The notes beneath the pieces are model-generated. The model was not told where the DNA came from. It saw nothing but the letters and a program-made list of their open reading frames with translations, and made no database searches. The position numbers were made by a program, and so were the translations under genes. DNA of 64,000 nucleotides from Deltaproteobacteria bacterium (GTDB lineage Bacteria > Myxococcota > Myxococcia > Myxococcales > JAHFDP01). This document shows positions 1-64,000 of this stretch, piece after piece. The first letter of the stretch is position 1; every line of letters begins with the position of its first letter. The stretch spans positions 1-64,000 of the forward strand of contig JAHFDP010000002.1 of the NCBI GenBank assembly GCA_023248955.1, read 5' to 3'.

Positions 1-948
1 GCGCGTGAGCTTTTTCCAAAGTGCGGGTTCATTGGGCTCGAAAACAACCCATTGCGCATAGCGCTCGATTGATTTGCGCAATAAAATAAAGAGTCGTCGA
101 ACATTGATTTGGGCAAATGGGGAATCGCTACACAAAGTTCGCGAACCCCCTACGCGCACCCCTCGGCCAGCAAAGGAAAAGAGGCCATTGATTTGAGCGG
201 CGAAGAGTTGGTCGCGTGCACTCTTTTGCAATTGTTCAGTAACGTCGACCACGCCTTCCAACGCCGTATTCGCCGCCGAACGATGCACGCCCTCCCGACG
301 ATCAACTTTGGCGAAAAGACCCGCAATGTGCCCAGACGGCGGAAGTGCTGGACTCGCAACAGCGCCTACCCGAGACCTGATCCAAGGATGAAAGAAGGCG
401 GCAAAGGACGAATCGAATTGCGCTCGATGCTTCGACGCGTCCGTCGATGTCATGCCAGGCAATGAGTCGAGGAGCGCAAACCGCGTCTGCAATCGCTCAC
501 AGTGCGCAATCGTGGCGCCTTGCACCGCGGACATCTCGGAACGCGACAGCAGAAACGAATGTTTCCGATCCTGCTCACCGAGGCTAGGCAGCACCACCAG
601 ATCGATGTCGTCGATGGTTTCGAGAAGCTGCAAACCACGTGGGGCGGTACCTTGCGTGCCTAGATACGAATGGCTTCTCGTTCCGCCGTATTCATTCACA
701 TTAACGACGGTGGCGCATTTGCCACCATTCTCAAAAAAACCATTCATTGATAATGACAGGACGGAATAATCCGCTCCGAATGTCCGCGCAAACTGGTCGA
801 AGGAATGAATCCGGACCGGTATCTGCGCCGGCCCTCGACCGGCCACCCCCAGAAAGGCAGCCACGCCCGTCTCTACGGACTCCAACGCCGCAAACCGATC
901 GGTGTTTGGCTCAACATAAACGCCCGGTGTCTTCAGTAAGCTACTCAT
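1..948 (-). CDS. Contractile tail sheath protein, second copy (3' end outside window)
   Basis: Sheath subunit of an eCIS, expected to polymerise round the inner tube and contract. I translated the minus strand by hand: an uninterrupted 316-codon frame starts MSSLLKTPGVYVEP at 948 and runs off the left edge. It has sheath hallmarks: an N-terminal TPGVYVEE-like motif, FFENGGKCATVVNV near residue 75 (compare FFNNGGSKAFVCNV in the other sheath), PPSGHIAG near 215, and INVRRLF plus QWVVFEPNEPALWK at the C-terminal end. It diverges clearly from the sheath at 2011-3195, so it is a paralogue, not a recent copy. Its ATG overlaps the end of the upstream DUF6760 gene by 8 bases, which suggests translational coupling. 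Only the last part of the C-terminal domain should be missing. Two or three sheath paralogues are normal in Afp/PVC-type systems. Confidence 0.9.
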   Translation of the reverse strand, partial: MSSLLKTPGVYVEPNTDRFAALESVETGVAAFLGVAGRGPAQIPVRIHSFDQFARTFGADYSVLSLSMNGFFENGGKCATVVNVNEYGGTRSHSYLGTQGTAPRGLQLLETIDDIDLVVLPSLGEQDRKHSFLLSRSEMSAVQGATIAHCERLQTRFALLDSLPGMTSTDASKHRAQFDSSFAAFFHPWIRSRVGAVASPALPPSGHIAGLFAKVDRREGVHRSAANTALEGVVDVTEQLQKSARDQLFAAQINGLFSFAGRGVRVGGSRTLCSDSPFAQINVRRLFILLRKSIERYAQWVVFEPNEPALWKKLTR

Positions 949-1183
949 TGGCGCTCTTCGACGTCTCGTTAATCTTTTTATTAATATCGCTAATTTCTTT
1001 AATCCACACGTGCCGCTCCTGATGTTCCATTTCCAGAATATCGTCGAGCGGCCAATGCAGGTGATAAGCGATATAAGCTACCTCGCCGGACAGCTTCTCC
1101 TGCGGGTAGCTTACGATTCCCCCGGGGCGCTGGCGGCCCCCGTACCAATGTCGATTTGGAAGTCGTGACTGCAGCTGGGACAT
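941..1183 (-). CDS. DUF6760-type small eCIS protein
   Basis: 80 residues. The last 60 (from GGIVSYP through EVAYIAYHLHWPLDDILEM to the charged end) match what I know of DUF6760, a short helical protein found beside tail assembly genes in eCIS loci. Its role is not established; a chaperone or assembly function is a guess. The only ATG in frame is at 1183, which makes the gene overlap the 3' end of the upstream tail assembly gene by 73 bases in another frame. The first 20 residues look unlike the family and may be a by-product of the overlap. Its stop overlaps the start of the next sheath gene by 8 bases. Confidence 0.75.
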   Translation of the reverse strand: MSQLQSRLPNRHWYGGRQRPGGIVSYPQEKLSGEVAYIAYHLHWPLDDILEMEHQERHVWIKEISDINKKINETSKSANE

Positions 1184-1500
1184 TTCGCGCCGACATTGGC
1201 GGTCCCACTTTCATTCACTTGCCGATAGAACTCCTGCAGATAGGAAAGATCGGCCGAGAACAGCCCCTCGACAATGCCGGGATTAATATCCTGGTCTTTG
1301 AGCGTACCCAGCCGAGTTATCACACGGGAGAGCAAGATAACGACGAGATAAGCTCGGTTGTTCTTTACGCGAAAATCCTGCAACGGGAGAATTTCATCTT
1401 TGGCCGTGGCTAGGCGCATCGTTCCTTTCTTGTGAAGTGTTCCTTCGCCATCGACAAACCCCTTGGGCAGCGTGAACTCAAATTCAGTTTTGAAGGCCAT
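1111..1500 (-). CDS. eCIS / phage tail assembly protein
   Basis: 129 residues, starting MAFKTEFEFTLPKGFVDGEG, followed by GTMRLATAKDEILPL and AYLVVILLSRVITRLG, then NPGIVEGLFSADLSYL. This is the typical layout of the small tail assembly (chaperone-like) protein encoded next to the tube in Afp-like clusters. Near residue 108 there is a CPSCSHDF segment, a half zinc-ribbon often present at this end of the family. An AGGAG ribosome binding site lies 6 bases before the ATG, so the start is secure. The gene follows the tube gene after 9 bases. Structural role versus chaperone role cannot be decided from sequence. Confidence 0.85.
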   Translation of the reverse strand: MAFKTEFEFTLPKGFVDGEGTLHKKGTMRLATAKDEILPLQDFRVKNNRAYLVVILLSRVITRLGTLKDQDINPGIVEGLFSADLSYLQEFYRQVNESGTANVGAKCPSCSHDFQIDIGTGAASAPGES

Positions 1501-1509
1501 GATCTTCTC

Positions 1510-1974
1510 CTACTTCTTTTCCCAACGTTCGACGGCAAGCTCGATCTGCTCGATGGCATGCTGACCCTGATTGGCGTTGAGCGCAGGCCCAGTCCATTTG
1601 CATGGCCACGCTTCGAAAAAGTTGTAGCGCATGGTCTCTTCTCCTGCGTCGTTCATCACAATCACCGATCCGCTCTTTCGCGCAGTCATTCCGTTAATCA
1701 CCGCCCGGCGCCATTCCCAAAACTCGGGGGTATTGGCAAACCCGCGCTTAAAAGTAAGATTCGAATATTTCGTTCGTCCAGGACGTTTGCGTACGGTGAT
1801 GTCATCCCCGTCTTTGTATTCAATCACCTCCGTTTCGCTCTCCAGCCCCGAGACCTCTTGAAATCCGGCCTGCACCACGCCGTCGATTTCGATTTTGAAG
1901 TTGAAATGTCCCAGGTGGTCGCCGGATGCTGTCTTGGTGGATCGGCCGATTCCCGGCCTGTCAAAGCTTGGCAT
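1510..1974 (-). CDS. Tail tube protein (gp19/Hcp-like)
   Basis: 154 residues, the usual length for phage T4 gp19 / Afp1-type tube subunits. Recognisable elements are FNFKIEIDGVVQAGFQEVSG near residue 24, the VIEYKDGDD turn, RTKYSNLTFKRG, and the end KWTGPALNAN followed by AIEQIELAVE. Such subunits stack as hexamers to form the tube that is driven into the target when the sheath contracts. It lies 36 bases downstream of the sheath gene and 9 bases before the tail assembly gene, the normal functional neighbours. Only one tube gene is in the window; most eCIS encode two, so another may lie to the left. Confidence 0.93.
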   Translation of the reverse strand: MPSFDRPGIGRSTKTASGDHLGHFNFKIEIDGVVQAGFQEVSGLESETEVIEYKDGDDITVRKRPGRTKYSNLTFKRGFANTPEFWEWRRAVINGMTARKSGSVIVMNDAGEETMRYNFFEAWPCKWTGPALNANQGQHAIEQIELAVERWEKK

Positions 1975-2010
1975 TTTTTATTTCCCTTTTTAATAAACTA
2001 TAATGGTTAA

Positions 2011-3195
2011 TTACTTGGTTCCGCCGGCCATTTGGCCAATACGGAAGATCACGAATTCAGCGGGTTTCACGGGGGCGATACCGACCTCGCAAATCATCTG
2101 CCCCGCGTCGACGACTTCGGGCGGATTGGTCTCTTCGTCGCACTTCACATAGAACGCCTCTTCCGGCGTCTTGCCCATCAGCGCGCCGGAATTGTAGACG
2201 CGCAAGAGAAAGGCAGTCACGTTGCGACTCACGCGTTTCCAGAGACTTTGATCGTTTGGTTCGAAGACAACCCACTGTGTGCCCAATTCAATGGACTGCT
2301 CGATCATCAGAAAGAGCCGGCGGACATTGACGTAGCGCCACGAGGGGTCGCCGGAGATGGTTCGCGCGCCCCACACGCGAATGCCCCGATCGCCCATGTT
2401 ACGAATGCAGTTAATTCCGCGCGGATTGAGAAAATCCTGCTCGGCTTTACTCATGCTGTGTTTCAGCCCGAGCGCGCCGCGCACAATCTCGTTCGCCGGT
2501 GCCTTGTGCACGCCCCGTTCGCCATCCGACCGCGCATAAATGCCGGCCATATGTCCCGACGGAGGAGCGAAGATATTTCCTTTCTGCGGATCGTAAACCT
2601 GTATCCAGGGAAAATAGTAAGCCGCATATTGAGAATCGCGCGGCTTGGGCATCTTGGCGATCCCGTCCTTAGTCAACTCCTCCGGCGCGTCGAGAATCGC
2701 AAACCGGTAACGACTGTTTTCACAATGACCGATCACCGCGTCCTGAATCGCGGGATCGGTTTGTCCCGGCGCTGCTACCAATGAAATGTCAGCGATATCA
2801 TTAAACACATGGAGGCCGGTCCGGCGCCCCGGTCCTTCGTCTTTGCCGATGTAGCGCGCTGGCCCGACCGCGGGTGCCGCCTCCGCGATTTTCAGTGCAC
2901 CGGTCTCTTTTGTCTTTTCCGACGGTACACGTGGCGCCACGTTGCAAACAAAAGCCTTGCTACCGCCATTATTAAAAAAGCCATAAACAGCATGCGCTAA
3001 ATGGCCGGAGTGGCAGAAATCGCCAAACGTGCGCGCATACTGACTCCAATTCGTCACCAGCGTGGCCTCATTCACCGGACCCACGCTCGACTCACCGATA
3101 AAGGCCGCGGTGGACGTTCCGGATGATTCAATGGGCTTCGTTCCGCGATCGATTTCTTCGACAAACACACCGGGAGAGAGATACGACGTCGCCAT
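2011..3195 (-). CDS. Contractile tail sheath protein, first copy
   Basis: 394 residues from the ATG at 3195, which is preceded by AAGGAG at a good distance. The frame stays open for 69 more codons upstream, but those residues look random, so I reject the longer form. Sheath signatures: TSYLSPGVFVEEIDRGTKPI at the N-terminus, TAAFIGESSVGP, YGFFNNGGSKAFVCNV near 90, YAAYYFPWIQVYDP in the middle, PPSGHMAGIYARSD, and RYVNVRRLFLMIEQSI followed by QWVVFEPNDQSLW near the C-terminus. It forms the contractile outer layer of the injection particle. It is encoded directly before the tube gene and is a diverged paralogue of the partial sheath at the left edge. Confidence 0.95.
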   Translation of the reverse strand: MATSYLSPGVFVEEIDRGTKPIESSGTSTAAFIGESSVGPVNEATLVTNWSQYARTFGDFCHSGHLAHAVYGFFNNGGSKAFVCNVAPRVPSEKTKETGALKIAEAAPAVGPARYIGKDEGPGRRTGLHVFNDIADISLVAAPGQTDPAIQDAVIGHCENSRYRFAILDAPEELTKDGIAKMPKPRDSQYAAYYFPWIQVYDPQKGNIFAPPSGHMAGIYARSDGERGVHKAPANEIVRGALGLKHSMSKAEQDFLNPRGINCIRNMGDRGIRVWGARTISGDPSWRYVNVRRLFLMIEQSIELGTQWVVFEPNDQSLWKRVSRNVTAFLLRVYNSGALMGKTPEEAFYVKCDEETNPPEVVDAGQMICEVGIAPVKPAEFVIFRIGQMAGGTK

Positions 3196-3260
3196 TTTTG
3201 ATTGCTCCTTGCTGGGTGAGGGCGCCGCACAAAGGATGCGGCGCGGCGTTGGGAATACGT

Positions 3261-3866
3261 TTAGGAAACTCGATTGGGGTTCAGAAGGTCGATAACCCGC
3301 GACTGAACGCGCTTGGTTCTTCCAAGCTCTCGCTCCGAATGAAGCCGCGCGCGTGCCACATATCCCGCCGAAAGTCGCATCGGCGTTCCAAGCGATTGCC
3401 AAAAGAGCGCCTGCCGCTCCGGTGTCCAGTGCTCGTCGTATTCCACCGGCACGGCTTCATTGGCGCGCCAGCTCTGACCCACGAGCCATTCTCCGGAGAG
3501 AGACGCGTGTTCCAGGAACGCCTTCATGGCAATCGCCAAAAGCGTTTGCTGCTGACCCGGATCATCATCCGCGGCGGTGACCAAATAATGCAGGTCGAGA
3601 TCGAGCGGATGACCATATTTAACGACGGTGACTTCACCATTCGATCCCGGCTCGTCCACCTCTTCTTCCCACGGTTCATTGCGCTGCGTTTGGTATGGCC
3701 TTACCTGATAAAGGCAGAGGCAAAGCTCGGACTTCCTTCTCTCGAACAACGCATTCCCGGGAACGCCGAGCACAACCTTGGCCCGCGATTTTTGTTTGGC
3801 CAACTCGGCCTGAATCACGCCCAGAAGAGATGCGCTGGTATTTTGGATGACGAGGTGCTTTTTCAA
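3261..3866 (-). CDS. DUF4255 protein, Pvc16/Afp16-like tail terminator
   Basis: About 201 residues from a TTG start at 3866 (LKKHLVIQNTSASLL). Family features are the N-terminal helix, FERRKSELCLCLYQVRPY followed by QRNEP, and HPLDLDLHYLVTAADDD before QQQTLLAIAMKAFLEH. In Afp/PVC particles this family caps the tail and terminates tube and sheath length. The frame is open back to an ATG at 4013, but those extra 49 residues are Cys/Arg-rich and unlike the family, so the TTG fits better; no strong ribosome binding site decides it. The gene sits directly upstream of the sheath. Confidence 0.85.
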   Translation of the reverse strand: MKKHLVIQNTSASLLGVIQAELAKQKSRAKVVLGVPGNALFERRKSELCLCLYQVRPYQTQRNEPWEEEVDEPGSNGEVTVVKYGHPLDLDLHYLVTAADDDPGQQQTLLAIAMKAFLEHASLSGEWLVGQSWRANEAVPVEYDEHWTPERQALFWQSLGTPMRLSAGYVARARLHSERELGRTKRVQSRVIDLLNPNRVS

Positions 3867-4212
3867 AAAAGTTCCCGTGCGTGGGGCCCGGATCCTTGGG
3901 CCGCAAAAGAAACGGGTGCTCTCGTAGGCGCAGAAGGCGCACGGTCCTATAGGACAACTGGCCGACAGATCTTTTGTTCGGTTAACGCTAATGCGCTCGG
4001 CAACCGTGACCATCGCCTTGCTTCATCGCACCAAATTTTCTGCACCCACGGAGCCGTTCACCGATTGGCTCGCTGCGCGCGCTCCTGCAGCATCGATTCA
4101 ATCAACGCCCACCGTTTGGATTCGACCGAACGAGATCGACGACGCGCTTGGTAAAGTGCGTGAGCAATTCCTTCTTCGACGCGGAATTTCTCGACTCCAG
4201 AGGGGCTAGCGA
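3867..4212. other. Non-coding or unassigned stretch inside the eCIS cluster
   Basis: About 346 bases between the stop of the VWA-FHA gene and the favoured start of the DUF4255 gene. If the longer DUF4255 start at 4013 is used, 200 bases remain. A minus-strand frame ending in a stop near 4070 is open and gives a plausible helical peptide (VEKFRVEEGIAHALYQ then charged), but I found no ATG, GTG or TTG for it in the stretch I checked. It could be a decayed gene, a 5' leader or chance. I see no convincing terminator or promoter. Confidence 0.35.
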
Positions 4213-5643
4213 TTACTCGCGATCGTCGCTGGCGAACGTCAGGCTGGTCTCGAATTTCAATTCGGCCTGACCGAGGGTAATGACGTCGCCATTCCGCAAC
4301 AACCGGCGCGACGTTTTGCGACCATTCACCAGAACGCCATTCGTAGAGTCGCTGTCGACAATTTCAAATTTAACGTCCTCGATGCGAACCAGGCAGTGCT
4401 GCCCGGACACCCCGGCATCGCCGAGACGGATGGCGTTCTCGGGCGCGGAGCCGATCTGTACTGTCCCACTTATTAGCGGAAAGACTTTTCCAGCAGATTG
4501 ACCTTTTTGAACAAGCATCTTTGCTCTCGCTGATTTTAAGCAAAAAAGGCAGGCATCCCATTCCGCAATCTGAATTCGCCTACAAACCGGACATTCGCGC
4601 GGCGGTGGCGGCTTCGGGCGCCTCACCAGGTAGACGCCAAGAACGAGCCCCACCATGAGCAACGCGACAAAGGCGAGAATTATATACTTAAACCGGTGGC
4701 TAACTTCTGGCGTCGCAAAGGTAATGGTCCCGCGAAGCGGCGTAGCACCCTCGCCCATTTCCACGACCACGTCGAGCCGGTGGTTCTTACCATCCGAGGG
4801 AAGATCGCTGTCGAAATCGATGACGTATTGCCGCCCCACCTGTTCACGAAGACGATTAAAAGCCTTTGATAAATCGTCAGCCGTCGGCGCCGGTGCGTAA
4901 TAACCGCCGGTCCGCAAGGAGAGCAGGCGCAAATCGGCAAGCTTGTCGTCGCCCATTTCGGAATGACCAATCGCATGAATAGGGATGCGCTTCTTGATGG
5001 CCTCGGAAATCACCCGCTCTGCATCGGCGGATGACCCATTGTCGCGACCGTCCGCCAAAACAAGGATGGCGCGCGCCGACGGAAGCGCGCTGCCGCCGGC
5101 CATCTTGGACTCTTGATAAAGCGAGAGCGCCGCTTCGATTCCGTCGTAGAGCGAAAATCCGCGACCCAGCGATTGGAGCTTTGCCAGCTTACTGATGACG
5201 TCCGCCTTTTCCGCCGTAAAACCCGAGATCACCTCGGGAGCGTCCGAATAATCGACAATGGCAAATTGGTCCTTTTCACCGCCCGCGGCGACAAATCCGC
5301 CAATTGACCTTTTGATATCTTCAAGAATGAGGAGCACTGATCCAGAGGCCTGAACCACCAGCGCCACCGCAGCTCCCGACCCGGACTTTTCAAGAGTATC
5401 GACGTGGTTCGCCTCTGCGGACGCCGTTCCCCCGTTTTCGTAAATCCTAAAAACATCCTTCGTCAGGCCAACGACCGGCGCACCCTGGGTATTGGTGACG
5501 AGCACGTAGATACGCGCGCGCGGCCACCGCTCCCTGGACGTCTCCACGCGCTGAACCACCAGCCGCGGTCCCTCCGCAAACGCCGAGGGTGCGACCGCCA
5601 AAAGCAAAGCGACGACGGCGCGCCCACGCAGCGCGCTAACCAT
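4213..5643 (-). CDS. VWA domain - TM - zinc ribbon - FHA domain protein
   Basis: About 476 residues from the ATG at 5643, which directly precedes a signal peptide ending SAFAEG. Order: an N-terminal beta segment with VFRIYENG (FHA/VWA-linker type); a VWA domain from about residue 85 to 260; a membrane helix (FKYIILAFVALLMVGLVLGV) near 315-335; a CPVC...CLFC zinc ribbon; and a C-terminal FHA domain with GSAPENAIRL, SGQHC and STNGVLVNG. The VWA metal site is degenerate: the first motif reads QASGS where DxSxS is expected, while ADGRDNG keeps the later acidic residue. Topology suggests VWA in the periplasm and FHA in the cytosol. It overlaps the preceding FHA gene by 8 bases. I infer a sensor or scaffold linked to the injection system. 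Confidence 0.85.
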   Translation of the reverse strand: MVSALRGRAVVALLLAVAPSAFAEGPRLVVQRVETSRERWPRARIYVLVTNTQGAPVVGLTKDVFRIYENGGTASAEANHVDTLEKSGSGAAVALVVQASGSVLLILEDIKRSIGGFVAAGGEKDQFAIVDYSDAPEVISGFTAEKADVISKLAKLQSLGRGFSLYDGIEAALSLYQESKMAGGSALPSARAILVLADGRDNGSSADAERVISEAIKKRIPIHAIGHSEMGDDKLADLRLLSLRTGGYYAPAPTADDLSKAFNRLREQVGRQYVIDFDSDLPSDGKNHRLDVVVEMGEGATPLRGTITFATPEVSHRFKYIILAFVALLMVGLVLGVYLVRRPKPPPPRECPVCRRIQIAEWDACLFCLKSARAKMLVQKGQSAGKVFPLISGTVQIGSAPENAIRLGDAGVSGQHCLVRIEDVKFEIVDSDSTNGVLVNGRKTSRRLLRNGDVITLGQAELKFETSLTFASDDRE

Positions 5644-6163
5644 CTCGTTTGCGTATCGAAAGGCACTTAAATTCAAACTCGATATCCCCAAGTTTAACGA
5701 GGTCGTTGTCGATGAGCGCGTGTTTCTGGACCTGCTCGTCGTTCACAAATGTCCAATTCGACGAATCGAGATCCGCAATCTGAAATTCACCTGCTTCAAA
5801 TCGAATCGTCGCGTGCTTGCGACTTATTTTCTTGTCGGACACCACGATATCGCAGCTAGCCGCCGACCCCACCAGGTTCTTTCCCGGACACAATCGAAAA
5901 TCCTCGCTCTTGTGAACGCCATTGAGAGCGACGATCCACCCCACGACCGGTCCCCTCCGGCCGGAGACCGTTCCGCGACCGGGAACTTGATTGACATCGA
6001 TGAGCACCGTGCTTCCCGGGCTGGCTTGCGCAGAAGCTGGGGCTGCCACTGCCGCCGCGCAATAAGGGCAGGCATCCCAAGAGAAATGAAGGACATGCCC
6101 GTTTGGGCATACTTTTCCCTCCGGCGATCTTTTTTTCATACGAGAAATAAATGAAAACATCAC
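5636..6163 (-). CDS. Zinc ribbon - FHA domain protein
   Basis: 175 residues. An N-terminal zinc ribbon (CPNGH ... WDACPYC, residues about 19-38) is followed by an Ala-rich linker and a single FHA domain from about 85 to 165 with NLVGSAASCDIVVSD and the phosphothreonine-binding ISRKHATI motif. The usual STNGT loop is altered to SSNWTFVND. FHA domains bind phosphothreonine peptides, so a natural partner is a substrate of the Ser/Thr kinase encoded at the head of this cluster. The WDAC-x-[YF]C ribbon is shared with the next gene, pointing to common ancestry or a common binding partner. No signal peptide: cytosolic. Confidence 0.88.
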   Translation of the reverse strand: MMFSFISRMKKRSPEGKVCPNGHVLHFSWDACPYCAAAVAAPASAQASPGSTVLIDVNQVPGRGTVSGRRGPVVGWIVALNGVHKSEDFRLCPGKNLVGSAASCDIVVSDKKISRKHATIRFEAGEFQIADLDSSNWTFVNDEQVQKHALIDNDLVKLGDIEFEFKCLSIRKRDG

Positions 6164-6196
6164 GCGTCCGTTCTGAAGGCCAAAGACCTTGCCGCC

Positions 6197-7711
6197 CTAC
6201 GACGGTTGATAAACCCATACCTGAAACATGTTGATATCGCGTTCGGCGCTCACCGCTCGGACGCTTAGATCCAAGGAATCCCTAAAGACAAAACTGCCCG
6301 GCACCAAGAAATAATGGTTTCGCCAGCGGTGCTTTCGGTCGGCTTCTCCAACTTTCCAGAGTCCGACCTTTTTTCCGTCGGCGAGAACTTCGCAGGTCTG
6401 CTCCCCAAGAATGGCGTCGAAGCGTTTGATCAACACGACGTCTTTTCCCGGTTTGCAATTGAGGACTTTCCATTTCGCCGCACCACCGACGTAGGCAATT
6501 CCTGCATCCGAGACCTCGGTATTGTCGGGATAAGAAAACGTCTGCCGACTCTTCCACATGTCTTTTTGGCCTTCGATACTGAAGCGGTGGGCGCGCTCCG
6601 ATTCCTCGTGAACCAAATTGAGATGATCAATGAGAACGAAATTGGAACCGTCAATATTGAGCCGTTCCGGGAAATCGCGTGAACGAACCAAGAGATCTTT
6701 CCAGCTGGTGCGTTCGCCCTCGATGCGGGGACCTTCCGGGCGTTCGGATCGCTCCCGAACAACGAGCGCCAGGGACGCGTTCGCAGCATTGAGGAACCGC
6801 GCCAGGCCGAGGCACCCTTCGTTGTTGCGCGGTCGGTCACGCGCCACGTTCTGCAGTGCTTCCAGCGACTTTTTAAAATCAGCAAAGCCATTTCGCGTGG
6901 CAACGTGCGCATGATTTTTTTCGACGTCCTCGACCATTTCCCGCGCCAGGTCGACAATCGGGGAGAGCGTCTCGGCCAAGTTAAATGGACCGATTTGATT
7001 GGACCAATGAAGAACCTCCGCCACGGCGGCCACCGTTCGCACGCTGCTCGCGCTGGACACTCCAATCCGAGCCAAGCCCGCCGTTAACGCGCAGAGGTCG
7101 CCCAATCCCTCGATGAGCTCCACGCGAAGGCGCGGCGCAGCATGCCCTCCGGCGACGCCAGCCACGGGGACGAAGCGCAAATCGATTTCACCAGCCCCCG
7201 GTGCGTGTGGCTGGACCGCATCGCGTATTTCGCGAACGTCCTCCTCGAGTCGAATGCGCGCCAGTTCAATAGCCTCGGTTCCATCGGGTTCCCGCGCCGT
7301 CACTTCGATTTCCGTTTTTTCTTCAATGCGCCGATGTCCTTTGAATCGCGGATTTTCTTGATAAGCAATAAAGTCGGCCGGCTCCTCGAAATAACGGGCA
7401 GCGACATAAAGTGTTTGCGGCAACTTGAGTTTGTTCGTTTCAATCACTCTGATTAGCGGATCTCGCAACACCATTTCGTGCCCCTGTCCGTCGAGGGCAA
7501 ATCCCGGCGCCACTTCAATGGAGAGATCGCCCTTCCCTCGCGCCGCAACTTTGAATCCGCCGCCTTGGACCGGCACGACACCAGGCATGTGAAAGACGCG
7601 GTTATGCAACCATCGTTTCTCCAGGTGATACGCCTCGGCCGCATTCCAATCTTCGTCCGTCGTAAAAAATCCCTCGAAAAAATTGATTCGTTTGATGGCG
7701 TGATCTGACAT
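6197..7711 (-). CDS. Putative eCIS adaptor or fibre-like protein with C-terminal beta domain
   Basis: 504 residues. The N-terminus (INFFEGFFTTDEDWNAAEAY, then LEKRWLHNRVFHMPGVV) matches a module I know from eCIS and tail loci: NxFxGxFLTAxDF...YH..KR..HNR.LHG.GVV. It is followed by a beta-rich segment (ALDGQGHEMVL), a helical middle (250-350) and a C-terminal part (from about 375) that looks like a carbohydrate-binding-type jelly roll, ending HRWRNHYFLVPGSFVFRDSL then SVRAVSAE. The C-terminal half resembles the DUF2961 end domain, but this is a weak visual match. GAGGAG precedes the ATG. Between the gpI-like gene and the FHA gene, a role in linking or displaying something at the baseplate is plausible. 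Function not proven. Confidence 0.65.
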   Translation of the reverse strand: MSDHAIKRINFFEGFFTTDEDWNAAEAYHLEKRWLHNRVFHMPGVVPVQGGGFKVAARGKGDLSIEVAPGFALDGQGHEMVLRDPLIRVIETNKLKLPQTLYVAARYFEEPADFIAYQENPRFKGHRRIEEKTEIEVTAREPDGTEAIELARIRLEEDVREIRDAVQPHAPGAGEIDLRFVPVAGVAGGHAAPRLRVELIEGLGDLCALTAGLARIGVSSASSVRTVAAVAEVLHWSNQIGPFNLAETLSPIVDLAREMVEDVEKNHAHVATRNGFADFKKSLEALQNVARDRPRNNEGCLGLARFLNAANASLALVVRERSERPEGPRIEGERTSWKDLLVRSRDFPERLNIDGSNFVLIDHLNLVHEESERAHRFSIEGQKDMWKSRQTFSYPDNTEVSDAGIAYVGGAAKWKVLNCKPGKDVVLIKRFDAILGEQTCEVLADGKKVGLWKVGEADRKHRWRNHYFLVPGSFVFRDSLDLSVRAVSAERDINMFQVWVYQPS

Positions 7712-7722
7712 GGGCTCCTCGG

Positions 7723-8583
7723 TTAACTGCTCTCTTGGGTGAATGGTCCGTCGCCTCGACCGCCGATTCGGGCGTTCACGCCGATGCAGGTTTCTTTTCC
7801 CGCGCGCAGAAACGTCACCGGCGGCAAGGACGACTCTTTCGTTGAAAAAAGGAGGGCGTAGCGTGCATGCGCCGGCTTTTCAGCTTCGACCACCGCATGA
7901 ATGGTGCGCATCCGCTGCGCTGACACCACCCCTTCTTCCTCGCTCAATTTCACGACAAAGCATTGAGCAATGACAACCGGCCGCGAAAGCGTCGAATTGC
8001 GTCCAATAACCGCGCTCTTTCCAATGATGAATCCTGGATAAGGCCAGACCGATTCAATGACCCGTGACTCGGTTTCGGCAAACAAACGTAAGGCGAGACG
8101 GAGCCCTTCGGCGGTACCGCGTTTCTGGTGTAGCTCCGGCGCCCGCTGAATGATTTCCCGCCGCCGCGATTCGCTCCAGCCTTCTTGCGAAGGCAGCGCT
8201 AGCCAGCTGGCTAGCCATGGGAGAAAATGCTCGGGCGTGAGCCTCGGATCGAACGTGGTGTGCTGAAACGAAACGCGCTCTTCAATGGATGCACTCAGGT
8301 GCTGCTGAATCAATAAGAACCGTTTAAGGAAATCGCCATTTTCCTCGTCTGCATCTTCGTAAATAGCCGGGAGATGGACGCGCCAGCTTTTCGTGGCCAC
8401 CTCGAGACGAATTGGACCGTCGAGCGCAGCACCTTCCTTCGGGTGCTGCGCGACGACCTGGAGCGACTCGCCGTCGCTTTCCACCAAGTGAACTTCGACC
8501 GCGGCGCCCACGCGTTGTTGCGCTAGACAACGCGCTTCTGGCAGTGCTAGCCCAATCAGGTTTGGTGCACGATGACCATTCAT
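7723..8583 (-). CDS. gpI-like phage tail protein with N-terminal PASTA-like domain
   Basis: 286 residues. Residues 8-65 (LIGLALPEARCLAQQRVGA ... VVAQHPKEGAALDGPIRLEV) have the shape of a PASTA repeat. The rest is the tail protein domain TIGR02242 (P2 gpI / Afp12 region): WRVHLPAIYEDADEEN near 68, then LKRFLLIQQHLSASIEE, TPEHFLPWLASWLAL, and HQKRGTAEGLRLALRLF. This family sits in the baseplate wedge and recruits tail fibres. It overlaps the end of the J-like baseplate gene by 4 bases, so the two are coupled, which fits assembly of one wedge complex. Confidence 0.88.
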   Translation of the reverse strand: MNGHRAPNLIGLALPEARCLAQQRVGAAVEVHLVESDGESLQVVAQHPKEGAALDGPIRLEVATKSWRVHLPAIYEDADEENGDFLKRFLLIQQHLSASIEERVSFQHTTFDPRLTPEHFLPWLASWLALPSQEGWSESRRREIIQRAPELHQKRGTAEGLRLALRLFAETESRVIESVWPYPGFIIGKSAVIGRNSTLSRPVVIAQCFVVKLSEEEGVVSAQRMRTIHAVVEAEKPAHARYALLFSTKESSLPPVTFLRAGKETCIGVNARIGGRGDGPFTQESS

Positions 8584-11507
8584 CCGCGGTCCGTGATTTC
8601 CAAATTCACGAGGTGCGGAAGCTCGTCCTCGGCCAGCGCAAGTGCCTCCACACCGAGGCGGCGATCTTCGTCGAAGAGGATTAACGCGGAAATACGATCG
8701 ATGCCTTCGATACTTTCAATGGCTGGAACCAGATCCGCCTTTCCGATCGATCGTCCAAATGGCCAACCCTCTCCGCGCGGTCCGCCCGTGAGCGGATGCA
8801 AAAGGCGGCTCACGCGATCGCGAATCGCCACCTTGGCGCGGTCGGCATTGGCGCCTGCCTTCAACCGAACCACGACCTCCAATGACAGACCGATATAATG
8901 AGGTCTCCCCACGTGCACCTGCGCGGTAATGAGACGTCGACGGTCGATATACGCCGCAATGCGATCGAGCAAATCGCGGCTAGGTACAGCGCGATCGTCG
9001 CCGTCACGCACGCACTTAGGCACTATCAACAAACGGACGGATCCGTCGCGCGCAGATCGTATGCAGTGCGCGCGGGCCACACGACGGCTGGCGGCCAGGG
9101 CCAGCATTTCGTAGTCCTCCGCGGTCACCGCGCGATCCCGATTCTTGATGGAGAACGTGCCGCGCCGCTTGGCTTCCTCGAGCGTCTCCGCATCGGCGCC
9201 GCCATCGGCGGAAAATGAATTCTCCACCTTTTCGACAAAAGCGATGGATTGTTTGAGAACGCTCAACGAATGCGCGCCGACATTGCCGACTATGCCTCCG
9301 CCGATTCGATATTCGCATTGAATTCCGTCGCGCACTGCGGGCGGCACCTGGCTTCGACGCCCATCGCCGAAACGAATCGAACCTTCAATCGGATCGAGAA
9401 CAAAATGGCGCGCCTCGGGTGCGCTGTCGAAGAAGTGCTCCACCTGAGTCCACGGAACCCAACAGCCGTCTGCCGCATCATTTTCGATTGCAAGAGTGCC
9501 ATGCTCCGCTTCGATGGCCCGACGTTCGTCGAGTGACAGTTCGTCGGGCTCTCTCACCCAAAGTTTCGCCTGCGCCAGCACGGGCGCATTGGCCAGCGCC
9601 ATGACCTGATCGGCAGAACCGTCGGACGACCCGACCTGTTCGCGAATGGTCACGGCGTTGAAAGCGTCCACGGCGTTGGCGGTGACCTGCTGCAAAACGG
9701 GCGGCTGATGGTATGCCCCCGATTCAAGTCGCGCGCGCAGCCAATAGAGAACGGCGCCGAAGCGTTCATGCGCGGCGGCGTTTTTCGGGCCTTCGAAGCT
9801 CAAATAGCCCGAGCGAAGAAATCCCTGCGTCCCATCGTCGGGTGCGAGATCAGTCCAGCGCCCGCCGTCCCAATACTCCCACGCCACGCGCGGTCCGCGC
9901 TTTGGCTCGCCATCCTCGCTCTCTTCGAGCTTGAAATAGAGCGTGATCGTTTCTCGTGGAAACGCTTCCAGGAACCCGAAATAGACCGCCGGGCTGGCAT
10001 CTTGGTACGGAAGAAATGGCTGAAAGAAAACATAAGGCCGCGACGCGTCGTCTGAATGGTTTCGAAATTGAAAGTCATTCAACGACAGAACGTGCGCGAC
10101 TGGCCGCGGCTCACAAATGTATTTCAGCGCCAATGACCTCATGAATGGCGGCCGCAACGGGAAATCCTGCTTAAAGACCCAATGATCGCCTTGCAGTTCG
10201 TAATTCCCTGGCTCGCCGAAGTGCCCCGCATCGAGGCGCGCGCGGATCCAACGGCTCTTCACTCCGCCCACTTCCGACGCGGCCAAATCCGCCGGACGAT
10301 CAAAACTCACCACGCCGCTCCTTGAAAACGCCATCGATGTATCGAGGAACTGGTGATTTCCCTGTGCGGCGGAAACGCCCATTGGTGTCACGTGCCCCAA
10401 TTCGCTCCAGCGGCGACCGTTCCAATATTCCCAGCACAGCACCAGATCCGGTGAAGGCCCCGGTATCTCCTGGACCGTGGGATCAGCGAGATTGACTTCA
10501 ATGCATACGCGCGCACCTTGTGCTTGAAGCAAGTCGTCGTGCGCCAAATAGAGCGCGCAATCGAATTTCGGCTCTTCGCCAAGTGGATAAAAAGATTTCC
10601 CTTGATCAATGGGCAGAAAGAGAGAGCTGCCGATGTTGACGAAAGCGTGCTCCGGAGTCAGGCCTTCGCCCAGAATCTCCATACGAAGCTGCACACTATC
10701 GAGCTGCACGTCTTGCGGACGCACCAGCGGCTCAATCAATTTTCCGCGTAGCCAGTGTGATTCGATGCCGTGAATGGCCGTCGGCGCAATGGGGTGTCCA
10801 CGAAACGCAAGCCGCCGCGGACCGCTCTGGGCGCGGTCCGGGTCGATCTCGCGCCACCGCCGGCCATCGTAATATTGCCACTCCGTAATCGCGGGCAATG
10901 CCGGCCCCATGGACCCCGGCCTCGGTTCAACAAGGAGATCAATCGCGGCCTCTTCATGAAGCGCGGCCAATTGATCGTCGCCTACATAGAGAAAGCGATC
11001 CACCTCGGTCACGCCTCGAAAGAGCGTTTCCCGCGCCGTCGCCGGATCGTTGAGCGCGGCCGCGTGCTCGGAGACCTCACCGCTTGCCATCGACACCACA
11101 CGCGCCAGACGCAACGGTGAGAGTCTCAAATCACGCGCGGTTTCAAACGTCACCGGATCCACGCCACCGGACTGCTGAGTCGCAACCTGCGTTCCCTTTT
11201 TCACGATCAGGTCGCCCTCCGCACCCTCCGCGGGTGTGAACGTCAACACGGCCCGTGCCGGCTCTGGCGGCAAAAGCCGCACTCCGAGCAGGTCGAGAAA
11301 CGTGAGAAAGTTTTTCTCCGGAACTTTGTTGAGCCGGAAAATCATCATTTCGGTCATCCAGGCATAAAGCTCGATGAGCGTCATGCCCGGATCGGATGGA
11401 TTGTGGTTGGTCCACTCCGGCGTGTACCGCGGAATCAGCCGAACGGCTTCGTCGACAATCTGCCTCCAATTGCGATCGTCGAGATTGGGAATGGGAAGGC
11501 TGGACAT
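8580..11507 (-). CDS. Putative baseplate assembly protein, gpJ-like (Afp11/Pvc11)
   Basis: 975 residues, usual size for the large eCIS baseplate protein (TIGR02243 type). The N-terminus (LDDRNWRQIVDEAVRLIPRY, then PEWTNHNPSDPGMTLIELYA and NKVPEKNFLTFLDLLGV) is the most characteristic part of the family. Repeated YWDG/NGRRWxxL segments fill the middle (about 215, 365 and 560), and the C-terminus holds the J-type FGDGRRSQVPP, NRDRAVTAEDYEMLALAAS and RLLHPLTGG motifs. It should form the wedge that triggers sheath contraction together with the gp25-like protein, whose gene ends 3 bases before this start. Located in the cytosol until particle assembly. Confidence 0.94.
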   Translation of the reverse strand: MSSLPIPNLDDRNWRQIVDEAVRLIPRYTPEWTNHNPSDPGMTLIELYAWMTEMMIFRLNKVPEKNFLTFLDLLGVRLLPPEPARAVLTFTPAEGAEGDLIVKKGTQVATQQSGGVDPVTFETARDLRLSPLRLARVVSMASGEVSEHAAALNDPATARETLFRGVTEVDRFLYVGDDQLAALHEEAAIDLLVEPRPGSMGPALPAITEWQYYDGRRWREIDPDRAQSGPRRLAFRGHPIAPTAIHGIESHWLRGKLIEPLVRPQDVQLDSVQLRMEILGEGLTPEHAFVNIGSSLFLPIDQGKSFYPLGEEPKFDCALYLAHDDLLQAQGARVCIEVNLADPTVQEIPGPSPDLVLCWEYWNGRRWSELGHVTPMGVSAAQGNHQFLDTSMAFSRSGVVSFDRPADLAASEVGGVKSRWIRARLDAGHFGEPGNYELQGDHWVFKQDFPLRPPFMRSLALKYICEPRPVAHVLSLNDFQFRNHSDDASRPYVFFQPFLPYQDASPAVYFGFLEAFPRETITLYFKLEESEDGEPKRGPRVAWEYWDGGRWTDLAPDDGTQGFLRSGYLSFEGPKNAAAHERFGAVLYWLRARLESGAYHQPPVLQQVTANAVDAFNAVTIREQVGSSDGSADQVMALANAPVLAQAKLWVREPDELSLDERRAIEAEHGTLAIENDAADGCWVPWTQVEHFFDSAPEARHFVLDPIEGSIRFGDGRRSQVPPAVRDGIQCEYRIGGGIVGNVGAHSLSVLKQSIAFVEKVENSFSADGGADAETLEEAKRRGTFSIKNRDRAVTAEDYEMLALAASRRVARAHCIRSARDGSVRLLIVPKCVRDGDDRAVPSRDLLDRIAAYIDRRRLITAQVHVGRPHYIGLSLEVVVRLKAGANADRAKVAIRDRVSRLLHPLTGGPRGEGWPFGRSIGKADLVPAIESIEGIDRISALILFDEDRRLGVEALALAEDELPHLVNLEITDRG

Positions 11508-11510
11508 GGA

Positions 11511-11903
11511 TTAGCTGCCGGTCAAATAAAAGGGAAACACCAGGTTATGAACCGAATTGGTGGCGCGAATTTCGTAACGGACATCGACCAGAATTCGCTC
11601 GGGAGAATCGGGATCAGGATTGGCCTCGACTTTGATATTGAGAATGCGGGGCTCCCATTTCTCGAGCGCTTCTTCCACGTGATGGGCCACCAGCGTCTGC
11701 GTCGACGTGTTGTTGGGCGCAAAAACGAAATCGTGAATCGCGCAACCGAACTCGGGACGCATTTGCCGCTCACCTTTCGCGGTTCCGATAATGATGCGAA
11801 CACACGCTTCGATGTTCTGTTCGTATTTGGAGACGGCGACGTTTCCCGCCGGTCCGACGGAAAAGGGGAAACGAAAACCGATGCCGAGGAAATTGCTGCG
11901 CAC
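11511..11903 (-). CDS. gp25/GPW-like baseplate wedge protein (Afp9/Pvc9)
   Basis: 130 residues from a GTG start at 11903 with GGAG upstream. Family features: FLGIGFRFPFSV at the N-terminus, the NIEACVRIIIGTAKGERQMR stretch, RPEFGCAIHDFVFAPN (the conserved RPxFG...DxxF motif), then VEEALEKWEPRI. In T4 and eCIS this small protein contacts the first sheath ring and starts sheath polymerisation. It is the first structural gene of the cluster, 74 bases after the kinase and 3 bases before the J-like gene. Confidence 0.93.
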   Translation of the reverse strand: MRSNFLGIGFRFPFSVGPAGNVAVSKYEQNIEACVRIIIGTAKGERQMRPEFGCAIHDFVFAPNNTSTQTLVAHHVEEALEKWEPRILNIKVEANPDPDSPERILVDVRYEIRATNSVHNLVFPFYLTGS

Positions 11904-11977
11904 GTCGCTCCAGTCGGGGGAAAATGGGCGGCGTGTGGCTACATCGGGCGAAGCTTGGTTTTCTATACGACGATCGG

Positions 11978-12844
11978 TTAGCCGTTCGCGGGCTGCACGA
12001 CGATTCGTCGCAGGTCCTCGAGAATTTCCGAAGCGTCGCCATAGCGATCGTTGCGGTCCTTGGCCAACGCCCGCATGACCACGCCATCGAACGCAGCATT
12101 GCGCGGATCGGCCGACGACGGCGGTGGCGGCGTCTCCTGCTGAATCGCCTCGAGTGCGGTGAGCACACTCGGCCGGTTAAAGGGATTCCGACCGGTCAAC
12201 ATTTCGTAAAGCGTAATGCCGATGGAAAAGAGATCGGAGCGCTTGTCCAGCTTCTGCGCCAGCGCTTGCTCCGGACTCATATAAACAAATTTCCCTTTGA
12301 TCATTCCCGCATCGGTCTGCGTGGTTGAAATCGCCGATTTCGCAATTCCGAAATCGATAATCTTGACGGTGCCATCGTTACCGACGAGCAGGTTGGAGGG
12401 ATTCAAATCACGGTGAATGATGTTGAGCGATCGGCCCTGTTCGTCACACAGATTGTGGGCGTAGGACGCACCCGCGCAAATCTGTTCGGCGATGTCCTTC
12501 ACGGTTTCCAGCGGCAACCGCGCATGCGCTTTCCGGAAACCTCCTAAGATGGCATCCAAGGGATTGCCGCGGACATATTCCATGGCGATAAAAAAGCTGC
12601 CCGCCTCCTCGCCCAATTCGAAAACCTGGACGAAGTTGCGATGCTTCATCCGAGCGGCCAGGCGCGCTTCGAGGAGAAAGGCGTCGACGAATTCCCTGTC
12701 GGAGAGGTGCGCGAGAATTCTCTTGAGAACGAGAATTTTCTTATCGCCAATGGGCCGCTCCTGCTCAGCCAGAAACGTCTCGCCCATGCCCCCGGCGGCA
12801 ATCCGCTCGAGCAGGCGATATTTTCCAAACATACCCGCGGGCAT
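11978..12844 (-). CDS. Hanks-type Ser/Thr protein kinase
   Basis: 288 residues, essentially a bare kinase domain with no membrane helix. Visible motifs: glycine loop AAGGMGE (about 17-22), VLKRI with the ATP-binding Lys near 41, catalytic loop HRDLNPSNLL near 144, DFGIAK near 164, activation segment GKFVYMSPEQAL, and SDLFSIGITLYEMLTG. All key residues are present, so it should be active. It is the first gene in the run, with the gp25-like gene 74 bases downstream. Two FHA proteins in the same cluster could read its phosphothreonines; this mirrors the PpkA/Fha control of type VI secretion and is an inference here. It is divergent from the DUF4159 gene, with about 60 bases between them. Confidence 0.92.
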   Translation of the reverse strand: MPAGMFGKYRLLERIAAGGMGETFLAEQERPIGDKKILVLKRILAHLSDREFVDAFLLEARLAARMKHRNFVQVFELGEEAGSFFIAMEYVRGNPLDAILGGFRKAHARLPLETVKDIAEQICAGASYAHNLCDEQGRSLNIIHRDLNPSNLLVGNDGTVKIIDFGIAKSAISTTQTDAGMIKGKFVYMSPEQALAQKLDKRSDLFSIGITLYEMLTGRNPFNRPSVLTALEAIQQETPPPPSSADPRNAAFDGVVMRALAKDRNDRYGDASEILEDLRRIVVQPANG

Positions 12845-12905
12845 TGGCGAATCCTAACACCACCGGCGACGACCCCCGTTTACGAGTAGATTGACGCTCA
12901 CCACC

Positions 12906-13664
12906 GTGCCTTCTCGTCGCGACCTTCTCCGCGCCATGCTCTCCTTGCCGGCGCTGCTCACCTCTCGCGGTGGCAACGCGTTCGCCTTCGGTGACGCCAC
13001 GCGGCTCGTCTTCGCGCACATTCGTCACGCGGGGCGCTGGGATCCGCATCCTGGCGCGCTCCATCGCTTGGCCTGGGAAATCGACAAACGTACCTCCATC
13101 GACGTTTCGCTCGAACCCAGGCCAATGGGCCTGGCCGATCCCGATCTCTTCCGCGTCCCTTTCTGCGTGCTCACCTCCGACGACGCGCTGCCGCCCTTCG
13201 CTGACGCCGAGCTCGCCAACTTGCGGCGACTGCTTTCGTATGGCGGCCTCCTGCTCATCGACAATGCGCGCGGGCAACCTGGCGGGCCATTCGATCTTTC
13301 GGTGCGGCGCGAATTGGCGCGCCTCTTTCCGTCGGCGCCGCTGGCCCGCGTCCCGCGCGAGCATGTTCTCTACAAAAGTTTCTACCTGCTCGAGGGGCCG
13401 GTCGGCCGCGTGAATACCTCGCCGGATCTGGAAGCCATCGCGCTCTCCGGGCGGCTGGCCGTGATCTACTCCATGAATGATCTTCTTGGGGCCATGGCCA
13501 AAGACGCGCTCGGCAACTGGGAACTGGACGTGGTTCCGGGCGGCGAAGCGCAGCGCGAACAGGCCTTCCGCTTCGGAATTAACCTGGCCATGTATGCGCT
13601 CTGCCTCGATTACAAAGACGATCAAGTTCATCTGCCGTTCATCCTAAAGAGACGACGAATATAG
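12906..13664 (+). CDS. DUF4159 protein with Tat-type signal
   Basis: 252 residues from the GTG at 12906 (VPSRRDLLRAML...), which gives a twin-arginine-like signal peptide SRRDLL ending near NAFA. A TTG at 12891 would add five residues. The body has DUF4159 features: TRLVFAHIRHAGRWDPHPG, RLLSYGGLLLIDNARG near 115, and SMNDLLGAMAKDALGNWE, the conserved asparagine-rich end. DUF4159 proteins lie next to VWA and GATase-like membrane proteins, as here, and in full clusters next to a MoxR ATPase and a DUF58 protein, which I do not see nearby. Function unknown; probably periplasmic. Confidence 0.85.
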   Translation: MPSRRDLLRAMLSLPALLTSRGGNAFAFGDATRLVFAHIRHAGRWDPHPGALHRLAWEIDKRTSIDVSLEPRPMGLADPDLFRVPFCVLTSDDALPPFADAELANLRRLLSYGGLLLIDNARGQPGGPFDLSVRRELARLFPSAPLARVPREHVLYKSFYLLEGPVGRVNTSPDLEAIALSGRLAVIYSMNDLLGAMAKDALGNWELDVVPGGEAQREQAFRFGINLAMYALCLDYKDDQVHLPFILKRRRI

Positions 13665-13672
13665 TATTTTAA

Positions 13673-15955
13673 ATGCCTTCCCGATTCAACGATTGGCGTC
13701 TGACTTCGCTCACGCCACTGCCGACGTGGGCGCTGGCGCTGGCTGCGTTGGCCGCGATCGTCGCGGTGGTCGCGGCGGCACGCGGTCTGCGCTCCGAGCC
13801 GAAACGGTCACGAAAAGGCGTGCTCCTTGCTTTACGCGGCGCGTCCGCGCTGCTGCTCATCTTCTTGATCTTGGAACCGGGCCTCGAGCTCCTCGCCAAG
13901 AGTCCGGTGCGCGCGCGCGTGGCGTTGCTGCTCGATACCTCGCGCTCCATGCGACTGCCCGCATCTCCCGGTGGCGCCTCGCGCGCCGAAGAAGCCGCGC
14001 GGACTTTTGATGCAATGGAATTGCGGACGCTGAACGATCGCTTCGTGGTCGACGCGTTCACGTTTGATGAATCGGCGCAGCCAGCCAACGTCGCGCTCTT
14101 GGGCGATGCCGCCGGCGCTGCTGCTCGCTCGCTGGGGCCACGAACCGACATGCTCGGCGCCATCAATCAAGCAATTCGCGCGGGTGCTGGACGGCCACTC
14201 GCCGGCATCGTGGTGGTGAGCGATGGCGCCGACAACGTCGATCTGCACAACGGCCTGGCGCCCGCGACGCGCGAGGCGCTCCGAAAAATCGAAGCACCGA
14301 TCTTCGGCATTGCCGTCGGTGCAGGCGCGCTCAAAGATCTTGCCATCGAAGATGTGCGCGTCGATGATTTCGCCTTCGTCCGCACCAACGTCGATGTCGA
14401 CGTGACGATTACCGCGCGCGGTTTTCCGCCAACCGAAATGCCGCTCACGCTGCGGCGCGAAGGACAGCTCGTCGCGCAGACTTCGGTTCGCCTCGGTGGC
14501 GACACCAGCGTCGCGCACGCCAAACTCTCGTTCGTGCCGGACGAAACCGGAAAGTTCGCGTTCACCGTTAGCGCGCCGGTCTTCGAAGGTGAAGCGGTTG
14601 CCGAAAACAACCGACGCAGTTTCGTTCTGCAAGTCATCCGCGATCGCGTGCGTGCCCTGCTCGTGGTGGGCCGACCTTCGTGGGACGAACGTTTCCTGCG
14701 ACAGCTCCTCAAGCGCGATCCCAATGTCGACTTGGTGAGCTTTTTTATTTTGCGAACGGCCGCGGACGACACGCACGCCGCGCAGGAAGATCTCTCGCTG
14801 ATCCCGTTTCCAACGGAGGAAATTTTTCGCGATCAACTTAAGACGTTCGACCTCGTCATTTTCCAGAATTTCGGATTTCGCCCCTACCACATGGCGCAAT
14901 ACCTGCCGGGCCTGGCGACCTACGTTCAGGAGGGCGGCGCGTTTGCCATGCTCGGCGGCGAGCAGTCGTTTTCGCTCGGCGACTACGCGGGAACGCCCAT
15001 CGAAGATGTCTTGCCCGTTGCACTTCTGCCGTCGAGCGCACCGGGCGCGGCGATGGAACCGTTCGCACCGCGGCTGACCGAAGCGGGCGCGCGCCATCCG
15101 CTCACGGCACTGGTTCCTGGCGCGGAGCCCAACGCGCAACTTTGGAACGCGCTGCCGAAATTGCCCGGCCACAATCTCGTGGCAAGCGTGAAACCCGGCG
15201 CGCAAGTTCTGCTCGAGGATCCTGCGCGCGATCACGCGCCGGTTTTGGCGATCGGAGAATTTGGACGCGGCCGCTCACTCGCACTCACCACCGATGCCAG
15301 TTGGTACTGGAGCCTCGTCGCATCCGGCGCTGGTGCGTCTCCGCGCGCGTACGAAACGTTTTGGCACAACACGATTCGGTGGCTGGTGCGCGATCCCGCC
15401 TTTACGCCGATGAAGTTGTCAGCGGAGCACGAACGATTCGCCGAGAGCGATCCGATCGCGTTGGAAGCGCACGCGCGAACCGCGGACTATGGGGCGAGCG
15501 CGGGATCGCGTGTGGCCGTGCAGATCGTCGCTGCGGAAGACGGACATCGCGCCGCGCTTGCCGAGGCCGTCGCTGGCGCCGAAGGAGAAGCGCGCGTCGC
15601 CATTCCGTCACTGCCGCCGGGCGCCTACAAGGCGACCGCACGATTCTCGAGCCCCGATGGAACCAAAGAGCTAGGGCGCGCGGACGACGCCTTCGTCGTG
15701 AACAGTGGCGGACCGGAGATCACCGATGCCGCACCGCGTCCAGAATTGTTGCGTGCGCTCGCGGAGGCAACCGGCGGCGACGTCGTTCCAGCGACAGCGG
15801 CGAAGATTTCACGCTTCGCTTACCGCGATCCGCGGCGCGTCGAAATTGGCGAGCGGCAAGTGCGGCCGTTGTGGGATCGGCTCGGAACCATTCTGCTGCT
15901 CGCGATCACGTTGGGCGCCGAATGGATCCTACGCCGGCGATGGGGTTACGCTTAA
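13673..15955 (+). CDS. VWA and glutamine-amidotransferase-like membrane protein
   Basis: 760 residues. N-terminal helices at about 18-40 and 52-72 anchor it. A VWA domain follows with an intact metal site: LLLDTSRSM (DxSxS) near 84, and VVSDGADN near 182. Then a beta domain (about 225-320) and a class I glutamine-amidotransferase-like region from RALLVVGRPSWDERF to GGAFAMLGGEQSFSLGDY, followed by further beta domains and a C-terminal helix (LGTILLLAITLGAEWIL). This layout is common in Myxococcota and Planctomycetes next to DUF4159 genes. It starts 8 bases after that gene, so they form an operon. Function unknown; I would place the large domains outside the inner membrane. Confidence 0.87.
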   Translation: MPSRFNDWRLTSLTPLPTWALALAALAAIVAVVAAARGLRSEPKRSRKGVLLALRGASALLLIFLILEPGLELLAKSPVRARVALLLDTSRSMRLPASPGGASRAEEAARTFDAMELRTLNDRFVVDAFTFDESAQPANVALLGDAAGAAARSLGPRTDMLGAINQAIRAGAGRPLAGIVVVSDGADNVDLHNGLAPATREALRKIEAPIFGIAVGAGALKDLAIEDVRVDDFAFVRTNVDVDVTITARGFPPTEMPLTLRREGQLVAQTSVRLGGDTSVAHAKLSFVPDETGKFAFTVSAPVFEGEAVAENNRRSFVLQVIRDRVRALLVVGRPSWDERFLRQLLKRDPNVDLVSFFILRTAADDTHAAQEDLSLIPFPTEEIFRDQLKTFDLVIFQNFGFRPYHMAQYLPGLATYVQEGGAFAMLGGEQSFSLGDYAGTPIEDVLPVALLPSSAPGAAMEPFAPRLTEAGARHPLTALVPGAEPNAQLWNALPKLPGHNLVASVKPGAQVLLEDPARDHAPVLAIGEFGRGRSLALTTDASWYWSLVASGAGASPRAYETFWHNTIRWLVRDPAFTPMKLSAEHERFAESDPIALEAHARTADYGASAGSRVAVQIVAAEDGHRAALAEAVAGAEGEARVAIPSLPPGAYKATARFSSPDGTKELGRADDAFVVNSGGPEITDAAPRPELLRALAEATGGDVVPATAAKISRFAYRDPRRVEIGERQVRPLWDRLGTILLLAITLGAEWILRRRWGYA

Positions 15956-16001
15956 CGGTCTCGTGCGTACCATTGCCAAGCGATCTGCCAAGGAGTTGCT
16001 G

Positions 16002-17048
16002 ATGCGCGTCATCGTCGCCGCCCTAGTCATCCTCGCCACGCGCGCGTCCGCGGAAACAAAACCGGAGACGCCCACCATCGCCGTGCTGGATTTCGAAGCC
16101 ATTCCCGCGGGCGACAAAGATCAGCTCAGCGTTGCAGCAACGCTGACGGAGACGATGGCGACGGAGCTGCTCGCCACCAAAGCTTTCCGAATAATCGAAC
16201 GGCGTCACATCGCCAAGGTGATGAAGGAGCTCGCGCTTGGCCAGACCGGCGCGGTCGACGAACAGAACGCGGCCAAAGTAGGACAGCTTCTCGGCGCGAA
16301 GTTTCTCCTGGTTGGCTCGGTGTCGCGCGTGGCCGGAAAGCAACTCGTGCAAGCGCGGCAGATTCGCGTGGAGACCGCCGCCGCCGAGAGTGCGCAGTCG
16401 GTCTCCTTTTCAGACATCGATGATCTTCCCGAAGCGTGTCGCGATTTGGCGCGGCGATTCGCCGGTGGTGCAGCGGCCGGCAGCGTGAGCACGTTCGGCG
16501 ATTTCGATGCCAAGATCCTGCGCGAGACCGCGCGCAGTCTGGCGCGGCAGATCGCTGGCCACTTTCCCGTCGTGAAGGGACGGCTCGTGAGCGTGCTGCC
16601 CAATGGCAAGGCCGGCTGCGACGTCGGTCCGGGCGCCTTTCGCGGCGAGTTGTTCGAAGTCGTCGCCTTCGATCAAATCAGCGAATCCAAAAAAAGCATG
16701 GGCCAAGCACGCATCGATCAGCTGGGCACGCACAGCTGCCAAGCGAGCTACAAGCGGACCTCTGGACCGATCGAGGATGGCGCGGAAATCACGAGTCAGC
16801 CGGTGGCACTGCGGATCGACGTCAGTGCGGAACCAGCCGCCTTGGCGCCGGTAGCGGCCGCGTTCAAGACGGCACTCGCCGATGAGCTCCTGGGCGCCGG
16901 ATCTTTTCGCGCAACGTCGGGCGACAACGTGAGCCTGGTCGCCAAAGGACACCTCACCGGCAAACGCGGTGCGCGCAAAATCGAAGTGCAAATTTTCGAT
17001 CGCGACAATGGCGTGCTTACGACCGCCGCGACGGGCGCTTCGTTTTAA
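16002..17048 (+). CDS. CsgG/LpoB-like periplasmic protein
   Basis: 348 residues from the ATG at 16002, with AGGAG 7 bases upstream. A signal peptide ends near ATRASAETK. The core (TIAVLDFEAIPAGDKDQLSV, then METMATELLAT-type segment, FRIIERRHIAKVMKELALG, and LGAKFLLVGSVSRVAG) is the CsgG/TolB-N/LpoB fold shared by curli secretion and penicillin-binding-protein activators. The C-terminal half (170-348) is not recognised; it contains a GRLVSVLPNGKAGCDVGPGA segment. It follows the VWA protein after 46 bases. A longer in-frame reading beginning at 15705 lies inside the VWA gene and is rejected. Its 3' end overlaps the convergent methylase gene by 32 bases. Confidence 0.82.
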   Translation: MRVIVAALVILATRASAETKPETPTIAVLDFEAIPAGDKDQLSVAATLTETMATELLATKAFRIIERRHIAKVMKELALGQTGAVDEQNAAKVGQLLGAKFLLVGSVSRVAGKQLVQARQIRVETAAAESAQSVSFSDIDDLPEACRDLARRFAGGAAAGSVSTFGDFDAKILRETARSLARQIAGHFPVVKGRLVSVLPNGKAGCDVGPGAFRGELFEVVAFDQISESKKSMGQARIDQLGTHSCQASYKRTSGPIEDGAEITSQPVALRIDVSAEPAALAPVAAAFKTALADELLGAGSFRATSGDNVSLVAKGHLTGKRGARKIEVQIFDRDNGVLTTAATGASF

Positions 17049-18726
17049 CGAGCAATTTGCGCTCGGAGGCAGTGAGCTCGAACATCTGGGCGAGCATCGT
17101 TTCCAACGCATCGTCGAGTGCAGCAGGATCACTTTTGTGATCCTCGCGATCGCCCACCAACTTGAGGATGGACACCGGTACATTGCCATTCGGCACCGGA
17201 AGTGCGGCCACGTCCGACACCAAGATGTGGTTGTTGCTGCTGGTGAGCGCAAGCCGCCACGCCCAGAGACGCGAGTGAAAAAGCGCGAGCAAGAGCGGTA
17301 CGAACTCCGGATCGGGAACAAGCACGCCGAGTGTATTGGCGGCACTGACACCAGCGGGAAGACGCGCGGCTTTGAGTCTGCGCATCAGTCCACGGTTGGC
17401 GATCTGCGGCCAAGCGATTCGTTCGCACGCGCGCGCGGCACGAAGCCGCGGTAAGAAAGGATCCTCGCCTTCCAGATCGATTCGCGAGGACGGCGTGATG
17501 TGCCACGGCTCCAGATCGCGACCACGAGCGAGCGAAGTTCCAGTTGCACCAAGTCGCGATGCGAAGCGGGTGAGATGAACTTCACCTTCGCGAAGCGACC
17601 GCACGAATTGGCTTTCGCCAAGCCGTGGAAATCGAGACAGCTTCGCGAGCAAATTCGCTTCACCGCTTCGCGCGAGCAGTGGGAAACGGCCATCGGTCGA
17701 ATCCAAAGCAGCCGGCGAAACCGGAAACAGCGTTGCGTGGTCGATCGCGTCGACCGACTCGACACCCGCGCGAATCGAAAGTGCACTTGCGCCGCTCGCT
17801 TGACTCGAACGACGCTCTGCGCGCAGCAACACCACGGCCTGGTTGACGTCAGCGAAAGCCCGTGCGCGCTCGGGAAGCTCGATGATTTCGATCGTGTGAC
17901 ACCGCTCGCGAAGCCGAGCCCGAAGCGGGCCGGCACTGCGATCGGCCAACACCGACGCGGGCAACACCAGCGCCACAGCGCCGCCTGGACGGACCAGATC
18001 CAAAGTCAGTTCGAGAAAGAGACGCGCCAGCTCGAGCTCGCCCGCCTGCGCGGAAAAACGTGCGCGCAACGAAGCTGCTTGCGCGTGTCGCGCTTTTTCG
18101 TCGGCGTGCGACGACTTTCCGAGGAGAACCGCGAACGGCGGATTGCCGATCACGGCGTCGGCGAGCGCGTTTTCGGGAAGCGTGAGCGCATCGCCAACTC
18201 GGATTTCGGGCAGCGCATCGGCCGAAACATTTGCAGCGATCGCAATCGACTCCTTGGCCACACGCACTGAGAGTGCATCGCGATCGATTCCGGCGAGACA
18301 GGACGCCGCAATCGACATCGCTTGCTCCGACGCACCGAGCTCCATGGCGCGCGAGGCGACGAACGGTAACGCTTTCAGCAGGAATGCGCCGGCACCCATG
18401 GCTGGATCGATCACGCGAAAGGTAGAGAGCGCCTTGAGCGAATGCACGCGAGCAAGCAACGGATTTAACGATCGCTCCACGAGAAAACGAATGAGCGGCA
18501 CCGGCGTGAAGTAGGCACCGGTGGTGCGGCGGTCGGCGTTCACCAACAAGGATTCGCGAACGTTTCCGAGCCACGCGGCGTCGGCGTTGCTCTTTGCCAT
18601 GGCCGCAAAACTATTCTTCGCGCCACGGGCCGCGGCGATCGCTTCCGCCATCACCTGCTCTGCATTTCCGAGACGCGCCAACGCTTCCCGTGCAACGAGC
18701 GCAGCGATCGCTTCGTCTAGACGCAC
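17017..18726 (-). CDS. N-6 adenine-specific DNA methyltransferase (orphan)
   Basis: About 569 residues from a GTG at 18726 (a TTG at 18735 is equally possible; neither has a clear ribosome binding site). Motif X-like region TGAYFTPVPLIRFLV, motif I DPAMGAGAFL near 107, and catalytic motif IV NPPF near 195 identify a gamma-type N6-adenine methylase. The C-terminal part (DLEPWHITPSS, INRxxLM-like IANRGLMRRLKA, and FHSRLWAWRLAL with SSNNHILVSDVAALPVP) matches the TaqI-type specificity domain. No restriction endonuclease domain or gene is seen. Frames continuing upstream to 19131 are Arg-rich and overlap the transporter gene, so I reject that extension. Confidence 0.85.
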   Translation of the reverse strand: MRLDEAIAALVAREALARLGNAEQVMAEAIAAARGAKNSFAAMAKSNADAAWLGNVRESLLVNADRRTTGAYFTPVPLIRFLVERSLNPLLARVHSLKALSTFRVIDPAMGAGAFLLKALPFVASRAMELGASEQAMSIAASCLAGIDRDALSVRVAKESIAIAANVSADALPEIRVGDALTLPENALADAVIGNPPFAVLLGKSSHADEKARHAQAASLRARFSAQAGELELARLFLELTLDLVRPGGAVALVLPASVLADRSAGPLRARLRERCHTIEIIELPERARAFADVNQAVVLLRAERRSSQASGASALSIRAGVESVDAIDHATLFPVSPAALDSTDGRFPLLARSGEANLLAKLSRFPRLGESQFVRSLREGEVHLTRFASRLGATGTSLARGRDLEPWHITPSSRIDLEGEDPFLPRLRAARACERIAWPQIANRGLMRRLKAARLPAGVSAANTLGVLVPDPEFVPLLLALFHSRLWAWRLALTSSNNHILVSDVAALPVPNGNVPVSILKLVGDREDHKSDPAALDDALETMLAQMFELTASERKLLVKTKRPSRRS

Positions 18727-18749
18727 GCGATACAAAGCATTACAATGTA

Positions 18750-20099
18750 TTACGCAGCCTTGCCACCGGCGATCTGAACGACAGGAACGCCGTGCAGTCC
18801 GCCCTTCGGAAGAACGTTCCAGAGCATGGCCGCGAGTCCCGCGCCGATCAGCGCGAACGGGAGCACCGCGTACGTCCACGCGCCCCAGCCATAAGTGTCG
18901 AGCACGCGGCCCATTCCGTAACCAACCGCGCTCCCCGCGATGTACTGCATGCCGTCGAAAAGTCCCGCGGCGGTGGCGGCGGCTTTCTTTCCGCCGAAGT
19001 CCATGCTCGCCGCGCCCCCGATGAGCGAGTGACCCGCGTTGATGCAAAACATCAGCGATGCGAGCGTCACGCCAGCGGCCAGGGGACCCTCGATGTGGCC
19101 GAGCACAACGAGCAACAGCGCCTGTCCGCAAAACGCCAGCGTGATGACTGGACCGCGGCGCGCACCGAAAATGCGATCGGAGACATTGCCAGCGACAAGC
19201 CCCGCGAGCACCGCGGCGACCGGAATGAAGAGACCGTTGGTCTGCTTCACGATCGATGCGCTCGGATCAAGATGGTGAACCTGTTTGAAGTAGAGCGTCG
19301 ACCACTGATCGACGATGCCCTGCCGCACGATGCCGGTGCAGAAACTGGCGCCCGCGATCACCCAGCAAACTGGTGTAGAAAAAACTTTGCGCAAGATAAA
19401 TCCGAAGCTGGCCGGTTTCGCCGCGTCTTCTGGCGACTCGTCGCCGGTGTCGTAATCGCCAAGCCCCGCGTGCTCGGGCGAGTCTTGGACGAGAAAAAAA
19501 TTCAGGATGAAGAGCAGGACCAACATCGCCGCGGGAACGAAGAAGTTGTAGCGCCAGGGCAACGTGGCGAGCAGAAACGCGCCGACGTTGAACGGAAGCC
19601 AGCGGCCGAACTGAATCATGATGCCGAAAATGCCGGCGAATCGGCCGCGCTCGCGCACGTTGAACCAGGCCGCATTAATCTTCACGATGGAAAGCGCGCC
19701 AAACGATTGGAAGTAGCAGTTGAACGCCCACAGCATGGCGAGCGTGGAGACGGCGTTCAGAGCGACTTGACCAGGGCCAAGCGCGGATTCGAATTGTGTT
19801 CCGAGAATTCCGAAGAGGACGTTGAAGACGGCGGCACCGGCGGCGCCGATCAAAATCGCGCGTTTGCCGCCGATGCGATCAGCCAGCGGACCGTTGAAAA
19901 AAACGGCGACACCGTAGGTGAGAAGGCCCGCGCTCTTCAAAATTCCGAGCTGCGTTTTCGACCACCCGAACGCTTTCAAAAGATAAGGATCGGCGACGGT
20001 GAGGTTGTACCGGGCCATGTAAAACATGGCGTACATCAGGCCGAGGAAAAACCAGTTCTGAATACGGCGATAGCGGAATTGAGCGTCGGAGGGAGTCAT
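18750..20099 (-). CDS. Major facilitator transporter, OPA (GlpT/UhpT-like) family
   Basis: 449 residues with about 12 membrane helices. The N-terminus (RRIQNWFFLGLMYAMFYMAR, then YNLTVADPYLL, and WSKTQLGILKSAGLLTYGVA) is typical of organophosphate:phosphate antiporters, in which the arginine of the YMARYN segment helps bind phosphate. NGPLADRIGGKRAILIG is the MFS loop 2-3 motif, and VSDRIFGARRGPVI its second-half copy. Substrate probably a phosphorylated C3-C6 compound; not resolvable from sequence. It lies in the long minus-strand run, 87 bases after the aldehyde dehydrogenase, with a strong hairpin between. Confidence 0.9.
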   Translation of the reverse strand: MTPSDAQFRYRRIQNWFFLGLMYAMFYMARYNLTVADPYLLKAFGWSKTQLGILKSAGLLTYGVAVFFNGPLADRIGGKRAILIGAAGAAVFNVLFGILGTQFESALGPGQVALNAVSTLAMLWAFNCYFQSFGALSIVKINAAWFNVRERGRFAGIFGIMIQFGRWLPFNVGAFLLATLPWRYNFFVPAAMLVLLFILNFFLVQDSPEHAGLGDYDTGDESPEDAAKPASFGFILRKVFSTPVCWVIAGASFCTGIVRQGIVDQWSTLYFKQVHHLDPSASIVKQTNGLFIPVAAVLAGLVAGNVSDRIFGARRGPVITLAFCGQALLLVVLGHIEGPLAAGVTLASLMFCINAGHSLIGGAASMDFGGKKAAATAAGLFDGMQYIAGSAVGYGMGRVLDTYGWGAWTYAVLPFALIGAGLAAMLWNVLPKGGLHGVPVVQIAGGKAA

Positions 20100-20125
20100 C
20101 GCGCGGCACCGTAGTGAGCGCGCGG

Positions 20126-20157
20126 GAGTGCGTCAATGCGGGCCCCGCGACGCACTC
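20126..20157 (-). terminator. Strong hairpin between aldehyde dehydrogenase and transporter genes
   Basis: Perfect 9-bp arms GAGTGCGTC (20126-20134) and GACGCACTC (20149-20157), with an inner GCGGG/CCCGC stem. On the transcribed minus strand there is no T-run after it, so it may be a weak terminator, a processing site or a 5' leader structure for the transporter gene. Confidence 0.4.
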
Positions 20158-20186
20158 AACGGCCGATTTGTTTTTGAGTCTGCGTA

Positions 20187-21575
20187 TTACGTTCGTGATC
20201 GAAAGTGATATGATTTCCTTCGCGTCACGTGCAGAAATCCGTAGCGCGAAAGCGACTCGCCCTTACCGGTGTCCTTCACGCCAGTCCATGGCAACGCCGG
20301 ATCGAGATGGTCGCAGCGGTTCATGAAAACGGTTCCCGTCTCCAAACGGCGTCCGAGCTGGAGTGCTCGCTCCACGTCGCGCGTCCAGATCGCGGCGGTC
20401 AACCCGTACGGGGAGTCATTCATCAATCGCACCGCTTCCTCGTCACTGTCGACGGCGGCGATGCCGACCACTGGACCAAAAGACTCCTCGCGCATCAGCG
20501 ACATCTCGTGCGTAGCCTCGATCACAATGGTCGGCGAGAAAAATCGGCCGCGGCCGTCGACTGCCGTCGGATTTCCACCGCACAGCACCTGACCGCCCTT
20601 GCTTTGCGCTTGGTCGATCTGCGCTTTCAAAAACGCCGGCGCCGATGGCTGGGCCAACGGACCCTGCGTGGTCGTCGCATCGAGGGGATCCCCGAGTCGG
20701 TAGCCGCGAACCAACGCCGCCGCGCCTTCGACAAATCGATCGTGCAGCGACCGATGCACATAGATGCGCTCGATGGCGCAGCAGCTCTGGCCCGCGTTGT
20801 AGAACGCACCATCGATCACATTGGCGATGGCGTGATCGAGATCGGCGTCGGCGGCAACGTAGGCCGGATCTTTTCCACCAAGTTCCAAGCCAACGTCGAT
20901 GAAGCGTTGCGAAGCAACCGACGCGAACACTTCACGGCCGCCACGAACGCTTCCCGTAAAAGCGACGTAACCGATCTCCGGCCGCGCGTAGAGCCGTTCC
21001 ATCGCCCGGTGATCGCATTGCACATTCGCAACGAGTCCCTCGGGAGCACCGACCGCAACGAACGCGCGCTCGAACTGTTCGCCGCACAGCGGTGTTCGCG
21101 CGGAGTGTTTGAGAACGACCGCGTTACCCGCGAGGATCGCCGGTGCGATGGCATTGATCGCCGTGAGCAGCGGGTAGTTCCACGGTGCGATAACCAGCAC
21201 CACGCCTACGGGCTCTTGCGCGATGAAGCGGTGGAAACCGTCACGCGCGGGAAGCACTTCGTCCGCCAGGGCGGTCTCGGCGATGCTCATCAGGTGACGC
21301 GCACGCTCAGCCATGGTGCGAATCTCGCCACGAGATTCGGTGATCGGTTTGCCCATCGTGGTCGAAATTTCGCGCGCGACACGCTCGGCGTTCGATTCGA
21401 ACCACTGCACCGCGCGCTCAACCAGGGCGCGGCGTTGCGCGATCGTCGTTGTGGTCAATTCCTTTTGTGCACGACTCGCGCGATCGACGATGGCATCGAG
21501 TGCCGCTGCATTCGCATAGCCGCGCTCGACGGCGATTGCGCCAGTGAAAGGATTGTCGCAACGAAGATCAGTCAT
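20187..21575 (-). CDS. NAD(P)-dependent aldehyde dehydrogenase
   Basis: About 462 residues from the ATG at 21575; a GTG at 21593 adds six residues and would overlap the previous stop. Family marks: cofactor region VVLVIAPWNYPLL with GNAVVLKHS, the Rossmann GYVAFTGSVRGG, the catalytic-base motif ELGGKDPAYV, and the catalytic cysteine in YNAGQSCCAIERIYV. EESFGPVVGI and NDSPYGLTAAIWT complete the fold. The two adjacent Cys, the APWNYPLL motif and the length fit the succinate-semialdehyde dehydrogenase-like branch, but the substrate is not certain. Oxidises an aldehyde to its acid in the cytosol. It follows the methyltransferase gene directly. Confidence 0.92.
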   Translation of the reverse strand: MTDLRCDNPFTGAIAVERGYANAAALDAIVDRASRAQKELTTTTIAQRRALVERAVQWFESNAERVAREISTTMGKPITESRGEIRTMAERARHLMSIAETALADEVLPARDGFHRFIAQEPVGVVLVIAPWNYPLLTAINAIAPAILAGNAVVLKHSARTPLCGEQFERAFVAVGAPEGLVANVQCDHRAMERLYARPEIGYVAFTGSVRGGREVFASVASQRFIDVGLELGGKDPAYVAADADLDHAIANVIDGAFYNAGQSCCAIERIYVHRSLHDRFVEGAAALVRGYRLGDPLDATTTQGPLAQPSAPAFLKAQIDQAQSKGGQVLCGGNPTAVDGRGRFFSPTIVIEATHEMSLMREESFGPVVGIAAVDSDEEAVRLMNDSPYGLTAAIWTRDVERALQLGRRLETGTVFMNRCDHLDPALPWTGVKDTGKGESLSRYGFLHVTRRKSYHFRSRT

Positions 21576-21589
21576 GCATGCAAGTGTAG

Positions 21590-22744
21590 TCACTTCGCCA
21601 AACGCAGCAGCACGTAACTACGGCGCGTGATCAGCGAAATGGCGGCGGACATCTTCGGCTGGATCCGCCGCCACAGTCGCTCATGCGCGACAACCAACGC
21701 CTGACCGCGCGGGAGCAAAAGATCGCGCGCCTCTCCGAGTTCGGCGAGCGCCACGGCGTCGCCCGTGGAGGGATCCAATTCGCCCAAGACGAGATCGAAA
21801 CGATCGTCGCCCGCGGCTCCGCTAGGCCAGATCGCCGCGCGTAGGTCGAGCGGGAGCGACAGTGCCGAAGCATTTCGTCGTGCATATTCAATGGAGATGA
21901 GATCGCGATCGGTCGCGACAACGCGCGCTTTCGCAAAGCGCGCTTTCGTCGCTAGCGCAGCAAGTCCGTAGCCGCAGCGAAAGGAGAGAACGCTCCCCGG
22001 CGCGCGCGTCGGCAACGTTTCGAGCAGCAACGGGAGGTAGATCGAAATTCGTTGCGGGTCGTCGGCGAGATCGCTTGGCCGTTCGAGCGTGAGCGTGCGA
22101 TCGCCACCTACCGGAATCGTCACCCGATCACGGGTGTACAGGTCAGCAAACGTCGAATCGAACGAAGCGGCGACGGCGGATGGTGAAATCGAATAGACAA
22201 AATGTCTAGTTCCTTCAGCTACGCGTACAGCGCCCGCTCCCGCGCCTTCAATATCGGCCGCCAGCGCGTGCAACACCACCACGCGCATTTCGCCATCCGG
22301 TGAAAGAAGCTGGCTCCCGGATTTCAAGAAATGAGCGATGGCCCGAGAACCGATGCGAGCGGGGACGTTGCAAACGATCCAATCGAACGATCGCGCGCGC
22401 GTTTCGACCTCTCGGTATCCGAGGCTTGGATAGACCTGCACGGTGGAAAGGCGCGCCGCTTCAGCATTGGCACGCGCGGCGGCCACGGCAAGCAGATCGC
22501 GATCAACGAGGTGGCAGGACGCTTCCGAATAACGGGCCGCGATCGGCAATCCGAGGGCACCGTAGCCACACCCGAGATCCAGCACCGAGCGGGGCGCGCG
22601 GGCCGGCAAGTTCGCGAGCAAAAGCAGCGTTCCTTCATCGATGCGTTCGGTCGAAAAAACATCGTGCGGAACCTCGAAACGGATTTTTGGAAATCCCGCC
22701 GCCGTGATCGAAAGTATTCGTTTGTTGTACAAACGATCACTCAC
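21590..22744 (-). CDS. Tandem class I SAM-dependent methyltransferase (MTS/RsmC-like)
   Basis: 384 residues with two related methyltransferase domains. Domain 1 (about 30-185) has SVLDLGCGYGALGLPIA as SAM motif I, HLVDRDLLAVAAARAN as motif II, and IVCNVPARIG in the position of NPPF. Domain 2 (about 215-384) has VLSFRCGYGLAALA and VVATDRDLISIEYARRN, but motif IV reads LVLGELDP. The layout resembles the 16S/23S rRNA guanine methylases RsmC and RlmG, in which one domain is inactive, but there the C-terminal domain is active, while here the N-terminal one keeps better motifs. It overlaps truD by 4 bases, which supports an RNA-modification role. Target unknown. Confidence 0.8.
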   Translation of the reverse strand: MSDRLYNKRILSITAAGFPKIRFEVPHDVFSTERIDEGTLLLLANLPARAPRSVLDLGCGYGALGLPIAARYSEASCHLVDRDLLAVAAARANAEAARLSTVQVYPSLGYREVETRARSFDWIVCNVPARIGSRAIAHFLKSGSQLLSPDGEMRVVVLHALAADIEGAGAGAVRVAEGTRHFVYSISPSAVAASFDSTFADLYTRDRVTIPVGGDRTLTLERPSDLADDPQRISIYLPLLLETLPTRAPGSVLSFRCGYGLAALATKARFAKARVVATDRDLISIEYARRNASALSLPLDLRAAIWPSGAAGDDRFDLVLGELDPSTGDAVALAELGEARDLLLPRGQALVVAHERLWRRIQPKMSAAISLITRRSYVLLRLAK

Positions 22745-23814
22745 GCATCAATCTCCGGCGCCACGCTCTCCTTCGTCACTTCGCGAAGCACCGTCGTGGC
22801 GTAGCTGCCGCGCGGAAGATCGAACGACAGACGCAAAGCATCGCCTTCGGAAACAACGTCGACGTTGGCGAGCGGTACGCGGTAGGCGCGGCGCGTGCCC
22901 TCGGTTTCGTCTCCACCCAGGGCAAAAGCAGCGAGTGACAGTTCGGTCTCCGCGAGCACTTGTGCTTCGCGCGCACCGGGAACGTCAGTCGCCGCAAGCA
23001 TCTCCGGCCCAAACATGGGACCCGCCGGATCCACTTCTCCAGACTCCACGCGCGGCGTATCGACGACGGTATCGACACAAACGAAGGCGCCCCGTCCGCC
23101 CCGTTTTTTCAGCACGTCCCCGAGCAGCGCAACACCGAGCGATCTCTCGCGCACACGCTCTGCGCAGAGACGATTGAACAGTTCGCTTTGCAAAGCGGAC
23201 AGCAAAAACTTGCGGCGAAAACGATCCGCGCCAGCGCGTTTTCCCTCTGGCAGACCAAACAAAACCGCATGTCCGAGAATGGCGTTGTCTTCCTTGGGAC
23301 CGAAGCGCTGGGGACCAAAAAAATTGGGCACGCCTTGCACCGTCAACGCGGAAAAAATCGCGCGCGCGCGAACTTCGGCATCCGCAACGACACCGCGCAA
23401 CCGAATGCAGAAACGATTTCCGATGAGATGACCCGGCCGCAATTTGTTGCCGTGCCGCTCGACGCGCAGCACACGCCAACGATCGGCGGCGAGCGATGTG
23501 GCCTGTTCGGCCCGTGCAACGGTCCACGGAACACTAAGCCGCTGGCGCGTAACTGCACGCGTGTCCTTGAGACCTGCATAGCCGACCTCGCGCTCCTTCA
23601 CGCCCAGCGCGGTCGCCAACGTTCGTACGAGTTGCATCGTCGAAATGCCGCGCTTCTCAATGGTGAGATAGAGGTGTTCACCCTCGCCAGACGCGGCATA
23701 GCTGGGAATTTCCTCGACGAGAAAATCTTCCTCGAAGACGCGCAATGCGCCGCCGGTCCCAGGAAGGTCGGCGGTCGACAGCGGCAACGGCTGCGGCGCT
23801 AACGACGCGGCCAC
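22741..23814 (-). CDS. truD: tRNA pseudouridine(13) synthase TruD
   Basis: 357 residues from a GTG start. TruD converts U13 of tRNA-Glu to pseudouridine. Features: FEEDFLVEEIPSY near 27, GEHLYLTIEKRGISTMQLV, the catalytic motif GYAGLKDTRAVTRQ with the nucleophilic Asp near 82, the GNRFCIRLRGV segment, VPNFFGPQRFG (the conserved NYFGxQRFG variant), and FLLSALQSELFNRLCAERV. Length is normal for the family. It overlaps the downstream methyltransferase gene by 4 bases and starts 9 bases after the cytochrome gene, inside the long minus-strand run. Confidence 0.95.
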   Translation of the reverse strand: MAASLAPQPLPLSTADLPGTGGALRVFEEDFLVEEIPSYAASGEGEHLYLTIEKRGISTMQLVRTLATALGVKEREVGYAGLKDTRAVTRQRLSVPWTVARAEQATSLAADRWRVLRVERHGNKLRPGHLIGNRFCIRLRGVVADAEVRARAIFSALTVQGVPNFFGPQRFGPKEDNAILGHAVLFGLPEGKRAGADRFRRKFLLSALQSELFNRLCAERVRERSLGVALLGDVLKKRGGRGAFVCVDTVVDTPRVESGEVDPAGPMFGPEMLAATDVPGAREAQVLAETELSLAAFALGGDETEGTRRAYRVPLANVDVVSEGDALRLSFDLPRGSYATTVLREVTKESVAPEIDA

Positions 23815-23823
23815 GCCTGCGTT

Positions 23824-24741
23824 CTACCGATGCACTTTGATGTCGGCGGCCTTCGGCGCATCCGCGGCCTTGGGCGTCGCTGGCTCGTCGTCAAACACAT
23901 GGCGCGCCGATTCGTCCTTGTCGTACATCACCGCCGACTCGGCCGCGCGCAGGTAGGCCCGCGCCATCGTCTTCGTCAACGCCGGCGAAGCACGCCCGCG
24001 CGAGGTCAAGGCCGACTTGAGCTTTTGTCGGCCGCCCTCTCCGATAAACGGGGCGAGCTCGCGCTCACTCGCCGCGCGCGTCTTGGGATTCCCATTTGCC
24101 ACGGTGAGTTTCTTGATCACCAGATCGGCGCCCAGACCAAATCCAACGAGCTGCGTCTGGCCACCCATCGCAATTGGGACGTAGATCACGTAACCCAGTT
24201 TTCGCTTCGGCGAGAGCGTGTCGAGTCTGATGGGATCGGGCGGAACATATTCTGGCCCCTCTGTGGGAAGAGCACCGTCCGGCGCAAAAAGCGTCGCCAC
24301 CATCGTGGTCGTTTCGTTTTCGGCGAGCGGGCCCACGATGGCGCTGATGCGTTCGAGCGCTGGTTTGTCGAGTGTGAAGGGCTTCGCAAGATATTGGCCA
24401 GCCGCCGGAAAGTAGTCCGCGAGGTGTGGTAGCCCCTGTCGCATCCACGCCACCAGGTCGTAAATTTCGAGCACCGATAAGTCGCGACCAAACCCCGGCA
24501 TTCCAGTTCCGTCGATGCCGTGACCGATCAAGTCCGCCAACCGCTCGTTGTCGAACGGAAGCTGTTGCGCCGGATCGCGCAACGAGGATGCCTTGAGCTT
24601 CGCGCCAAGAGCGGTTGGCGCCAAGCCCTCCGCACCGTGACACGCGGCGCACTCCGCGCGGTAGACACGCGCGCCCTGTGCGGGATCGCCGACGATGGCC
24701 GGCTCAGCAACGAGGATCAAGGCCAGCGCTACCGCTTCCAC
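23824..24741 (-). CDS. Exported c-type cytochrome
   Basis: About 305 residues from the GTG at 24741, which gives a signal peptide VEAVALALILVAEPA; the frame stays open further upstream but overlaps the previous gene. One haem site CAACH near residue 32, with methionine ligand candidate in GTGMPGFG near 82, is a classical class I cytochrome c domain (about 20-110). The C-terminal 190 residues are not recognised; they carry an ERELAPFIGEGGRQKLKSAL stretch and an Ala/Lys tail. It overlaps the preceding haem-protein gene by 13 bases. It probably carries electrons in the periplasm together with its neighbours. Confidence 0.85.
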   Translation of the reverse strand: MEAVALALILVAEPAIVGDPAQGARVYRAECAACHGAEGLAPTALGAKLKASSLRDPAQQLPFDNERLADLIGHGIDGTGMPGFGRDLSVLEIYDLVAWMRQGLPHLADYFPAAGQYLAKPFTLDKPALERISAIVGPLAENETTTMVATLFAPDGALPTEGPEYVPPDPIRLDTLSPKRKLGYVIYVPIAMGGQTQLVGFGLGADLVIKKLTVANGNPKTRAASERELAPFIGEGGRQKLKSALTSRGRASPALTKTMARAYLRAAESAVMYDKDESARHVFDDEPATPKAADAPKAADIKVHR

Positions 24742-25592
24742 GGTTTCACCTCCACATCGGGGAATCGCGCGACTTCTGTCGTCACGCCAAATCGAAATTT
24801 GAGATGGCAACGCAAGCACGCCGCCTGCGCGGTTTGGAGATACGCCGCGGACGAAGTCGGACCACGCGCGTAAGAAGAGAGCGTCGCTTGTGCATCGGTC
24901 ACCAGGCCGTCGAACTCGCCGGCGGCCGCTTTGAAGTCCGCGGGAACTTTTCCACTCATGCCCGCAAGCAGATCCGCCACCGCGCGTGCCGAGGCAGCCG
25001 TGCCGCCGTGCTCCGGATCGATGTCGGCCCAGCGTCGCGCGATCTCGCTCATCAACTTACGACCCGGATCCGTTGCCATCGCGGCGGCCGCGTGATCACC
25101 AACGGGATCGCGCGCGTTGTCGGTAGCCGTACCTTGCGCCGCGACGGGCATCGGCACGCCGACACCGATTTGAAAATCCACGCTCGGGCCCTTCGCCTCA
25201 CCGCTCGGCGCGAGCGCGAAAGTGTAGGTCCCCTTTTCCGCCACCCGCAGATGCGCGCCGTACGCACCGGCGTCACCGAACGCATGCACCAAGTAGCGCG
25301 CGGACGCATGCGGTGCGGAAACAGTAAGCAGAAAATTCACACCGCTCACCGGGACGCGATCGCCGTACGTCGAATCGGTAAATTCCGGAATTTGGGCCAC
25401 GTCGAAAATCGCTTCCATGGCTTGGCCCGGTTGTGGCACCGCCGGACGAAGCGTCAAGCGAACTTGGTAATCGCCTGTCTTCTTCACGGCCGACCAGTCT
25501 GCCGGCGCGGGTGTGTTGGCCGGGGCTATTTTCGCGGGTGCGGGCTTGTTCGCGGCCGTCGCCGCGAAGAATGCAAGAATGAGTGCGATCAT
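24729..25592 (-). CDS. Exported haem-binding protein with C-terminal CxxCH
   Basis: 287 residues from the ATG at 25592, giving a signal peptide MIALILAFFAATAA. The frame is open another 34 codons upstream but runs into the DsbA-like gene. The N-terminal part (about 30-170) is a beta domain (VRLTLRPAVPQPGQAMEAIF ... YGAHLRVAEKGTYTFALAP) similar in style to periplasmic metal or FixH/YtkA-like domains. The C-terminal helical part has ACLRCHLKFRF near residue 265, a single CxxCH haem site as in cytochrome c'-like proteins. The start follows the stop of the previous gene in a TAAAATG arrangement. Function not established. Confidence 0.8.
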   Translation of the reverse strand: MIALILAFFAATAANKPAPAKIAPANTPAPADWSAVKKTGDYQVRLTLRPAVPQPGQAMEAIFDVAQIPEFTDSTYGDRVPVSGVNFLLTVSAPHASARYLVHAFGDAGAYGAHLRVAEKGTYTFALAPSGEAKGPSVDFQIGVGVPMPVAAQGTATDNARDPVGDHAAAAMATDPGRKLMSEIARRWADIDPEHGGTAASARAVADLLAGMSGKVPADFKAAAGEFDGLVTDAQATLSSYARGPTSSAAYLQTAQAACLRCHLKFRFGVTTEVARFPDVEVKPWKR

Positions 25593-25593
25593 T

Positions 25594-26562
25594 TTAGTCG
25601 GGCTTCCAGCCGTGGTGTTCGTTCCATTCGATTTCGTCCTCGATGGTGTGCGTGAGCAGATCCGGCGTCGGCTTGAGCACGAGATACCGGCCATTCAGAA
25701 AGAGCGCTGGCGTCGCGGGCACCTTCAACGCCGTCGCTTCCGCTTTGGTTTTGTTGACGACGTCCGCGTAACGATTTTCGTTCATGTGCTTGAGCAGCTC
25801 GTCACCCTTGATGCCGACGCCGGCCGCGATCTTTTTGAGATCGCCATCCTCCAAAGATTCTTGGTGCGCGAAAAGCGCGGCATGAAACGCCCAAAATTTG
25901 TCCGGATATTTTTGGTGCACATACTCGGCAGCCTGCGCCGCGATCTGTGCGCGGGGATGCATGGGCAGCGGAAAATATTTCGAGCAGAGTTTCACTTTGC
26001 CGACGAACTGTTTGGTGACCACGTCATCGAGCAGCGGCGCTACCGCAGCGCAGTGCGGACACTGGTAATCCGAGAATTCAACGACGGTGATCGGTGCCTT
26101 GGGATTTCCGCGAAAGACGCAACCCTCTTCGCTCGGATGCTGCCGATGCTCGTTGGGGAACGACGCGTAGTAGCCCTCGAGTTGCGCGATGACGAGCCCG
26201 GATCCTACGCCGTCCGCGAGTGCCTTGGTGGCCAGCGCAGCAGCGCGCGGAGCGTGACCGCAAGCGTTGTGATCTTTCAGGCAGCCGGCCAACGTGTGCG
26301 GACAGCCGCAATAGCAAAACGTGTCGGTCGCCACTTCTAAGAGCCCGGCGCGCTGGGCCGGCGTGAGTGACGATGTGTCTACACGCGGAAGAACCGCGCT
26401 GAGCTGCTCAGCGGTGAGCGCGGACGGTGCAGCGGGCGGTGGCGCCGCGCTGGGAGCGGCAATGGGAGCGGCCGTGCTGGGGCGCTCACGCGAACAGGTA
26501 ACGACACAAGCCGCCGCAACCGCAAAGCTGACACCGGCGACTGTTTTCGAGCGGGATTTCAT
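25594..26562 (-). CDS. Lipoprotein with CcmH-like Cys cluster and DsbA-type thioredoxin domain
   Basis: 322 residues from the ATG at 26562, preceded by GAGGAG. A lipobox (VVTC, Cys near 23) and a Pro/Ala-rich linker come first. Residues about 80-125 hold TFCYCGCPHTLAGCLKDHNA followed by CGHA, resembling the CcmH-type cysteine domain that reduces apocytochrome. From about 150 there is a DsbA-like thioredoxin fold with the active site FSDYQCPHCAAV and cis-Pro region VPATPALFLNG. It should exchange thiols at the periplasmic face. Its genes downstream encode two CxxCH proteins, so delivery of reduced haem-binding cysteines is a reasonable inference. Confidence 0.87.
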   Translation of the reverse strand: MKSRSKTVAGVSFAVAAACVVTCSRERPSTAAPIAAPSAAPPPAAPSALTAEQLSAVLPRVDTSSLTPAQRAGLLEVATDTFCYCGCPHTLAGCLKDHNACGHAPRAAALATKALADGVGSGLVIAQLEGYYASFPNEHRQHPSEEGCVFRGNPKAPITVVEFSDYQCPHCAAVAPLLDDVVTKQFVGKVKLCSKYFPLPMHPRAQIAAQAAEYVHQKYPDKFWAFHAALFAHQESLEDGDLKKIAAGVGIKGDELLKHMNENRYADVVNKTKAEATALKVPATPALFLNGRYLVLKPTPDLLTHTIEDEIEWNEHHGWKPD

Positions 26563-26624
26563 TCGCGACGCTCCTCGAGAAAAGCGGCGCATCCTAAGAT
26601 GGTGGCGAATGACATTGCAAATCG

Positions 26625-27623
26625 TCAGCGCAGTCTGAAGCTCGAGAATTCCGTTCGGTAGCCTGCGTGCGAGAAATCGTGCCGTGCTGATTCGACGCGA
26701 TACTTTCCGTCGATGCGTGGACCGAACTTCTGAAAAGTAAGCGTGGCCCCGGGGAGGAGGTCCGAATTTCCGGAGAGCCGTCCATCCGCCGTTGCATGAT
26801 CGTCGGCAAGCATTTCGGCGCGACTGCGGGCGATGCGCGCCGCATCCTCGGGAGAGGCCAGGGCAACACCTTCGAGGTCCACGACCTGTTTTCCGAATCG
26901 ACTGGAGAGACGGACACCGTCGCCTGGCACTTTCGATTTTTCCTCGATGGCGCGTTTCTCCTTGGCGTCGTAACCGTGCGCAACGATCTCTTCGACTTGC
27001 CCCGCGGCTCGCATGCGAACGCTCAATCGTTGCAGCGAACCGCCTGGCGCGAGGAAAATCTCGGCGCGCTTGGGCGGCGGACCCAGGATCAATTTTTTTC
27101 CTTCGACGCGTAGCGCATGACCACCACGCTGGGCGCGGGGGCGAAGAAATTGCGCGTCGGTTTGCCCGCGCTGCAAGACGTGCTCACACGGGCTCCGCTG
27201 CGCCTCTCCGGTCAGGCCGTGGTCGCGGGCAATCGTGGCCACCAACTGCCGATCATCGACGTCGTTGAACGCGCGCGTGTGGGTCGAGAGCGCCAAACGG
27301 TGCAGCCGCTCCATGGCGCGCACGCAGAGCACGGGTGGTACGTCACGCGCGAAACGTGGCTCGAGCGCAACAACTTCGCCGTCAAAAATCGCCCGCTGCT
27401 TTCCTTGGAATCCAACGGAAACATGGACGCTCTTTCCGGGGCCGAAGATCTCGCCGGACATCAGTTGCAAGTCGGCATCACCGAAAATAATGCGACAGAG
27501 GCCGATCCTATCGGTGGCCAGCTCCACCTCGACGCGCACGACCTTCGCGTCGATCGCGCAGGGCAGTGGCGCGCCGTCGATGGCGACCGCGCAATCGGAA
27601 ACGAGACGATCCTGTTGCGCCAC
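26625..27623 (-). CDS. Phage late-control gpD / gp27-like hub protein without spike domain
   Basis: 332 residues from a GTG start. The sequence fits the eCIS Afp8/VgrG N-terminal hub: KSVHVSVGFQGKQRAIFDGE with VVALEPRF, a VRAMERLHRL motif, AFNDVDDRQLVATIARDHGL, and HVLQRGQTDAQFLRPRAQRG, ending YRVESARHDFSHAGYRTEFS. In phages and eCIS this protein forms the trimeric hub joining tube and spike. Canonical Afp8 continues into a gp5-like OB fold and spike; here the protein stops at the end of the hub. It lies about 14 kb from the eCIS cluster, 13 bases after the S41 protease stop and before the DsbA-like gene, so it sits in a housekeeping-type operon. Confidence 0.85.
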   Translation of the reverse strand: MAQQDRLVSDCAVAIDGAPLPCAIDAKVVRVEVELATDRIGLCRIIFGDADLQLMSGEIFGPGKSVHVSVGFQGKQRAIFDGEVVALEPRFARDVPPVLCVRAMERLHRLALSTHTRAFNDVDDRQLVATIARDHGLTGEAQRSPCEHVLQRGQTDAQFLRPRAQRGGHALRVEGKKLILGPPPKRAEIFLAPGGSLQRLSVRMRAAGQVEEIVAHGYDAKEKRAIEEKSKVPGDGVRLSSRFGKQVVDLEGVALASPEDAARIARSRAEMLADDHATADGRLSGNSDLLPGATLTFQKFGPRIDGKYRVESARHDFSHAGYRTEFSSFRLR

Positions 27624-27636
27624 AAAAAAGCTCGAG

Positions 27637-30600
27637 CTACGGCGTGCCCTTGGGCGCCTCGGTCGGTTCGTTCTGCCCAGCGTGCCCGCGCTGCACCAGC
27701 GCCGCGCTACGACGGTGAATCACCAACGTGCGTTGCGTGGCGAACTGATCATCTTCGCGCGCCGTGATCACCACGGTGTTGTTGCCGGGCTTGAGCGGCA
27801 ACTCCGCGGAGAACTCCATCGGCTTCGCCGCACCCTCGACCTTTTGCGAGGTCTTGAAGAAGACTTTGCGCGCGTCGTTTTCCCGCTCGTGCTGCTCGAA
27901 AATTCGCAAGTCCCGAAGGCCAGCCAAATCGCTGGCCACGCCGGTCAACGTAACGTGATCCGCGTCCACCTCGGCTGCACCGCGCGACGTATCGACCGAG
28001 ATTTTTACGGTTGGTGGCACGCGCGCAAAAAGTTCCGATACCTTTGCGGTCGAATGCCCAGCGGCCTCCGTCGCCGCGGAAGCGGCTACATACCCGATGC
28101 GCCCTTTGGTCCACTCGACACGAATGAAGTCGCCAACTTTCGCTTTGCCCGTCAGCAACGTTCCGCGCTTGGCAAGACCGAGCCGCGGCATGCGAACATC
28201 CGCACCGGCATAGATCGGCGCGTCGGCCGTCGTCTTGAACGTCGCCGCCACCGGAGCCACCGGTGTCTCGGTCTTCAGAACAGGCAGATCGATCTTCTCA
28301 TCCTCGATCTCCAGCACCGCGCGATCGCCAACTTCAATCTGCAGCGGAACCTTGTCGCCTTCGAGCGCTTTGCGCACTTCGATCGTAAAGGTGGCGGTCT
28401 TCGTTTCGCCGGGCTTCAGCTCGCCGAGCCTCGACAATCCACGCTTGATGAAGACTTTGTCGTCGCCGAGATTTTTCACGCTGGCGTAAGTGCGCGCGGA
28501 TTTTCCGATGCCAACGTTTTTCACATCGACCTGCACATCGACAGTTTCGCCGCGCTCGATCATGCCGTCACCTTGCGGTCCATCGAGCACCTGCCAATTG
28601 AAAGCGAACGATGGACGCGCCAACTCCACGGTGTCCACTTCGGTCCGAATATCGTCCGGGGCGCGATTCTGCGCTTCGGCGAAATGGATCTGCACATCGT
28701 CGCGACGACTCGGCAGATATTTCGGCATGCGCACCGGAACCATCCAGGTGCGATGCTCGCCCGGTCCCAATTTTCCGAAAATAAATTCACGCCGATCGAG
28801 CATCGGATTTTCGCTCGTGGTGTAAGCGTGCAGACGACCCACCGTCGCGGGTCCCGCGTTCATCGCGGTAATGGAGAACTGCATGGTGTCACCCGTCGTG
28901 GTGCGCGGCGTCTTCACTTCCGCCGTCACATGCGCAACGCCCGCCGTTCCCGCTTGCCAATTCACGCCCAGCTTCTCGATAGCCTGTTGAATCTTTCCTT
29001 CCTCGGACGTGCGCCGCTCGGCAATGAACGGCCGCGACTCTTCGAGCTGCTTCAACCGATCGAGCGCGGGCGCGCGCAGCACCAGGTCGCGACAAAATTT
29101 CACTTCGTAATCTTCGACCAATTCGTCGCTGTCCACTTCGTCATCCTCGGCGGCCGCGACCTCCTCTTCCGATTCGACTTCCAACTTTTTCTCTTTGGCG
29201 TCGAGTTTGTCGTTGTCATCGCGCAAATAGCGCAGCGACTCGGACGGCTTCTCGGTCGGCGTGGCCTTCACGTCCTTCGAGACTTCGGCAAAGTTGAGCC
29301 CGAAGTGGTTGTCGAGATCCTCCTCGCGCATCAGCTTCACCGGCGCAAAAAGATCGACGCGATTTTTGGTCACGCGCGACGGCACCAGCTCAATGTCCGG
29401 GGTGATCCCGAGCGACTGAATCGAAACGTCACCCGGCGTCAGATACTGCTTGATGGTGAGCTTGAGCGCGCTCTCGTCGCCGCTTCCGCGCTCGCGGAAA
29501 TCGTAGAGCACCTGCACACTGCCCTTGCCGAAAGTCTGCCGCCCTACGATCAGCGCGCGATTCAAATTCTTGAGCGCGCCCGAGACAATTTCGCTCGCCG
29601 ATGCCGATTCGCTGTCGACCAACACCACCATCGGAAAATCGAGCTCGCCGCCGTCATCGTGCGCCATGTTCGGCTCGCGCAGTTTATCGCCCACGCCGAC
29701 CGTGGTCACGATGGTGCCCTCTTTCACGAACGTGTCGACGACGTGAATGGCCTCCTCGAGAAGCCCGCCCGGATTGTGCCGCAGATCAAGCACCAACCCT
29801 TTGAGCGAGCCACCGTTTTTTTCCCTCATTTCGCCGATCGCGGCCTGCAGCTCGCGCGTGGTGGTGCCGGAGAAGCTCGACACCTTGACGAGGCCCACGC
29901 CGTTCTCCATCAGTTTCGAATTCACGCTGTCGATGGTGATGACCGCGCGCGTGAGATCGAATCGCTTCGGCTCCGCGTTACCGCGCGAAATCCAGATCGC
30001 CACTTTGCTTCCAGGCTTTCCGCGCAGGCGACCGACCGCCTCGTTGAGATCCAAGTTGACCGTCGATTCATCTTCGATGCGCACGATGTGATCGTGCTTC
30101 TTCACGCCGCCTTTTTGCGCTGGCGTGCCCTTGAGCACTTTCTCCACCGTCAACTTGTCCTCGCGCATGCGGATCACGAAACCGAGTCCGCCGAACTCGC
30201 CGCGCGTCTGCAACTTCATCTCTTTGTAAACGTCGGGCTTGAGCAGCCACGAATGGGGATCGAGCGTTCCCAGCATGCCGTTCACCGCGGCGTATTCGAC
30301 TTCGCGCGGATCGTCGAGTGGCGACGTCAGGTTCTCTTTGATGAACCCGAACACGTCGCGCATCTTGAGCGGAATCTGCCAAATGTTGTCGAGGTCGTGA
30401 AAATCGATGTCGCGCGAAGCGTTGCCGACGGTGAGCTTGACGTGGCCGTCCTTCGTCTCGCCGGCCACCATCACCTCGACGGCCTGCTTTTCCACCGCGC
30501 GCAGCGCCGAGACGAACATCTCTTTGGGATCGATGCGCTTCGGATCGACGTAGTTGTCCTTCACGCTGATCACGACCTTGCTCAAAACCTCGAGGTCGGT

Positions 30601-30732
30601 CAGGTCATAGTTGGAAGGCTTGTTGTGGATGGTCGCCGCGAGCGCGGGAGGAACAACGGGCACGCCGCGGCCAAGCACCACCAGCGCGAACACCGTGGCG
30701 GCGCAAGCGGTCCAACGAATGAATTTTTTCAT
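27637..30732 (-). CDS. Large S41 C-terminal-processing serine protease, MXAN_5808-like
   Basis: 1031 residues from the ATG at 30732 (MKKFIRWTACAATVFALVVL), an N-terminal signal or anchor; the upstream 35 codons are rejected. The protease core includes GMLGTLDPHSWLL, a PDZ domain (about 175-250, LGFVIRMREDKLTVEKVL), LVLDLRHNPGGLL, the nucleophile motif SESASASEIVSGAL and the general-base Lys in RQTFGKGSVQ. After residue about 490 come an acidic linker (EESEEEVAAAEDDEVDSDEL-like), Ig-like beta domains, an SH3-like segment (GKAKVGDFIRVEWTKGRIGY) and a last beta domain. This size and order fit the myxobacterial MXAN_5808 type. Probably periplasmic. It heads a minus-strand run of about 13.7 kb. 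Confidence 0.92.
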   Translation of the reverse strand: MKKFIRWTACAATVFALVVLGRGVPVVPPALAATIHNKPSNYDLTDLEVLSKVVISVKDNYVDPKRIDPKEMFVSALRAVEKQAVEVMVAGETKDGHVKLTVGNASRDIDFHDLDNIWQIPLKMRDVFGFIKENLTSPLDDPREVEYAAVNGMLGTLDPHSWLLKPDVYKEMKLQTRGEFGGLGFVIRMREDKLTVEKVLKGTPAQKGGVKKHDHIVRIEDESTVNLDLNEAVGRLRGKPGSKVAIWISRGNAEPKRFDLTRAVITIDSVNSKLMENGVGLVKVSSFSGTTTRELQAAIGEMREKNGGSLKGLVLDLRHNPGGLLEEAIHVVDTFVKEGTIVTTVGVGDKLREPNMAHDDGGELDFPMVVLVDSESASASEIVSGALKNLNRALIVGRQTFGKGSVQVLYDFRERGSGDESALKLTIKQYLTPGDVSIQSLGITPDIELVPSRVTKNRVDLFAPVKLMREEDLDNHFGLNFAEVSKDVKATPTEKPSESLRYLRDDNDKLDAKEKKLEVESEEEVAAAEDDEVDSDELVEDYEVKFCRDLVLRAPALDRLKQLEESRPFIAERRTSEEGKIQQAIEKLGVNWQAGTAGVAHVTAEVKTPRTTTGDTMQFSITAMNAGPATVGRLHAYTTSENPMLDRREFIFGKLGPGEHRTWMVPVRMPKYLPSRRDDVQIHFAEAQNRAPDDIRTEVDTVELARPSFAFNWQVLDGPQGDGMIERGETVDVQVDVKNVGIGKSARTYASVKNLGDDKVFIKRGLSRLGELKPGETKTATFTIEVRKALEGDKVPLQIEVGDRAVLEIEDEKIDLPVLKTETPVAPVAATFKTTADAPIYAGADVRMPRLGLAKRGTLLTGKAKVGDFIRVEWTKGRIGYVAASAATEAAGHSTAKVSELFARVPPTVKISVDTSRGAAEVDADHVTLTGVASDLAGLRDLRIFEQHERENDARKVFFKTSQKVEGAAKPMEFSAELPLKPGNNTVVITAREDDQFATQRTLVIHRRSAALVQRGHAGQNEPTEAPKGTP

Positions 30733-30839
30733 GGGATGAAAATCCAGTCCTGCGAGGAGGCGTACGATGGCTTCGTCCGCTCCCCAAGATGATAGGCAAC
30801 CGGCGCTAGCGCCACAAGCATTCTGAAAACAAGTCAACG

Positions 30840-32885
30840 ATGTTCATCAAAACAGTTGCCAAGCGCAAAGATTTCGTCGGCGTGTTTTTCGCCTACGTTC
30901 TTCTCGCCATCGGGCTCGAATGGCCGCTGCCACTGCACTTCTCCACCGAGTTGGCCGGCAACCGCGGCGATGCGTGGCAGCACGTCTGGAATTTCTGGTG
31001 GCTTCGCCATGCGCTCACGCATGGCGAAAATCCGTTCTTCACCACGCTGCTCTACCATCCCTCCGGCGTTCCGCTTTGGCTGCACACGCTCGATCTTCCC
31101 GACGCGGTTCCAGCGCTCCTGCTCGGTACGTTTCTCGGGCCCATCGCCTCTTTCAACGCCATCCATTGTTCTTCGTTCGTCTTTTCGGCGCTGGCGTTTT
31201 ACGCGCTGGCTCGAGAGTTCGGCACCTCGAAGCCCGCCGCGCTGATCGCTGGCGCCATCTACACGGCGCAGCCGTTTCACCTCTCGCACGCCGTCGCGCA
31301 TCTTTCGCTCCTGCCACTGCATTGGCCCGCGCTGTTCGCGCTCTGTTTTCGGCGCGCGGCGCGACGATACGAAGATCGCTGGTGGCTCGCCGCAGGTCTC
31401 TTCGCCACGCTCAGCGTTTTTGCCAATTGGTACTTCGGCCCCATTTGCGCCGCGCTTGCTACCGCGATTCTTCTCGAGACTCTTTCCGATCACGCCTTCG
31501 CCACTGGTGCATTTCGCCGCGTCTTCGCCGCCACGTGTCTCGCGGCAATCTTCATCGTTCCGTTCGCCGCGAAAGGCGCCTACGAGCGCGCGAAGGAGCC
31601 GTACTTCGGCGATCACGACAGCCTTCTCTTTTCCGCCGATCTGGAGGAACTTTTCCTCCCCGCACCGATTTCGCATTGGCGCTCGCTGTCCGGCGATCGC
31701 CCCGCGCACTGGACGGGAAACATGGAGGAAAACGGTGCCTATCTCGGCCTAAGCCTTCTCGCACTCGCGACGATCGCGTTTTCGCTTCGACGAAAAAAAG
31801 CGTGGCCCTGGATCGCGCTTCTGATCTCGGGCGTGATGCTGTCGCTCGGTCCGCAATTGCACGTCGCCGGAAGACTTCTGACTGGCCGCATTCTCCCGAT
31901 GGCCTGGCTGGAAGCCGCGATTCCACCGCTGCAAGAAATGGGATGCCCTGTACGCTGGTCCCTGCTCGCGAGCACGGCGCTGGCGATTCTTGCCGCGATC
32001 TCGCTCGACACACTCGCCTTGAAACATCGCTCGATCTTTCTCCTCGGCCTGGTTCCGATCGCCGAGCTGTGGCCGGCGCCGGCGACGCTCTCTTCGATGC
32101 CGCCGCTTCCCCCGCTCTTCGAAACGTGGGCCAAAGATCCGACGCCGTGGGCAGTGCTCGATGCCACCGACTCCGTGCAAGGGGTCTGGAACCAGATGCA
32201 CCACGGCCACCCGTCGATGGCCACGGGCTACATTTCGCGGCGACCGCGAAGGCTCGATGCTTTTTTAGAAAATGATCCGTCAATCGCACCGCTCCTGGCG
32301 CCCAAATCGTTCACACGCGTCGATCCGCAAATCGACTTTGAGTGGAGCAGCACCGCGCTCTTCGAGAGCCCGCGTTTCGCGGTTCGATGGACGGGAGTGC
32401 TGAACGCGCCGAGCAGTGGCCTCTACAAATTCACGCTGGTCTCCAATGCCGTCGGTGCGTTGCGCATCGATGGCGCGCTGACCGTGGCCGATCCAACGCC
32501 ACACGTGCTTCAAGCCGAATCAGGCGCCGTGCCGCTTAGCGCAGGACCGCACGCCATCGAAGTCGAATTTCTCGACAACGTGCTTCCAACCACGCTGCGC
32601 CTTTTTTGGGAGGAACCAGGCATCGCTCGTTCCATCGTGCCGGCCTCGGCGCTGCGCACGCCGGAAGGCTGGCCCGGGCTGCGCGGCGACTACCAACTTC
32701 GACGCGTGGTTTTCGATCGCGGCGCGGACGTTGCGCGCGAAACGCTGCGTCGCCTCAACGTGCGCTATCTCATCTATCCCGCCAGCCGTCGCGATTACGC
32801 CATCGAAGTTCAACTCGGCCTCAAGCCAATCTATGAGGACACCTGGTACCGCATTTACGAAACTATGCTACCGACCGAGCGATGA
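30840..32885 (+). CDS. Polytopic membrane protein (GT-C-like) with C-terminal PA14 domain
   Basis: 681 residues. The first 430 contain about ten membrane helices with GNRGDAWQHVWNFWWLRHAL near 40, an acidic residue in the first loop and an aromatic-rich context as in GT-C glycosyltransferases and YfhO-like proteins. Residues about 485-615 form a PA14-type beta domain: FAVRWTGVLNAPSSGLYKFT, GALRIDGAL, LSAGPHAIEVEFLD, and LRLFWEEPG. A final segment (RETLRRLNVRYLIYP) resembles the end of other long membrane glycosyltransferase-like proteins. PA14 domains bind glycans. It is the first of three genes with 4-base overlaps, divergent from the S41 protease. Enzymatic activity is not proven. Confidence 0.78.
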   Translation: MFIKTVAKRKDFVGVFFAYVLLAIGLEWPLPLHFSTELAGNRGDAWQHVWNFWWLRHALTHGENPFFTTLLYHPSGVPLWLHTLDLPDAVPALLLGTFLGPIASFNAIHCSSFVFSALAFYALAREFGTSKPAALIAGAIYTAQPFHLSHAVAHLSLLPLHWPALFALCFRRAARRYEDRWWLAAGLFATLSVFANWYFGPICAALATAILLETLSDHAFATGAFRRVFAATCLAAIFIVPFAAKGAYERAKEPYFGDHDSLLFSADLEELFLPAPISHWRSLSGDRPAHWTGNMEENGAYLGLSLLALATIAFSLRRKKAWPWIALLISGVMLSLGPQLHVAGRLLTGRILPMAWLEAAIPPLQEMGCPVRWSLLASTALAILAAISLDTLALKHRSIFLLGLVPIAELWPAPATLSSMPPLPPLFETWAKDPTPWAVLDATDSVQGVWNQMHHGHPSMATGYISRRPRRLDAFLENDPSIAPLLAPKSFTRVDPQIDFEWSSTALFESPRFAVRWTGVLNAPSSGLYKFTLVSNAVGALRIDGALTVADPTPHVLQAESGAVPLSAGPHAIEVEFLDNVLPTTLRLFWEEPGIARSIVPASALRTPEGWPGLRGDYQLRRVVFDRGADVARETLRRLNVRYLIYPASRRDYAIEVQLGLKPIYEDTWYRIYETMLPTER

Positions 32886-34906
32886 TCGCAGCGCCGCGGC
32901 GACGACTACGCAGCACTGATGTTGCCGTACTCGGTGCAGGTCTCGCGATCGCGGCGGGCTTTTTCGTTTTCCGACTTCCGCACCACCCGCAACCAATGGG
33001 CGCCTACAGCCCCGAGCAGGTGCAACTCTTGCGCGCGGTCGACATCACCGGGCAGCGACTCGCCTACGGCGCCGCGTTGTTGTGCATCACGATTCTGTCG
33101 GTCGCCGGCTTGCTGGGATGGAAACATGGCGATCGTCTTCGCGCGTCGCTTCCCGCGCGGTGGCTCGCGCGCGCACGGCGTTGCGTTTCCCGCTACGGCG
33201 GCCCGGGGATCGCGACAACGATTCTCCTCTGGCCGAAGCAACGCAGCGTGGAAACGGCCTGGAGCGTGGCGCTTGTCATCGTCGGCGCGCTCGTTTTTTC
33301 ACCTCTCCGCAACAAGTGGGCGCCTCGACTTTTGTTCGCGCTCGTCGCGCTCGATCTCGCGTTTCTCATGCTGCCCGGCCTCTTCGAAACGGTCGACTTC
33401 AGTCGCAAAGAGCTCTGGTACTTGAACGCGACCGAAGGACATTTCAGCGCGGTAGTCGGCGCGGCGGACCGCGTGGCCAGCGGACGGTCCTGGTTTGACG
33501 GCGCCGAGCCCTACTATGGCCTCGTGCCGATCGCGCTGCTCGCGACGCTGCAACATCGCGTCGGAATGCTGGATATGGGCGGCCACATTCGCTTCATCCA
33601 GATGCTGCAGATCGCGTTTCTCCTTTTGGCCGCAGCTTCTTTTCACCTCTGGAAACCGCGCGGTCTGGCGTTCCTGATCATCGCGTTGCTGCTGGTGGTG
33701 CCGTGGCTGGAAAACAATCACGAAGCGATCTTGCGACCCAATCAATCGGCGTGGCGAATGCTCGGCCTTCCGCTCGGGCTCCTCGTGCTTCTTCTCGCAC
33801 GCGGAAGAACAATGCACGTTGCCGCGCTGCTTCTCGGATTCACGGCAACATTTCTCATTCTCTACAACCCCGAAACCGGGCTCTGTCTCACCGGTGGATA
33901 TCTCGTCTATCTTGCGTTGCACCGCGACTTTCGCCACGCGCCCGCGGTGCTCGCTGCTTTTCTCGTCGGCGTGATCGCGCAGCTCGCGCTCTTCTGGCTT
34001 TTGCTCGGCATCGGACTCGGCGACTGGTCGCTCCTGCCCAAACTGTCCGGGATGGCCGCGCTGTTGCGTCGCTACGCCGGATTTCCCCGCGGCATGACGA
34101 TGACGTTCGATCCGCTGGCACTCTTGATTTTCGCGCACGCCACCGTCGTCGTTCTGCGCGCCGCGCTGCAGCGAAGCGCCGAACCGCTCAGCAGCTACGC
34201 CAGCGCGCGTGCCGCGATCGCCGCCATCACCGTGGCTTGGTTCAGCTACTACGTCAGCCGTCCGCATCCGTGGAACTTGTGGACCTTCTTTTTTCTCTAC
34301 CCGTTCCTGATTGCCCCTTTCCTCGATGCGCGCTTGTGGACTCTCTTTCGTCGATTCGGCGCGCGCGGATTTGTTCCCGTACCGATTGTTCTCTTGGCGC
34401 TGCTCGTCGGTCCACCGGCGATTGGCGCGCTCAAAGTTGCGCACCAAGATGTGCTGACGAGCATCCAAGCCACGCGAAAACCGACCGCGGGAATTCCACT
34501 TTCCGGCGTGCGTCTCGCTCGACAACTCGCCAATCCTCTCGAGGAGAAAGCCGCGTTCTTGCGCGAGCTCGGCCAACGCGAAACGCCGGTCTATTTTTCT
34601 GCCGACGCCTACTTCTTGCTCCTCTTGTCGGGCGTCGACGATCACCTTCCGTTTCTCGATCCCTTTGTGGAAACAATGACCAATGAGGATCTCGCCAATC
34701 TGCGCGCAAAGACGTTGGCGCTGGCACCGCCGCACATTCTGTTCGACGCGACGAACATCGACCTGGGGACACCACTCGAGGAGAGACACTTTCTGGCGCG
34801 CGTGATGCGAAGTTTGTCGGGCGCCTACCGTTTGCAGGTGGTGAATCACGGCTGGCAAGTCCTGGAGCGCATCGATCCCGCGGCCCACTCGTTTGACCAA
34901 CGATGA
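32882..34906 (+). CDS. Polytopic membrane protein, glycosyltransferase-like
   Basis: 674 residues with about 12-13 predicted membrane helices, starting after the basic stretch MIAAPRRRLRS. A long first loop carries YSPEQVQLLRAVDITGQR; a later loop has YLNATEGHFSAVVGAADRV then GRSWFDGAEPYYGLVP, which looks like the substrate-facing loop of GT-C proteins. The C-terminal 130 residues are soluble and include YFSADAYFLLLLSGVDDHLP and LRAKTLALAPPHILFDATNI, similar in style to the end of the preceding protein. ATGA overlaps on both sides couple it to the PA14 protein and the amylase. A sugar-lipid or envelope-glycan role is inferred. Confidence 0.72.
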   Translation: MIAAPRRRLRSTDVAVLGAGLAIAAGFFVFRLPHHPQPMGAYSPEQVQLLRAVDITGQRLAYGAALLCITILSVAGLLGWKHGDRLRASLPARWLARARRCVSRYGGPGIATTILLWPKQRSVETAWSVALVIVGALVFSPLRNKWAPRLLFALVALDLAFLMLPGLFETVDFSRKELWYLNATEGHFSAVVGAADRVASGRSWFDGAEPYYGLVPIALLATLQHRVGMLDMGGHIRFIQMLQIAFLLLAAASFHLWKPRGLAFLIIALLLVVPWLENNHEAILRPNQSAWRMLGLPLGLLVLLLARGRTMHVAALLLGFTATFLILYNPETGLCLTGGYLVYLALHRDFRHAPAVLAAFLVGVIAQLALFWLLLGIGLGDWSLLPKLSGMAALLRRYAGFPRGMTMTFDPLALLIFAHATVVVLRAALQRSAEPLSSYASARAAIAAITVAWFSYYVSRPHPWNLWTFFFLYPFLIAPFLDARLWTLFRRFGARGFVPVPIVLLALLVGPPAIGALKVAHQDVLTSIQATRKPTAGIPLSGVRLARQLANPLEEKAAFLRELGQRETPVYFSADAYFLLLLSGVDDHLPFLDPFVETMTNEDLANLRAKTLALAPPHILFDATNIDLGTPLEERHFLARVMRSLSGAYRLQVVNHGWQVLERIDPAAHSFDQR

Positions 34907-36516
34907 GACCGACAAAAGTCGTCCTTGCGTTTTTGTCAATTTCTTGTTTCGCTTGCGCGGGCGCGAAAACAACGCCCGGTGCGCCAGTCGCATCCGACCC
35001 GCCCAAGGGCCAACCGCTGCCGTCGCCCGCGTGGCTCGCCGACGCCGTGATGTACGAAGCCTACACGCGCAGCTTTGCCGACAGCGACGGCGACGGCATG
35101 GGCGACTTGCCCGGCATCACTGGACACCTCGATCATCTGCGCGGCGCGCCCGATTCGCTCGGCGTCGACGCGCTCTGGCTCACGCCCATTCACCCCACCG
35201 ATTCCGATCACGGTTACGACGTCAAAGACTACGATCACGTGGCGGCCAACCTCGGCGGCGACGCGGCGTTCGACGCGCTACTCGCGGAGGCGCACAAGCG
35301 CGGCCTCAAGATTCTGCTCGACGGCGTCTTCAACCACAGCTCGAGCCGACACCCCTGGTTCGTCGCTTCGCAAGATCCCAATTCGCCGATGCGCGAACGC
35401 TACGTCTGGATGGACAGCGATCCCGTCTGGCCCGGACTCTGGGGCGGAAGCTCGTGGCGCCGCGGATCGAGCGGCTACTACTACGGCCTCTTCGACAACT
35501 CGATGCCCGATCTCAACTACCGCTCGCCGGCCACCCAAGACGCCATTCGCCAGGTGGTCATGGGTTGGCTCGCACGCGGCGTCGATGGGTTTCGCTTGGA
35601 TGCCGCGCGTTACCTCGTGGAAAATGGTCCCGACGGACTTGCCGATCAGCCGGAGACGCATGCGTTTTGGAAATCGCTGCGCGCGGAGATGGTGGCGCGT
35701 TATCCCGAAGCGGTGCTCATTGGCGAAGCGTGGGCCGATGCACCCACCGAAGAGAAATACGCCGGCGACGGCAACGAACTGAACGCGGCCTTCGCGTTCG
35801 ATCTGCAGAGTGCGTTGAGCGACGGAATCCTCGGAGAACATCCCGCCAAAATTCACGAGGCGCTCGCGGCACTCGCTGCTGCGCCGCCTGCGTTTTTGGC
35901 GCCCTTCCTCAGCAATCACGATCAAAAACGATTCGCCGCATTCGTGAAGGGCGACAAAGCCGCGACGTTTCTCGGTGCGAAACTCCTCTTCGCGCTGCCG
36001 GGACCAGTCGTCGTCTATTACGGCGAAGAGCTCGGCATGCAGGGTGGAAAACAGCAGAGCGACGCAGCGGAACGCACACCGATGCAGTGGACGAGCACCG
36101 CGAACGCCGGATTCTCCTCGGCGAAACCGTACCGAGCCGTGGCCGGCGATGCCGCGACCACCAACGTTCAAGCGGAATCGGTTGATCCGGGTTCGCTCCT
36201 AGCGACCTATCGACAACTCATCCGCGCGCGCAAATCACGTACGGTTTTGCGTACGGGTTCGCTCACGCTGCTCGATGTTCCCGCGCCGCTGTTGGCGTTC
36301 GCGCGTGGCGACGGAAAAGACGCGGTACTCTGCGTCTTTAATTTGTCGGCGAGCGCTACGACGCATGCTTCGTTGAAGTGGCCCGGCACGATCGCCAACG
36401 GAACGTCGCTCACCGATCTCGCGCACCCAGAGCGGCCCGCGCTCACGCCGAGCGGTTCGACGGTAGAGCTTGACATCGGTCCGCGCGGCGGAAGCTGGAT
36501 CGCGATTCCGAATTAG
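34903..36516 (+). CDS. Exported GH13 alpha-amylase family lipoprotein
   Basis: 537 residues. The signal ends in a lipobox-like CFACAGAK. GH13 landmarks appear in order: VMYEAYTRSFADSDGDGMGD, GVDALWLTPIHP, LLDGVFNHSS (region I), DGFRLDAARYL with the nucleophile Asp (region II), VLIGEAWAD with the acid/base Glu (region III), and APFLSNHDQKR with the third acidic residue (region IV). The C-terminal beta domain is present. All three catalytic residues are kept. Oligo-alpha-glucan hydrolysis or transglycosylation outside the cytoplasm is expected. It is the last gene of the coupled membrane-protein trio, suggesting it acts on a glycan made or exported by them. Confidence 0.92.
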   Translation: MRPTKVVLAFLSISCFACAGAKTTPGAPVASDPPKGQPLPSPAWLADAVMYEAYTRSFADSDGDGMGDLPGITGHLDHLRGAPDSLGVDALWLTPIHPTDSDHGYDVKDYDHVAANLGGDAAFDALLAEAHKRGLKILLDGVFNHSSSRHPWFVASQDPNSPMRERYVWMDSDPVWPGLWGGSSWRRGSSGYYYGLFDNSMPDLNYRSPATQDAIRQVVMGWLARGVDGFRLDAARYLVENGPDGLADQPETHAFWKSLRAEMVARYPEAVLIGEAWADAPTEEKYAGDGNELNAAFAFDLQSALSDGILGEHPAKIHEALAALAAAPPAFLAPFLSNHDQKRFAAFVKGDKAATFLGAKLLFALPGPVVVYYGEELGMQGGKQQSDAAERTPMQWTSTANAGFSSAKPYRAVAGDAATTNVQAESVDPGSLLATYRQLIRARKSRTVLRTGSLTLLDVPAPLLAFARGDGKDAVLCVFNLSASATTHASLKWPGTIANGTSLTDLAHPERPALTPSGSTVELDIGPRGGSWIAIPN

Positions 36517-36526
36517 GCGGTTGAAG

Positions 36527-38023
36527 CTACCGCAGCTCCAACCGCCCGATGCCGAAGTCCTCTCGCCGCAACAACTGCGTGCCGGCGCGATCGAACATGC
36601 CCCCGCGAAAGCGATCGTCGAGCTTGTCGCCATCGAACACCACACCCGGCTTCGCTCCGGGCAGCACCTCCAAAAAAATCGCATAGAGCACCGCGCCGTA
36701 ACCGAGATCGGTGTCGTGATTCACCGCGCCAATGCCGCTCGCCTTTTGGCTGATGCCGGTGACGAGAAGGCCCGCGAGCAATCCGCTCGAGGGAATGGCG
36801 GCACCGACGGCGGGTGGAAAATCGCCAGGCGATAGCGCCCCGGCGAACCAGAGCGGCTGCGCACTGAGCCGCACCTTCGTCGCATCAATCGGCAGATCGA
36901 ATCCCACGGAGTAGGCCGTTTGCGGTGCGGCGACCATCAGATCGAGCACCGCTTTTTGCGGCGTTGAAGTCTGGTCCGCCAGAAGCTGCAGCGTGCCGCC
37001 CTGCGGCGAAAAGTAGACGAGCCCCTTGGGCGCGGCGTGAAAACGCGCGGGCGGGATATCAGGCACGTTGGGATCAGAGACGGTCGCCGTAAAGCTATTT
37101 TCCGACGAGGTCTGACCGAGCGTTGCGGTGCTCTTCGCCGTTCCGTCGGGAGCCGTAATGCTGTCGGTTGGGCTGAGTGACCCATGGTTGGAGGTCCAAG
37201 CGATCGGCACGCTCGGAACGGGCACGCCCTGGGGATTGAGAACGCGGACCACCAGCGGCTGCGGCAGCGCGGTTCCCGCGGTCGCGGTCTGGTTATCGCC
37301 ACTCACGATAACGAGCCGCGTCGGATAGGGCACGATGCTGGTCGCCTGAAAAGCCAGCACCGCCAACGAACTGCTCGCTTGAAAAGCGTTGGCGCCAAGC
37401 GCCGGCCCCAAGGAGGCCACGGTCGTTGCGATGCCGTCCGGACCCGTGGTCGAAGTTGCGGGCGCGACAGTTCCGCCACCGGCCGTTGCACTCCAATTGA
37501 CGGAAAATCCCTCGACGCCATTTCCAAAAGCGTCGGTGGCTCGAACCGCCAGCGGCGAGAGGAGCGGCGCGTTGACGGTACCCAGCTGTGCATCGCCGGA
37601 GGCGATAGCGACAGTCGCCGCGGGACCTGGAAGAACAGCGATGAACGCGGATGCGCTGATCGACATACTTAATATATCAGAGATACTTAGTGTAGTACTT
37701 CCAGTGGTTTTCAAGGTCACCGAGAAGACATGGACTCCCGCGTCGGCAGTCGTGAAGGTAGTACGCGCAGGAAGCACCGCGGCCTTGTCGCTGCAAACAA
37801 CCTGCACCGTTCCGCCGTAGCCAGAGGCCGTTCGGCCAGTGGCATCGAGTGCCGTCAGCGTAAGGGAAAGCGGGACGCCGGCGGTCGCCGTAGTGGCGAA
37901 ACTCAAGGAGAGCCTGACGGCGGGCCCCGGCGGAGGAGGAGGCGGCGGCGAAGATTTACGACTTGGACACGCGGCGACAAGCAGCGCAAGCGCGAACAAC
38001 GTACGTATTGACGTACGCTTCAC
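36527..38023 (-). CDS. Lipoprotein with Big-type Ig repeats and cohesin-like C-terminus
   Basis: 498 residues from a GTG start. Lipobox LLVAACPS with Cys near 19, then a run of seven prolines. Three bacterial Ig-like (invasin/Big_1 type) domains follow, visible as repeated TAGVPLSLTLTALDATGR, PLAVRATDAFGNGVEGFSVN and PLVVRVLNPQGVPVPSVPI, each with a GxxxxxxTTxDGxA-type end. The last 150 residues (VYFSPQGGTLQLLADQ, AYSVGFDLPIDATKVRLSAQ, LLVTGISQK and VLYAIFLEVLPGA) look like a cohesin-type beta sandwich, a weak visual match. It overlaps the upstream BNR-propeller gene by 4 bases; that protein ends in a dockerin-like motif, so the two may bind each other. Surface or periplasmic adhesion is inferred. 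Confidence 0.75.
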   Translation of the reverse strand: MKRTSIRTLFALALLVAACPSRKSSPPPPPPPGPAVRLSLSFATTATAGVPLSLTLTALDATGRTASGYGGTVQVVCSDKAAVLPARTTFTTADAGVHVFSVTLKTTGSTTLSISDILSMSISASAFIAVLPGPAATVAIASGDAQLGTVNAPLLSPLAVRATDAFGNGVEGFSVNWSATAGGGTVAPATSTTGPDGIATTVASLGPALGANAFQASSSLAVLAFQATSIVPYPTRLVIVSGDNQTATAGTALPQPLVVRVLNPQGVPVPSVPIAWTSNHGSLSPTDSITAPDGTAKSTATLGQTSSENSFTATVSDPNVPDIPPARFHAAPKGLVYFSPQGGTLQLLADQTSTPQKAVLDLMVAAPQTAYSVGFDLPIDATKVRLSAQPLWFAGALSPGDFPPAVGAAIPSSGLLAGLLVTGISQKASGIGAVNHDTDLGYGAVLYAIFLEVLPGAKPGVVFDGDKLDDRFRGGMFDRAGTQLLRREDFGIGRLELR

Positions 38024-40767
38024 GGCGTACCTCCGAAATTGGTGAGGAGCGCGGTGAGATCGGTGTCATCGATTCGTGTGGTCGTGAGATCCGTGCCGTG
38101 CACCAGATCAACGGACCAGCTGTAGGTTGGCCACCCATCGCCGTCGGGGACAGTTCCTAAGCGGCTGGTAAGGGCGCCGAGATCGACGAAATCGATGGCA
38201 CCGTCGAGGTTGAAATCGCCACCGCCCGGGGTCTTTCGAGTCAGCGTGGGATGCGTTTCCCAGAGTCCACGGCCGTAGGTGGCCACACGAATCAAGCTCT
38301 GGTTGCGCGAGAGCGCGAGGTCGTTGATGCGCACGAGCGGCAGACCGGTGCCGTAGCGTTCCCACGTCGTTCCGCCGTCGCGCGTGCGGTAAACGCCGAG
38401 CTCGGTACCAACGTAGATGATGTTGCCGCTGGGATCGGCGGGGTCGTAGCGCACCACATGAACGGGGAGATTCGGCAAATCGTGGCCGGTGCCGTTGCCG
38501 TGGAGCGGCGTGAATGTTTGTCCGCGATCGTGCGTGAGGAAAAGATGGCCGAGGCGATCTGGAATCGGCGTGCCGTTGGCGAGCTGTCCCGCCGCGCTCG
38601 AGCCAAGGTAGACGTCACCGGGCTTGGCGCCGGCGGGTGTAACAGCCGGAAACGCAATCGAGGACATCTGATAAATCTCCGCACCGAGCGTCGTCGGAAT
38701 GTTGCTCGACACATCCCAATGCGTCTCGTCGCTCGTCACCGCGAAAAATCCGTCGTGCAGCGCGACGCCATAGAGTCCAGGAATCGTCTGCGAAGCGAAG
38801 ATGGCGTTGATGCCGGCGTTCATCCGAGCGAGCGGCGTCCAACTGGGTCCCCTCGCACCGACGCTGCTTTTGAACACCGTGAAAAAAGAAAAGGTGAGAA
38901 ACGCCTCGCCCGCGGGATCGGTCTGCACGGGAGCGTACGAGAGAAAAAAGCCCGGGTAGGTGTCGTCGTCGGCAATGGGCGGCTCAACGTAGTGCCAGCT
39001 CTCCCGCAACAGGCAGTCGGAAATCGCGTTATTGCAGGCCGAGAAGTCACCGGGCTGATTGTAGGGTCCGCCGCCCCAGAGCCACTGTCCGTGAAGGCCA
39101 TTGTGTGTGGCCGTACCAATACCGTCACCGCCGAGCACCACGGCGAAGGTGGGTGCCGGCGCGCCCAACCGCGTGCCGTTGTCCTGCGTTCCCGACAGCA
39201 TGACGTCGGCATCACCATCGGCCGGGTCGCCCGTTCCCAGCGAGTAGCAGAGGAAGGTGGAGAGGCCGCGGTTGTGGTCGGCCCAGATAACGCTGGTCGG
39301 CGTCGCGTCGAAAACGTTGTCGGAGGTGAAGAGACCACCATCGTTGCCGGCGAAGAGTCGCGCGCCGCTCCCCGTGGTGAACGCGAGCGCGGTGTGGAAA
39401 TCGGCGTGCGCGTAAGGAAGCGTTCCGCCATTCACATTGCCGCCGCCGTGCGCAGGATTCCAGTGCGCGATGTTGTCCCACGTCGGTATGGCGTCGAGAC
39501 CGTTGCGGGTCCGCACCGCACAAAGGTTACCGCCCGCGAAAACGTGGGCGTCATCGCGTGGGTCGACGGCCAGCGCCTGGTTGTAGTCGCTCTGATCGTG
39601 GCCGATGTTCATGTCCACGCAATCGTTGTCGTTGCTGGTGGGGTTGCCGAGCATCCCCGTGGCGTCCTGGAAATGAAGACCGCCATCCGTGGAGCGCCAA
39701 AACCCGGCGGTGCGTCTGCCGTTTAAGTCACTGGCGAAGGCGTAGACCACGGTGCTCGGCGCTTTCACTGTTCCAGCGGCGAGGGTGACGCGGCCGATTC
39801 CGTCCTGGCCGATACTTGGCAAGGCTGCGGCCCCGCGAAGCGACGTCCAGTTAGCGCCGCTGTCGCTCGAGCGCCAGAAATCGCCGCCGTCTGGATCGTC
39901 GAGTCCCGTGACCAGCCAACTCTTCGCACCGAGAAAAGCGATGCTCCACATTTCGGTCACCACGGGCGCGCCGCTGCTCGAGGCAAGCTGCACCAACGTG
40001 AACGTGGCGCCAGCGTCGCTCGATTGAAACAGACCGGCGTCAGTAGCCACGAGAAGGTGCCGCGAATCCGTGGGGTCGATTTTGAAATCGCGAAATTGCG
40101 TGGGCCGCGCGGGCGTATTCTTGACGGCGGTGTAGACACCCGCGATCGACTTGGGATCGGACCAGGTGGCGCCGCCATCGTTCGATTTGAGAACGGTGTT
40201 GCCGACCGCCGCGCCGGTGAGCTGATAGTCGGTCGGCACCTGATCGCCGACGCCGATGTAGAGAATGTCGGGGCTATTCGGATCGAGCGCCATCGCGCCC
40301 ACGGCGATGTTCCACAAACCATCGGTGAGCGGCTTCCAATCGAAGGTGGTGCCGAAAGCCGTTGTCTTCCAGACGCCGCCGGGTGTGGCCACGTAGACCA
40401 CCTCGGCGCTTCGGGGATCAACCGCGATCATGTTGACCCGTCCCGAGTCGACGCTGGGATCGCCTGGATCCAACACAGCGTTCGAGGGGCCAAGATTTGT
40501 CCAAGCGTCGACGGGCGTGTTGGAAAACAGAGGACGGCGCCCCGTTTGCGGGAGCAGGTGCGACCAGCGCTGCGCCTCCTCTCTCGCGATCCGCATTCGC
40601 TCCGTTCGCGCGTCGGGCGAGAGCGGAGTCCCATAGCGGAGGCGTAAGCCGCGTTCGCGCTCGCGCGCACTGGGCGCCGGAATTCGCTGAAGGGAGGCTC
40701 CGCCCCGCTCTATCTTGGAGGACGGGCAGCCGGCAACGAACAGCAACGCCAGAAGCATTTTTCGCAT
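38020..40767 (-). CDS. BNR/sialidase-type beta-propeller lipoprotein with dockerin-like C-terminus
   Basis: 915 residues, lipobox FVAGCPSS with Cys near 14. From about 65 to 840 there are many BNR/Asp-box blocks (SNDGGATW, SSDAGATFTLVQ, SSDSGANWTSL, STDGGLHF, TRDGGTTWERYG), enough for one or two seven-bladed propellers as in sialidase, Vps10/sortilin and photosynthesis-assembly-like proteins. At the C-terminus, DFNLDGAIDFVDLGALTSRL is a dockerin-type calcium loop (DxNxDGxID). A second copy (RIDDTDLTALLTNFG) is degenerate. No sialidase catalytic residues were identified, so a binding role is as likely as hydrolysis. ATG is followed by a clear signal peptide. The downstream lipoprotein overlaps by 4 bases. 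Confidence 0.83.
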   Translation of the reverse strand: MRKMLLALLFVAGCPSSKIERGGASLQRIPAPSARERERGLRLRYGTPLSPDARTERMRIAREEAQRWSHLLPQTGRRPLFSNTPVDAWTNLGPSNAVLDPGDPSVDSGRVNMIAVDPRSAEVVYVATPGGVWKTTAFGTTFDWKPLTDGLWNIAVGAMALDPNSPDILYIGVGDQVPTDYQLTGAAVGNTVLKSNDGGATWSDPKSIAGVYTAVKNTPARPTQFRDFKIDPTDSRHLLVATDAGLFQSSDAGATFTLVQLASSSGAPVVTEMWSIAFLGAKSWLVTGLDDPDGGDFWRSSDSGANWTSLRGAAALPSIGQDGIGRVTLAAGTVKAPSTVVYAFASDLNGRRTAGFWRSTDGGLHFQDATGMLGNPTSNDNDCVDMNIGHDQSDYNQALAVDPRDDAHVFAGGNLCAVRTRNGLDAIPTWDNIAHWNPAHGGGNVNGGTLPYAHADFHTALAFTTGSGARLFAGNDGGLFTSDNVFDATPTSVIWADHNRGLSTFLCYSLGTGDPADGDADVMLSGTQDNGTRLGAPAPTFAVVLGGDGIGTATHNGLHGQWLWGGGPYNQPGDFSACNNAISDCLLRESWHYVEPPIADDDTYPGFFLSYAPVQTDPAGEAFLTFSFFTVFKSSVGARGPSWTPLARMNAGINAIFASQTIPGLYGVALHDGFFAVTSDETHWDVSSNIPTTLGAEIYQMSSIAFPAVTPAGAKPGDVYLGSSAAGQLANGTPIPDRLGHLFLTHDRGQTFTPLHGNGTGHDLPNLPVHVVRYDPADPSGNIIYVGTELGVYRTRDGGTTWERYGTGLPLVRINDLALSRNQSLIRVATYGRGLWETHPTLTRKTPGGGDFNLDGAIDFVDLGALTSRLGTVPDGDGWPTYSWSVDLVHGTDLTTTRIDDTDLTALLTNFGGTP

Positions 40768-40829
40768 ATCGAGCGACTATGCCAGACTGCGAGCCTGAAG
40801 AGGAATAGCTACCTGGCCAAATCGCCCGC

Positions 40830-42035
40830 CTAGATTTCTCGTCGCGCGGCATACCCCGCATCGGCCAGCAGCTTGATCAGCTCCTCGATATGCGCCTGGC
40901 CACGCGTTTCTAGTTTCAGCTCGACCTCCGTATCGCCGATCGCGCTGTTCAGACGATTGTGAAAAATCTCCAGCACGTTCGCGCGAGACTTGGCGATCAA
41001 CGTGGCGAGCTGCGCCAACGTTCCCGGTCGATCGGCCACGGTCACCACCAACTTCACCAGCCGGCCGTCCTTGGCCAAACCGCGTTCGATGATGCGCGAG
41101 AGCATGGTGACGTCGATGTTGCCACCCGACAGAATCGCCACCACGCGCTTGCCGAGAAGCGCCGGGATCTTGCGCTGCACCAGCGCTGCAACCCCTACGG
41201 CACCGGCGCCCTCGGTTACGGTTTTTTCACGCTCGAGCAAAAGCAGAATCGCGTTGGCGAGCTCTTCGTCGTCGACGGTGACCAGGTCGTCGACGTAGCG
41301 CTGCACCAGCGGCACGTTGCGATCGCCGCCCCGCCGCGCCGCGATGCCATCGGCGATGGTGCGGCCCGCGGGCACGGTGATCGGCGCGCCTGCCGCCAGC
41401 GCGGCTTGCATCTTTGGAAAGGCAGCGGACTCCACGCCGACGATGCGCACGTTGGGACGTGATTCTTTAATCGCCACCGCCACGCCGCCAATGAGCCCGC
41501 CGCCGCCGACCGAAACGACGACCGCTTCGAGATCCGGCACCTGCTCGAGGAGCTCGAGGCCAATCGTTCCCTGCCCCGCGATGACGGCGTCGTCGTCGAA
41601 GGGATGCACAAACGTGAGCGCCTTGGCCGCGCAGAGACGCTGCGCCTCAGTGTACGCTTCATCGAACGACGCGCCGTGCAAAATTACTTGCGCGCCGTAT
41701 CCACGCGTCGCGCTGATCTTGATGAGCGGCGTGGTCTCGGGCATCACGATGGTCGCCGCGATGCCGAGACGACCCGCGTGATAGGCCACGCCCTGCGCGT
41801 GATTACCGGCACTGGCCGCGATGACGCCGCGTGCGCGTTCGTCCGGGGTCAGCGTCAGAAGTTTGTTGAGCGCGCCTCGTTCTTTGAACGACCCGGTGGT
41901 CAGCAGATTTTCGAATTTGAACCAGACGTCGCAGCCGCAGATCTGCGCGAAGGCCGCTGAGCGCTGGCACGGTGTCGGCTCCATGGCGGCCCCAAGACGG
42001 CGCCGCGCGGCCACGATGTCGGAAAGAGTCACCAT
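40830..42035 (-). CDS. ilvA: Threonine ammonia-lyase (PLP-dependent) with ACT domain
   Basis: 401 residues. Deaminates L-threonine to 2-oxobutanoate, feeding isoleucine synthesis, or acts catabolically. PLP lysine lies in TTGSFKERGALNKL near 57; ASAGNHAQGVAYHA binds the cofactor phosphate side; VVVSVGGGGLIGGVAVAIK is the tetraglycine phosphate loop near 175. The C-terminal 80 residues (RLVKLVVTVADRPGTLAQLA, then ANVLEIFHNRL) form a single ACT domain, which marks the ~400-residue TdcB/IlvA1 form, not the ~510-residue E. coli IlvA. The single ACT domain suggests amino-acid feedback. Unrelated lipoprotein genes flank it. Confidence 0.93.
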   Translation of the reverse strand: MVTLSDIVAARRRLGAAMEPTPCQRSAAFAQICGCDVWFKFENLLTTGSFKERGALNKLLTLTPDERARGVIAASAGNHAQGVAYHAGRLGIAATIVMPETTPLIKISATRGYGAQVILHGASFDEAYTEAQRLCAAKALTFVHPFDDDAVIAGQGTIGLELLEQVPDLEAVVVSVGGGGLIGGVAVAIKESRPNVRIVGVESAAFPKMQAALAAGAPITVPAGRTIADGIAARRGGDRNVPLVQRYVDDLVTVDDEELANAILLLLEREKTVTEGAGAVGVAALVQRKIPALLGKRVVAILSGGNIDVTMLSRIIERGLAKDGRLVKLVVTVADRPGTLAQLATLIAKSRANVLEIFHNRLNSAIGDTEVELKLETRGQAHIEELIKLLADAGYAARREI

Positions 42036-42056
42036 GATCGTTTGTATAACATTAGA

Positions 42057-43307
42057 TCAGTTTTGTGTTACCACGTGCAGAACAGGCGTCGGTCGCAACG
42101 TCAGATCATTTCCTTCCTTCACCAGCACGGTCGTGGAATTGAGGGCGGCGGCGAAACTCGCGGGCCCCACGCCACACACCGTCGCCGGCCCGCTCCACAC
42201 GAGGTGATTCGGATCGGAAACGTCGAGGTCGGCCACCTGCCCGCGATGCGCACCGTCCACCCACGCCAGCCGCACCACGTGCACGCCCGGAAGATGAAGC
42301 GACGACAAAGTCAATCCGTTGATCTCCGCCGCGTCGATGTTGAGCGATCCCGAACCGATCACCGTCCCCGAGACGTCGAACAGGACCGCGTCGAATCCGC
42401 CGTTGGGCCGAATAGCCAGCATGATGTCGCTCACGATCGGCGCAAGCTGATTGCCCCACGGAATCGTCGTGCCACCATCGGGGACAGAAACCGCGCTGAA
42501 GTCGGAACGGTAGAGCTGCGTCTGGCCGTCGCCGCTGTCGGTGGTGGAAGCGATGGCCCACAGCGGTTTGCCGTTTTGCGGATAGAGCGCCTCCATGGCG
42601 GCCGCGCTCATCGGGCGGGCCAGGGGTGTCTTGGGCGGCTTGCAAGAGAGCAGCGCCGATTCGTCGCACACGCCCACGTTCCCGTTTTGCATCCAAGCGA
42701 GAAGCACCGTGCTACCGAGAAGCACGCTGTCGCGCGCCCAGCCCAGCGAAGCGCCGGCGGGTTCGCCGGTGGTGACGCCACCATCGAGCGAATCGGAATT
42801 CAGACAACCGCCACCGAAAAGCGTCCAACTGGAGCGATCGTGAAGCGCGTCGTATTTGCCAGCGAGAACTTCGGCGCACGGCGTCCCGTCGAAAACGTGT
42901 CCCGGCGCTACGGCCAAAAAGTCTGGGCGTGGTGTCAGCGAAACGCCGCGCGTGCCAACGTGGCCTTCCAGTGCGGTTCCCATCATCACGCCATCGGCGG
43001 TGACCGCGGCAAATGCGCTCGGGTAGTTGCTCGGATCGGTGTCGCCGGGCGGCATCTGCGCAGGACCGCGAAAGGCGACGGCGCCGATGCCACCTTTGAA
43101 GCGCACACCGCCGGCATGGACGCCATCGTCGAACGTAAAGTCGGCGCACACGCCACCGTCTTCGCCGCCGTCCGCGCCACCGTCTCCTCCACCATCTTCC
43201 GCGCCGCCCTTTTGGGTCGTATGGCGCGCCAGCTCTTGCTCAACCAAGAGCGTGCAGGCCGCGGAGAGACCCAGCAAGACCAGCAGCGGCGCGGCTTTCC
43301 TGATCAT
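42057..43307 (-). CDS. Hypothetical lipoprotein with Asp/Gly-rich linker
   Basis: 416 residues. Lipobox LSAACTLL with Cys near 18, followed by a short stretch rich in Glu/Asp/Gly (KGGAEDGGGDGGADGGEDGG), the flexible linker usual in myxobacterial surface lipoproteins. The rest is beta-rich with several cysteines (GVCADFTFDDGV, TPCAEVLAGKYD, FGGGCLNSDSLDG, VCDESALLSCKPPK), possibly a seven-bladed propeller judging by spaced hydrophobic strands. No catalytic motif recognised. Its ATG overlaps the stop of dnaE by 4 bases, so it is translated after the polymerase, which is probably a genome-packing effect and not a functional link. Confidence 0.72.
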   Translation of the reverse strand: MIRKAAPLLVLLGLSAACTLLVEQELARHTTQKGGAEDGGGDGGADGGEDGGVCADFTFDDGVHAGGVRFKGGIGAVAFRGPAQMPPGDTDPSNYPSAFAAVTADGVMMGTALEGHVGTRGVSLTPRPDFLAVAPGHVFDGTPCAEVLAGKYDALHDRSSWTLFGGGCLNSDSLDGGVTTGEPAGASLGWARDSVLLGSTVLLAWMQNGNVGVCDESALLSCKPPKTPLARPMSAAAMEALYPQNGKPLWAIASTTDSGDGQTQLYRSDFSAVSVPDGGTTIPWGNQLAPIVSDIMLAIRPNGGFDAVLFDVSGTVIGSGSLNIDAAEINGLTLSSLHLPGVHVVRLAWVDGAHRGQVADLDVSDPNHLVWSGPATVCGVGPASFAAALNSTTVLVKEGNDLTLRPTPVLHVVTQN

Positions 43308-46300
43308 CGAACCGTGGCAGCCTTCCGACCTAGCAGCCGATCAATGCCGGCAAGCAAGTCGTCGCTCGGTGCCACATTTTGCGGAAGCTTAAGCTTCGCT
43401 TCGCCTTGTCCATCGACCGCGATGGCGAGCGTCACTGCGCAATTTCCCGGGTATTGCGTCAGCAGCCCCTGGAGCCGCGCCAATTTTTCCGGCGAGAGCT
43501 CCGCCGACGTGGCGCGCACATCCACGCGCGTGGCCTTGGCGCTGCGCACATCCGCTAAGCGCGTCACCTCGTCGACTTTCAGTTCTCGCTCGGGCGCGGC
43601 TTCGCTCTCGGCTTCCTCGCCGCCACCGGGCGCACCCATGCGATCGATGATGCGCACCTGGCCGGCGATGAGCACCGGATCGTCACCTTGCAAGAGCGCC
43701 CCAAATCGCTGGACGGCATCGTCGTAGCAGAGGCAATTTCGCGCGCCGACCAGATCCTCGAGCGTAAAGAAGGCCATCATTTTGCCGGTTTTGGTCGGGC
43801 GCGTCCGATAGCCTTGCACCACGCCGGCCATGGAGACCTTTTCGAAATTGCGCGCACCAGCAAGCGTCGCCGACGTGTGCGTGGAGTAGCGCGCGATTTC
43901 GCCGGCGTAGCGCGAGAGTGGATGGCCCGTGATGTAGAAACCCAGCGCGGCCTTCTCGCGCGCCAGCCGTTCCCGCTCGCCCCACTCGTCGCGTTTGATG
44001 TAGGCCTCGACCGCCGCGGGTTCAGCTCCGCCTTTTTTTCCACCAGCGAGCAGACCGAAGAGTGACGATTGGCCACTGGCACGGTCGCGCTGCGTGCTGG
44101 CGCCCGCCTCTAGTGCGGAAGGGATCGATTCGAACAACGCGGCGCGTGGTTGTCCGGTGAAGTCAAAGGCGCCGGCGTTGACGAGTGCCTCGAGCACTTT
44201 GGCGTTGAGTTTTTTCTGATCGACGCGCGCACAAAAGTCGAATTGGCCTTTAAACGGCCCATGTGTCCGCGCGGCGACAATGGCTTCAATCGAGTTTTCG
44301 CCGACCCCTTTAATGGCGCCCAAGCCGAATCGAATTGATTTTTTCTTTCCCTTCCCCGCGGCTTCGCTGACGCCGAACTGCAAATCGCTCTCATTCACAT
44401 CGGGCGACAACACAGCGATGCCGGTTCCACGCGCCTCGGAGATATGACCGACGACCTTGTCGGTATCTTCCTTCTCGCTGGTGAGGAGCGCGGCCATGAA
44501 TTCGACCGGATAGTGGCACTTTAAATAAGCGGTCTGGTACGTAATAAGTCCGTATGCCGCGGAATGCGACTTATTAAAGCCATATTCCGCGAATTTTTCC
44601 ATTAAATCGAAAATCTCGTTGGCCAATGCTTCGGCCACACCGTTCTTCATCGCACCTTCCAAAAATCCCGAGCGCTCCATGGCCATCACTTCGGCCTTCT
44701 TCTTGCCCATGGCACGACGGAGCAGGTCGGCGCGTCCCAGCGAATAACCAGCCAGGACCTGCGCGATCTGCATCACCTGCTCTTGGTAAACAATGACGCC
44801 GTAGGTATCTTTGAGAATCGGCTCCAACAAAGGATGCTGATAAACGACCTTTTGCCGGCCATGTTTGCGGTCGATAAAAACGTCGACCATGCCGGCATCG
44901 AGCGGACCCGGCCGATAAAGAGCGCCGGCGGCGATGACGTCTTCGAAAACGGAGGGCTTGAGCTTCTTCACCATTTCGGTGAAGCCCGACGATTCCATTT
45001 GAAACACGCCGCCCGTTTCGCCACGGCCCATCAGGTCATACGAGGGTTTGTCGTCGAGCGGAATCCGGGTGATGTCGATCGGCGGCTCACCCAACGCGCG
45101 CCGCGACCGGTTGGCGAGCTCGGTGGCTTGCTGAATCACGGTCAGCGTTTTGAGACCGAGGAAGTCGAACTTCACAAGGCCGGCGAGCTCGACTTCGTCC
45201 TTGGCGAACTGGGTGACGAGCTCGCCGTTCTGTCCGCGACAGAGCGGCACGTATTCCCACAGCGGCTGTTCGCCGATGACGATGCCGGCGGCGTGCATGC
45301 CCGTAGAGCGGTGCAGCCCCTCCAGCGCTTTGGCGGTATCGATGACCTTTTTGTAGACCGGCTTTTCTTCCATCGCCGCACGCAGCTTCGGCTCGGCCGC
45401 CAACGCCTTCTCGATGGTCGGCGGATGGCCGTCGATTAGCGCCGGGATGTTGCGCGTGATTTCATTGACCTCATTAAACGGCAATCCCATGACACGCGCG
45501 ACGTCTTTAATGGCGCTTTTCGCGGAAAGCGCGCCATAGGTCACGATCTGCGCGACGTTGTCCTTGCCATATTTATCGGTGACGTAATGAATCACCTCGC
45601 CGCGACGCTCCTGGCAAAAATCGACGTCGAAATCCGGCATGGAGACGCGTTCCGGATTCAGGAACCGCTCGAACAGCAAGTTGTACGGCAGCGGATCGAG
45701 ATCGGTAATGCGCAGCGCATAGGCTACGAGCGATCCCGCCCCCGAACCGCGGCCTGGACCAACCGGAATGCCCTTTCCCTTGGCCCAGTTAATGAAGTCT
45801 TGCACGATTAAGAAGTAACCGGAAAATCCCATTTTTATAATGACGCCCAATTCCCGTTCCAGGCGTTCAAAATAAATATCGGGATTAATCCGATCGCGGT
45901 AGGGCAGCTCTTTCAACCGCCGCTCCAGGCCGACACGCGCGCGCTCGATAATGTAGGTATCGCGATCGTAGCCTTCGGGAACGTCATACTTCGGAAGAAA
46001 TTTATCCTTGAGATTCAATTCAACATTGCAAGCCTGCGCAATGCGCCAGGTATTGCTCACCGCCTCCGGCGCGTCGGTCTTGAAGTAGTCCCACATCTCG
46101 TCGGGGCTCTTGATGTAGAGCTCCTCGGTCTCGTGGCGCAGCCGCTTGGGATCGTCGAAGGTCTTCCCGCTGGCGATGGCCATGAGCACTTCGTGGGCCT
46201 GCGCATCGCCCCGCTGGACGTAGTGAGAATCGGCCGTCGCCGCCAGCGGTACCTCGATATCCCGAGCCAACTGCATTAACGACTGATTGACTTTAATCTG

Positions 46301-46843
46301 CTCCGGCAGCTTGTTGGATTGAATCTCCAGAAAGAAATGATCCGGCGCAAAAAGGTCTTTCAGTTCCAGCGCGGACTTCTTCGCACCGTCGTTGTCACCG
46401 CGCCGGAGCGCCCGCGGAACCTCACCGGCCAAGCAGGCGGTCAATCCAAACAAGCCCTCGGAATGCTTCTTCAGCAGCTCTTTATCGATACGCGGATCGT
46501 AATAAAAACCCTCTTGAAAAGCCTTCGACGACAAGTATCGCAAATTCCGATAGCCGATCTCATTCTCCGCGAGGAGCACCAGGTGGTGCCCCACCCGCTC
46601 CGAGCGATCCAGCCGCCCCTTGGGACCGGCGACATAAGCCTCGAAACCAATAATTGGCTTCACGCCGTGCTTCTTGGCTTCCTGATAAAAATTGACCGTT
46701 CCGAACATATTGCCGTGATCAGTCACCGCCACCGACTTCATGCCTTTGTCACTGCAGGCCTTCATCAGGTCCTTCAGCCGAATGGCGCCGTCGAGCAGCG
46801 AATAGAGCGAGTGCAGATGCAGGTGAGTGAAGTCCGCGGGCAT
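43304..46843 (-). CDS. dnaE: DNA polymerase III alpha subunit
   Basis: 1179 residues from the ATG at 46843, preceded by GGTGG; 12 upstream in-frame codons are rejected. The replicative polymerase. The PHP domain begins FTHLHLHSLYSLLDGAIRLK and has SVAVTDHGNMFG. The polymerase active site includes GPGRGSGAGSLVAYAL and the acidic triad region MPDFDVDFCQERRGEVI near 400. The fingers and beta-binding region includes NKSHSAAYGLITYQTAYLK. Tandem helix-hairpin-helix (FGLGAIKGVGENSIEAIV near 840) and OB-fold (VSMAGVVQGYRTRPTKTGKM near 985) follow. All expected domains are present for a type-1 DnaE. Confidence 0.97.
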   Translation of the reverse strand: MPADFTHLHLHSLYSLLDGAIRLKDLMKACSDKGMKSVAVTDHGNMFGTVNFYQEAKKHGVKPIIGFEAYVAGPKGRLDRSERVGHHLVLLAENEIGYRNLRYLSSKAFQEGFYYDPRIDKELLKKHSEGLFGLTACLAGEVPRALRRGDNDGAKKSALELKDLFAPDHFFLEIQSNKLPEQIKVNQSLMQLARDIEVPLAATADSHYVQRGDAQAHEVLMAIASGKTFDDPKRLRHETEELYIKSPDEMWDYFKTDAPEAVSNTWRIAQACNVELNLKDKFLPKYDVPEGYDRDTYIIERARVGLERRLKELPYRDRINPDIYFERLERELGVIIKMGFSGYFLIVQDFINWAKGKGIPVGPGRGSGAGSLVAYALRITDLDPLPYNLLFERFLNPERVSMPDFDVDFCQERRGEVIHYVTDKYGKDNVAQIVTYGALSAKSAIKDVARVMGLPFNEVNEITRNIPALIDGHPPTIEKALAAEPKLRAAMEEKPVYKKVIDTAKALEGLHRSTGMHAAGIVIGEQPLWEYVPLCRGQNGELVTQFAKDEVELAGLVKFDFLGLKTLTVIQQATELANRSRRALGEPPIDITRIPLDDKPSYDLMGRGETGGVFQMESSGFTEMVKKLKPSVFEDVIAAGALYRPGPLDAGMVDVFIDRKHGRQKVVYQHPLLEPILKDTYGVIVYQEQVMQIAQVLAGYSLGRADLLRRAMGKKKAEVMAMERSGFLEGAMKNGVAEALANEIFDLMEKFAEYGFNKSHSAAYGLITYQTAYLKCHYPVEFMAALLTSEKEDTDKVVGHISEARGTGIAVLSPDVNESDLQFGVSEAAGKGKKKSIRFGLGAIKGVGENSIEAIVAARTHGPFKGQFDFCARVDQKKLNAKVLEALVNAGAFDFTGQPRAALFESIPSALEAGASTQRDRASGQSSLFGLLAGGKKGGAEPAAVEAYIKRDEWGERERLAREKAALGFYITGHPLSRYAGEIARYSTHTSATLAGARNFEKVSMAGVVQGYRTRPTKTGKMMAFFTLEDLVGARNCLCYDDAVQRFGALLQGDDPVLIAGQVRIIDRMGAPGGGEEAESEAAPERELKVDEVTRLADVRSAKATRVDVRATSAELSPEKLARLQGLLTQYPGNCAVTLAIAVDGQGEAKLKLPQNVAPSDDLLAGIDRLLGRKAATVR

Positions 46844-46918
46844 AGGTCCACCGTACGGGAAGGGCCGCGTTCGGATCAAGCTTTCGGTTGTACGCGCCCT
46901 CGTCCTGCGGGCAACCGG

Positions 46919-48313
46919 CTAAGCGCTCGCGGCCAGGCGGGCATTTCGCTTCACCGGCTTCAAAATCATCTGAATGCCGTGCTTGGGCCGCAGCGTGATG
47001 ATCGCCTCGGGCGTCGTCACAAATCCGGGCGCAATCTCGGCGCGATAAGCCTGCGCGAGCGTTGCCAACACAAGCTGCGTTTCCATGATCGCAAACTGAT
47101 TGCCGATGCACATGCGCGGCCCACCGCCGAAAGGAAAATAGGCATATTTAGCAATGGCTGCGGCGCGACTCGGTTCGAAACGCGTCGGGTCAAAGGCATC
47201 CGGATTGTTCCAAAATTCCGGGTGGCGATGCGCCAAATAGGCATTCGCAAAAAGAATGCTTCGTTTTGGAATCGTGTAGCCGCCAATCTCATCCTCGGCG
47301 ACCGCCCCGCGCGTAATTAGCCACACCGGCGGATAGAGACGCATCGTCTCGTCGATCACCATCTTGGTGAATGTCAGCTTCGGCAGATCCGCGAAGGTCG
47401 GCAGCCGTCCACCGAGCACCGTACGAAGCTCGTCCTGCAACATCTCCCAAACGTCCGGATGTTGCGCGAGCAGGAAGTAGGCCCAGGTGAGCGCATTCGC
47501 CGACGTCTCGTAGCCAGCGCCGAGCAGCGTCACCACTTCATCATGCAGGAGCGCATCGTTCATCGTGGCGCCGGTCTCAGCGTCGCGCGTCAGCATCAAC
47601 ATCGAGAGCAGATCGCCACGATCGGTTGGATCCTTGCGGCGCTGCGCGACGATCTTGGAAACGATTCCCGAAATTATTTTGCTCGCGCGATTGAAGCGGC
47701 GATTCATGGACGTCGGCACGAACGGCGGCAGCGGCAGCAGTGACGTGAGCTGCACGATGGCCCATTTCAACGTCTCGTCCACTGCCTCTGCAAAAGCCTG
47801 AGCATCGTCACCGATGTCGAGTGAGAAAAGCGTGTCGCTGGCGATGCGCATGGTGATGCGTTGCATCTCGCGCGCCATGTCGATCGGCACATCCGCTGTC
47901 AAGCCATTCCAACGCTCCACCGCCGCTTGGGCCGCGCCCGTCATCGGCGTCGCGAAGGAGGCCACGCGCTCGCGGTGAAAAGCCGGCTGCGCAATGCGCC
48001 GTTGCGACGCCCAGCTCTCGCCCTCGGCGGTCAAAAGTCCGTTGCCCAGATTGGGCCGCAGCGTTTTATAGTTCGGCGTGTTCTTGTCGTAATTTTTATT
48101 GTTGTCCTGCAAAACGCGCTTGATGCCATCGGGATGGCTGAGCTGAAAAACCGAAAATGGCCCCAGCCGAAAACGAGCCACGTCGCCAAATTCCTTCTGA
48201 AGCGATCGGGTCAAGGCGAGGGCATCGGTGCGAAAAGCTTCCATTTCCCCGAGGAGAAAGTGACCACGTGGACTGGGCGCCCGCTTCTTCTGGTTGACGC
48301 GTTCGTTGGACAT
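46919..48313 (-). CDS. Cytochrome P450
   Basis: 464 residues from the ATG at 48313. Haem-thiolate motif YFPFGGGPRMCIGNQFA near residue 400 with the axial Cys; I-helix LLGAGYETSANALTWA near 270 (Glu in the place of the usual Asp, with Thr-Ser); K-helix ExxR in IDETMRLYPPVW; and FDPTRFEPSR. There is no membrane anchor or reductase domain, so separate redox partners are needed. Similarity of the haem region and SPRG-containing N-terminus points to the CYP102/CYP110/CYP4-like group that often hydroxylates fatty acids or terpenes, but substrate is open. It lies between a sensor kinase and dnaE with gaps of 71 and 75 bases. Confidence 0.95.
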   Translation of the reverse strand: MSNERVNQKKRAPSPRGHFLLGEMEAFRTDALALTRSLQKEFGDVARFRLGPFSVFQLSHPDGIKRVLQDNNKNYDKNTPNYKTLRPNLGNGLLTAEGESWASQRRIAQPAFHRERVASFATPMTGAAQAAVERWNGLTADVPIDMAREMQRITMRIASDTLFSLDIGDDAQAFAEAVDETLKWAIVQLTSLLPLPPFVPTSMNRRFNRASKIISGIVSKIVAQRRKDPTDRGDLLSMLMLTRDAETGATMNDALLHDEVVTLLGAGYETSANALTWAYFLLAQHPDVWEMLQDELRTVLGGRLPTFADLPKLTFTKMVIDETMRLYPPVWLITRGAVAEDEIGGYTIPKRSILFANAYLAHRHPEFWNNPDAFDPTRFEPSRAAAIAKYAYFPFGGGPRMCIGNQFAIMETQLVLATLAQAYRAEIAPGFVTTPEAIITLRPKHGIQMILKPVKRNARLAASA

Positions 48314-48384
48314 GATGCGCACATCTAGTTGCGCGCAAAGGCGGTGTCTACCGACCCAGAATGCGTTGGCTCATGATTGAACGG

Positions 48385-50070
48385 TCACGGTACGAACGAC
48401 GAAACACGCGGGAGTTGCACCGTGAACGTCGAGCCGGATCCAGGTTGACTCTCCACGCCGATCGTTCCGCCCATGGCCTCCACGAGCTGCCGCGCGATCC
48501 AGAGACCAAGCCCGAAGCCACCGTAATTCTTCTCCGAAACCGCGCGCTCAAAACGCCCAAAGACACGCTGCAACGACTCGGGCGGAATGCCGATGCCCTG
48601 ATCGGCGACCACCAGCCGCGCGTGGGTTTGGGTAGCATCGACGAGAACTTCGATCGGCTGGTCCTGACCATACTTCACCGCGTTGGAAACCAGATTGGTG
48701 ACCACCTGATCGAGCCGCAGCCGATCCCACTGCCCAACCACCGGCCCAGGCGCCACGAGCTTCAACGCCCGCGCGCCGGGTTGATCTCGAAAACGCTCCA
48801 TCACCTCGCGCACCTCTTGCACGATGTCGACTTCGGAAACCTCGAGCTGTAGCCGACCCGACTGAATCCGCGAAACATCGAGCAGGCTGTCGATGAGACC
48901 CGCGAGCCGCTCGGCTTGGGTCACCGCCTTGTTCAACCGAATGGATACGCGCGGCGGCAACGTCTCCAGACCTTTTTCCGCACTGCGCACCACACCGATG
49001 ATGTTGAGCTGCAGCGCGGTCAGCGGCGTGCGTAGCTCGTGCGAAGCGATCGACAAAAATTCGTCCCGCACGCGCACCGCTTTTTGCAGCTCGGCCTGCA
49101 CGTCTTTTTGCTGCGTGATTTCGTCGAAGGCAATCAAAACCGAATCGGGATGACCATGCCCGGCCGGGAGGAATTCAGAGTTGATCAAGAGCGATTTGCG
49201 ACCGCTGGGATGGTGCCAGTCCATCTGAAAAGCGCGCAACTGCTGACCTCGCGCGGCACGAATTTCCGGCAGCTCCTCATCGTCGATAACGTTGCCATCC
49301 GCATCGGTGCAGCGATATCGTTTGTAATACGTCCCTTCATTCGAGCCGCCTGCCATTTTTTCCGCCGCGCGATTGACGAACATCAGCCGCGCGGAACCAG
49401 GTTCCACGAGCAGCAGCGGAAACGGAACCACGTTCAGGAGCGATTCGAGCCAGTACTGCGCTTCTTCCGTGCGGGTTTGTGCCGCCCGCATCTTCGCCAA
49501 ACTTTGGCGAAGACTTGATCCGAACTGCAAGAGCAACGTAAGAATGAGATAGGCCCCGGCCACGACACTCGAAACCAGAACGACCGCGCTGGCGGTTGGA
49601 GGCAAAACGTCATGCGGGGGCGTAACCACGCTCACCACGGCCAGCGCTACTTCGACCAGAAAACTGGCCGCCGCCAAAATGATGAGGGGCCTACCCTCGA
49701 GATAGGGAAGCACGGCCGCCAGCGCCAACACGGGAATCAGCACCTGCGCGGGAATCGACGGTGGAAGAAGCGGCGCGCCAAAGAGCACGACGCCGAGCAG
49801 GCCATACCCAGTCAGGCTCGCGGCGAGTACGCGCCGACCCCGCTGAGCAGCCCACCAAGCAAACGCCAGCACCAAGAGCAAGGCGCCAACGTCGATCGCC
49901 GAGGCCACGATCCAGGGCGTGTGCACCAGGGCCGCCGCGACGGCGTAGAAAGCCTCGAAGACCGCGGTGAACGTGAAGAGCAGGCGCAAGAATCGGCGCA
50001 GCCGCGAGAGGCGAAGCGTCTCCTCGTGCAGGTCCACCGCCGCGGCGGTGATGTCCTGTGTCCTTCTCAA
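48385..50070 (-). CDS. Membrane-bound PAS sensor histidine kinase
   Basis: 561 residues. About six membrane helices at residues 28-195 form an input module without a known name. A PAS domain follows (about 215-330; WLESLLNVVPFPLLLVEPGS ... PDSVLIAFDEITQQKD). HisKA has the phospho-accepting His in FLSIASHELRTPLTALQLN near 345; the HATPase part has NLVSNAVKYG (N box), VADQGIGIP (G1) and YGGFGLGLWIARQLVE (G2). No receiver domain and no response-regulator gene nearby, so it is an orphan kinase. It is divergent from the repeat lipoprotein at 50146 with about 75 bases between. Confidence 0.93.
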   Translation of the reverse strand: MRRTQDITAAAVDLHEETLRLSRLRRFLRLLFTFTAVFEAFYAVAAALVHTPWIVASAIDVGALLLVLAFAWWAAQRGRRVLAASLTGYGLLGVVLFGAPLLPPSIPAQVLIPVLALAAVLPYLEGRPLIILAAASFLVEVALAVVSVVTPPHDVLPPTASAVVLVSSVVAGAYLILTLLLQFGSSLRQSLAKMRAAQTRTEEAQYWLESLLNVVPFPLLLVEPGSARLMFVNRAAEKMAGGSNEGTYYKRYRCTDADGNVIDDEELPEIRAARGQQLRAFQMDWHHPSGRKSLLINSEFLPAGHGHPDSVLIAFDEITQQKDVQAELQKAVRVRDEFLSIASHELRTPLTALQLNIIGVVRSAEKGLETLPPRVSIRLNKAVTQAERLAGLIDSLLDVSRIQSGRLQLEVSEVDIVQEVREVMERFRDQPGARALKLVAPGPVVGQWDRLRLDQVVTNLVSNAVKYGQDQPIEVLVDATQTHARLVVADQGIGIPPESLQRVFGRFERAVSEKNYGGFGLGLWIARQLVEAMGGTIGVESQPGSGSTFTVQLPRVSSFVP

Positions 50071-50145
50071 GGCGTGGGCTCGCGTGGAGGAACTTCAATC
50101 GGCACCGGGAGACTCCGAATCATCAACGCGCTAGTCTCGCGCGCT

Positions 50146-52413
50146 ATGCCGCGAGGGAAACTTTTTGGCTGCCTTTTTTTGCTTTTGGCCTGTGCCAAAC
50201 CCGCCGCGCAAAAAACCCCCGCGTCAAAAAAATTGCCGCCCGCGCTCTGCGGCGACCGCCTTTGCGCCGACGGCGAACAGTGCCTCGCGCTCGAAAGCGC
50301 ACCGACTTCGCCGGCCTGCGTTTCCGCTGGCGATTGCCATGCTGTTCCGCTTGGCCGCGATCTTTTCGGAGAAGCGCTGAACGCCGTGGGGTTGTCGCGT
50401 TGTACGGCCACTCTTCCCGCAGACTACCTCGCCCGCTGGCCATCGGCCGTGCAGCATGATCCCTACCGACTGTCGCATTTCGCCACCGCGCATGATTCGC
50501 CGCTGACGGCGCCACATTGGGCCGATGGCTTGGCGCGCGCCTTCGGCGATCCTGCGCGACTTCACGTCGCCGGTGAATCGATTGCCGAAGCTGCCGCGCG
50601 CTTGGGCTTTCCACTCCAGACGGAACCGCCGCCGCATGCCGTCGACAGCGGCGCACCGCTCGCGATGGCGATGGTGGATCTCCTCCACGCGCGGGGCGGA
50701 ACAGCCGACGGATCCGCGCTCTCCAAATCGGCCGTGCCCGTGCCCGCCTCGCTTCAGAAAAAAATCGCGCGCATTCTCTACGCGCTCATCGATGCCGCCG
50801 CCGCACGCGATCGCGCCTTCGCGGCCGTCACCGATTTGCCGGCCGCTTACCATCTTGCACCGTCGCTTCTGCTCACCAGCGCGGATGGCGCCGCTTTTGA
50901 TCCATCGCTTCCGGCGGTGCGCGATCTACTCACCAAGCAGATCGGATGGACCGACCTCTACCAGGGCGCGCACGATCTCGCTGCCGCAGTGGAAAACGCC
51001 GCGCTGGAAACGGAAACAGGCGCGCGCGGATTTTCCTTCGACGTGGACACGCCGCTCGGTCGCGTGGTGATTGCGGACGCCGCGGATCAAATTCACGACG
51101 ACACCGCGGGCCCCGTGCTCCTGCTTGTCGACACCGGTGGCAACGATACGTACCGCTTTCCCGCGGGCGCCAGCAGTGCATGGGACCATCCAATCTCCGT
51201 GGTGATCGATCTCGCCGGCGACGATACGTACGGCTACACGGAAGTCGCGGATCCCGGCGACAGCGGCCGCTTGCCCTCGGATCACGACGGCCGCTTCATT
51301 TCGGGCGACGTGACGAAGGGAGAAACCGCGCGCTCGAAAAGCGACCAGGCACGGCAAGGCGCCGGCCGCTGTGGCATCGGCATGCTGTTCGATTTCGCGG
51401 GCAACGATCACTACCGATCGCTGCGCATGTCGCAGGGATTTGGCGCGCTCGGCGTTGGCGTGCTGGTGGATCGCGCGGGTGACGATGTTTACGAAGCAGA
51501 AGCGGGCGCACAGGGCGCGGCGGTCTTCGGCATCGGACTCTTGCTCGACGGCACGGGCAACGATCGCCATCGAATCTATTCCTACGGGCAGGGATTCGGT
51601 TTCGTGAAAGGTTTCGGCGCGCTCGTCGACGGCAGCGGCGATGATGACACCTTCGCGGATCCCGGCGCGCCCGACGAAGGCGGCGATCCGCTGTACTTCA
51701 GCCCGCAGCTACCGGGCCGCGGCAACACCTCCTTCGTGCAAGGCGCGGGATTCGGTCGCGCGGACAGCGGCGCTGGCGCTGGCTCGATGAGCGGCGGCAT
51801 CGGCGTGCTGGTGGATCTCGCGGGATCCGATCACTACACCGCTTCGGTTTTCGGACAGGGCGCCGCCTACTTTTTCGGCACCGGCATTCTCGTCGACGCC
51901 GGCGGCGACGATCGGTACGAGGGAAAGTGGTACCTGCAGGGCGCCGCCGCGCACAACGCGCTGGCCGTCTTTCACGATCTCGCCGGCGACGATCGCTACA
52001 ACACCGGCACCATCAAACCGGTCGCTACATCGATGGGAGTCGGCCACGATTTTTCCGTCGGATGGATGATCGACGACGCGGGTAACGACATTTACAACGC
52101 GCCCGGTCTGGCACTCGGCGCGGGCAACGCTTGCGGTTGGGGATTTTTCATCGACGGCGGCGGAGACGACACGTACACCGCCTCGGCCGATCGCACGCTC
52201 GGCGCGGTGGGCGAAACCGCCGACGATGCTTTCTACGCTGCGCGCCCGACCATCGGAGTCAGCGTCGATCGCGGTGGCTCGAACGCTTACACACTCGGTG
52301 TGCAAACCGTCCGTCGCGCTGGCAAGCTCACGACGACGGACGCGGATCCGAAGGCGCCGCTCGCCAAAGGCGTTCAGCTCGACGCCGACGGCGCGCTCTT
52401 GGTTTTGCCATGA
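50146..52413 (+). CDS. Lipoprotein with about twelve xDxxGxDxY repeats
   Basis: 755 residues from the ATG at 50146, just before the signal and lipobox (LFLLLACAKP, Cys near 16). The N-terminal third is helical with a short Cys-containing segment (LCGDRLCADGEQCLALESAP). From about 325 to 710 a motif of the form [VIFL]D-x-[AG]-G-[DN]-D-x-Y recurs about twelve times, often 26-27 residues apart: LVDTGGNDTYRF, IDLAGDDTYGY, VDRAGDDVYEA, LVDLAGSDHYTA, VDAGGDDRYEG, DDAGNDIYNAP and more. Spacing and content suggest a parallel beta-roll or beta-helix, possibly calcium binding, but it is not the RTX nonapeptide (GGxGxDxLx). No enzyme motif. An in-frame reading from 49612 lies opposite the sensor kinase and is rejected. 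Confidence 0.8.
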   Translation: MPRGKLFGCLFLLLACAKPAAQKTPASKKLPPALCGDRLCADGEQCLALESAPTSPACVSAGDCHAVPLGRDLFGEALNAVGLSRCTATLPADYLARWPSAVQHDPYRLSHFATAHDSPLTAPHWADGLARAFGDPARLHVAGESIAEAAARLGFPLQTEPPPHAVDSGAPLAMAMVDLLHARGGTADGSALSKSAVPVPASLQKKIARILYALIDAAAARDRAFAAVTDLPAAYHLAPSLLLTSADGAAFDPSLPAVRDLLTKQIGWTDLYQGAHDLAAAVENAALETETGARGFSFDVDTPLGRVVIADAADQIHDDTAGPVLLLVDTGGNDTYRFPAGASSAWDHPISVVIDLAGDDTYGYTEVADPGDSGRLPSDHDGRFISGDVTKGETARSKSDQARQGAGRCGIGMLFDFAGNDHYRSLRMSQGFGALGVGVLVDRAGDDVYEAEAGAQGAAVFGIGLLLDGTGNDRHRIYSYGQGFGFVKGFGALVDGSGDDDTFADPGAPDEGGDPLYFSPQLPGRGNTSFVQGAGFGRADSGAGAGSMSGGIGVLVDLAGSDHYTASVFGQGAAYFFGTGILVDAGGDDRYEGKWYLQGAAAHNALAVFHDLAGDDRYNTGTIKPVATSMGVGHDFSVGWMIDDAGNDIYNAPGLALGAGNACGWGFFIDGGGDDTYTASADRTLGAVGETADDAFYAARPTIGVSVDRGGSNAYTLGVQTVRRAGKLTTTDADPKAPLAKGVQLDADGALLVLP

Positions 52414-52497
52414 CCAGCACCAGCGTTCGCGAGCTCGTCTCCGGGAGTCTGTTCCGCGAAGGTCTGCGCACGCTCGCGTGATAACCTTCAAGCCACG

Positions 52498-52874
52498 ATG
52501 TCCGCCGCGAACACTCCCGCCGTGGGCTTCAACCACAACGTCACCTACCGAGGAAAAATCTTTCACGTGCAAACCGAAGACACGGGCCTTCCGCACGCGC
52601 ACTGCATCACGCACATCTTCCTCGGTGGCAACGTCGTGGCCACAAAAAAAACGTCTTACGCCGACCGCGCGAAGAGCAGAGATCTCGCTAAAGTCGTGCG
52701 CACGATGATGGAGAACCAGCACAAAGAGATGATGACAAATCTCATCCACGGCGCTTACGACGCCAAGCTCAGCGGCAACGAAAGAGCATACCAACCCGGC
52801 GTGCTCGCGAACGGCAGTCTTGCGCCGGCGCTGCTCGTCGGCGGTGCGAAGCCTGTCTTGGATCCGAAAAAAAA

Positions 52875-52878
<4 letters not shown>
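52498..52878 (+). CDS. Conserved hypothetical protein
   Basis: 126 residues. The block FNHNVTYRGKIFHVQTEDTG, followed by LPHAHCITHIFLGGNVVATK and KTSYADRAKSRDLAKVVRTM, is a pattern I have seen in Deltaproteobacterial proteins of unknown function (HVQTEDxG ... ITHLFxGGxIxAxxKxxY). The C-terminus (MMENQHKEMMTNLIHGAYD) is helical and charged. No signal or membrane helix: cytosolic. Its stop overlaps the GTG start of ftsE by 4 bases, so it is probably made with the FtsEX proteins. Confidence 0.75.
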
Positions 52879-53529
<651 letters not shown>

Positions 53530-53534
<5 letters not shown>

Positions 53535-53565
53535 AGAGCTGTCGATTAATCGGCAGCTCTTCATC
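53530..53565. repeat. 36-base palindrome at the ftsE stop codon
   Basis: Almost perfect inverted repeat centred at 53547/53548 (TTAA centre), arms reading GATGAAGAGCTGTCGATT and its complement, with one T:G mismatch at 53542/53553. It contains the ftsE stop codon. It can form a very stable hairpin in RNA or a cruciform. It shares the core AGAGxTGTCGAT with the second palindrome at 53727-53762. No T-run follows. Confidence 0.85.
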
Positions 53566-53726
53566 TCGACGCGCAATCATGCGCGCGGCGGCGGGTGGGG
53601 TGAGCCCGGGGTCCGATCGAGCGCTTCCAGCGCCACCGCACGGGCCGGCGGCGCTTCCAATATGCGCCGCACATGCGCCGATTCACTCGGCGCAGAGGGG
53701 CGGGCGGCGGCCCGACCTTTCAACGA

Positions 53727-53762
53727 CAAGAGTTGTCGATGGCAACTAATCGACAACTCTTG
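53727..53762. repeat. Inverted repeat over the ftsX start codon
   Basis: Perfect 14-bp arms, CAAGAGTTGTCGAT (53727-53740) and ATCGACAACTCTTG (53749-53762), with an 8-base loop. The ftsX ATG (53739-53741) lies at the top of the left arm, so the hairpin would cover the start codon and could limit translation. The core is related to the palindrome at the ftsE stop. The 161 bases between the two are GC-rich without a recognised gene. Confidence 0.85.
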
Positions 53763-54647
53763 AGACCGCTCTACTTTTTGCAGCGCGCGATCGCGAACCT
53801 CGTCCATGCGCCGCTCATGAGCCTGGTGGCCACCGCGACCATCGCGCTGTCGCTTTTCGTCGGCGCCATTTTTGCGCTCTCGATTTCGGGAGGTGAAGCG
53901 CTCCTCAACGCCTGGGGTGGCGCGGCGCATTTGACGCTCTATCTCTCACCGGCCGCGCCCGACGAGGCTGCGCGAATCCTGGCGCAGCGCGCGGCATTCT
54001 TGGCGGGACCGCAAGCGACCGTGCAGACCGTTACGCATGACGCAGCGCTGGCGCGGCTCAAACACGATCTAGGCGATTTGGGCCGCGCGCTCGATGGCCT
54101 CGAGGAGAATCCGCTTTCGCCGCTGGTGGAAGTTCGCCTTCCGCGCAGCGCTAATGCCGCCGAGGTCCGCGCGCTCGCTGATCAGTTCGCACGCATTCCG
54201 GAGGTCATCGACGTCGATTATGGACGCGCCTGGCTGGACCGGCTCACGTCGCTGCTTCTTGCGCTGCGATGGACCGCGATTCTCCTCGGTGTGGTCGTGC
54301 TCGCAGCGACCATTTTCCTAGTCTCCAACACCATTCAGTTGACGGTCTTCGCGCGGCGCGAAGAGATCGAAATCATGAAGCTCTGCGGCGGCACCGATTG
54401 GTTTGTTCGAACGCCGTTTCTCATCGAAGGCGCACTGCAAGGACTTGCGGGCGGCCTGATCGCGCTCGGCGGCGTTGCGCTCGCGCGCCATTTGCTGCTG
54501 CCCAAAATGGCCGACGCGCTAGCGTTTGCCGCGGGCATGGATCTGCCGCGCTTGCTTCCGTCGCAAATGCTCGCGGTCGCCGGCGGCGGCGCGGCGCTGG
54601 GCCTTCTCGGAAGCGCGCTCGCGGTGGGCCGCTTCCTGCGCGCGTGA
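53739..54647 (+). CDS. ftsX: Cell division protein FtsX
   Basis: 302 residues from the ATG at 53739. Topology is that of FtsX: one N-terminal helix (LMSLVATATIALSLFVGAIF), an extracytoplasmic domain (about 65-175), then three C-terminal helices around AILLGVVVLAATIFLVSNTI, LAGGLIALGGVAL and the last stretch. The cytosolic loop TVFARREEIEIMKLCGGTDWFVRTPF is the FtsX signature (RxEIxIMxLVGA). It couples FtsE ATP use to EnvC in the periplasm. It begins 204 bases after ftsE, unusual for a pair that normally overlaps. The first six residues (MATNRQ) come from the inverted repeat and look added. Confidence 0.93.
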   Translation: MATNRQLLRPLYFLQRAIANLVHAPLMSLVATATIALSLFVGAIFALSISGGEALLNAWGGAAHLTLYLSPAAPDEAARILAQRAAFLAGPQATVQTVTHDAALARLKHDLGDLGRALDGLEENPLSPLVEVRLPRSANAAEVRALADQFARIPEVIDVDYGRAWLDRLTSLLLALRWTAILLGVVVLAATIFLVSNTIQLTVFARREEIEIMKLCGGTDWFVRTPFLIEGALQGLAGGLIALGGVALARHLLLPKMADALAFAAGMDLPRLLPSQMLAVAGGGAALGLLGSALAVGRFLRA

Positions 54648-55750
54648 TGTGGATTTCCCTTCTTCTCGGCGTTGCGGCGGCGAGCGCTTCATCGCCGAAG
54701 TTGCGCGATCTCGACACCAAGATTTCCGAGGAGAAAGCCTCCGCTGCGCGGCTCCACGCGCAGGAGTTGGATGTTCTCTCAACGCTCGCCGCCGCAGAAG
54801 CGGCCGTTGATGCGACCGAGCGCAGTCTCGCGAGCGCCGAGCAGAAGAGCCGCGAATCACAAGCAACGCTCGACGCAGCGATTCTAAACGAGCAACAAGC
54901 GCAAGCACTTCTGCACAAGGCCACCGAAACGCTTGCTCCTCGCCTCCGTGCGCGACAGCGCATGGGCCACGAGGGGCTGATGCGATTCCTGGTCGATGCG
55001 CCAACATTTGCCGAACTCCTCACGCGTCAACGCGCGCTGGACACGCTCTTGAAACGCGATCTCGAGTTGGTCACCACGCTTCGCGCCGCTACCGACGCGG
55101 CACGCGTCTCTCGCGAAAAAACGGCAGCAGCGAAAATCGTCGTCGCCGCCGCGGTGCAAGACGAAGCCGTGCGTCGCGCCTCACTCGATCAAAAGCGCGC
55201 CACCGAAGCGGCGCTGCTCGCGCGCATTCGAAATGACAAAGCACTTCACGAAGCAGCCGCGCGCGAGTTGGAAAAAGCGCGCCAAGAACTCCTTCGCACG
55301 CTCGCGGGATTGCCGCGGTCGCCGCCGCGCAAAGCCACGTTCCGCGCGCTCCGCGGGCGATTGCCGTGGCCAACGCACGGCCGCATCGAGGTGCGTTTTG
55401 GCAAAGTGGAAGATCCGCGCCTTCACACGCTGAGCCTGCAACAAGGTCTTGATCTTCGCGCGCCGACGGGAACACCGGTGGTCGCCATCGCTCCCGGAAA
55501 AGTCGTCCACGCCGGATGGCTTCACGGCTACGGAAATCTTCTGATCGTCGATCAGGGCGACGGCTACTACACGCTCTTCGCGCATCTGGCGACAATGGCG
55601 CGCAACGTTGGCGACGCTGTTGGCGAAGGTGATCGACTCGGCGATGTCGGCGACACCGCATCCCTAAAAGGCGCGTATCTCTATTTCGAAATCAGAAGCG
55701 GAACGCAGCCGCAAGATCCCGCGCGCTGGCTCGGTCCGCGCCGGTTTTAA
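54647..55750 (+). CDS. envC: EnvC-like murein hydrolase activator (degenerate LytM)
   Basis: 367 residues, ATG overlapping the ftsX stop (TGATG). Short signal, then coiled coil (about 20-225, rich in Glu/Ala/Lys), then a LytM/M23 domain from about 260. The catalytic zinc ligands are lost: QGLDLRAP where an active enzyme has His-x-x-x-Asp, and YLYFEIR where HxHFE is needed. The end YLYFEIRSGTQPQDPARWLG closely parallels E. coli EnvC. So it should activate amidases and not cut peptidoglycan itself, under control of FtsEX. An in-frame reading from 54269 within ftsX is rejected. Confidence 0.92.
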   Translation: MWISLLLGVAAASASSPKLRDLDTKISEEKASAARLHAQELDVLSTLAAAEAAVDATERSLASAEQKSRESQATLDAAILNEQQAQALLHKATETLAPRLRARQRMGHEGLMRFLVDAPTFAELLTRQRALDTLLKRDLELVTTLRAATDAARVSREKTAAAKIVVAAAVQDEAVRRASLDQKRATEAALLARIRNDKALHEAAARELEKARQELLRTLAGLPRSPPRKATFRALRGRLPWPTHGRIEVRFGKVEDPRLHTLSLQQGLDLRAPTGTPVVAIAPGKVVHAGWLHGYGNLLIVDQGDGYYTLFAHLATMARNVGDAVGEGDRLGDVGDTASLKGAYLYFEIRSGTQPQDPARWLGPRRF

Positions 55751-57819
55751 CGTCCAAAAACATTTTGAATATTCTCAAACCGTCGCGTCCACGACGCCCA
55801 GTAAATATCGGTCGGCCAACCCGTTATCACGACGTCGCTCACCCCGGAGACGAACGGCGCAATCGACGCCGTCCCGGCATGAGCGCTATCTAATCCGTCC
55901 CGCAAGCGCTTGCCGGTATCAAGAAAAATAAATCGATTGTCCGCGAAGAGAATGTTGCCAGCGTGCTCCGCGAGAACGCATTTCGGGCATTCCAGGTCAC
56001 GTTGATTGAGGAGCACGAGAACACGGTCTTCCAGATGCGGAGCTAGGTTCTTGAAATGGCCTCCTTCCGCCAGCCAATGCATCGGAATGGTCGTGGCCAA
56101 GAGGTATTCGTCCAGCGGACCGCCGGTGGCGATGTGGTCGCTGTTCACAAACATCGTCCAGTGGTCGAGGCCCAGTTTTTCATTCAACACCGTGTAATGA
56201 GCGATTTCATCGTTGGAGAGAAAGGTGCTCTCACGGTTGAACTGAAGAATGAAACCAAGCCCACTGGCCAGCACGAGCGTGAGCAACAGCGGCTGAGCCA
56301 GGCGCAGCACGCGCACGAGCGGTCCCGCACCTCCAACTGCATTCTCCAGTGCCAGCGCAACGATAGAAAAGAGCGGCACCGCGAGATTCGTATAAGCCTT
56401 CATGTATTGATAATTGTGGCCGCCGTCGATAAATCGGGTCTTGACGAGAATGGCCGCAACAAAGAACGGTGGCGCCAACCAAAACGCCCAATCGAGGTCT
56501 CGCCGTGCGCGAAAGAGCGCGAAAACCAGGCCACCTATCGCTGCCGAAAGAACGACCGTGATGAACAACCCCATCGGCGTTCGACCTATGTATTCATAAT
56601 GATATCCCGGTAGGGCGTAGATATTTCCGAGACCGACCATCTCCGCCGGCGACGCCCACTGCGGCTGCCAGAATCCGCCGCCGCCGCCATGAAGGAATCG
56701 AAGTTGCGCAATGATGTAGTGCGCCCAACGAATGGTGAGCGGGAAAACAATCAAGGCCCCGAGAAGCACCCCACTCCCAACAAGACTCAGCACGCGGCCC
56801 CGAAAACGTCGATTCAAAACGAAATCAAGCCCGACCATTGCCACCATCAGAATCGAAGAGAGAAAGATGAGCTCGCTGTAGCAGGCGAAGAGTCCCGCCA
56901 CGAGAAAGGCAATGAACCAGCGCTGGCGCTGTTTGTCCGAATCGGAATCTTGCCGAATCCGGAACAAAAGAAAGAGCAACAGCGCAAAGAAAGGAGCCGT
57001 GAAGGACTGCGCGCATTGTCCTTCATAAAAGACGTTTAATAAGTTGGCATTCAGCGCCAACGCGAGCGAATAAACGAGCGCGCGCCCAGACGAAAAAGCA
57101 AAAAAAGCGCGAAATGACGAATAGGAGATCGCCACCAGCGCGAGGAATGGAAATATGAGAACGAAGAGAAATACTTCGAGAACGTGCTTGGCTCCCACCA
57201 TGCGCGCCATGGTCGCAACGACCGAGGGAACGCCCCAGCGCAATGCTTTATTCAGATATTCCGTATCCACATACGCATTAAAGGAAAGCGCGTGACTAGT
57301 AGCCCTTTCATCGAAGGGCTCCTTGCCCAACTCGCTTCCCATGGTTTGCGCGGCCGCGCGAAGCGTACCGCCCTGCAACAAATATTGAGCGGTCTCCACA
57401 TAGCCGGTGAGGTCGATTCCTGCCCGATACGGCATCACCGCCCCGCCCGCTTGAAGAGCGGGAGAGAGGAGGACGCCCGCGAGCAGCACGAACGCGATCC
57501 AAGCGCGAGATTCTCCCGTAACGATATTTTTGAGGAACAAGGACCCGCTGGACCAATCGCTTCGCCAGCGCCAAGCAAACGCCAAAGTGAGAACGCCCGA
57601 CAAGGCCAGCGACAGCGGTCCCGCCAGCGTGGCGTCGGTATTCAAAGCAATCAATTCCGCGGAGAGAATAGCGATAAAAAGGAGCCCCAGAGCCGGAGCC
57701 AGGAGCGGCGCCAGAGGCGGTGCACGAAAAGCGCCTGGGATTAACCAAAGATAGATGCCAAGGCCGGCGCCCAACGCCAGCAGATAAACGGAAAGAAACG
57801 TCCAAAGGAGGGAAAGCAT
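55747..57819 (-). CDS. Large polytopic membrane protein, function unknown
   Basis: About 690 residues from the ATG at 57819, where a hydrophobic N-terminus begins (MLSLLWTFLSVYLLALGAGL); upstream in-frame codons and a weak ribosome site leave the start uncertain. About 12-13 membrane helices, with loops including MPYRAGIDLTGYVETAQYLL near 150 and FLHGGGGGFWQPQWASPAEM near 400. The C-terminal 150 residues are soluble and include HWTMFVNSDHIATGGPLDEY and FADNRFIFLDTG. General style is that of GT-C glycosyltransferases or O-antigen-type proteins. It is inverted within the envC-ctpA interval and its end overlaps the envC end by 4 bases. Its base composition looks less GC-rich than its flanks. Confidence 0.7.
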   Translation of the reverse strand: MLSLLWTFLSVYLLALGAGLGIYLWLIPGAFRAPPLAPLLAPALGLLFIAILSAELIALNTDATLAGPLSLALSGVLTLAFAWRWRSDWSSGSLFLKNIVTGESRAWIAFVLLAGVLLSPALQAGGAVMPYRAGIDLTGYVETAQYLLQGGTLRAAAQTMGSELGKEPFDERATSHALSFNAYVDTEYLNKALRWGVPSVVATMARMVGAKHVLEVFLFVLIFPFLALVAISYSSFRAFFAFSSGRALVYSLALALNANLLNVFYEGQCAQSFTAPFFALLLFLLFRIRQDSDSDKQRQRWFIAFLVAGLFACYSELIFLSSILMVAMVGLDFVLNRRFRGRVLSLVGSGVLLGALIVFPLTIRWAHYIIAQLRFLHGGGGGFWQPQWASPAEMVGLGNIYALPGYHYEYIGRTPMGLFITVVLSAAIGGLVFALFRARRDLDWAFWLAPPFFVAAILVKTRFIDGGHNYQYMKAYTNLAVPLFSIVALALENAVGGAGPLVRVLRLAQPLLLTLVLASGLGFILQFNRESTFLSNDEIAHYTVLNEKLGLDHWTMFVNSDHIATGGPLDEYLLATTIPMHWLAEGGHFKNLAPHLEDRVLVLLNQRDLECPKCVLAEHAGNILFADNRFIFLDTGKRLRDGLDSAHAGTASIAPFVSGVSDVVITGWPTDIYWASWTRRFENIQNVFGR

Positions 57820-57914
57820 TGGCGCGACAATACCGCCGTTTGTTCCGCGCGTGATCGCCGTCACATCCGCCGCCGAAATTGGCCCCACGCGGCAACGTGA
57901 GTTACGATTTTAAG

Positions 57915-59225
57915 ATGCGCACGCTTCGTAGGCTGGGCCTCGTGCTGTTTCTTACTGTCGCGGCCTTTTCGGGCGGTCTCGTCGCCACGCAAGCCGCGCT
58001 CGCCCGCGATCCCGCCGGCCCCTACGGCAAGCTCGACGTCTTCAGCCACGTCCTCTCGCTCATCGAGAACAACTACGTCGAAAGCATCGACGAGGGGCGA
58101 CTGGTATACGGCGCCGTGCGCGGCATGCTGGGGACGCTCGACCCGCACACCACATTCATGGATCCGCACGAATACCTGGCCATGAAGCAAGAGACCGACG
58201 GCGAGTATGGCGGCATCGGCATCGAAATCGATGCCAATAAAAATGGCGGCTTCGTGGTCATTTCGCCGATGGACGACTCGCCAGCGTCGCGCGCGGGAAT
58301 TTTGCCTGGTGACCGCATTATCAAAGTCGATGGCACGCTGACGTCCACGTGGAAAAAGGACGAAGCGGCAACCAAGCTCAAAGGACCACCGGGCACCAAA
58401 GTGACTTTGTCGATCATGCGCGATGGCTTTTCCGAACCGCGCGATTTCGTGCTGATCCGCGACAACGTCCGCGTGGTGTCGGTGGACCACCGCGTGCTCG
58501 ATGTCGGCCGTCACTATGGCTACGTCCGCATCAAGAGCTTCCAAGATCGCACCGACGTCTATTTGAAAAAGGCACTCGACGAGATGCGGTTGGAAGTCGG
58601 CGGCGAGCTTCAAGGCCTGGTGCTCGACCTGCGCAGAAATCCCGGCGGGCTTTTGGATCAGGCGGTGAAAGTGGCCGATCGCTTTCTAACCGACGGCGTG
58701 ATCGTGACCACCAAGGGCCGCGGCGGACGTCACGTCGAAGTGGAAACCGCGCACGAAAAGGACACCGAACCGAATTACCCGATGCTGGTGCTGGTCGATG
58801 GCGGCAGCGCTTCCGCGAGTGAAATCGTGGCCGGCGCGCTGCAAGATCGCGGACGCGCGGTGTTGATGGGAACGCAGACGTTCGGCAAAGGCAGCGTGCA
58901 AACGATCATCGAGCTCGAGGATGGCTCGGGCCTCAAGCTTACGGTGGCGCGCTACTTCACGCCGAGCGGCCGGTCGATCCAGGAGAAGGGCATCACGCCC
59001 GACGTCATCGTCGCCGCGGGCCAAGGCATCGCCTCGATCGGCGAAAACGGCGGCGTGCGCGAGAGCAGCCTCCCCAACCATTTCAAAAACAACGCCGGGC
59101 CGCAGGCCGCCAACGACGCGCCTTGGTACCAGCCCGACTACCAACTCAAGACCGCGGCGGACTACATGCGATCTTGGCAAATCATCAAGTCGACCGCCGT
59201 ACCCAAAACAGCCGAAGCCAAGTAG
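57915..59225 (+). CDS. ctpA: S41 C-terminal-processing peptidase CtpA
   Basis: 436 residues from the ATG at 57915, giving a signal or anchor (LGLVLFLTVAAFSGGLVATQ). Core elements: YGAVRGMLGTLDPHTTFMDP, PDZ domain (about 85-165, IGIEIDANKNGGFVVISPMD), YVRIKSFQDRTDVYLKKAL, LVLDLRRNPGGLLDQAV, catalytic Ser in DGGSASASEIVAGAL and Lys in TQTFGKGSVQTI. A tail (AADYMRSWQIIK) closes it. In related bacteria ctpA follows ftsEX-envC directly; here an inverted gene separates them. It would trim a periplasmic protein, perhaps a peptidoglycan hydrolase. It shares the SASASEIV core with the large S41 protease at 27637. Confidence 0.93.
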   Translation: MRTLRRLGLVLFLTVAAFSGGLVATQAALARDPAGPYGKLDVFSHVLSLIENNYVESIDEGRLVYGAVRGMLGTLDPHTTFMDPHEYLAMKQETDGEYGGIGIEIDANKNGGFVVISPMDDSPASRAGILPGDRIIKVDGTLTSTWKKDEAATKLKGPPGTKVTLSIMRDGFSEPRDFVLIRDNVRVVSVDHRVLDVGRHYGYVRIKSFQDRTDVYLKKALDEMRLEVGGELQGLVLDLRRNPGGLLDQAVKVADRFLTDGVIVTTKGRGGRHVEVETAHEKDTEPNYPMLVLVDGGSASASEIVAGALQDRGRAVLMGTQTFGKGSVQTIIELEDGSGLKLTVARYFTPSGRSIQEKGITPDVIVAAGQGIASIGENGGVRESSLPNHFKNNAGPQAANDAPWYQPDYQLKTAADYMRSWQIIKSTAVPKTAEAK

Positions 59226-59228
59226 TCG

Positions 59229-59251
59229 ACGCTTGAAAGGCCAAGCGTTTT
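59229..59251 (+). terminator. Possible intrinsic terminator after ctpA
   Basis: Seven-bp stem ACGCTTG (59229-59235) / CAAGCGT (59242-59248) with a six-base loop, followed directly by a short T stretch (TTT, then CGAC). Located just after the ctpA stop and 70 bases before the next gene, as expected for a weak rho-independent terminator. Confidence 0.5.
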
Positions 59252-59320
59252 CGACTTTTGGGCCGCCCCATGCTATCTGCGCCCAGCGTTTTGGCCTCTT
59301 TCTCGGAGTGAATTTCACGC

Positions 59321-60823
59321 ATGGCGCCCATCGAATGGCTGTGGCTCGGCATGTACTTCGCCGTGCTGATGGTGCTGAGCATCTACGGCTCCCATCGCTA
59401 CGCCATGGCGTATCTCTACTATCGCCACAAAGGGAACCGTCCGGTTCCGCCGGGGCCGCTCGCCGCTTTGCCGCGCGTCACCGTGCAGCTGCCGCTCTTC
59501 AACGAAATGTACGTCGCCGAGCGACTAATCAATTCAGTATGCGCCATTGATTATCCTCGCGAGCTCTTCGAAGTGCAGGTGCTCGACGATTCCATCGACG
59601 AAACGCAGGGCATCGCGCGCGCTTGTGTCGAGCGTTGGCGCGCCCGCGGCACCGACGTCGTCTATCTCCACCGCGACAACCGCTCCGGTTACAAAGCGGG
59701 AGCGTTGCAAGCGGGACTCGAAGTTGCCAAGGGCGAATTCGTGGCGGTCTTCGACGCGGACTTCGTGCCGGAATCGGATTTTCTCTCGCGCACCGTTCCC
59801 TTTTTCGCGGATCCCAAAGTCGGCATGGTGCAAGTGCGGTGGGAGCATCTGAACCGCGACTTCTCCGCGCTCACCCAGGCGCAGGCGGTGTTTCTCGACG
59901 GCCACTTCGTGATCGAGCACACCGCGCGCAACCGATCGGGACGCTTCTTCAACTTCAACGGCACCGCGGGAATTTGGCGCCGCGCGACGATCGCCGACGC
60001 CGGTGGTTGGCAGCACGACACGCTCACCGAGGATCTCGATCTTTCGTACCGGGCGCAACTGCGCGGCTGGCAGTTCGTCTACGTTCCTGAGGTCGCCGCG
60101 CCCGCGGAAGTTCCGGTGGAGATGAACGCCTTCAAGAGCCAGCAACACCGTTGGGCCAAAGGCTCCGTGCAGACCGCGATGAAGTTGTTGCCGCGCATCT
60201 TGAAGAGCGAGCTCCCGCGCCGCGTGAAGACCGAAGCCTTTTTTCACCTCACCGCAAACTTCGCTTATCTCTTGATGGTGCTGCTCACGCTGCTGATGCC
60301 GGTGTGCATGGTAATTCGTTTCCGCCACGGCTGGTACGAAGTGCTGCTGCTCGACCTGCCCTTCTTCTGGTCCGCAACGATGAGCGTCTGCTCGTTCTAC
60401 GTCGTCAGCCAGCGTGAAATTGGCCGCAGCCGGTGGGAGCGTATTAAGTATCTTCCATTCATTATGGCTCTGGGCATCGGCCTCTGCGTGAACAATGCGC
60501 GCGCGGTGCTCGAAGCGCTGCTCGGCTACGAGACCGGTTTCACGCGCACGCCCAAGCACGGCGTGGCTGGCGCCAACAAGAGCTGGACGCAGAAACGCTA
60601 CCGTGGCCTGGCCAGCGCGCAACCGATTCTCGAGTTGGGACTCGGTGCCTACCTGACTTTTTCGATCTACTTCGCCATCGACAAAGGCATCTATTTCTCG
60701 CTGCCGTTCCTGTTCCTGTTTCAGTGGGGCTTCTTTTACGTCGGTGGCATGTCGCTCTTGCAGGGTCGCTTCGGACAATTTTTCCGGCGCCGGCCCGCCA
60801 CGGAATCACTCGCGCCAGAGTAG
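59321..60823 (+). CDS. Family 2 processive glycosyltransferase (cellulose/glucomannan synthase-like)
   Basis: 500 residues. One N-terminal helix, a GT2 domain (about 45-280), then several C-terminal helices. Motifs: RVTVQLPLFNEMYVAERL, LDDSIDETQG, the DxD in AVFDADFVPESDFL, TEDLDLSYRAQLRGW with the catalytic Asp, and the product-binding QQHRWAKGSVQT. This order matches bacterial cellulose synthase, CslA-like mannan synthase and related beta-glycan synthases; the short size without a PilZ domain favours the CslA-like type. Sugar donor not resolvable. The next gene, 9 bases later, encodes a sugar nucleotidyltransferase that may supply it. Confidence 0.9.
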   Translation: MAPIEWLWLGMYFAVLMVLSIYGSHRYAMAYLYYRHKGNRPVPPGPLAALPRVTVQLPLFNEMYVAERLINSVCAIDYPRELFEVQVLDDSIDETQGIARACVERWRARGTDVVYLHRDNRSGYKAGALQAGLEVAKGEFVAVFDADFVPESDFLSRTVPFFADPKVGMVQVRWEHLNRDFSALTQAQAVFLDGHFVIEHTARNRSGRFFNFNGTAGIWRRATIADAGGWQHDTLTEDLDLSYRAQLRGWQFVYVPEVAAPAEVPVEMNAFKSQQHRWAKGSVQTAMKLLPRILKSELPRRVKTEAFFHLTANFAYLLMVLLTLLMPVCMVIRFRHGWYEVLLLDLPFFWSATMSVCSFYVVSQREIGRSRWERIKYLPFIMALGIGLCVNNARAVLEALLGYETGFTRTPKHGVAGANKSWTQKRYRGLASAQPILELGLGAYLTFSIYFAIDKGIYFSLPFLFLFQWGFFYVGGMSLLQGRFGQFFRRRPATESLAPE

Positions 60824-60832
60824 ACTTCCACC

Positions 60833-61807
60833 ATGGCCACTAAAGCCATGGTCCTCGCGGCTGGTCACGGCACGCGGCTCGCGCCGATCACGTCGCGCAT
60901 TCCTAAACCACTCGTTCCGATCGCCAACGTTCCGCTCCTGCGTTGGAACCTAGCGCTGATTCGCAACGCCGGGATTCGCGAGATCGCCATCAACGTGTTT
61001 CATCTCGGCGCGCAGATTGATCAAGCAGCGCACGCGATCGCCTCCGAGCTTGAGCTCTCGATAGTCGTTTCAAACGAGAAAAAGCTTCTGGGCACCGGTG
61101 GCGGCATTCGCGGTGGCACCGATCTTCTCAATATCGACTCCACGGATACGCTCGTCGTCATCAACGGTGACGTCCTCTTCGATGTCGATCTCCTGCAGCT
61201 GCTCGCGGCGCATCATCGAAGCGGCGCGCCGGCGACGATGGCGCTGATGCCCATGCCCGAAGGAGAAAAGTATGGCGCGGTGCTGTGCGACAGGGAAATG
61301 CAGGTGCGGGCGATCGCCGGCTTCGACGAGAACACGCCGCGCGAACTCACGCGCTGGCACTTCACTGGCGTGCATGTGCTGACTGCTAACGCCCTCGCGC
61401 GTCTCCGACCTGGCGTCGCTTGCGACATCAACCGCACGCTCTATCCGGCGCTCGCGGTGGAGGGAACGCCCGCACACGGACACCAAACGACGGGCTACTG
61501 GAATGACATCGGCACGCCGCGACGACTCCTCGAAGCGAACATCGACGTGCTCTCCGGCCGTGTCCCACTGGCGCGATTCCAACCCTGGTGCAAACCGATC
61601 GCGCTCGCCACGTCCGCGACCGTCGACCCAACCGCGCAGATTGATTCCCAGAGTGTGATCGGCGAAGGGTCTGTAATCGAAGCGCGATCGGTTGTCCTGC
61701 GGTCACTCATTTTTTCGCGGACGGACATCGCCTCGGGTGAACGACTCGAAAGAACGATCGCGCTCGGTGACTTGCGCGTCCCTGTGCCTGGGGGCGTGCA
61801 GTTTTAG
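60833..61807 (+). CDS. NDP-sugar pyrophosphorylase with left-handed beta-helix end
   Basis: 324 residues. The N-terminus (KAMVLAAGHGTRLAPITSRI, then PKPLVPIANVPLL) is the nucleotide-binding signature of sugar-1-phosphate nucleotidyltransferases. LLGTGGGIRGGTDLL, VVINGDVLFDVDL with the metal-binding Asp, and the GYWNDIGTPRRLLEAN motif complete the catalytic domain (about 1-230). The last 70 residues have short hexapeptide-like repeats (ATVDPTAQIDSQSVIGEGSV). The type resembles mannose-1-phosphate guanylyltransferase-like (MurU/GMPP) proteins. It should make a nucleotide sugar, probably for the glycosyltransferase encoded just upstream. Confidence 0.88.
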   Translation: MATKAMVLAAGHGTRLAPITSRIPKPLVPIANVPLLRWNLALIRNAGIREIAINVFHLGAQIDQAAHAIASELELSIVVSNEKKLLGTGGGIRGGTDLLNIDSTDTLVVINGDVLFDVDLLQLLAAHHRSGAPATMALMPMPEGEKYGAVLCDREMQVRAIAGFDENTPRELTRWHFTGVHVLTANALARLRPGVACDINRTLYPALAVEGTPAHGHQTTGYWNDIGTPRRLLEANIDVLSGRVPLARFQPWCKPIALATSATVDPTAQIDSQSVIGEGSVIEARSVVLRSLIFSRTDIASGERLERTIALGDLRVPVPGGVQF

Positions 61808-61846
61808 TTTCGCGCTGCATCCAACGCTTCGACAGGTCCGCCAACC

Positions 61847-61869
61847 GATCGGATGAACGCCATCCGATC
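61847..61869. terminator. Hairpin between convergent genes
   Basis: Perfect 9-bp stem GATCGGATG (61847-61855) / CATCCGATC (61861-61869) with a five-base loop AACGC, placed between the end of the nucleotidyltransferase gene and the end of the small basic protein gene. It can fold on both strands and may act as a bidirectional terminator, although no T-run follows. Confidence 0.45.
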
Positions 61870-61883
61870 AGTCACACCCGACG

Positions 61884-62039
61884 TTACCGCTTCGCCTTCT
61901 TGCTGCGCGGCGAGCGAACCTTCTTGCGCAAACGGGGCTTGTGCTTCTTCTGCGCGCGGTTTCGTCGGCTGCGCTCACGCTTGATCGCCGCACGCGCATT
62001 TTTGGAACGGTTCTTCAGCTTCTGTTTGGTCCGAGCCAT
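61884..62039 (-). CDS. Very basic 51-residue protein
   Basis: Found by direct translation: ATG at 62039 through TAA at 61884, giving 51 residues. It is preceded by TGGAGGG at a good distance, one of the strongest ribosome binding sites in the window, so I think it is a real gene. Composition is extreme: about half Lys and Arg with almost no acidic or aromatic residues, starting MARTKQKLKNRSKNARAAIK and ending in a SPRSKKAKR tail. It has the look of a ribosomal-type or nucleoid-associated protein (the start is a little like S20 or bTHX), but I cannot assign a family. It lies 34 bases downstream of the DUF2252 gene on the same strand. Confidence 0.75.
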   Translation of the reverse strand: MARTKQKLKNRSKNARAAIKRERSRRNRAQKKHKPRLRKKVRSPRSKKAKR

Positions 62040-62073
62040 TTTTCCCTCCAGGAAAGTTCGCGCTTATAGCCGA

Positions 62074-63333
62074 TCACACACCGATTGCCGAGCGCACACG
62101 CGCTTGATTTTGCCGCAACGTTGCATGGTCGTCGATCACCTGCTTCGCGCAGCGCCGCGCGAATTCCAAAGTCCGCGGCACCAGCGCTTCTCCTTTCGCC
62201 GCCATCTCGCTCTCGAGTAGCGCCCGAGCGCCGCCGCGCAGATGCAGGCGCACCATCGCACGGCCACACTGCGCGGCGTAGTCGGCGAGCTCGCGGCCCG
62301 AATGCGCATAGCGTCCGACACGCAGCTTCTCTTCCTCGGGCTGAATTTCTCGCACCAGCGCTGACACGCCCCACAAACTCGTCGCGCCCACACTCGGCCA
62401 AGGATCCCCTTGCAGCCGCCGAATCGCCGACGCGATCGCCGCTCCACGCTGCGGCGTCCGCAACGGCGCGCCACGCGCAACATCCAGCGCACTCGTCAAC
62501 GCTTCTTTGATTTCGAAAATCCGCAGCCGATCTTTTTCGCACCGGACCAAGAGACTCACGCGGTATCGTCCGAGCGATCCGGTTCCTTTGAAACGATACG
62601 CCACGTCGATCACTTCCTTGATCGAAACGTCGGCGGCATGCGCCGTTGCGTAGCTCGCCAACGCGCGCGCGGCCTCCTTCGCGCGATCACGTTCCAGCGC
62701 GGTGTATTTCGCCGTGAGCGGATCACCCATGTTCAGCCGCATCGATCGTCCGAGGCCTTTGGTATTCGCTTTCAAAAAGGCCTCGCTGGTCTCCGTGCGT
62801 CGCTCGTCGAGAATTTCGCGCACGCGGCCCACCGCCTTCTCCCGCGTGATCGCGCGCACCGGAAATTTTCCACCTAGCCGCGCCATTTCCTCCGCAGCGG
62901 CACGCACCAGCGCAGTGACCGCTTGCTCCTTCTCGGCGACGGGCGGTCCGTCGACGAGCAGCACCGATGTCGCCAACCGCGCCAGATCAATGTCGACCGC
63001 GAAATGCGTCACCTCGTCGAAATCGTTGACGTCGAAAACAAGCTCCTCTTTTCCACGGTAGGCGCCGAAATTTTCGAGATGCAGATCGCCCACCACTTCC
63101 GCGGACGGCGCGCCCGAGCCCAGCACGGAATCGGCCGCGGCCACATCGCTGGCGAAGATCGGAAACGTGCCGCGAAAAAATCCGAACGGAGAAGCAACGA
63201 GCGCATCGAGCTTGCGGGCCACGGCGATCTTGGTGAGGTTCGTCTTTCCGTCGTCCGCCAGTACGGCATGCTCGGCCTGCGCGAAAGGCCGGTTCTGCTC
63301 GATGATCGCGGCCAACGGATCGCGCTTAGCCAT
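62074..63333 (-). CDS. DUF2252 protein (kinase-like fold)
   Basis: 419 residues. DUF2252 landmarks: ASPFGFFRGTFPIFASD near 48, EVVGDLHLENFGAYRG near 80, and LVFDVNDFDEVTHFAVDIDL near 97, which recall the catalytic HxxN and D residues of aminoglycoside-phosphotransferase-like kinases. Further in: VAYRFKGTGSLGRYRVSLLV near 247 and the C-terminal ADYAAQCGRAMVRLHLRGG. Family function is unknown; no substrate is proposed. Cytosolic. Divergent from the Ppx/GppA gene with 48 bases between. Confidence 0.92.
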   Translation of the reverse strand: MAKRDPLAAIIEQNRPFAQAEHAVLADDGKTNLTKIAVARKLDALVASPFGFFRGTFPIFASDVAAADSVLGSGAPSAEVVGDLHLENFGAYRGKEELVFDVNDFDEVTHFAVDIDLARLATSVLLVDGPPVAEKEQAVTALVRAAAEEMARLGGKFPVRAITREKAVGRVREILDERRTETSEAFLKANTKGLGRSMRLNMGDPLTAKYTALERDRAKEAARALASYATAHAADVSIKEVIDVAYRFKGTGSLGRYRVSLLVRCEKDRLRIFEIKEALTSALDVARGAPLRTPQRGAAIASAIRRLQGDPWPSVGATSLWGVSALVREIQPEEEKLRVGRYAHSGRELADYAAQCGRAMVRLHLRGGARALLESEMAAKGEALVPRTLEFARRCAKQVIDDHATLRQNQARVRSAIGV

Positions 63334-63381
63334 GACCTGAAATTATGCCCCATCGCGCTTCTCCTGCTAATTTTAGGCTGC

Positions 63382-64000
63382 GTGCACAACCCCGTCCTCG
63401 CCGTCATCGACGTCGGATCCAACTCCATGCGCTTGCAAATCGCGCGCGGCCGGCCCGACGGCTCCTATGCGGTGATCGCCGAGGATCGCGCCGCGGTCCG
63501 CTTGGGCCACGAAGTTTTTCGCACCGGAAAGCTCGACGAACGCGCTATCGACGATTGCGCGGAAGCGATGAAAAGATTCGCCGCCGTCGCCAAGCGTCAC
63601 GGCGCGATGACCATGCGCGCGGTCGCCACCTCCGCTGTGCGCGAGGCCTCCAACAAGTCCGCGTTGGTAGCGCGCGTACGCCGCACCAGCGGGATTCGTC
63701 TCGAGGTGATCTCCGGCGCCGACGAAGCGCGGCTGATCTGCATTGGCGTTGCGCAGGGCACGCCACGCGATCGCGAGCTGCTCCTCATCGACATCGGCGG
63801 CGGTTCCACCGAAGTTACCGCGACACAAGGCGAGGAAGCGGTCACCAGCGTCTCGTTGCCGCTCGGCGCGGTGCGGCTCAGCGAGCAATTCATTCGTCAC
63901 GATCCACCGACACGGCGCGAGCAAGAACTCGTCGCCGAAGCGGTGCGCAGCGCGGCCAGCGGAATTTCACCGATGCTGGTGGGCCGCTTCAAGAGCGCAG
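63382..64000 (+). CDS. Ppx/GppA family phosphatase (3' end outside window)
   Basis: The first 206 residues from a GTG start at 63382; the gene leaves the right edge. Actin-like ATPase fold of exopolyphosphatase / guanosine pentaphosphatase: phosphate-1 motif VLAVIDVGSNSMRLQIARG, MRAVATSAVREASNKSALVA near 75, ISGADEARLICIGVAQG, and phosphate-2 motif LLLIDIGGGSTEVTATQG near 135. It hydrolyses polyphosphate or pppGpp, linked to phosphate and stringent control. The frame stays open upstream and reads like a lipoprotein signal (LLLILGCVHN), but has no ATG, GTG or TTG there, so the GTG is preferred. Full length would be 300 residues or more. Confidence 0.9.
   Translation, partial: MHNPVLAVIDVGSNSMRLQIARGRPDGSYAVIAEDRAAVRLGHEVFRTGKLDERAIDDCAEAMKRFAAVAKRHGAMTMRAVATSAVREASNKSALVARVRRTSGIRLEVISGADEARLICIGVAQGTPRDRELLLIDIGGGSTEVTATQGEEAVTSVSLPLGAVRLSEQFIRHDPPTRREQELVAEAVRSAASGISPMLVGRFKSA

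Follow-up and report, generated by a model that had tools for sequence, protein, structure and literature searches.

A stand-alone baseplate hub encoded outside an eCIS cluster and probably supplied to it in trans

Introduction

The hub-spike protein Afp8 is described as highly conserved, with nearly every eCIS locus encoding it, and it serves to detect eCIS and to sort them into classes (PMC12923769). A gene for a hub of this kind that has no spike, and that lies about 14 kb from the nearest eCIS genes, between those of an S41 protease and of a DsbA-like protein, therefore raises the question of which machine, if any, it serves. The window, i.e. the whole stretch of 64,000 nucleotides that was analysed, is the beginning of contig C112 (123,862 bases) of a MAG with 116 contigs and a completeness of 95.6% (G000 in the following); the source of the genome is described as a soil bacterium. 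A first-pass annotation of the window left two readings side by side, namely that the protein serves the eCIS at the left of the window as a split hub, or that it is a hub co-opted for another envelope task.

A hub without spike or tail

The open reading frame at 26625-27623 (minus strand) starts with GTG, 13 nt past the S41 stop codon, encodes 332 aa and ends 32 nt ahead of the ATG of the DsbA-like gene. Its GC content at the three codon positions (0.72/0.47/0.69) is similar to that of the adjoining genes, as expected of a genuine coding sequence. The protein matches Pfam Phage_GPD (PF05954) with 43.6 bits (curated cut-off 30.1) and the tail family PHROG_52 with an E value of 1.5e-24. The NCBIfam model VgrG_rel scores 106.8 bits, below the cut-off of 275 that applies to the full-length model, the match covering profile positions 3-346 of 547, that is, the hub half only. 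Scores against the models of T6SS VgrG proteins stay far below the cut-offs (TIGR03361, 15.7 versus 186 bits; TIGR01646, 22.3 versus 121.8 bits), and the PDB chains matched by the profile of the hub family are those of eCIS/CIS hubs, with 9gtr (4e-27), 7aef, 7b5h, Afp8 (6rbk) and Pvc8 (6j0m).

The structure predicted with AlphaFold2 from an alignment of 59 sequences (pLDDT 89.8, pTM 0.85), which supersedes a weak model built with 15 sequences (pLDDT 66), is placed by Foldseek closest to the hub parts of 7b5h, 7aef and 9gtr (TMq 0.84-0.86), which belong to the Anabaena, Algoriphagus and Streptomyces systems; gp27, gp44 and VgrG hubs are also paired with it. The final strand of the hub stops at residue 331 of 332 in the model, and neither an OB fold nor a spike nor a C-terminal tail or effector domain is found in the sequence or in the model. 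The 32 nt that separate the stop codon from the DsbA-like gene hold no relic of a frame-broken tail. Across its whole length the protein is 37-46% identical to the corresponding hubs of relatives (lineage A, see below) and keeps the invariant residues of the family. Thus, 26625-27623 is shown to encode a protein with the gpD/gp27-type hub fold, without spike or tail. The first-pass description of the gene holds in every respect: the gpD/gp27-like character and fold, the end of the protein exactly at the end of the hub, the place between the S41 and DsbA-like genes and the distance from the eCIS genes are all borne out, although the word orphan, which had been applied to this gene, fits all three hub genes of the genome.

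An eCIS cluster with a spike but no hub

The eCIS cluster occupies the left end of the window, with all genes on the minus strand. It starts with a Ser/Thr protein kinase gene (11978-12844), syntenic in relatives, which is followed by those of the gp25 (Afp9-like) wedge (11511-11903), the Afp11-like baseplate J protein (8580-11507), which serves here as the marker of the eCIS subtype, the Afp12-like Tail_P2_I protein (7723-8583) and a 504-aa protein whose fold was not recognised (6197-7711; 61-67% identity in relatives). A VWA + FHA protein (4213-5691), a Pvc16/Afp16-like cap (3261-4013), a tail sheath protein (sheath 2, 2011-3402), the tube protein (1510-1974), which matches the tube genes that occupy the same position in relatives, and a conserved 129-aa protein related to a PHROG tail assembly chaperone (1111-1500; 76-84% identity within the subtype) come next, up to a further sheath gene (sheath 1, 1-948) that is cut by the start of the contig. 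The kinase and the VWA-FHA protein, with further FHA proteins found around the cluster in relatives, suggest that the particle is likely under phosphorylation control.

The cluster continues on contig C72, the end of which (L038 19476-19658) shares 183 bp with the start of the window (98.9% identity), within the interrupted sheath gene, and the join is supported by the same gene order in G006, G007, G013, G018 and G035. From the sheath onward, C72 encodes a tube protein, a 769-aa protein, a LysM protein of 208 aa and, as a protein of its own, a spike of 229 aa (Phage_base_V). The 769-aa frame (L038 16450-18759), between tube and LysM, has no recognised domain and is similar in relatives only at its two ends.

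In the complete cluster (window 1-12844 plus C72), there is no hub gene, although spike and LysM genes are present. The whole genome holds three Phage_GPD genes, all outside the eCIS, and one Phage_base_V gene, that of the spike on C72. An Afp8 hidden in the cluster was considered and ruled out by reading the C72 join and by a whole-genome search for hub and spike domains, none of which revealed one. The leftward extension proposed in the first pass thus leads to a separate spike and a LysM protein. In relatives a hub gene, of lineage B, sits in the cluster between the VWA-FHA and Pvc16 genes, and in G000 this spot is empty.

The only eCIS_core (DUF4157) protein of the genome, of 1083 aa, is encoded far from the cluster (C92:64745-64972; L165 8445-11696) and is likely the cargo of this eCIS or an adaptor for it. 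Exactly one eCIS_core (DUF4157) protein, together with one or two PAAR matches, is found in each of seven near-complete genomes.

Three hub lineages

The three hub genes of G000 are each representative of a lineage, termed A for the gene in the window, B for that on contig C82 and C for that on contig C103. The B hub (C82:17396-18262; L037 9396-10262) has 288 aa and lies between the genes of a hydrolase and of a TolB-like protein; the C hub (C103:12661-13809) has 382 aa, adjoins rne and is near ligA. The B hub is without about 62 residues, in frame, corresponding to residues ~213-274 of the hub in the window (a hairpin, a loop and a helix), and owing to this loss it may be altered or decaying.

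Among 99 genomes of the order, A-type hubs were found, besides G000, in G006, G007, G013, G018, G023, G029, G032, G035, G041, G044 and G047, and a closely similar Afp11 (at least 57%) is present in these 11 relatives and in G038. When the search was widened to 147 genomes of the class, a closely similar Afp11 occurred in 13, all of which have A, B or C hubs, with the A type in 12 of the 13; none of the other 134 genomes searched has an A-type hub. With group-specific profiles, a single B hub, a single C hub and one or two A hubs were found in each of the seven genomes that carry the eCIS subtype and are at least 95% complete, gaps in the lineages being confined to genomes of 61-93% completeness. 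G026, which is without the eCIS, has none of the three.

In the hub tree, drawn from 13 genomes, A and C are each supported by 100/100 and B by 98/94. Within each of them G000 branches first, then G007 (family f8), then family f7, whose members in GTDB are Deltaproteobacteria/Myxococcales MAGs, an order that is as expected of vertical inheritance; the tree of the eCIS core (sheath, LysM and spike) does not resolve the order of G000 and G007. The three lineages group together, apart from the single hubs of family f4, with moderate support (93/84), and the deep order is uncertain on account of some long branches. As judged from the sequences, A, B and C are three anciently diverged hub lineages. 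Positions conserved in a lineage-specific manner, counted per structural element, give no clear sign of interface specialisation.

The neighbourhood of the dispersed hubs

The gene directly upstream of the hub encodes an S41 protease with PDZ and Peptidase_S41 domains (27637-30837, minus strand), an order-wide housekeeping protein and not part of the eCIS, and the one directly downstream a DsbA-like thioredoxin (25594-26592, minus strand), unlinked to hubs in relatives. Orthologues of the former were found in 50 of the 50 relatives searched and of the latter in 46 of 50, most of them without an A hub, and in relatives the two genes lie at separate places, neither of them with the hub. Neither gene is beside an A-type hub among the loci of relatives that were read, and no hub follows S41 in the five relatives in which its downstream side was read. 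The S41-hub-DsbA order, the conservation of which had been put forward as a check, thus has no counterpart at any A locus and is unique to G000, so that the position of the hub after S41 appears, on the gene orders compared, to be specific to this genome. In two relatives, G018 and G035, S41 and the eCIS share a contig, with about 11-12 kb between S41 and the kinase gene, which indicates that the S41 neighbourhood is an old flank of the eCIS and that the hub of the window lies in the wider flank.

Links between dispersed hubs and eCIS function are suggested by G013, where a PAAR gene is directly upstream of hub A (L049), and by G007, where the sole eCIS_core (DUF4157) gene of the genome is upstream of hub C (L079); these adjacencies are two cases, spotted post hoc. 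In the eCIS of the Myxococcaceae-like family f4, the hub is likewise a separate gene, between those of LysM and spike, and bare hubs are the normal state, which indicates that a split into hub and spike is workable.

Tails of the hubs and further tip genes in relatives

The hub domain of f7 and f8 proteins is followed by further sequence, so that it makes up no more than their N-terminal part; the proteins have 391-2053 aa for A and 519-1676 aa for C, while B hubs within the clusters have at least 1372 aa, the longest being an open frame of 4353 aa. None of the three hubs of G000 has a tail; A has 332, C 382 and B 288 aa. Domains recognised in the tails include OmpA, PG_binding and Amidase_2 in L045, LysM in L092, a DSP-PTPase like those of polymorphic toxins in L050 and carboxypeptidase-regulatory/Ig-like repeats in L047, L058, L059, L078 and L091. 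C-terminal effector domains are carried by both A and C hubs of relatives. HExxH-like motifs were seen by eye in the tails of L044 and L041, with no Pfam family matched, and the coiled-coil tails of L042 and L079 match tape-measure PHROGs, as coiled coils may do spuriously. By analogy, these payload-like or enzyme-like tails may be described as resembling those of 'specialised VgrG' proteins.

Very long, apparently coiled-coil tails are found on B hubs (L056 5776-9894, L057 9340-end, L080 12047-17515, L082, L086 and L088-L090), and could be tape-measure-hub fusions or fibres. Two short A hubs (L046 and L051) share the C-terminal end motif SGAP-F/L-x-E-x-C (GAPFCEEC-like), with no match in the remaining fetched loci. 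Several f7 genomes have extra spike genes at loci other than the eCIS cluster (G035:C90; G029:C59, L168 1398-6995; G044:C599; G032:C523), in very long frames of 779-1988 aa, and a 1881-aa protein adjoining that of G029:C59 (L168 7204-12849) contains a PAAR domain; it is possible that these loci are further payload-bearing tip islands. G000, G006 and G007 have a single spike gene for three to four hubs.

A hub probably supplied in trans

The protein encoded at 26625-27623 probably acts as a hub subunit in the baseplate of the eCIS, the cluster of which lies 14 kb away, and is thus provided in trans, and from the evidence above we infer that it assembles with the eCIS particle. The split-hub reading is favoured because the eCIS continues on C72 with a stand-alone spike and LysM but no hub; that A hubs, among the 147 class genomes searched, are confined to those with this eCIS subtype supports it as well. 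Of the two findings named together in the first pass as speaking against that reading, one was made, since the gene order is unconserved, and the other was not, a complete Afp8 being absent from the main cluster. Against a supply in trans it may be held that, in a MAG that is 95.6% complete in 116 contigs, another hub gene could be missing, that the site beside S41 and DsbA is without counterpart in relatives, and that the B hub on C82, the true counterpart of the in-cluster hub, is also present, so that the eCIS might use B or C instead.

The close spacing on both sides of the gene (13 and 32 nt), suggestive of a single transcript, would suit a role of the hub in an envelope task together with the S41 protease and DsbA. 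This reading is not favoured, and indeed has become very improbable, because the order of the three genes is found in G000 only and is kept at no A locus of relatives, S41 (50/50) and DsbA (46/50) occurring mostly without an A hub while A hubs track the eCIS; no hubs were seen in genomes that have S41 and DsbA but are without this eCIS. That the gene is the remnant of a prophage or of a T6SS is hardly credible: the fold is indeed common to phage hubs and VgrG, but the closest matches are eCIS hubs, no phage genes were recognised nearby and the tree unites the gene with the A hubs of eCIS genomes (100/100). Decay deserves more attention, since every A hub of relatives has at least a short tail (391-2053 aa) and the B hub of G000 is about 62 residues short, as if a former tail-bearing hub-effector had lost its tail and gone out of use. 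However, the frame is of full length, with 37-46% identity and the invariant residues of the family kept, its predicted fold is complete and confident and its codon-position composition normal, and bare hubs are the normal state in the f4 eCIS; a decaying remnant is, therefore, improbable.

If the hub is supplied in trans, a ring of three hub subunits would connect the tube with the homotrimeric spike encoded by the cluster (on C72), with LysM, gp25 and J proteins making up the remainder of the baseplate. Upon contraction, hub and spike would move with the tube into the target, as the fold and established tail biology suggest. The C-terminus of the hub would point toward the spike, at the site where payload-like domains are attached in relatives, the C-terminal fusions of which would travel into the target as well, like those of T6SS specialised VgrG. 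In G000 this site is empty, so that cargo would be loaded otherwise, in the tube lumen, through PAAR or through the eCIS_core protein. The ancestors of A, B and C probably replaced the ordinary single hub of a LysM-hub-spike arrangement and later left the cluster.

One mixed ring or alternative rings

How three lineages would share one machine can be answered in two ways, which are given about equal weight, each below even odds. A, B and C may be alternative hubs, forming separate homotrimers and, hence, three types of tip that differ in payload, like the orphan vgrG/PAAR islands of T6SS (PMC6899460, PMC10433429). The strongly varied C-terminal tails of relatives and the extra spike and PAAR genes that several f7 genomes have beyond the cluster, partly within very long frames, make this a serious if minority possibility, but G000 has kept all three hubs with their payloads gone, no lineage has been lost in any near-complete genome, and there is a single spike for three hubs in G000, G006 and G007. 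An obligate heterotrimer, with one A, one B and one C in an asymmetric ring able to present three different C-terminal tails, is put forward tentatively in the light of these same facts: three lineages are kept for a three-subunit ring in seven of seven near-complete genomes, B and C are always in single copy, one spike gene stands against three to four hubs in the three genomes just named, and each lineage appears vertically inherited. That three lineages are maintained for three subunits, even without payload in G000, where alternative payload carriers would offer no explanation, suggests a mixed A-B-C ring, and VgrG heterotrimers have been depicted as one configuration in a review (PMC10433429). 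Conversely, gp27/VgrG-type hubs have so far been modelled with threefold symmetry, VgrG1 and VgrG2 of Serratia reportedly do not mix with each other (PMC4924876), a second copy of A is present in some genomes, the B hub of G000 is without its hairpin-helix block and several f7 genomes have extra spike genes. The fuller proposal is somewhat more doubtful still, namely an obligate A-B-C heterotrimer encoded at scattered loci, in which each subunit would carry an exchangeable payload (enzymes, Ig-like arms or tape-measure-like coiled coils) and of which G000 would retain the stripped, bare core.

Relation to known systems and significance

Each of three features, the hub fold, the separation of hub from spike and the fusion to payloads, is already known from phages or T6SS. 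The hub fold is shared with Afp8, Pvc8 and further eCIS/CIS hub-spikes (6rbk, 6j0m, 7aef, 7b5h and 9gtr; TM 0.73-0.86), and partners of the Afp system that are also present here are the Afp7-like LysM protein, Afp9, Afp11, Afp12 and Afp16. In Afp8/Pvc8-type systems, however, hub and spike are one protein (about 505-640 aa), whereas here there is a separate spike gene and three hub paralogues outside the cluster. T4 gp27, Mu gp44 and R2-pyocin have, as here, a stand-alone hub of about 320-390 aa and a separate spike protein, but encode a single hub within the tail cluster, with no trio of dispersed paralogues. Specialised ('evolved') VgrG proteins of T6SS (VgrG2b, PMC6899460; PMC10433429) bear enzymatic C-terminal extensions at scattered loci, like the hubs of relatives, in which, by contrast, the extension comes straight after the hub, with no OB fold or spike in between, and which belong to an eCIS; the protein of the window is free of any extension. 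The hub gp15 of cyanophage A-1(L) (8kea; PMC10966104) joins hub and hydrolytic domains, as in relatives, but belongs to a phage and is a single, homotrimeric hub. In the open-licence literature searched, no eCIS was found that combines a cluster without hub, three dispersed hub lineages and tails placed directly on the hub, nor was a description of payload-like domains on the hub as a covalent route for eCIS cargo.

Thus, although Afp8 is treated as a near-universal gene of eCIS loci, a clade exists in which no fused hub-spike was found. If A, B and C share one ring, the tip would depart from threefold symmetry in a defined manner; if the hubs alternate, this eCIS would have the mix-and-match tip logic of T6SS.
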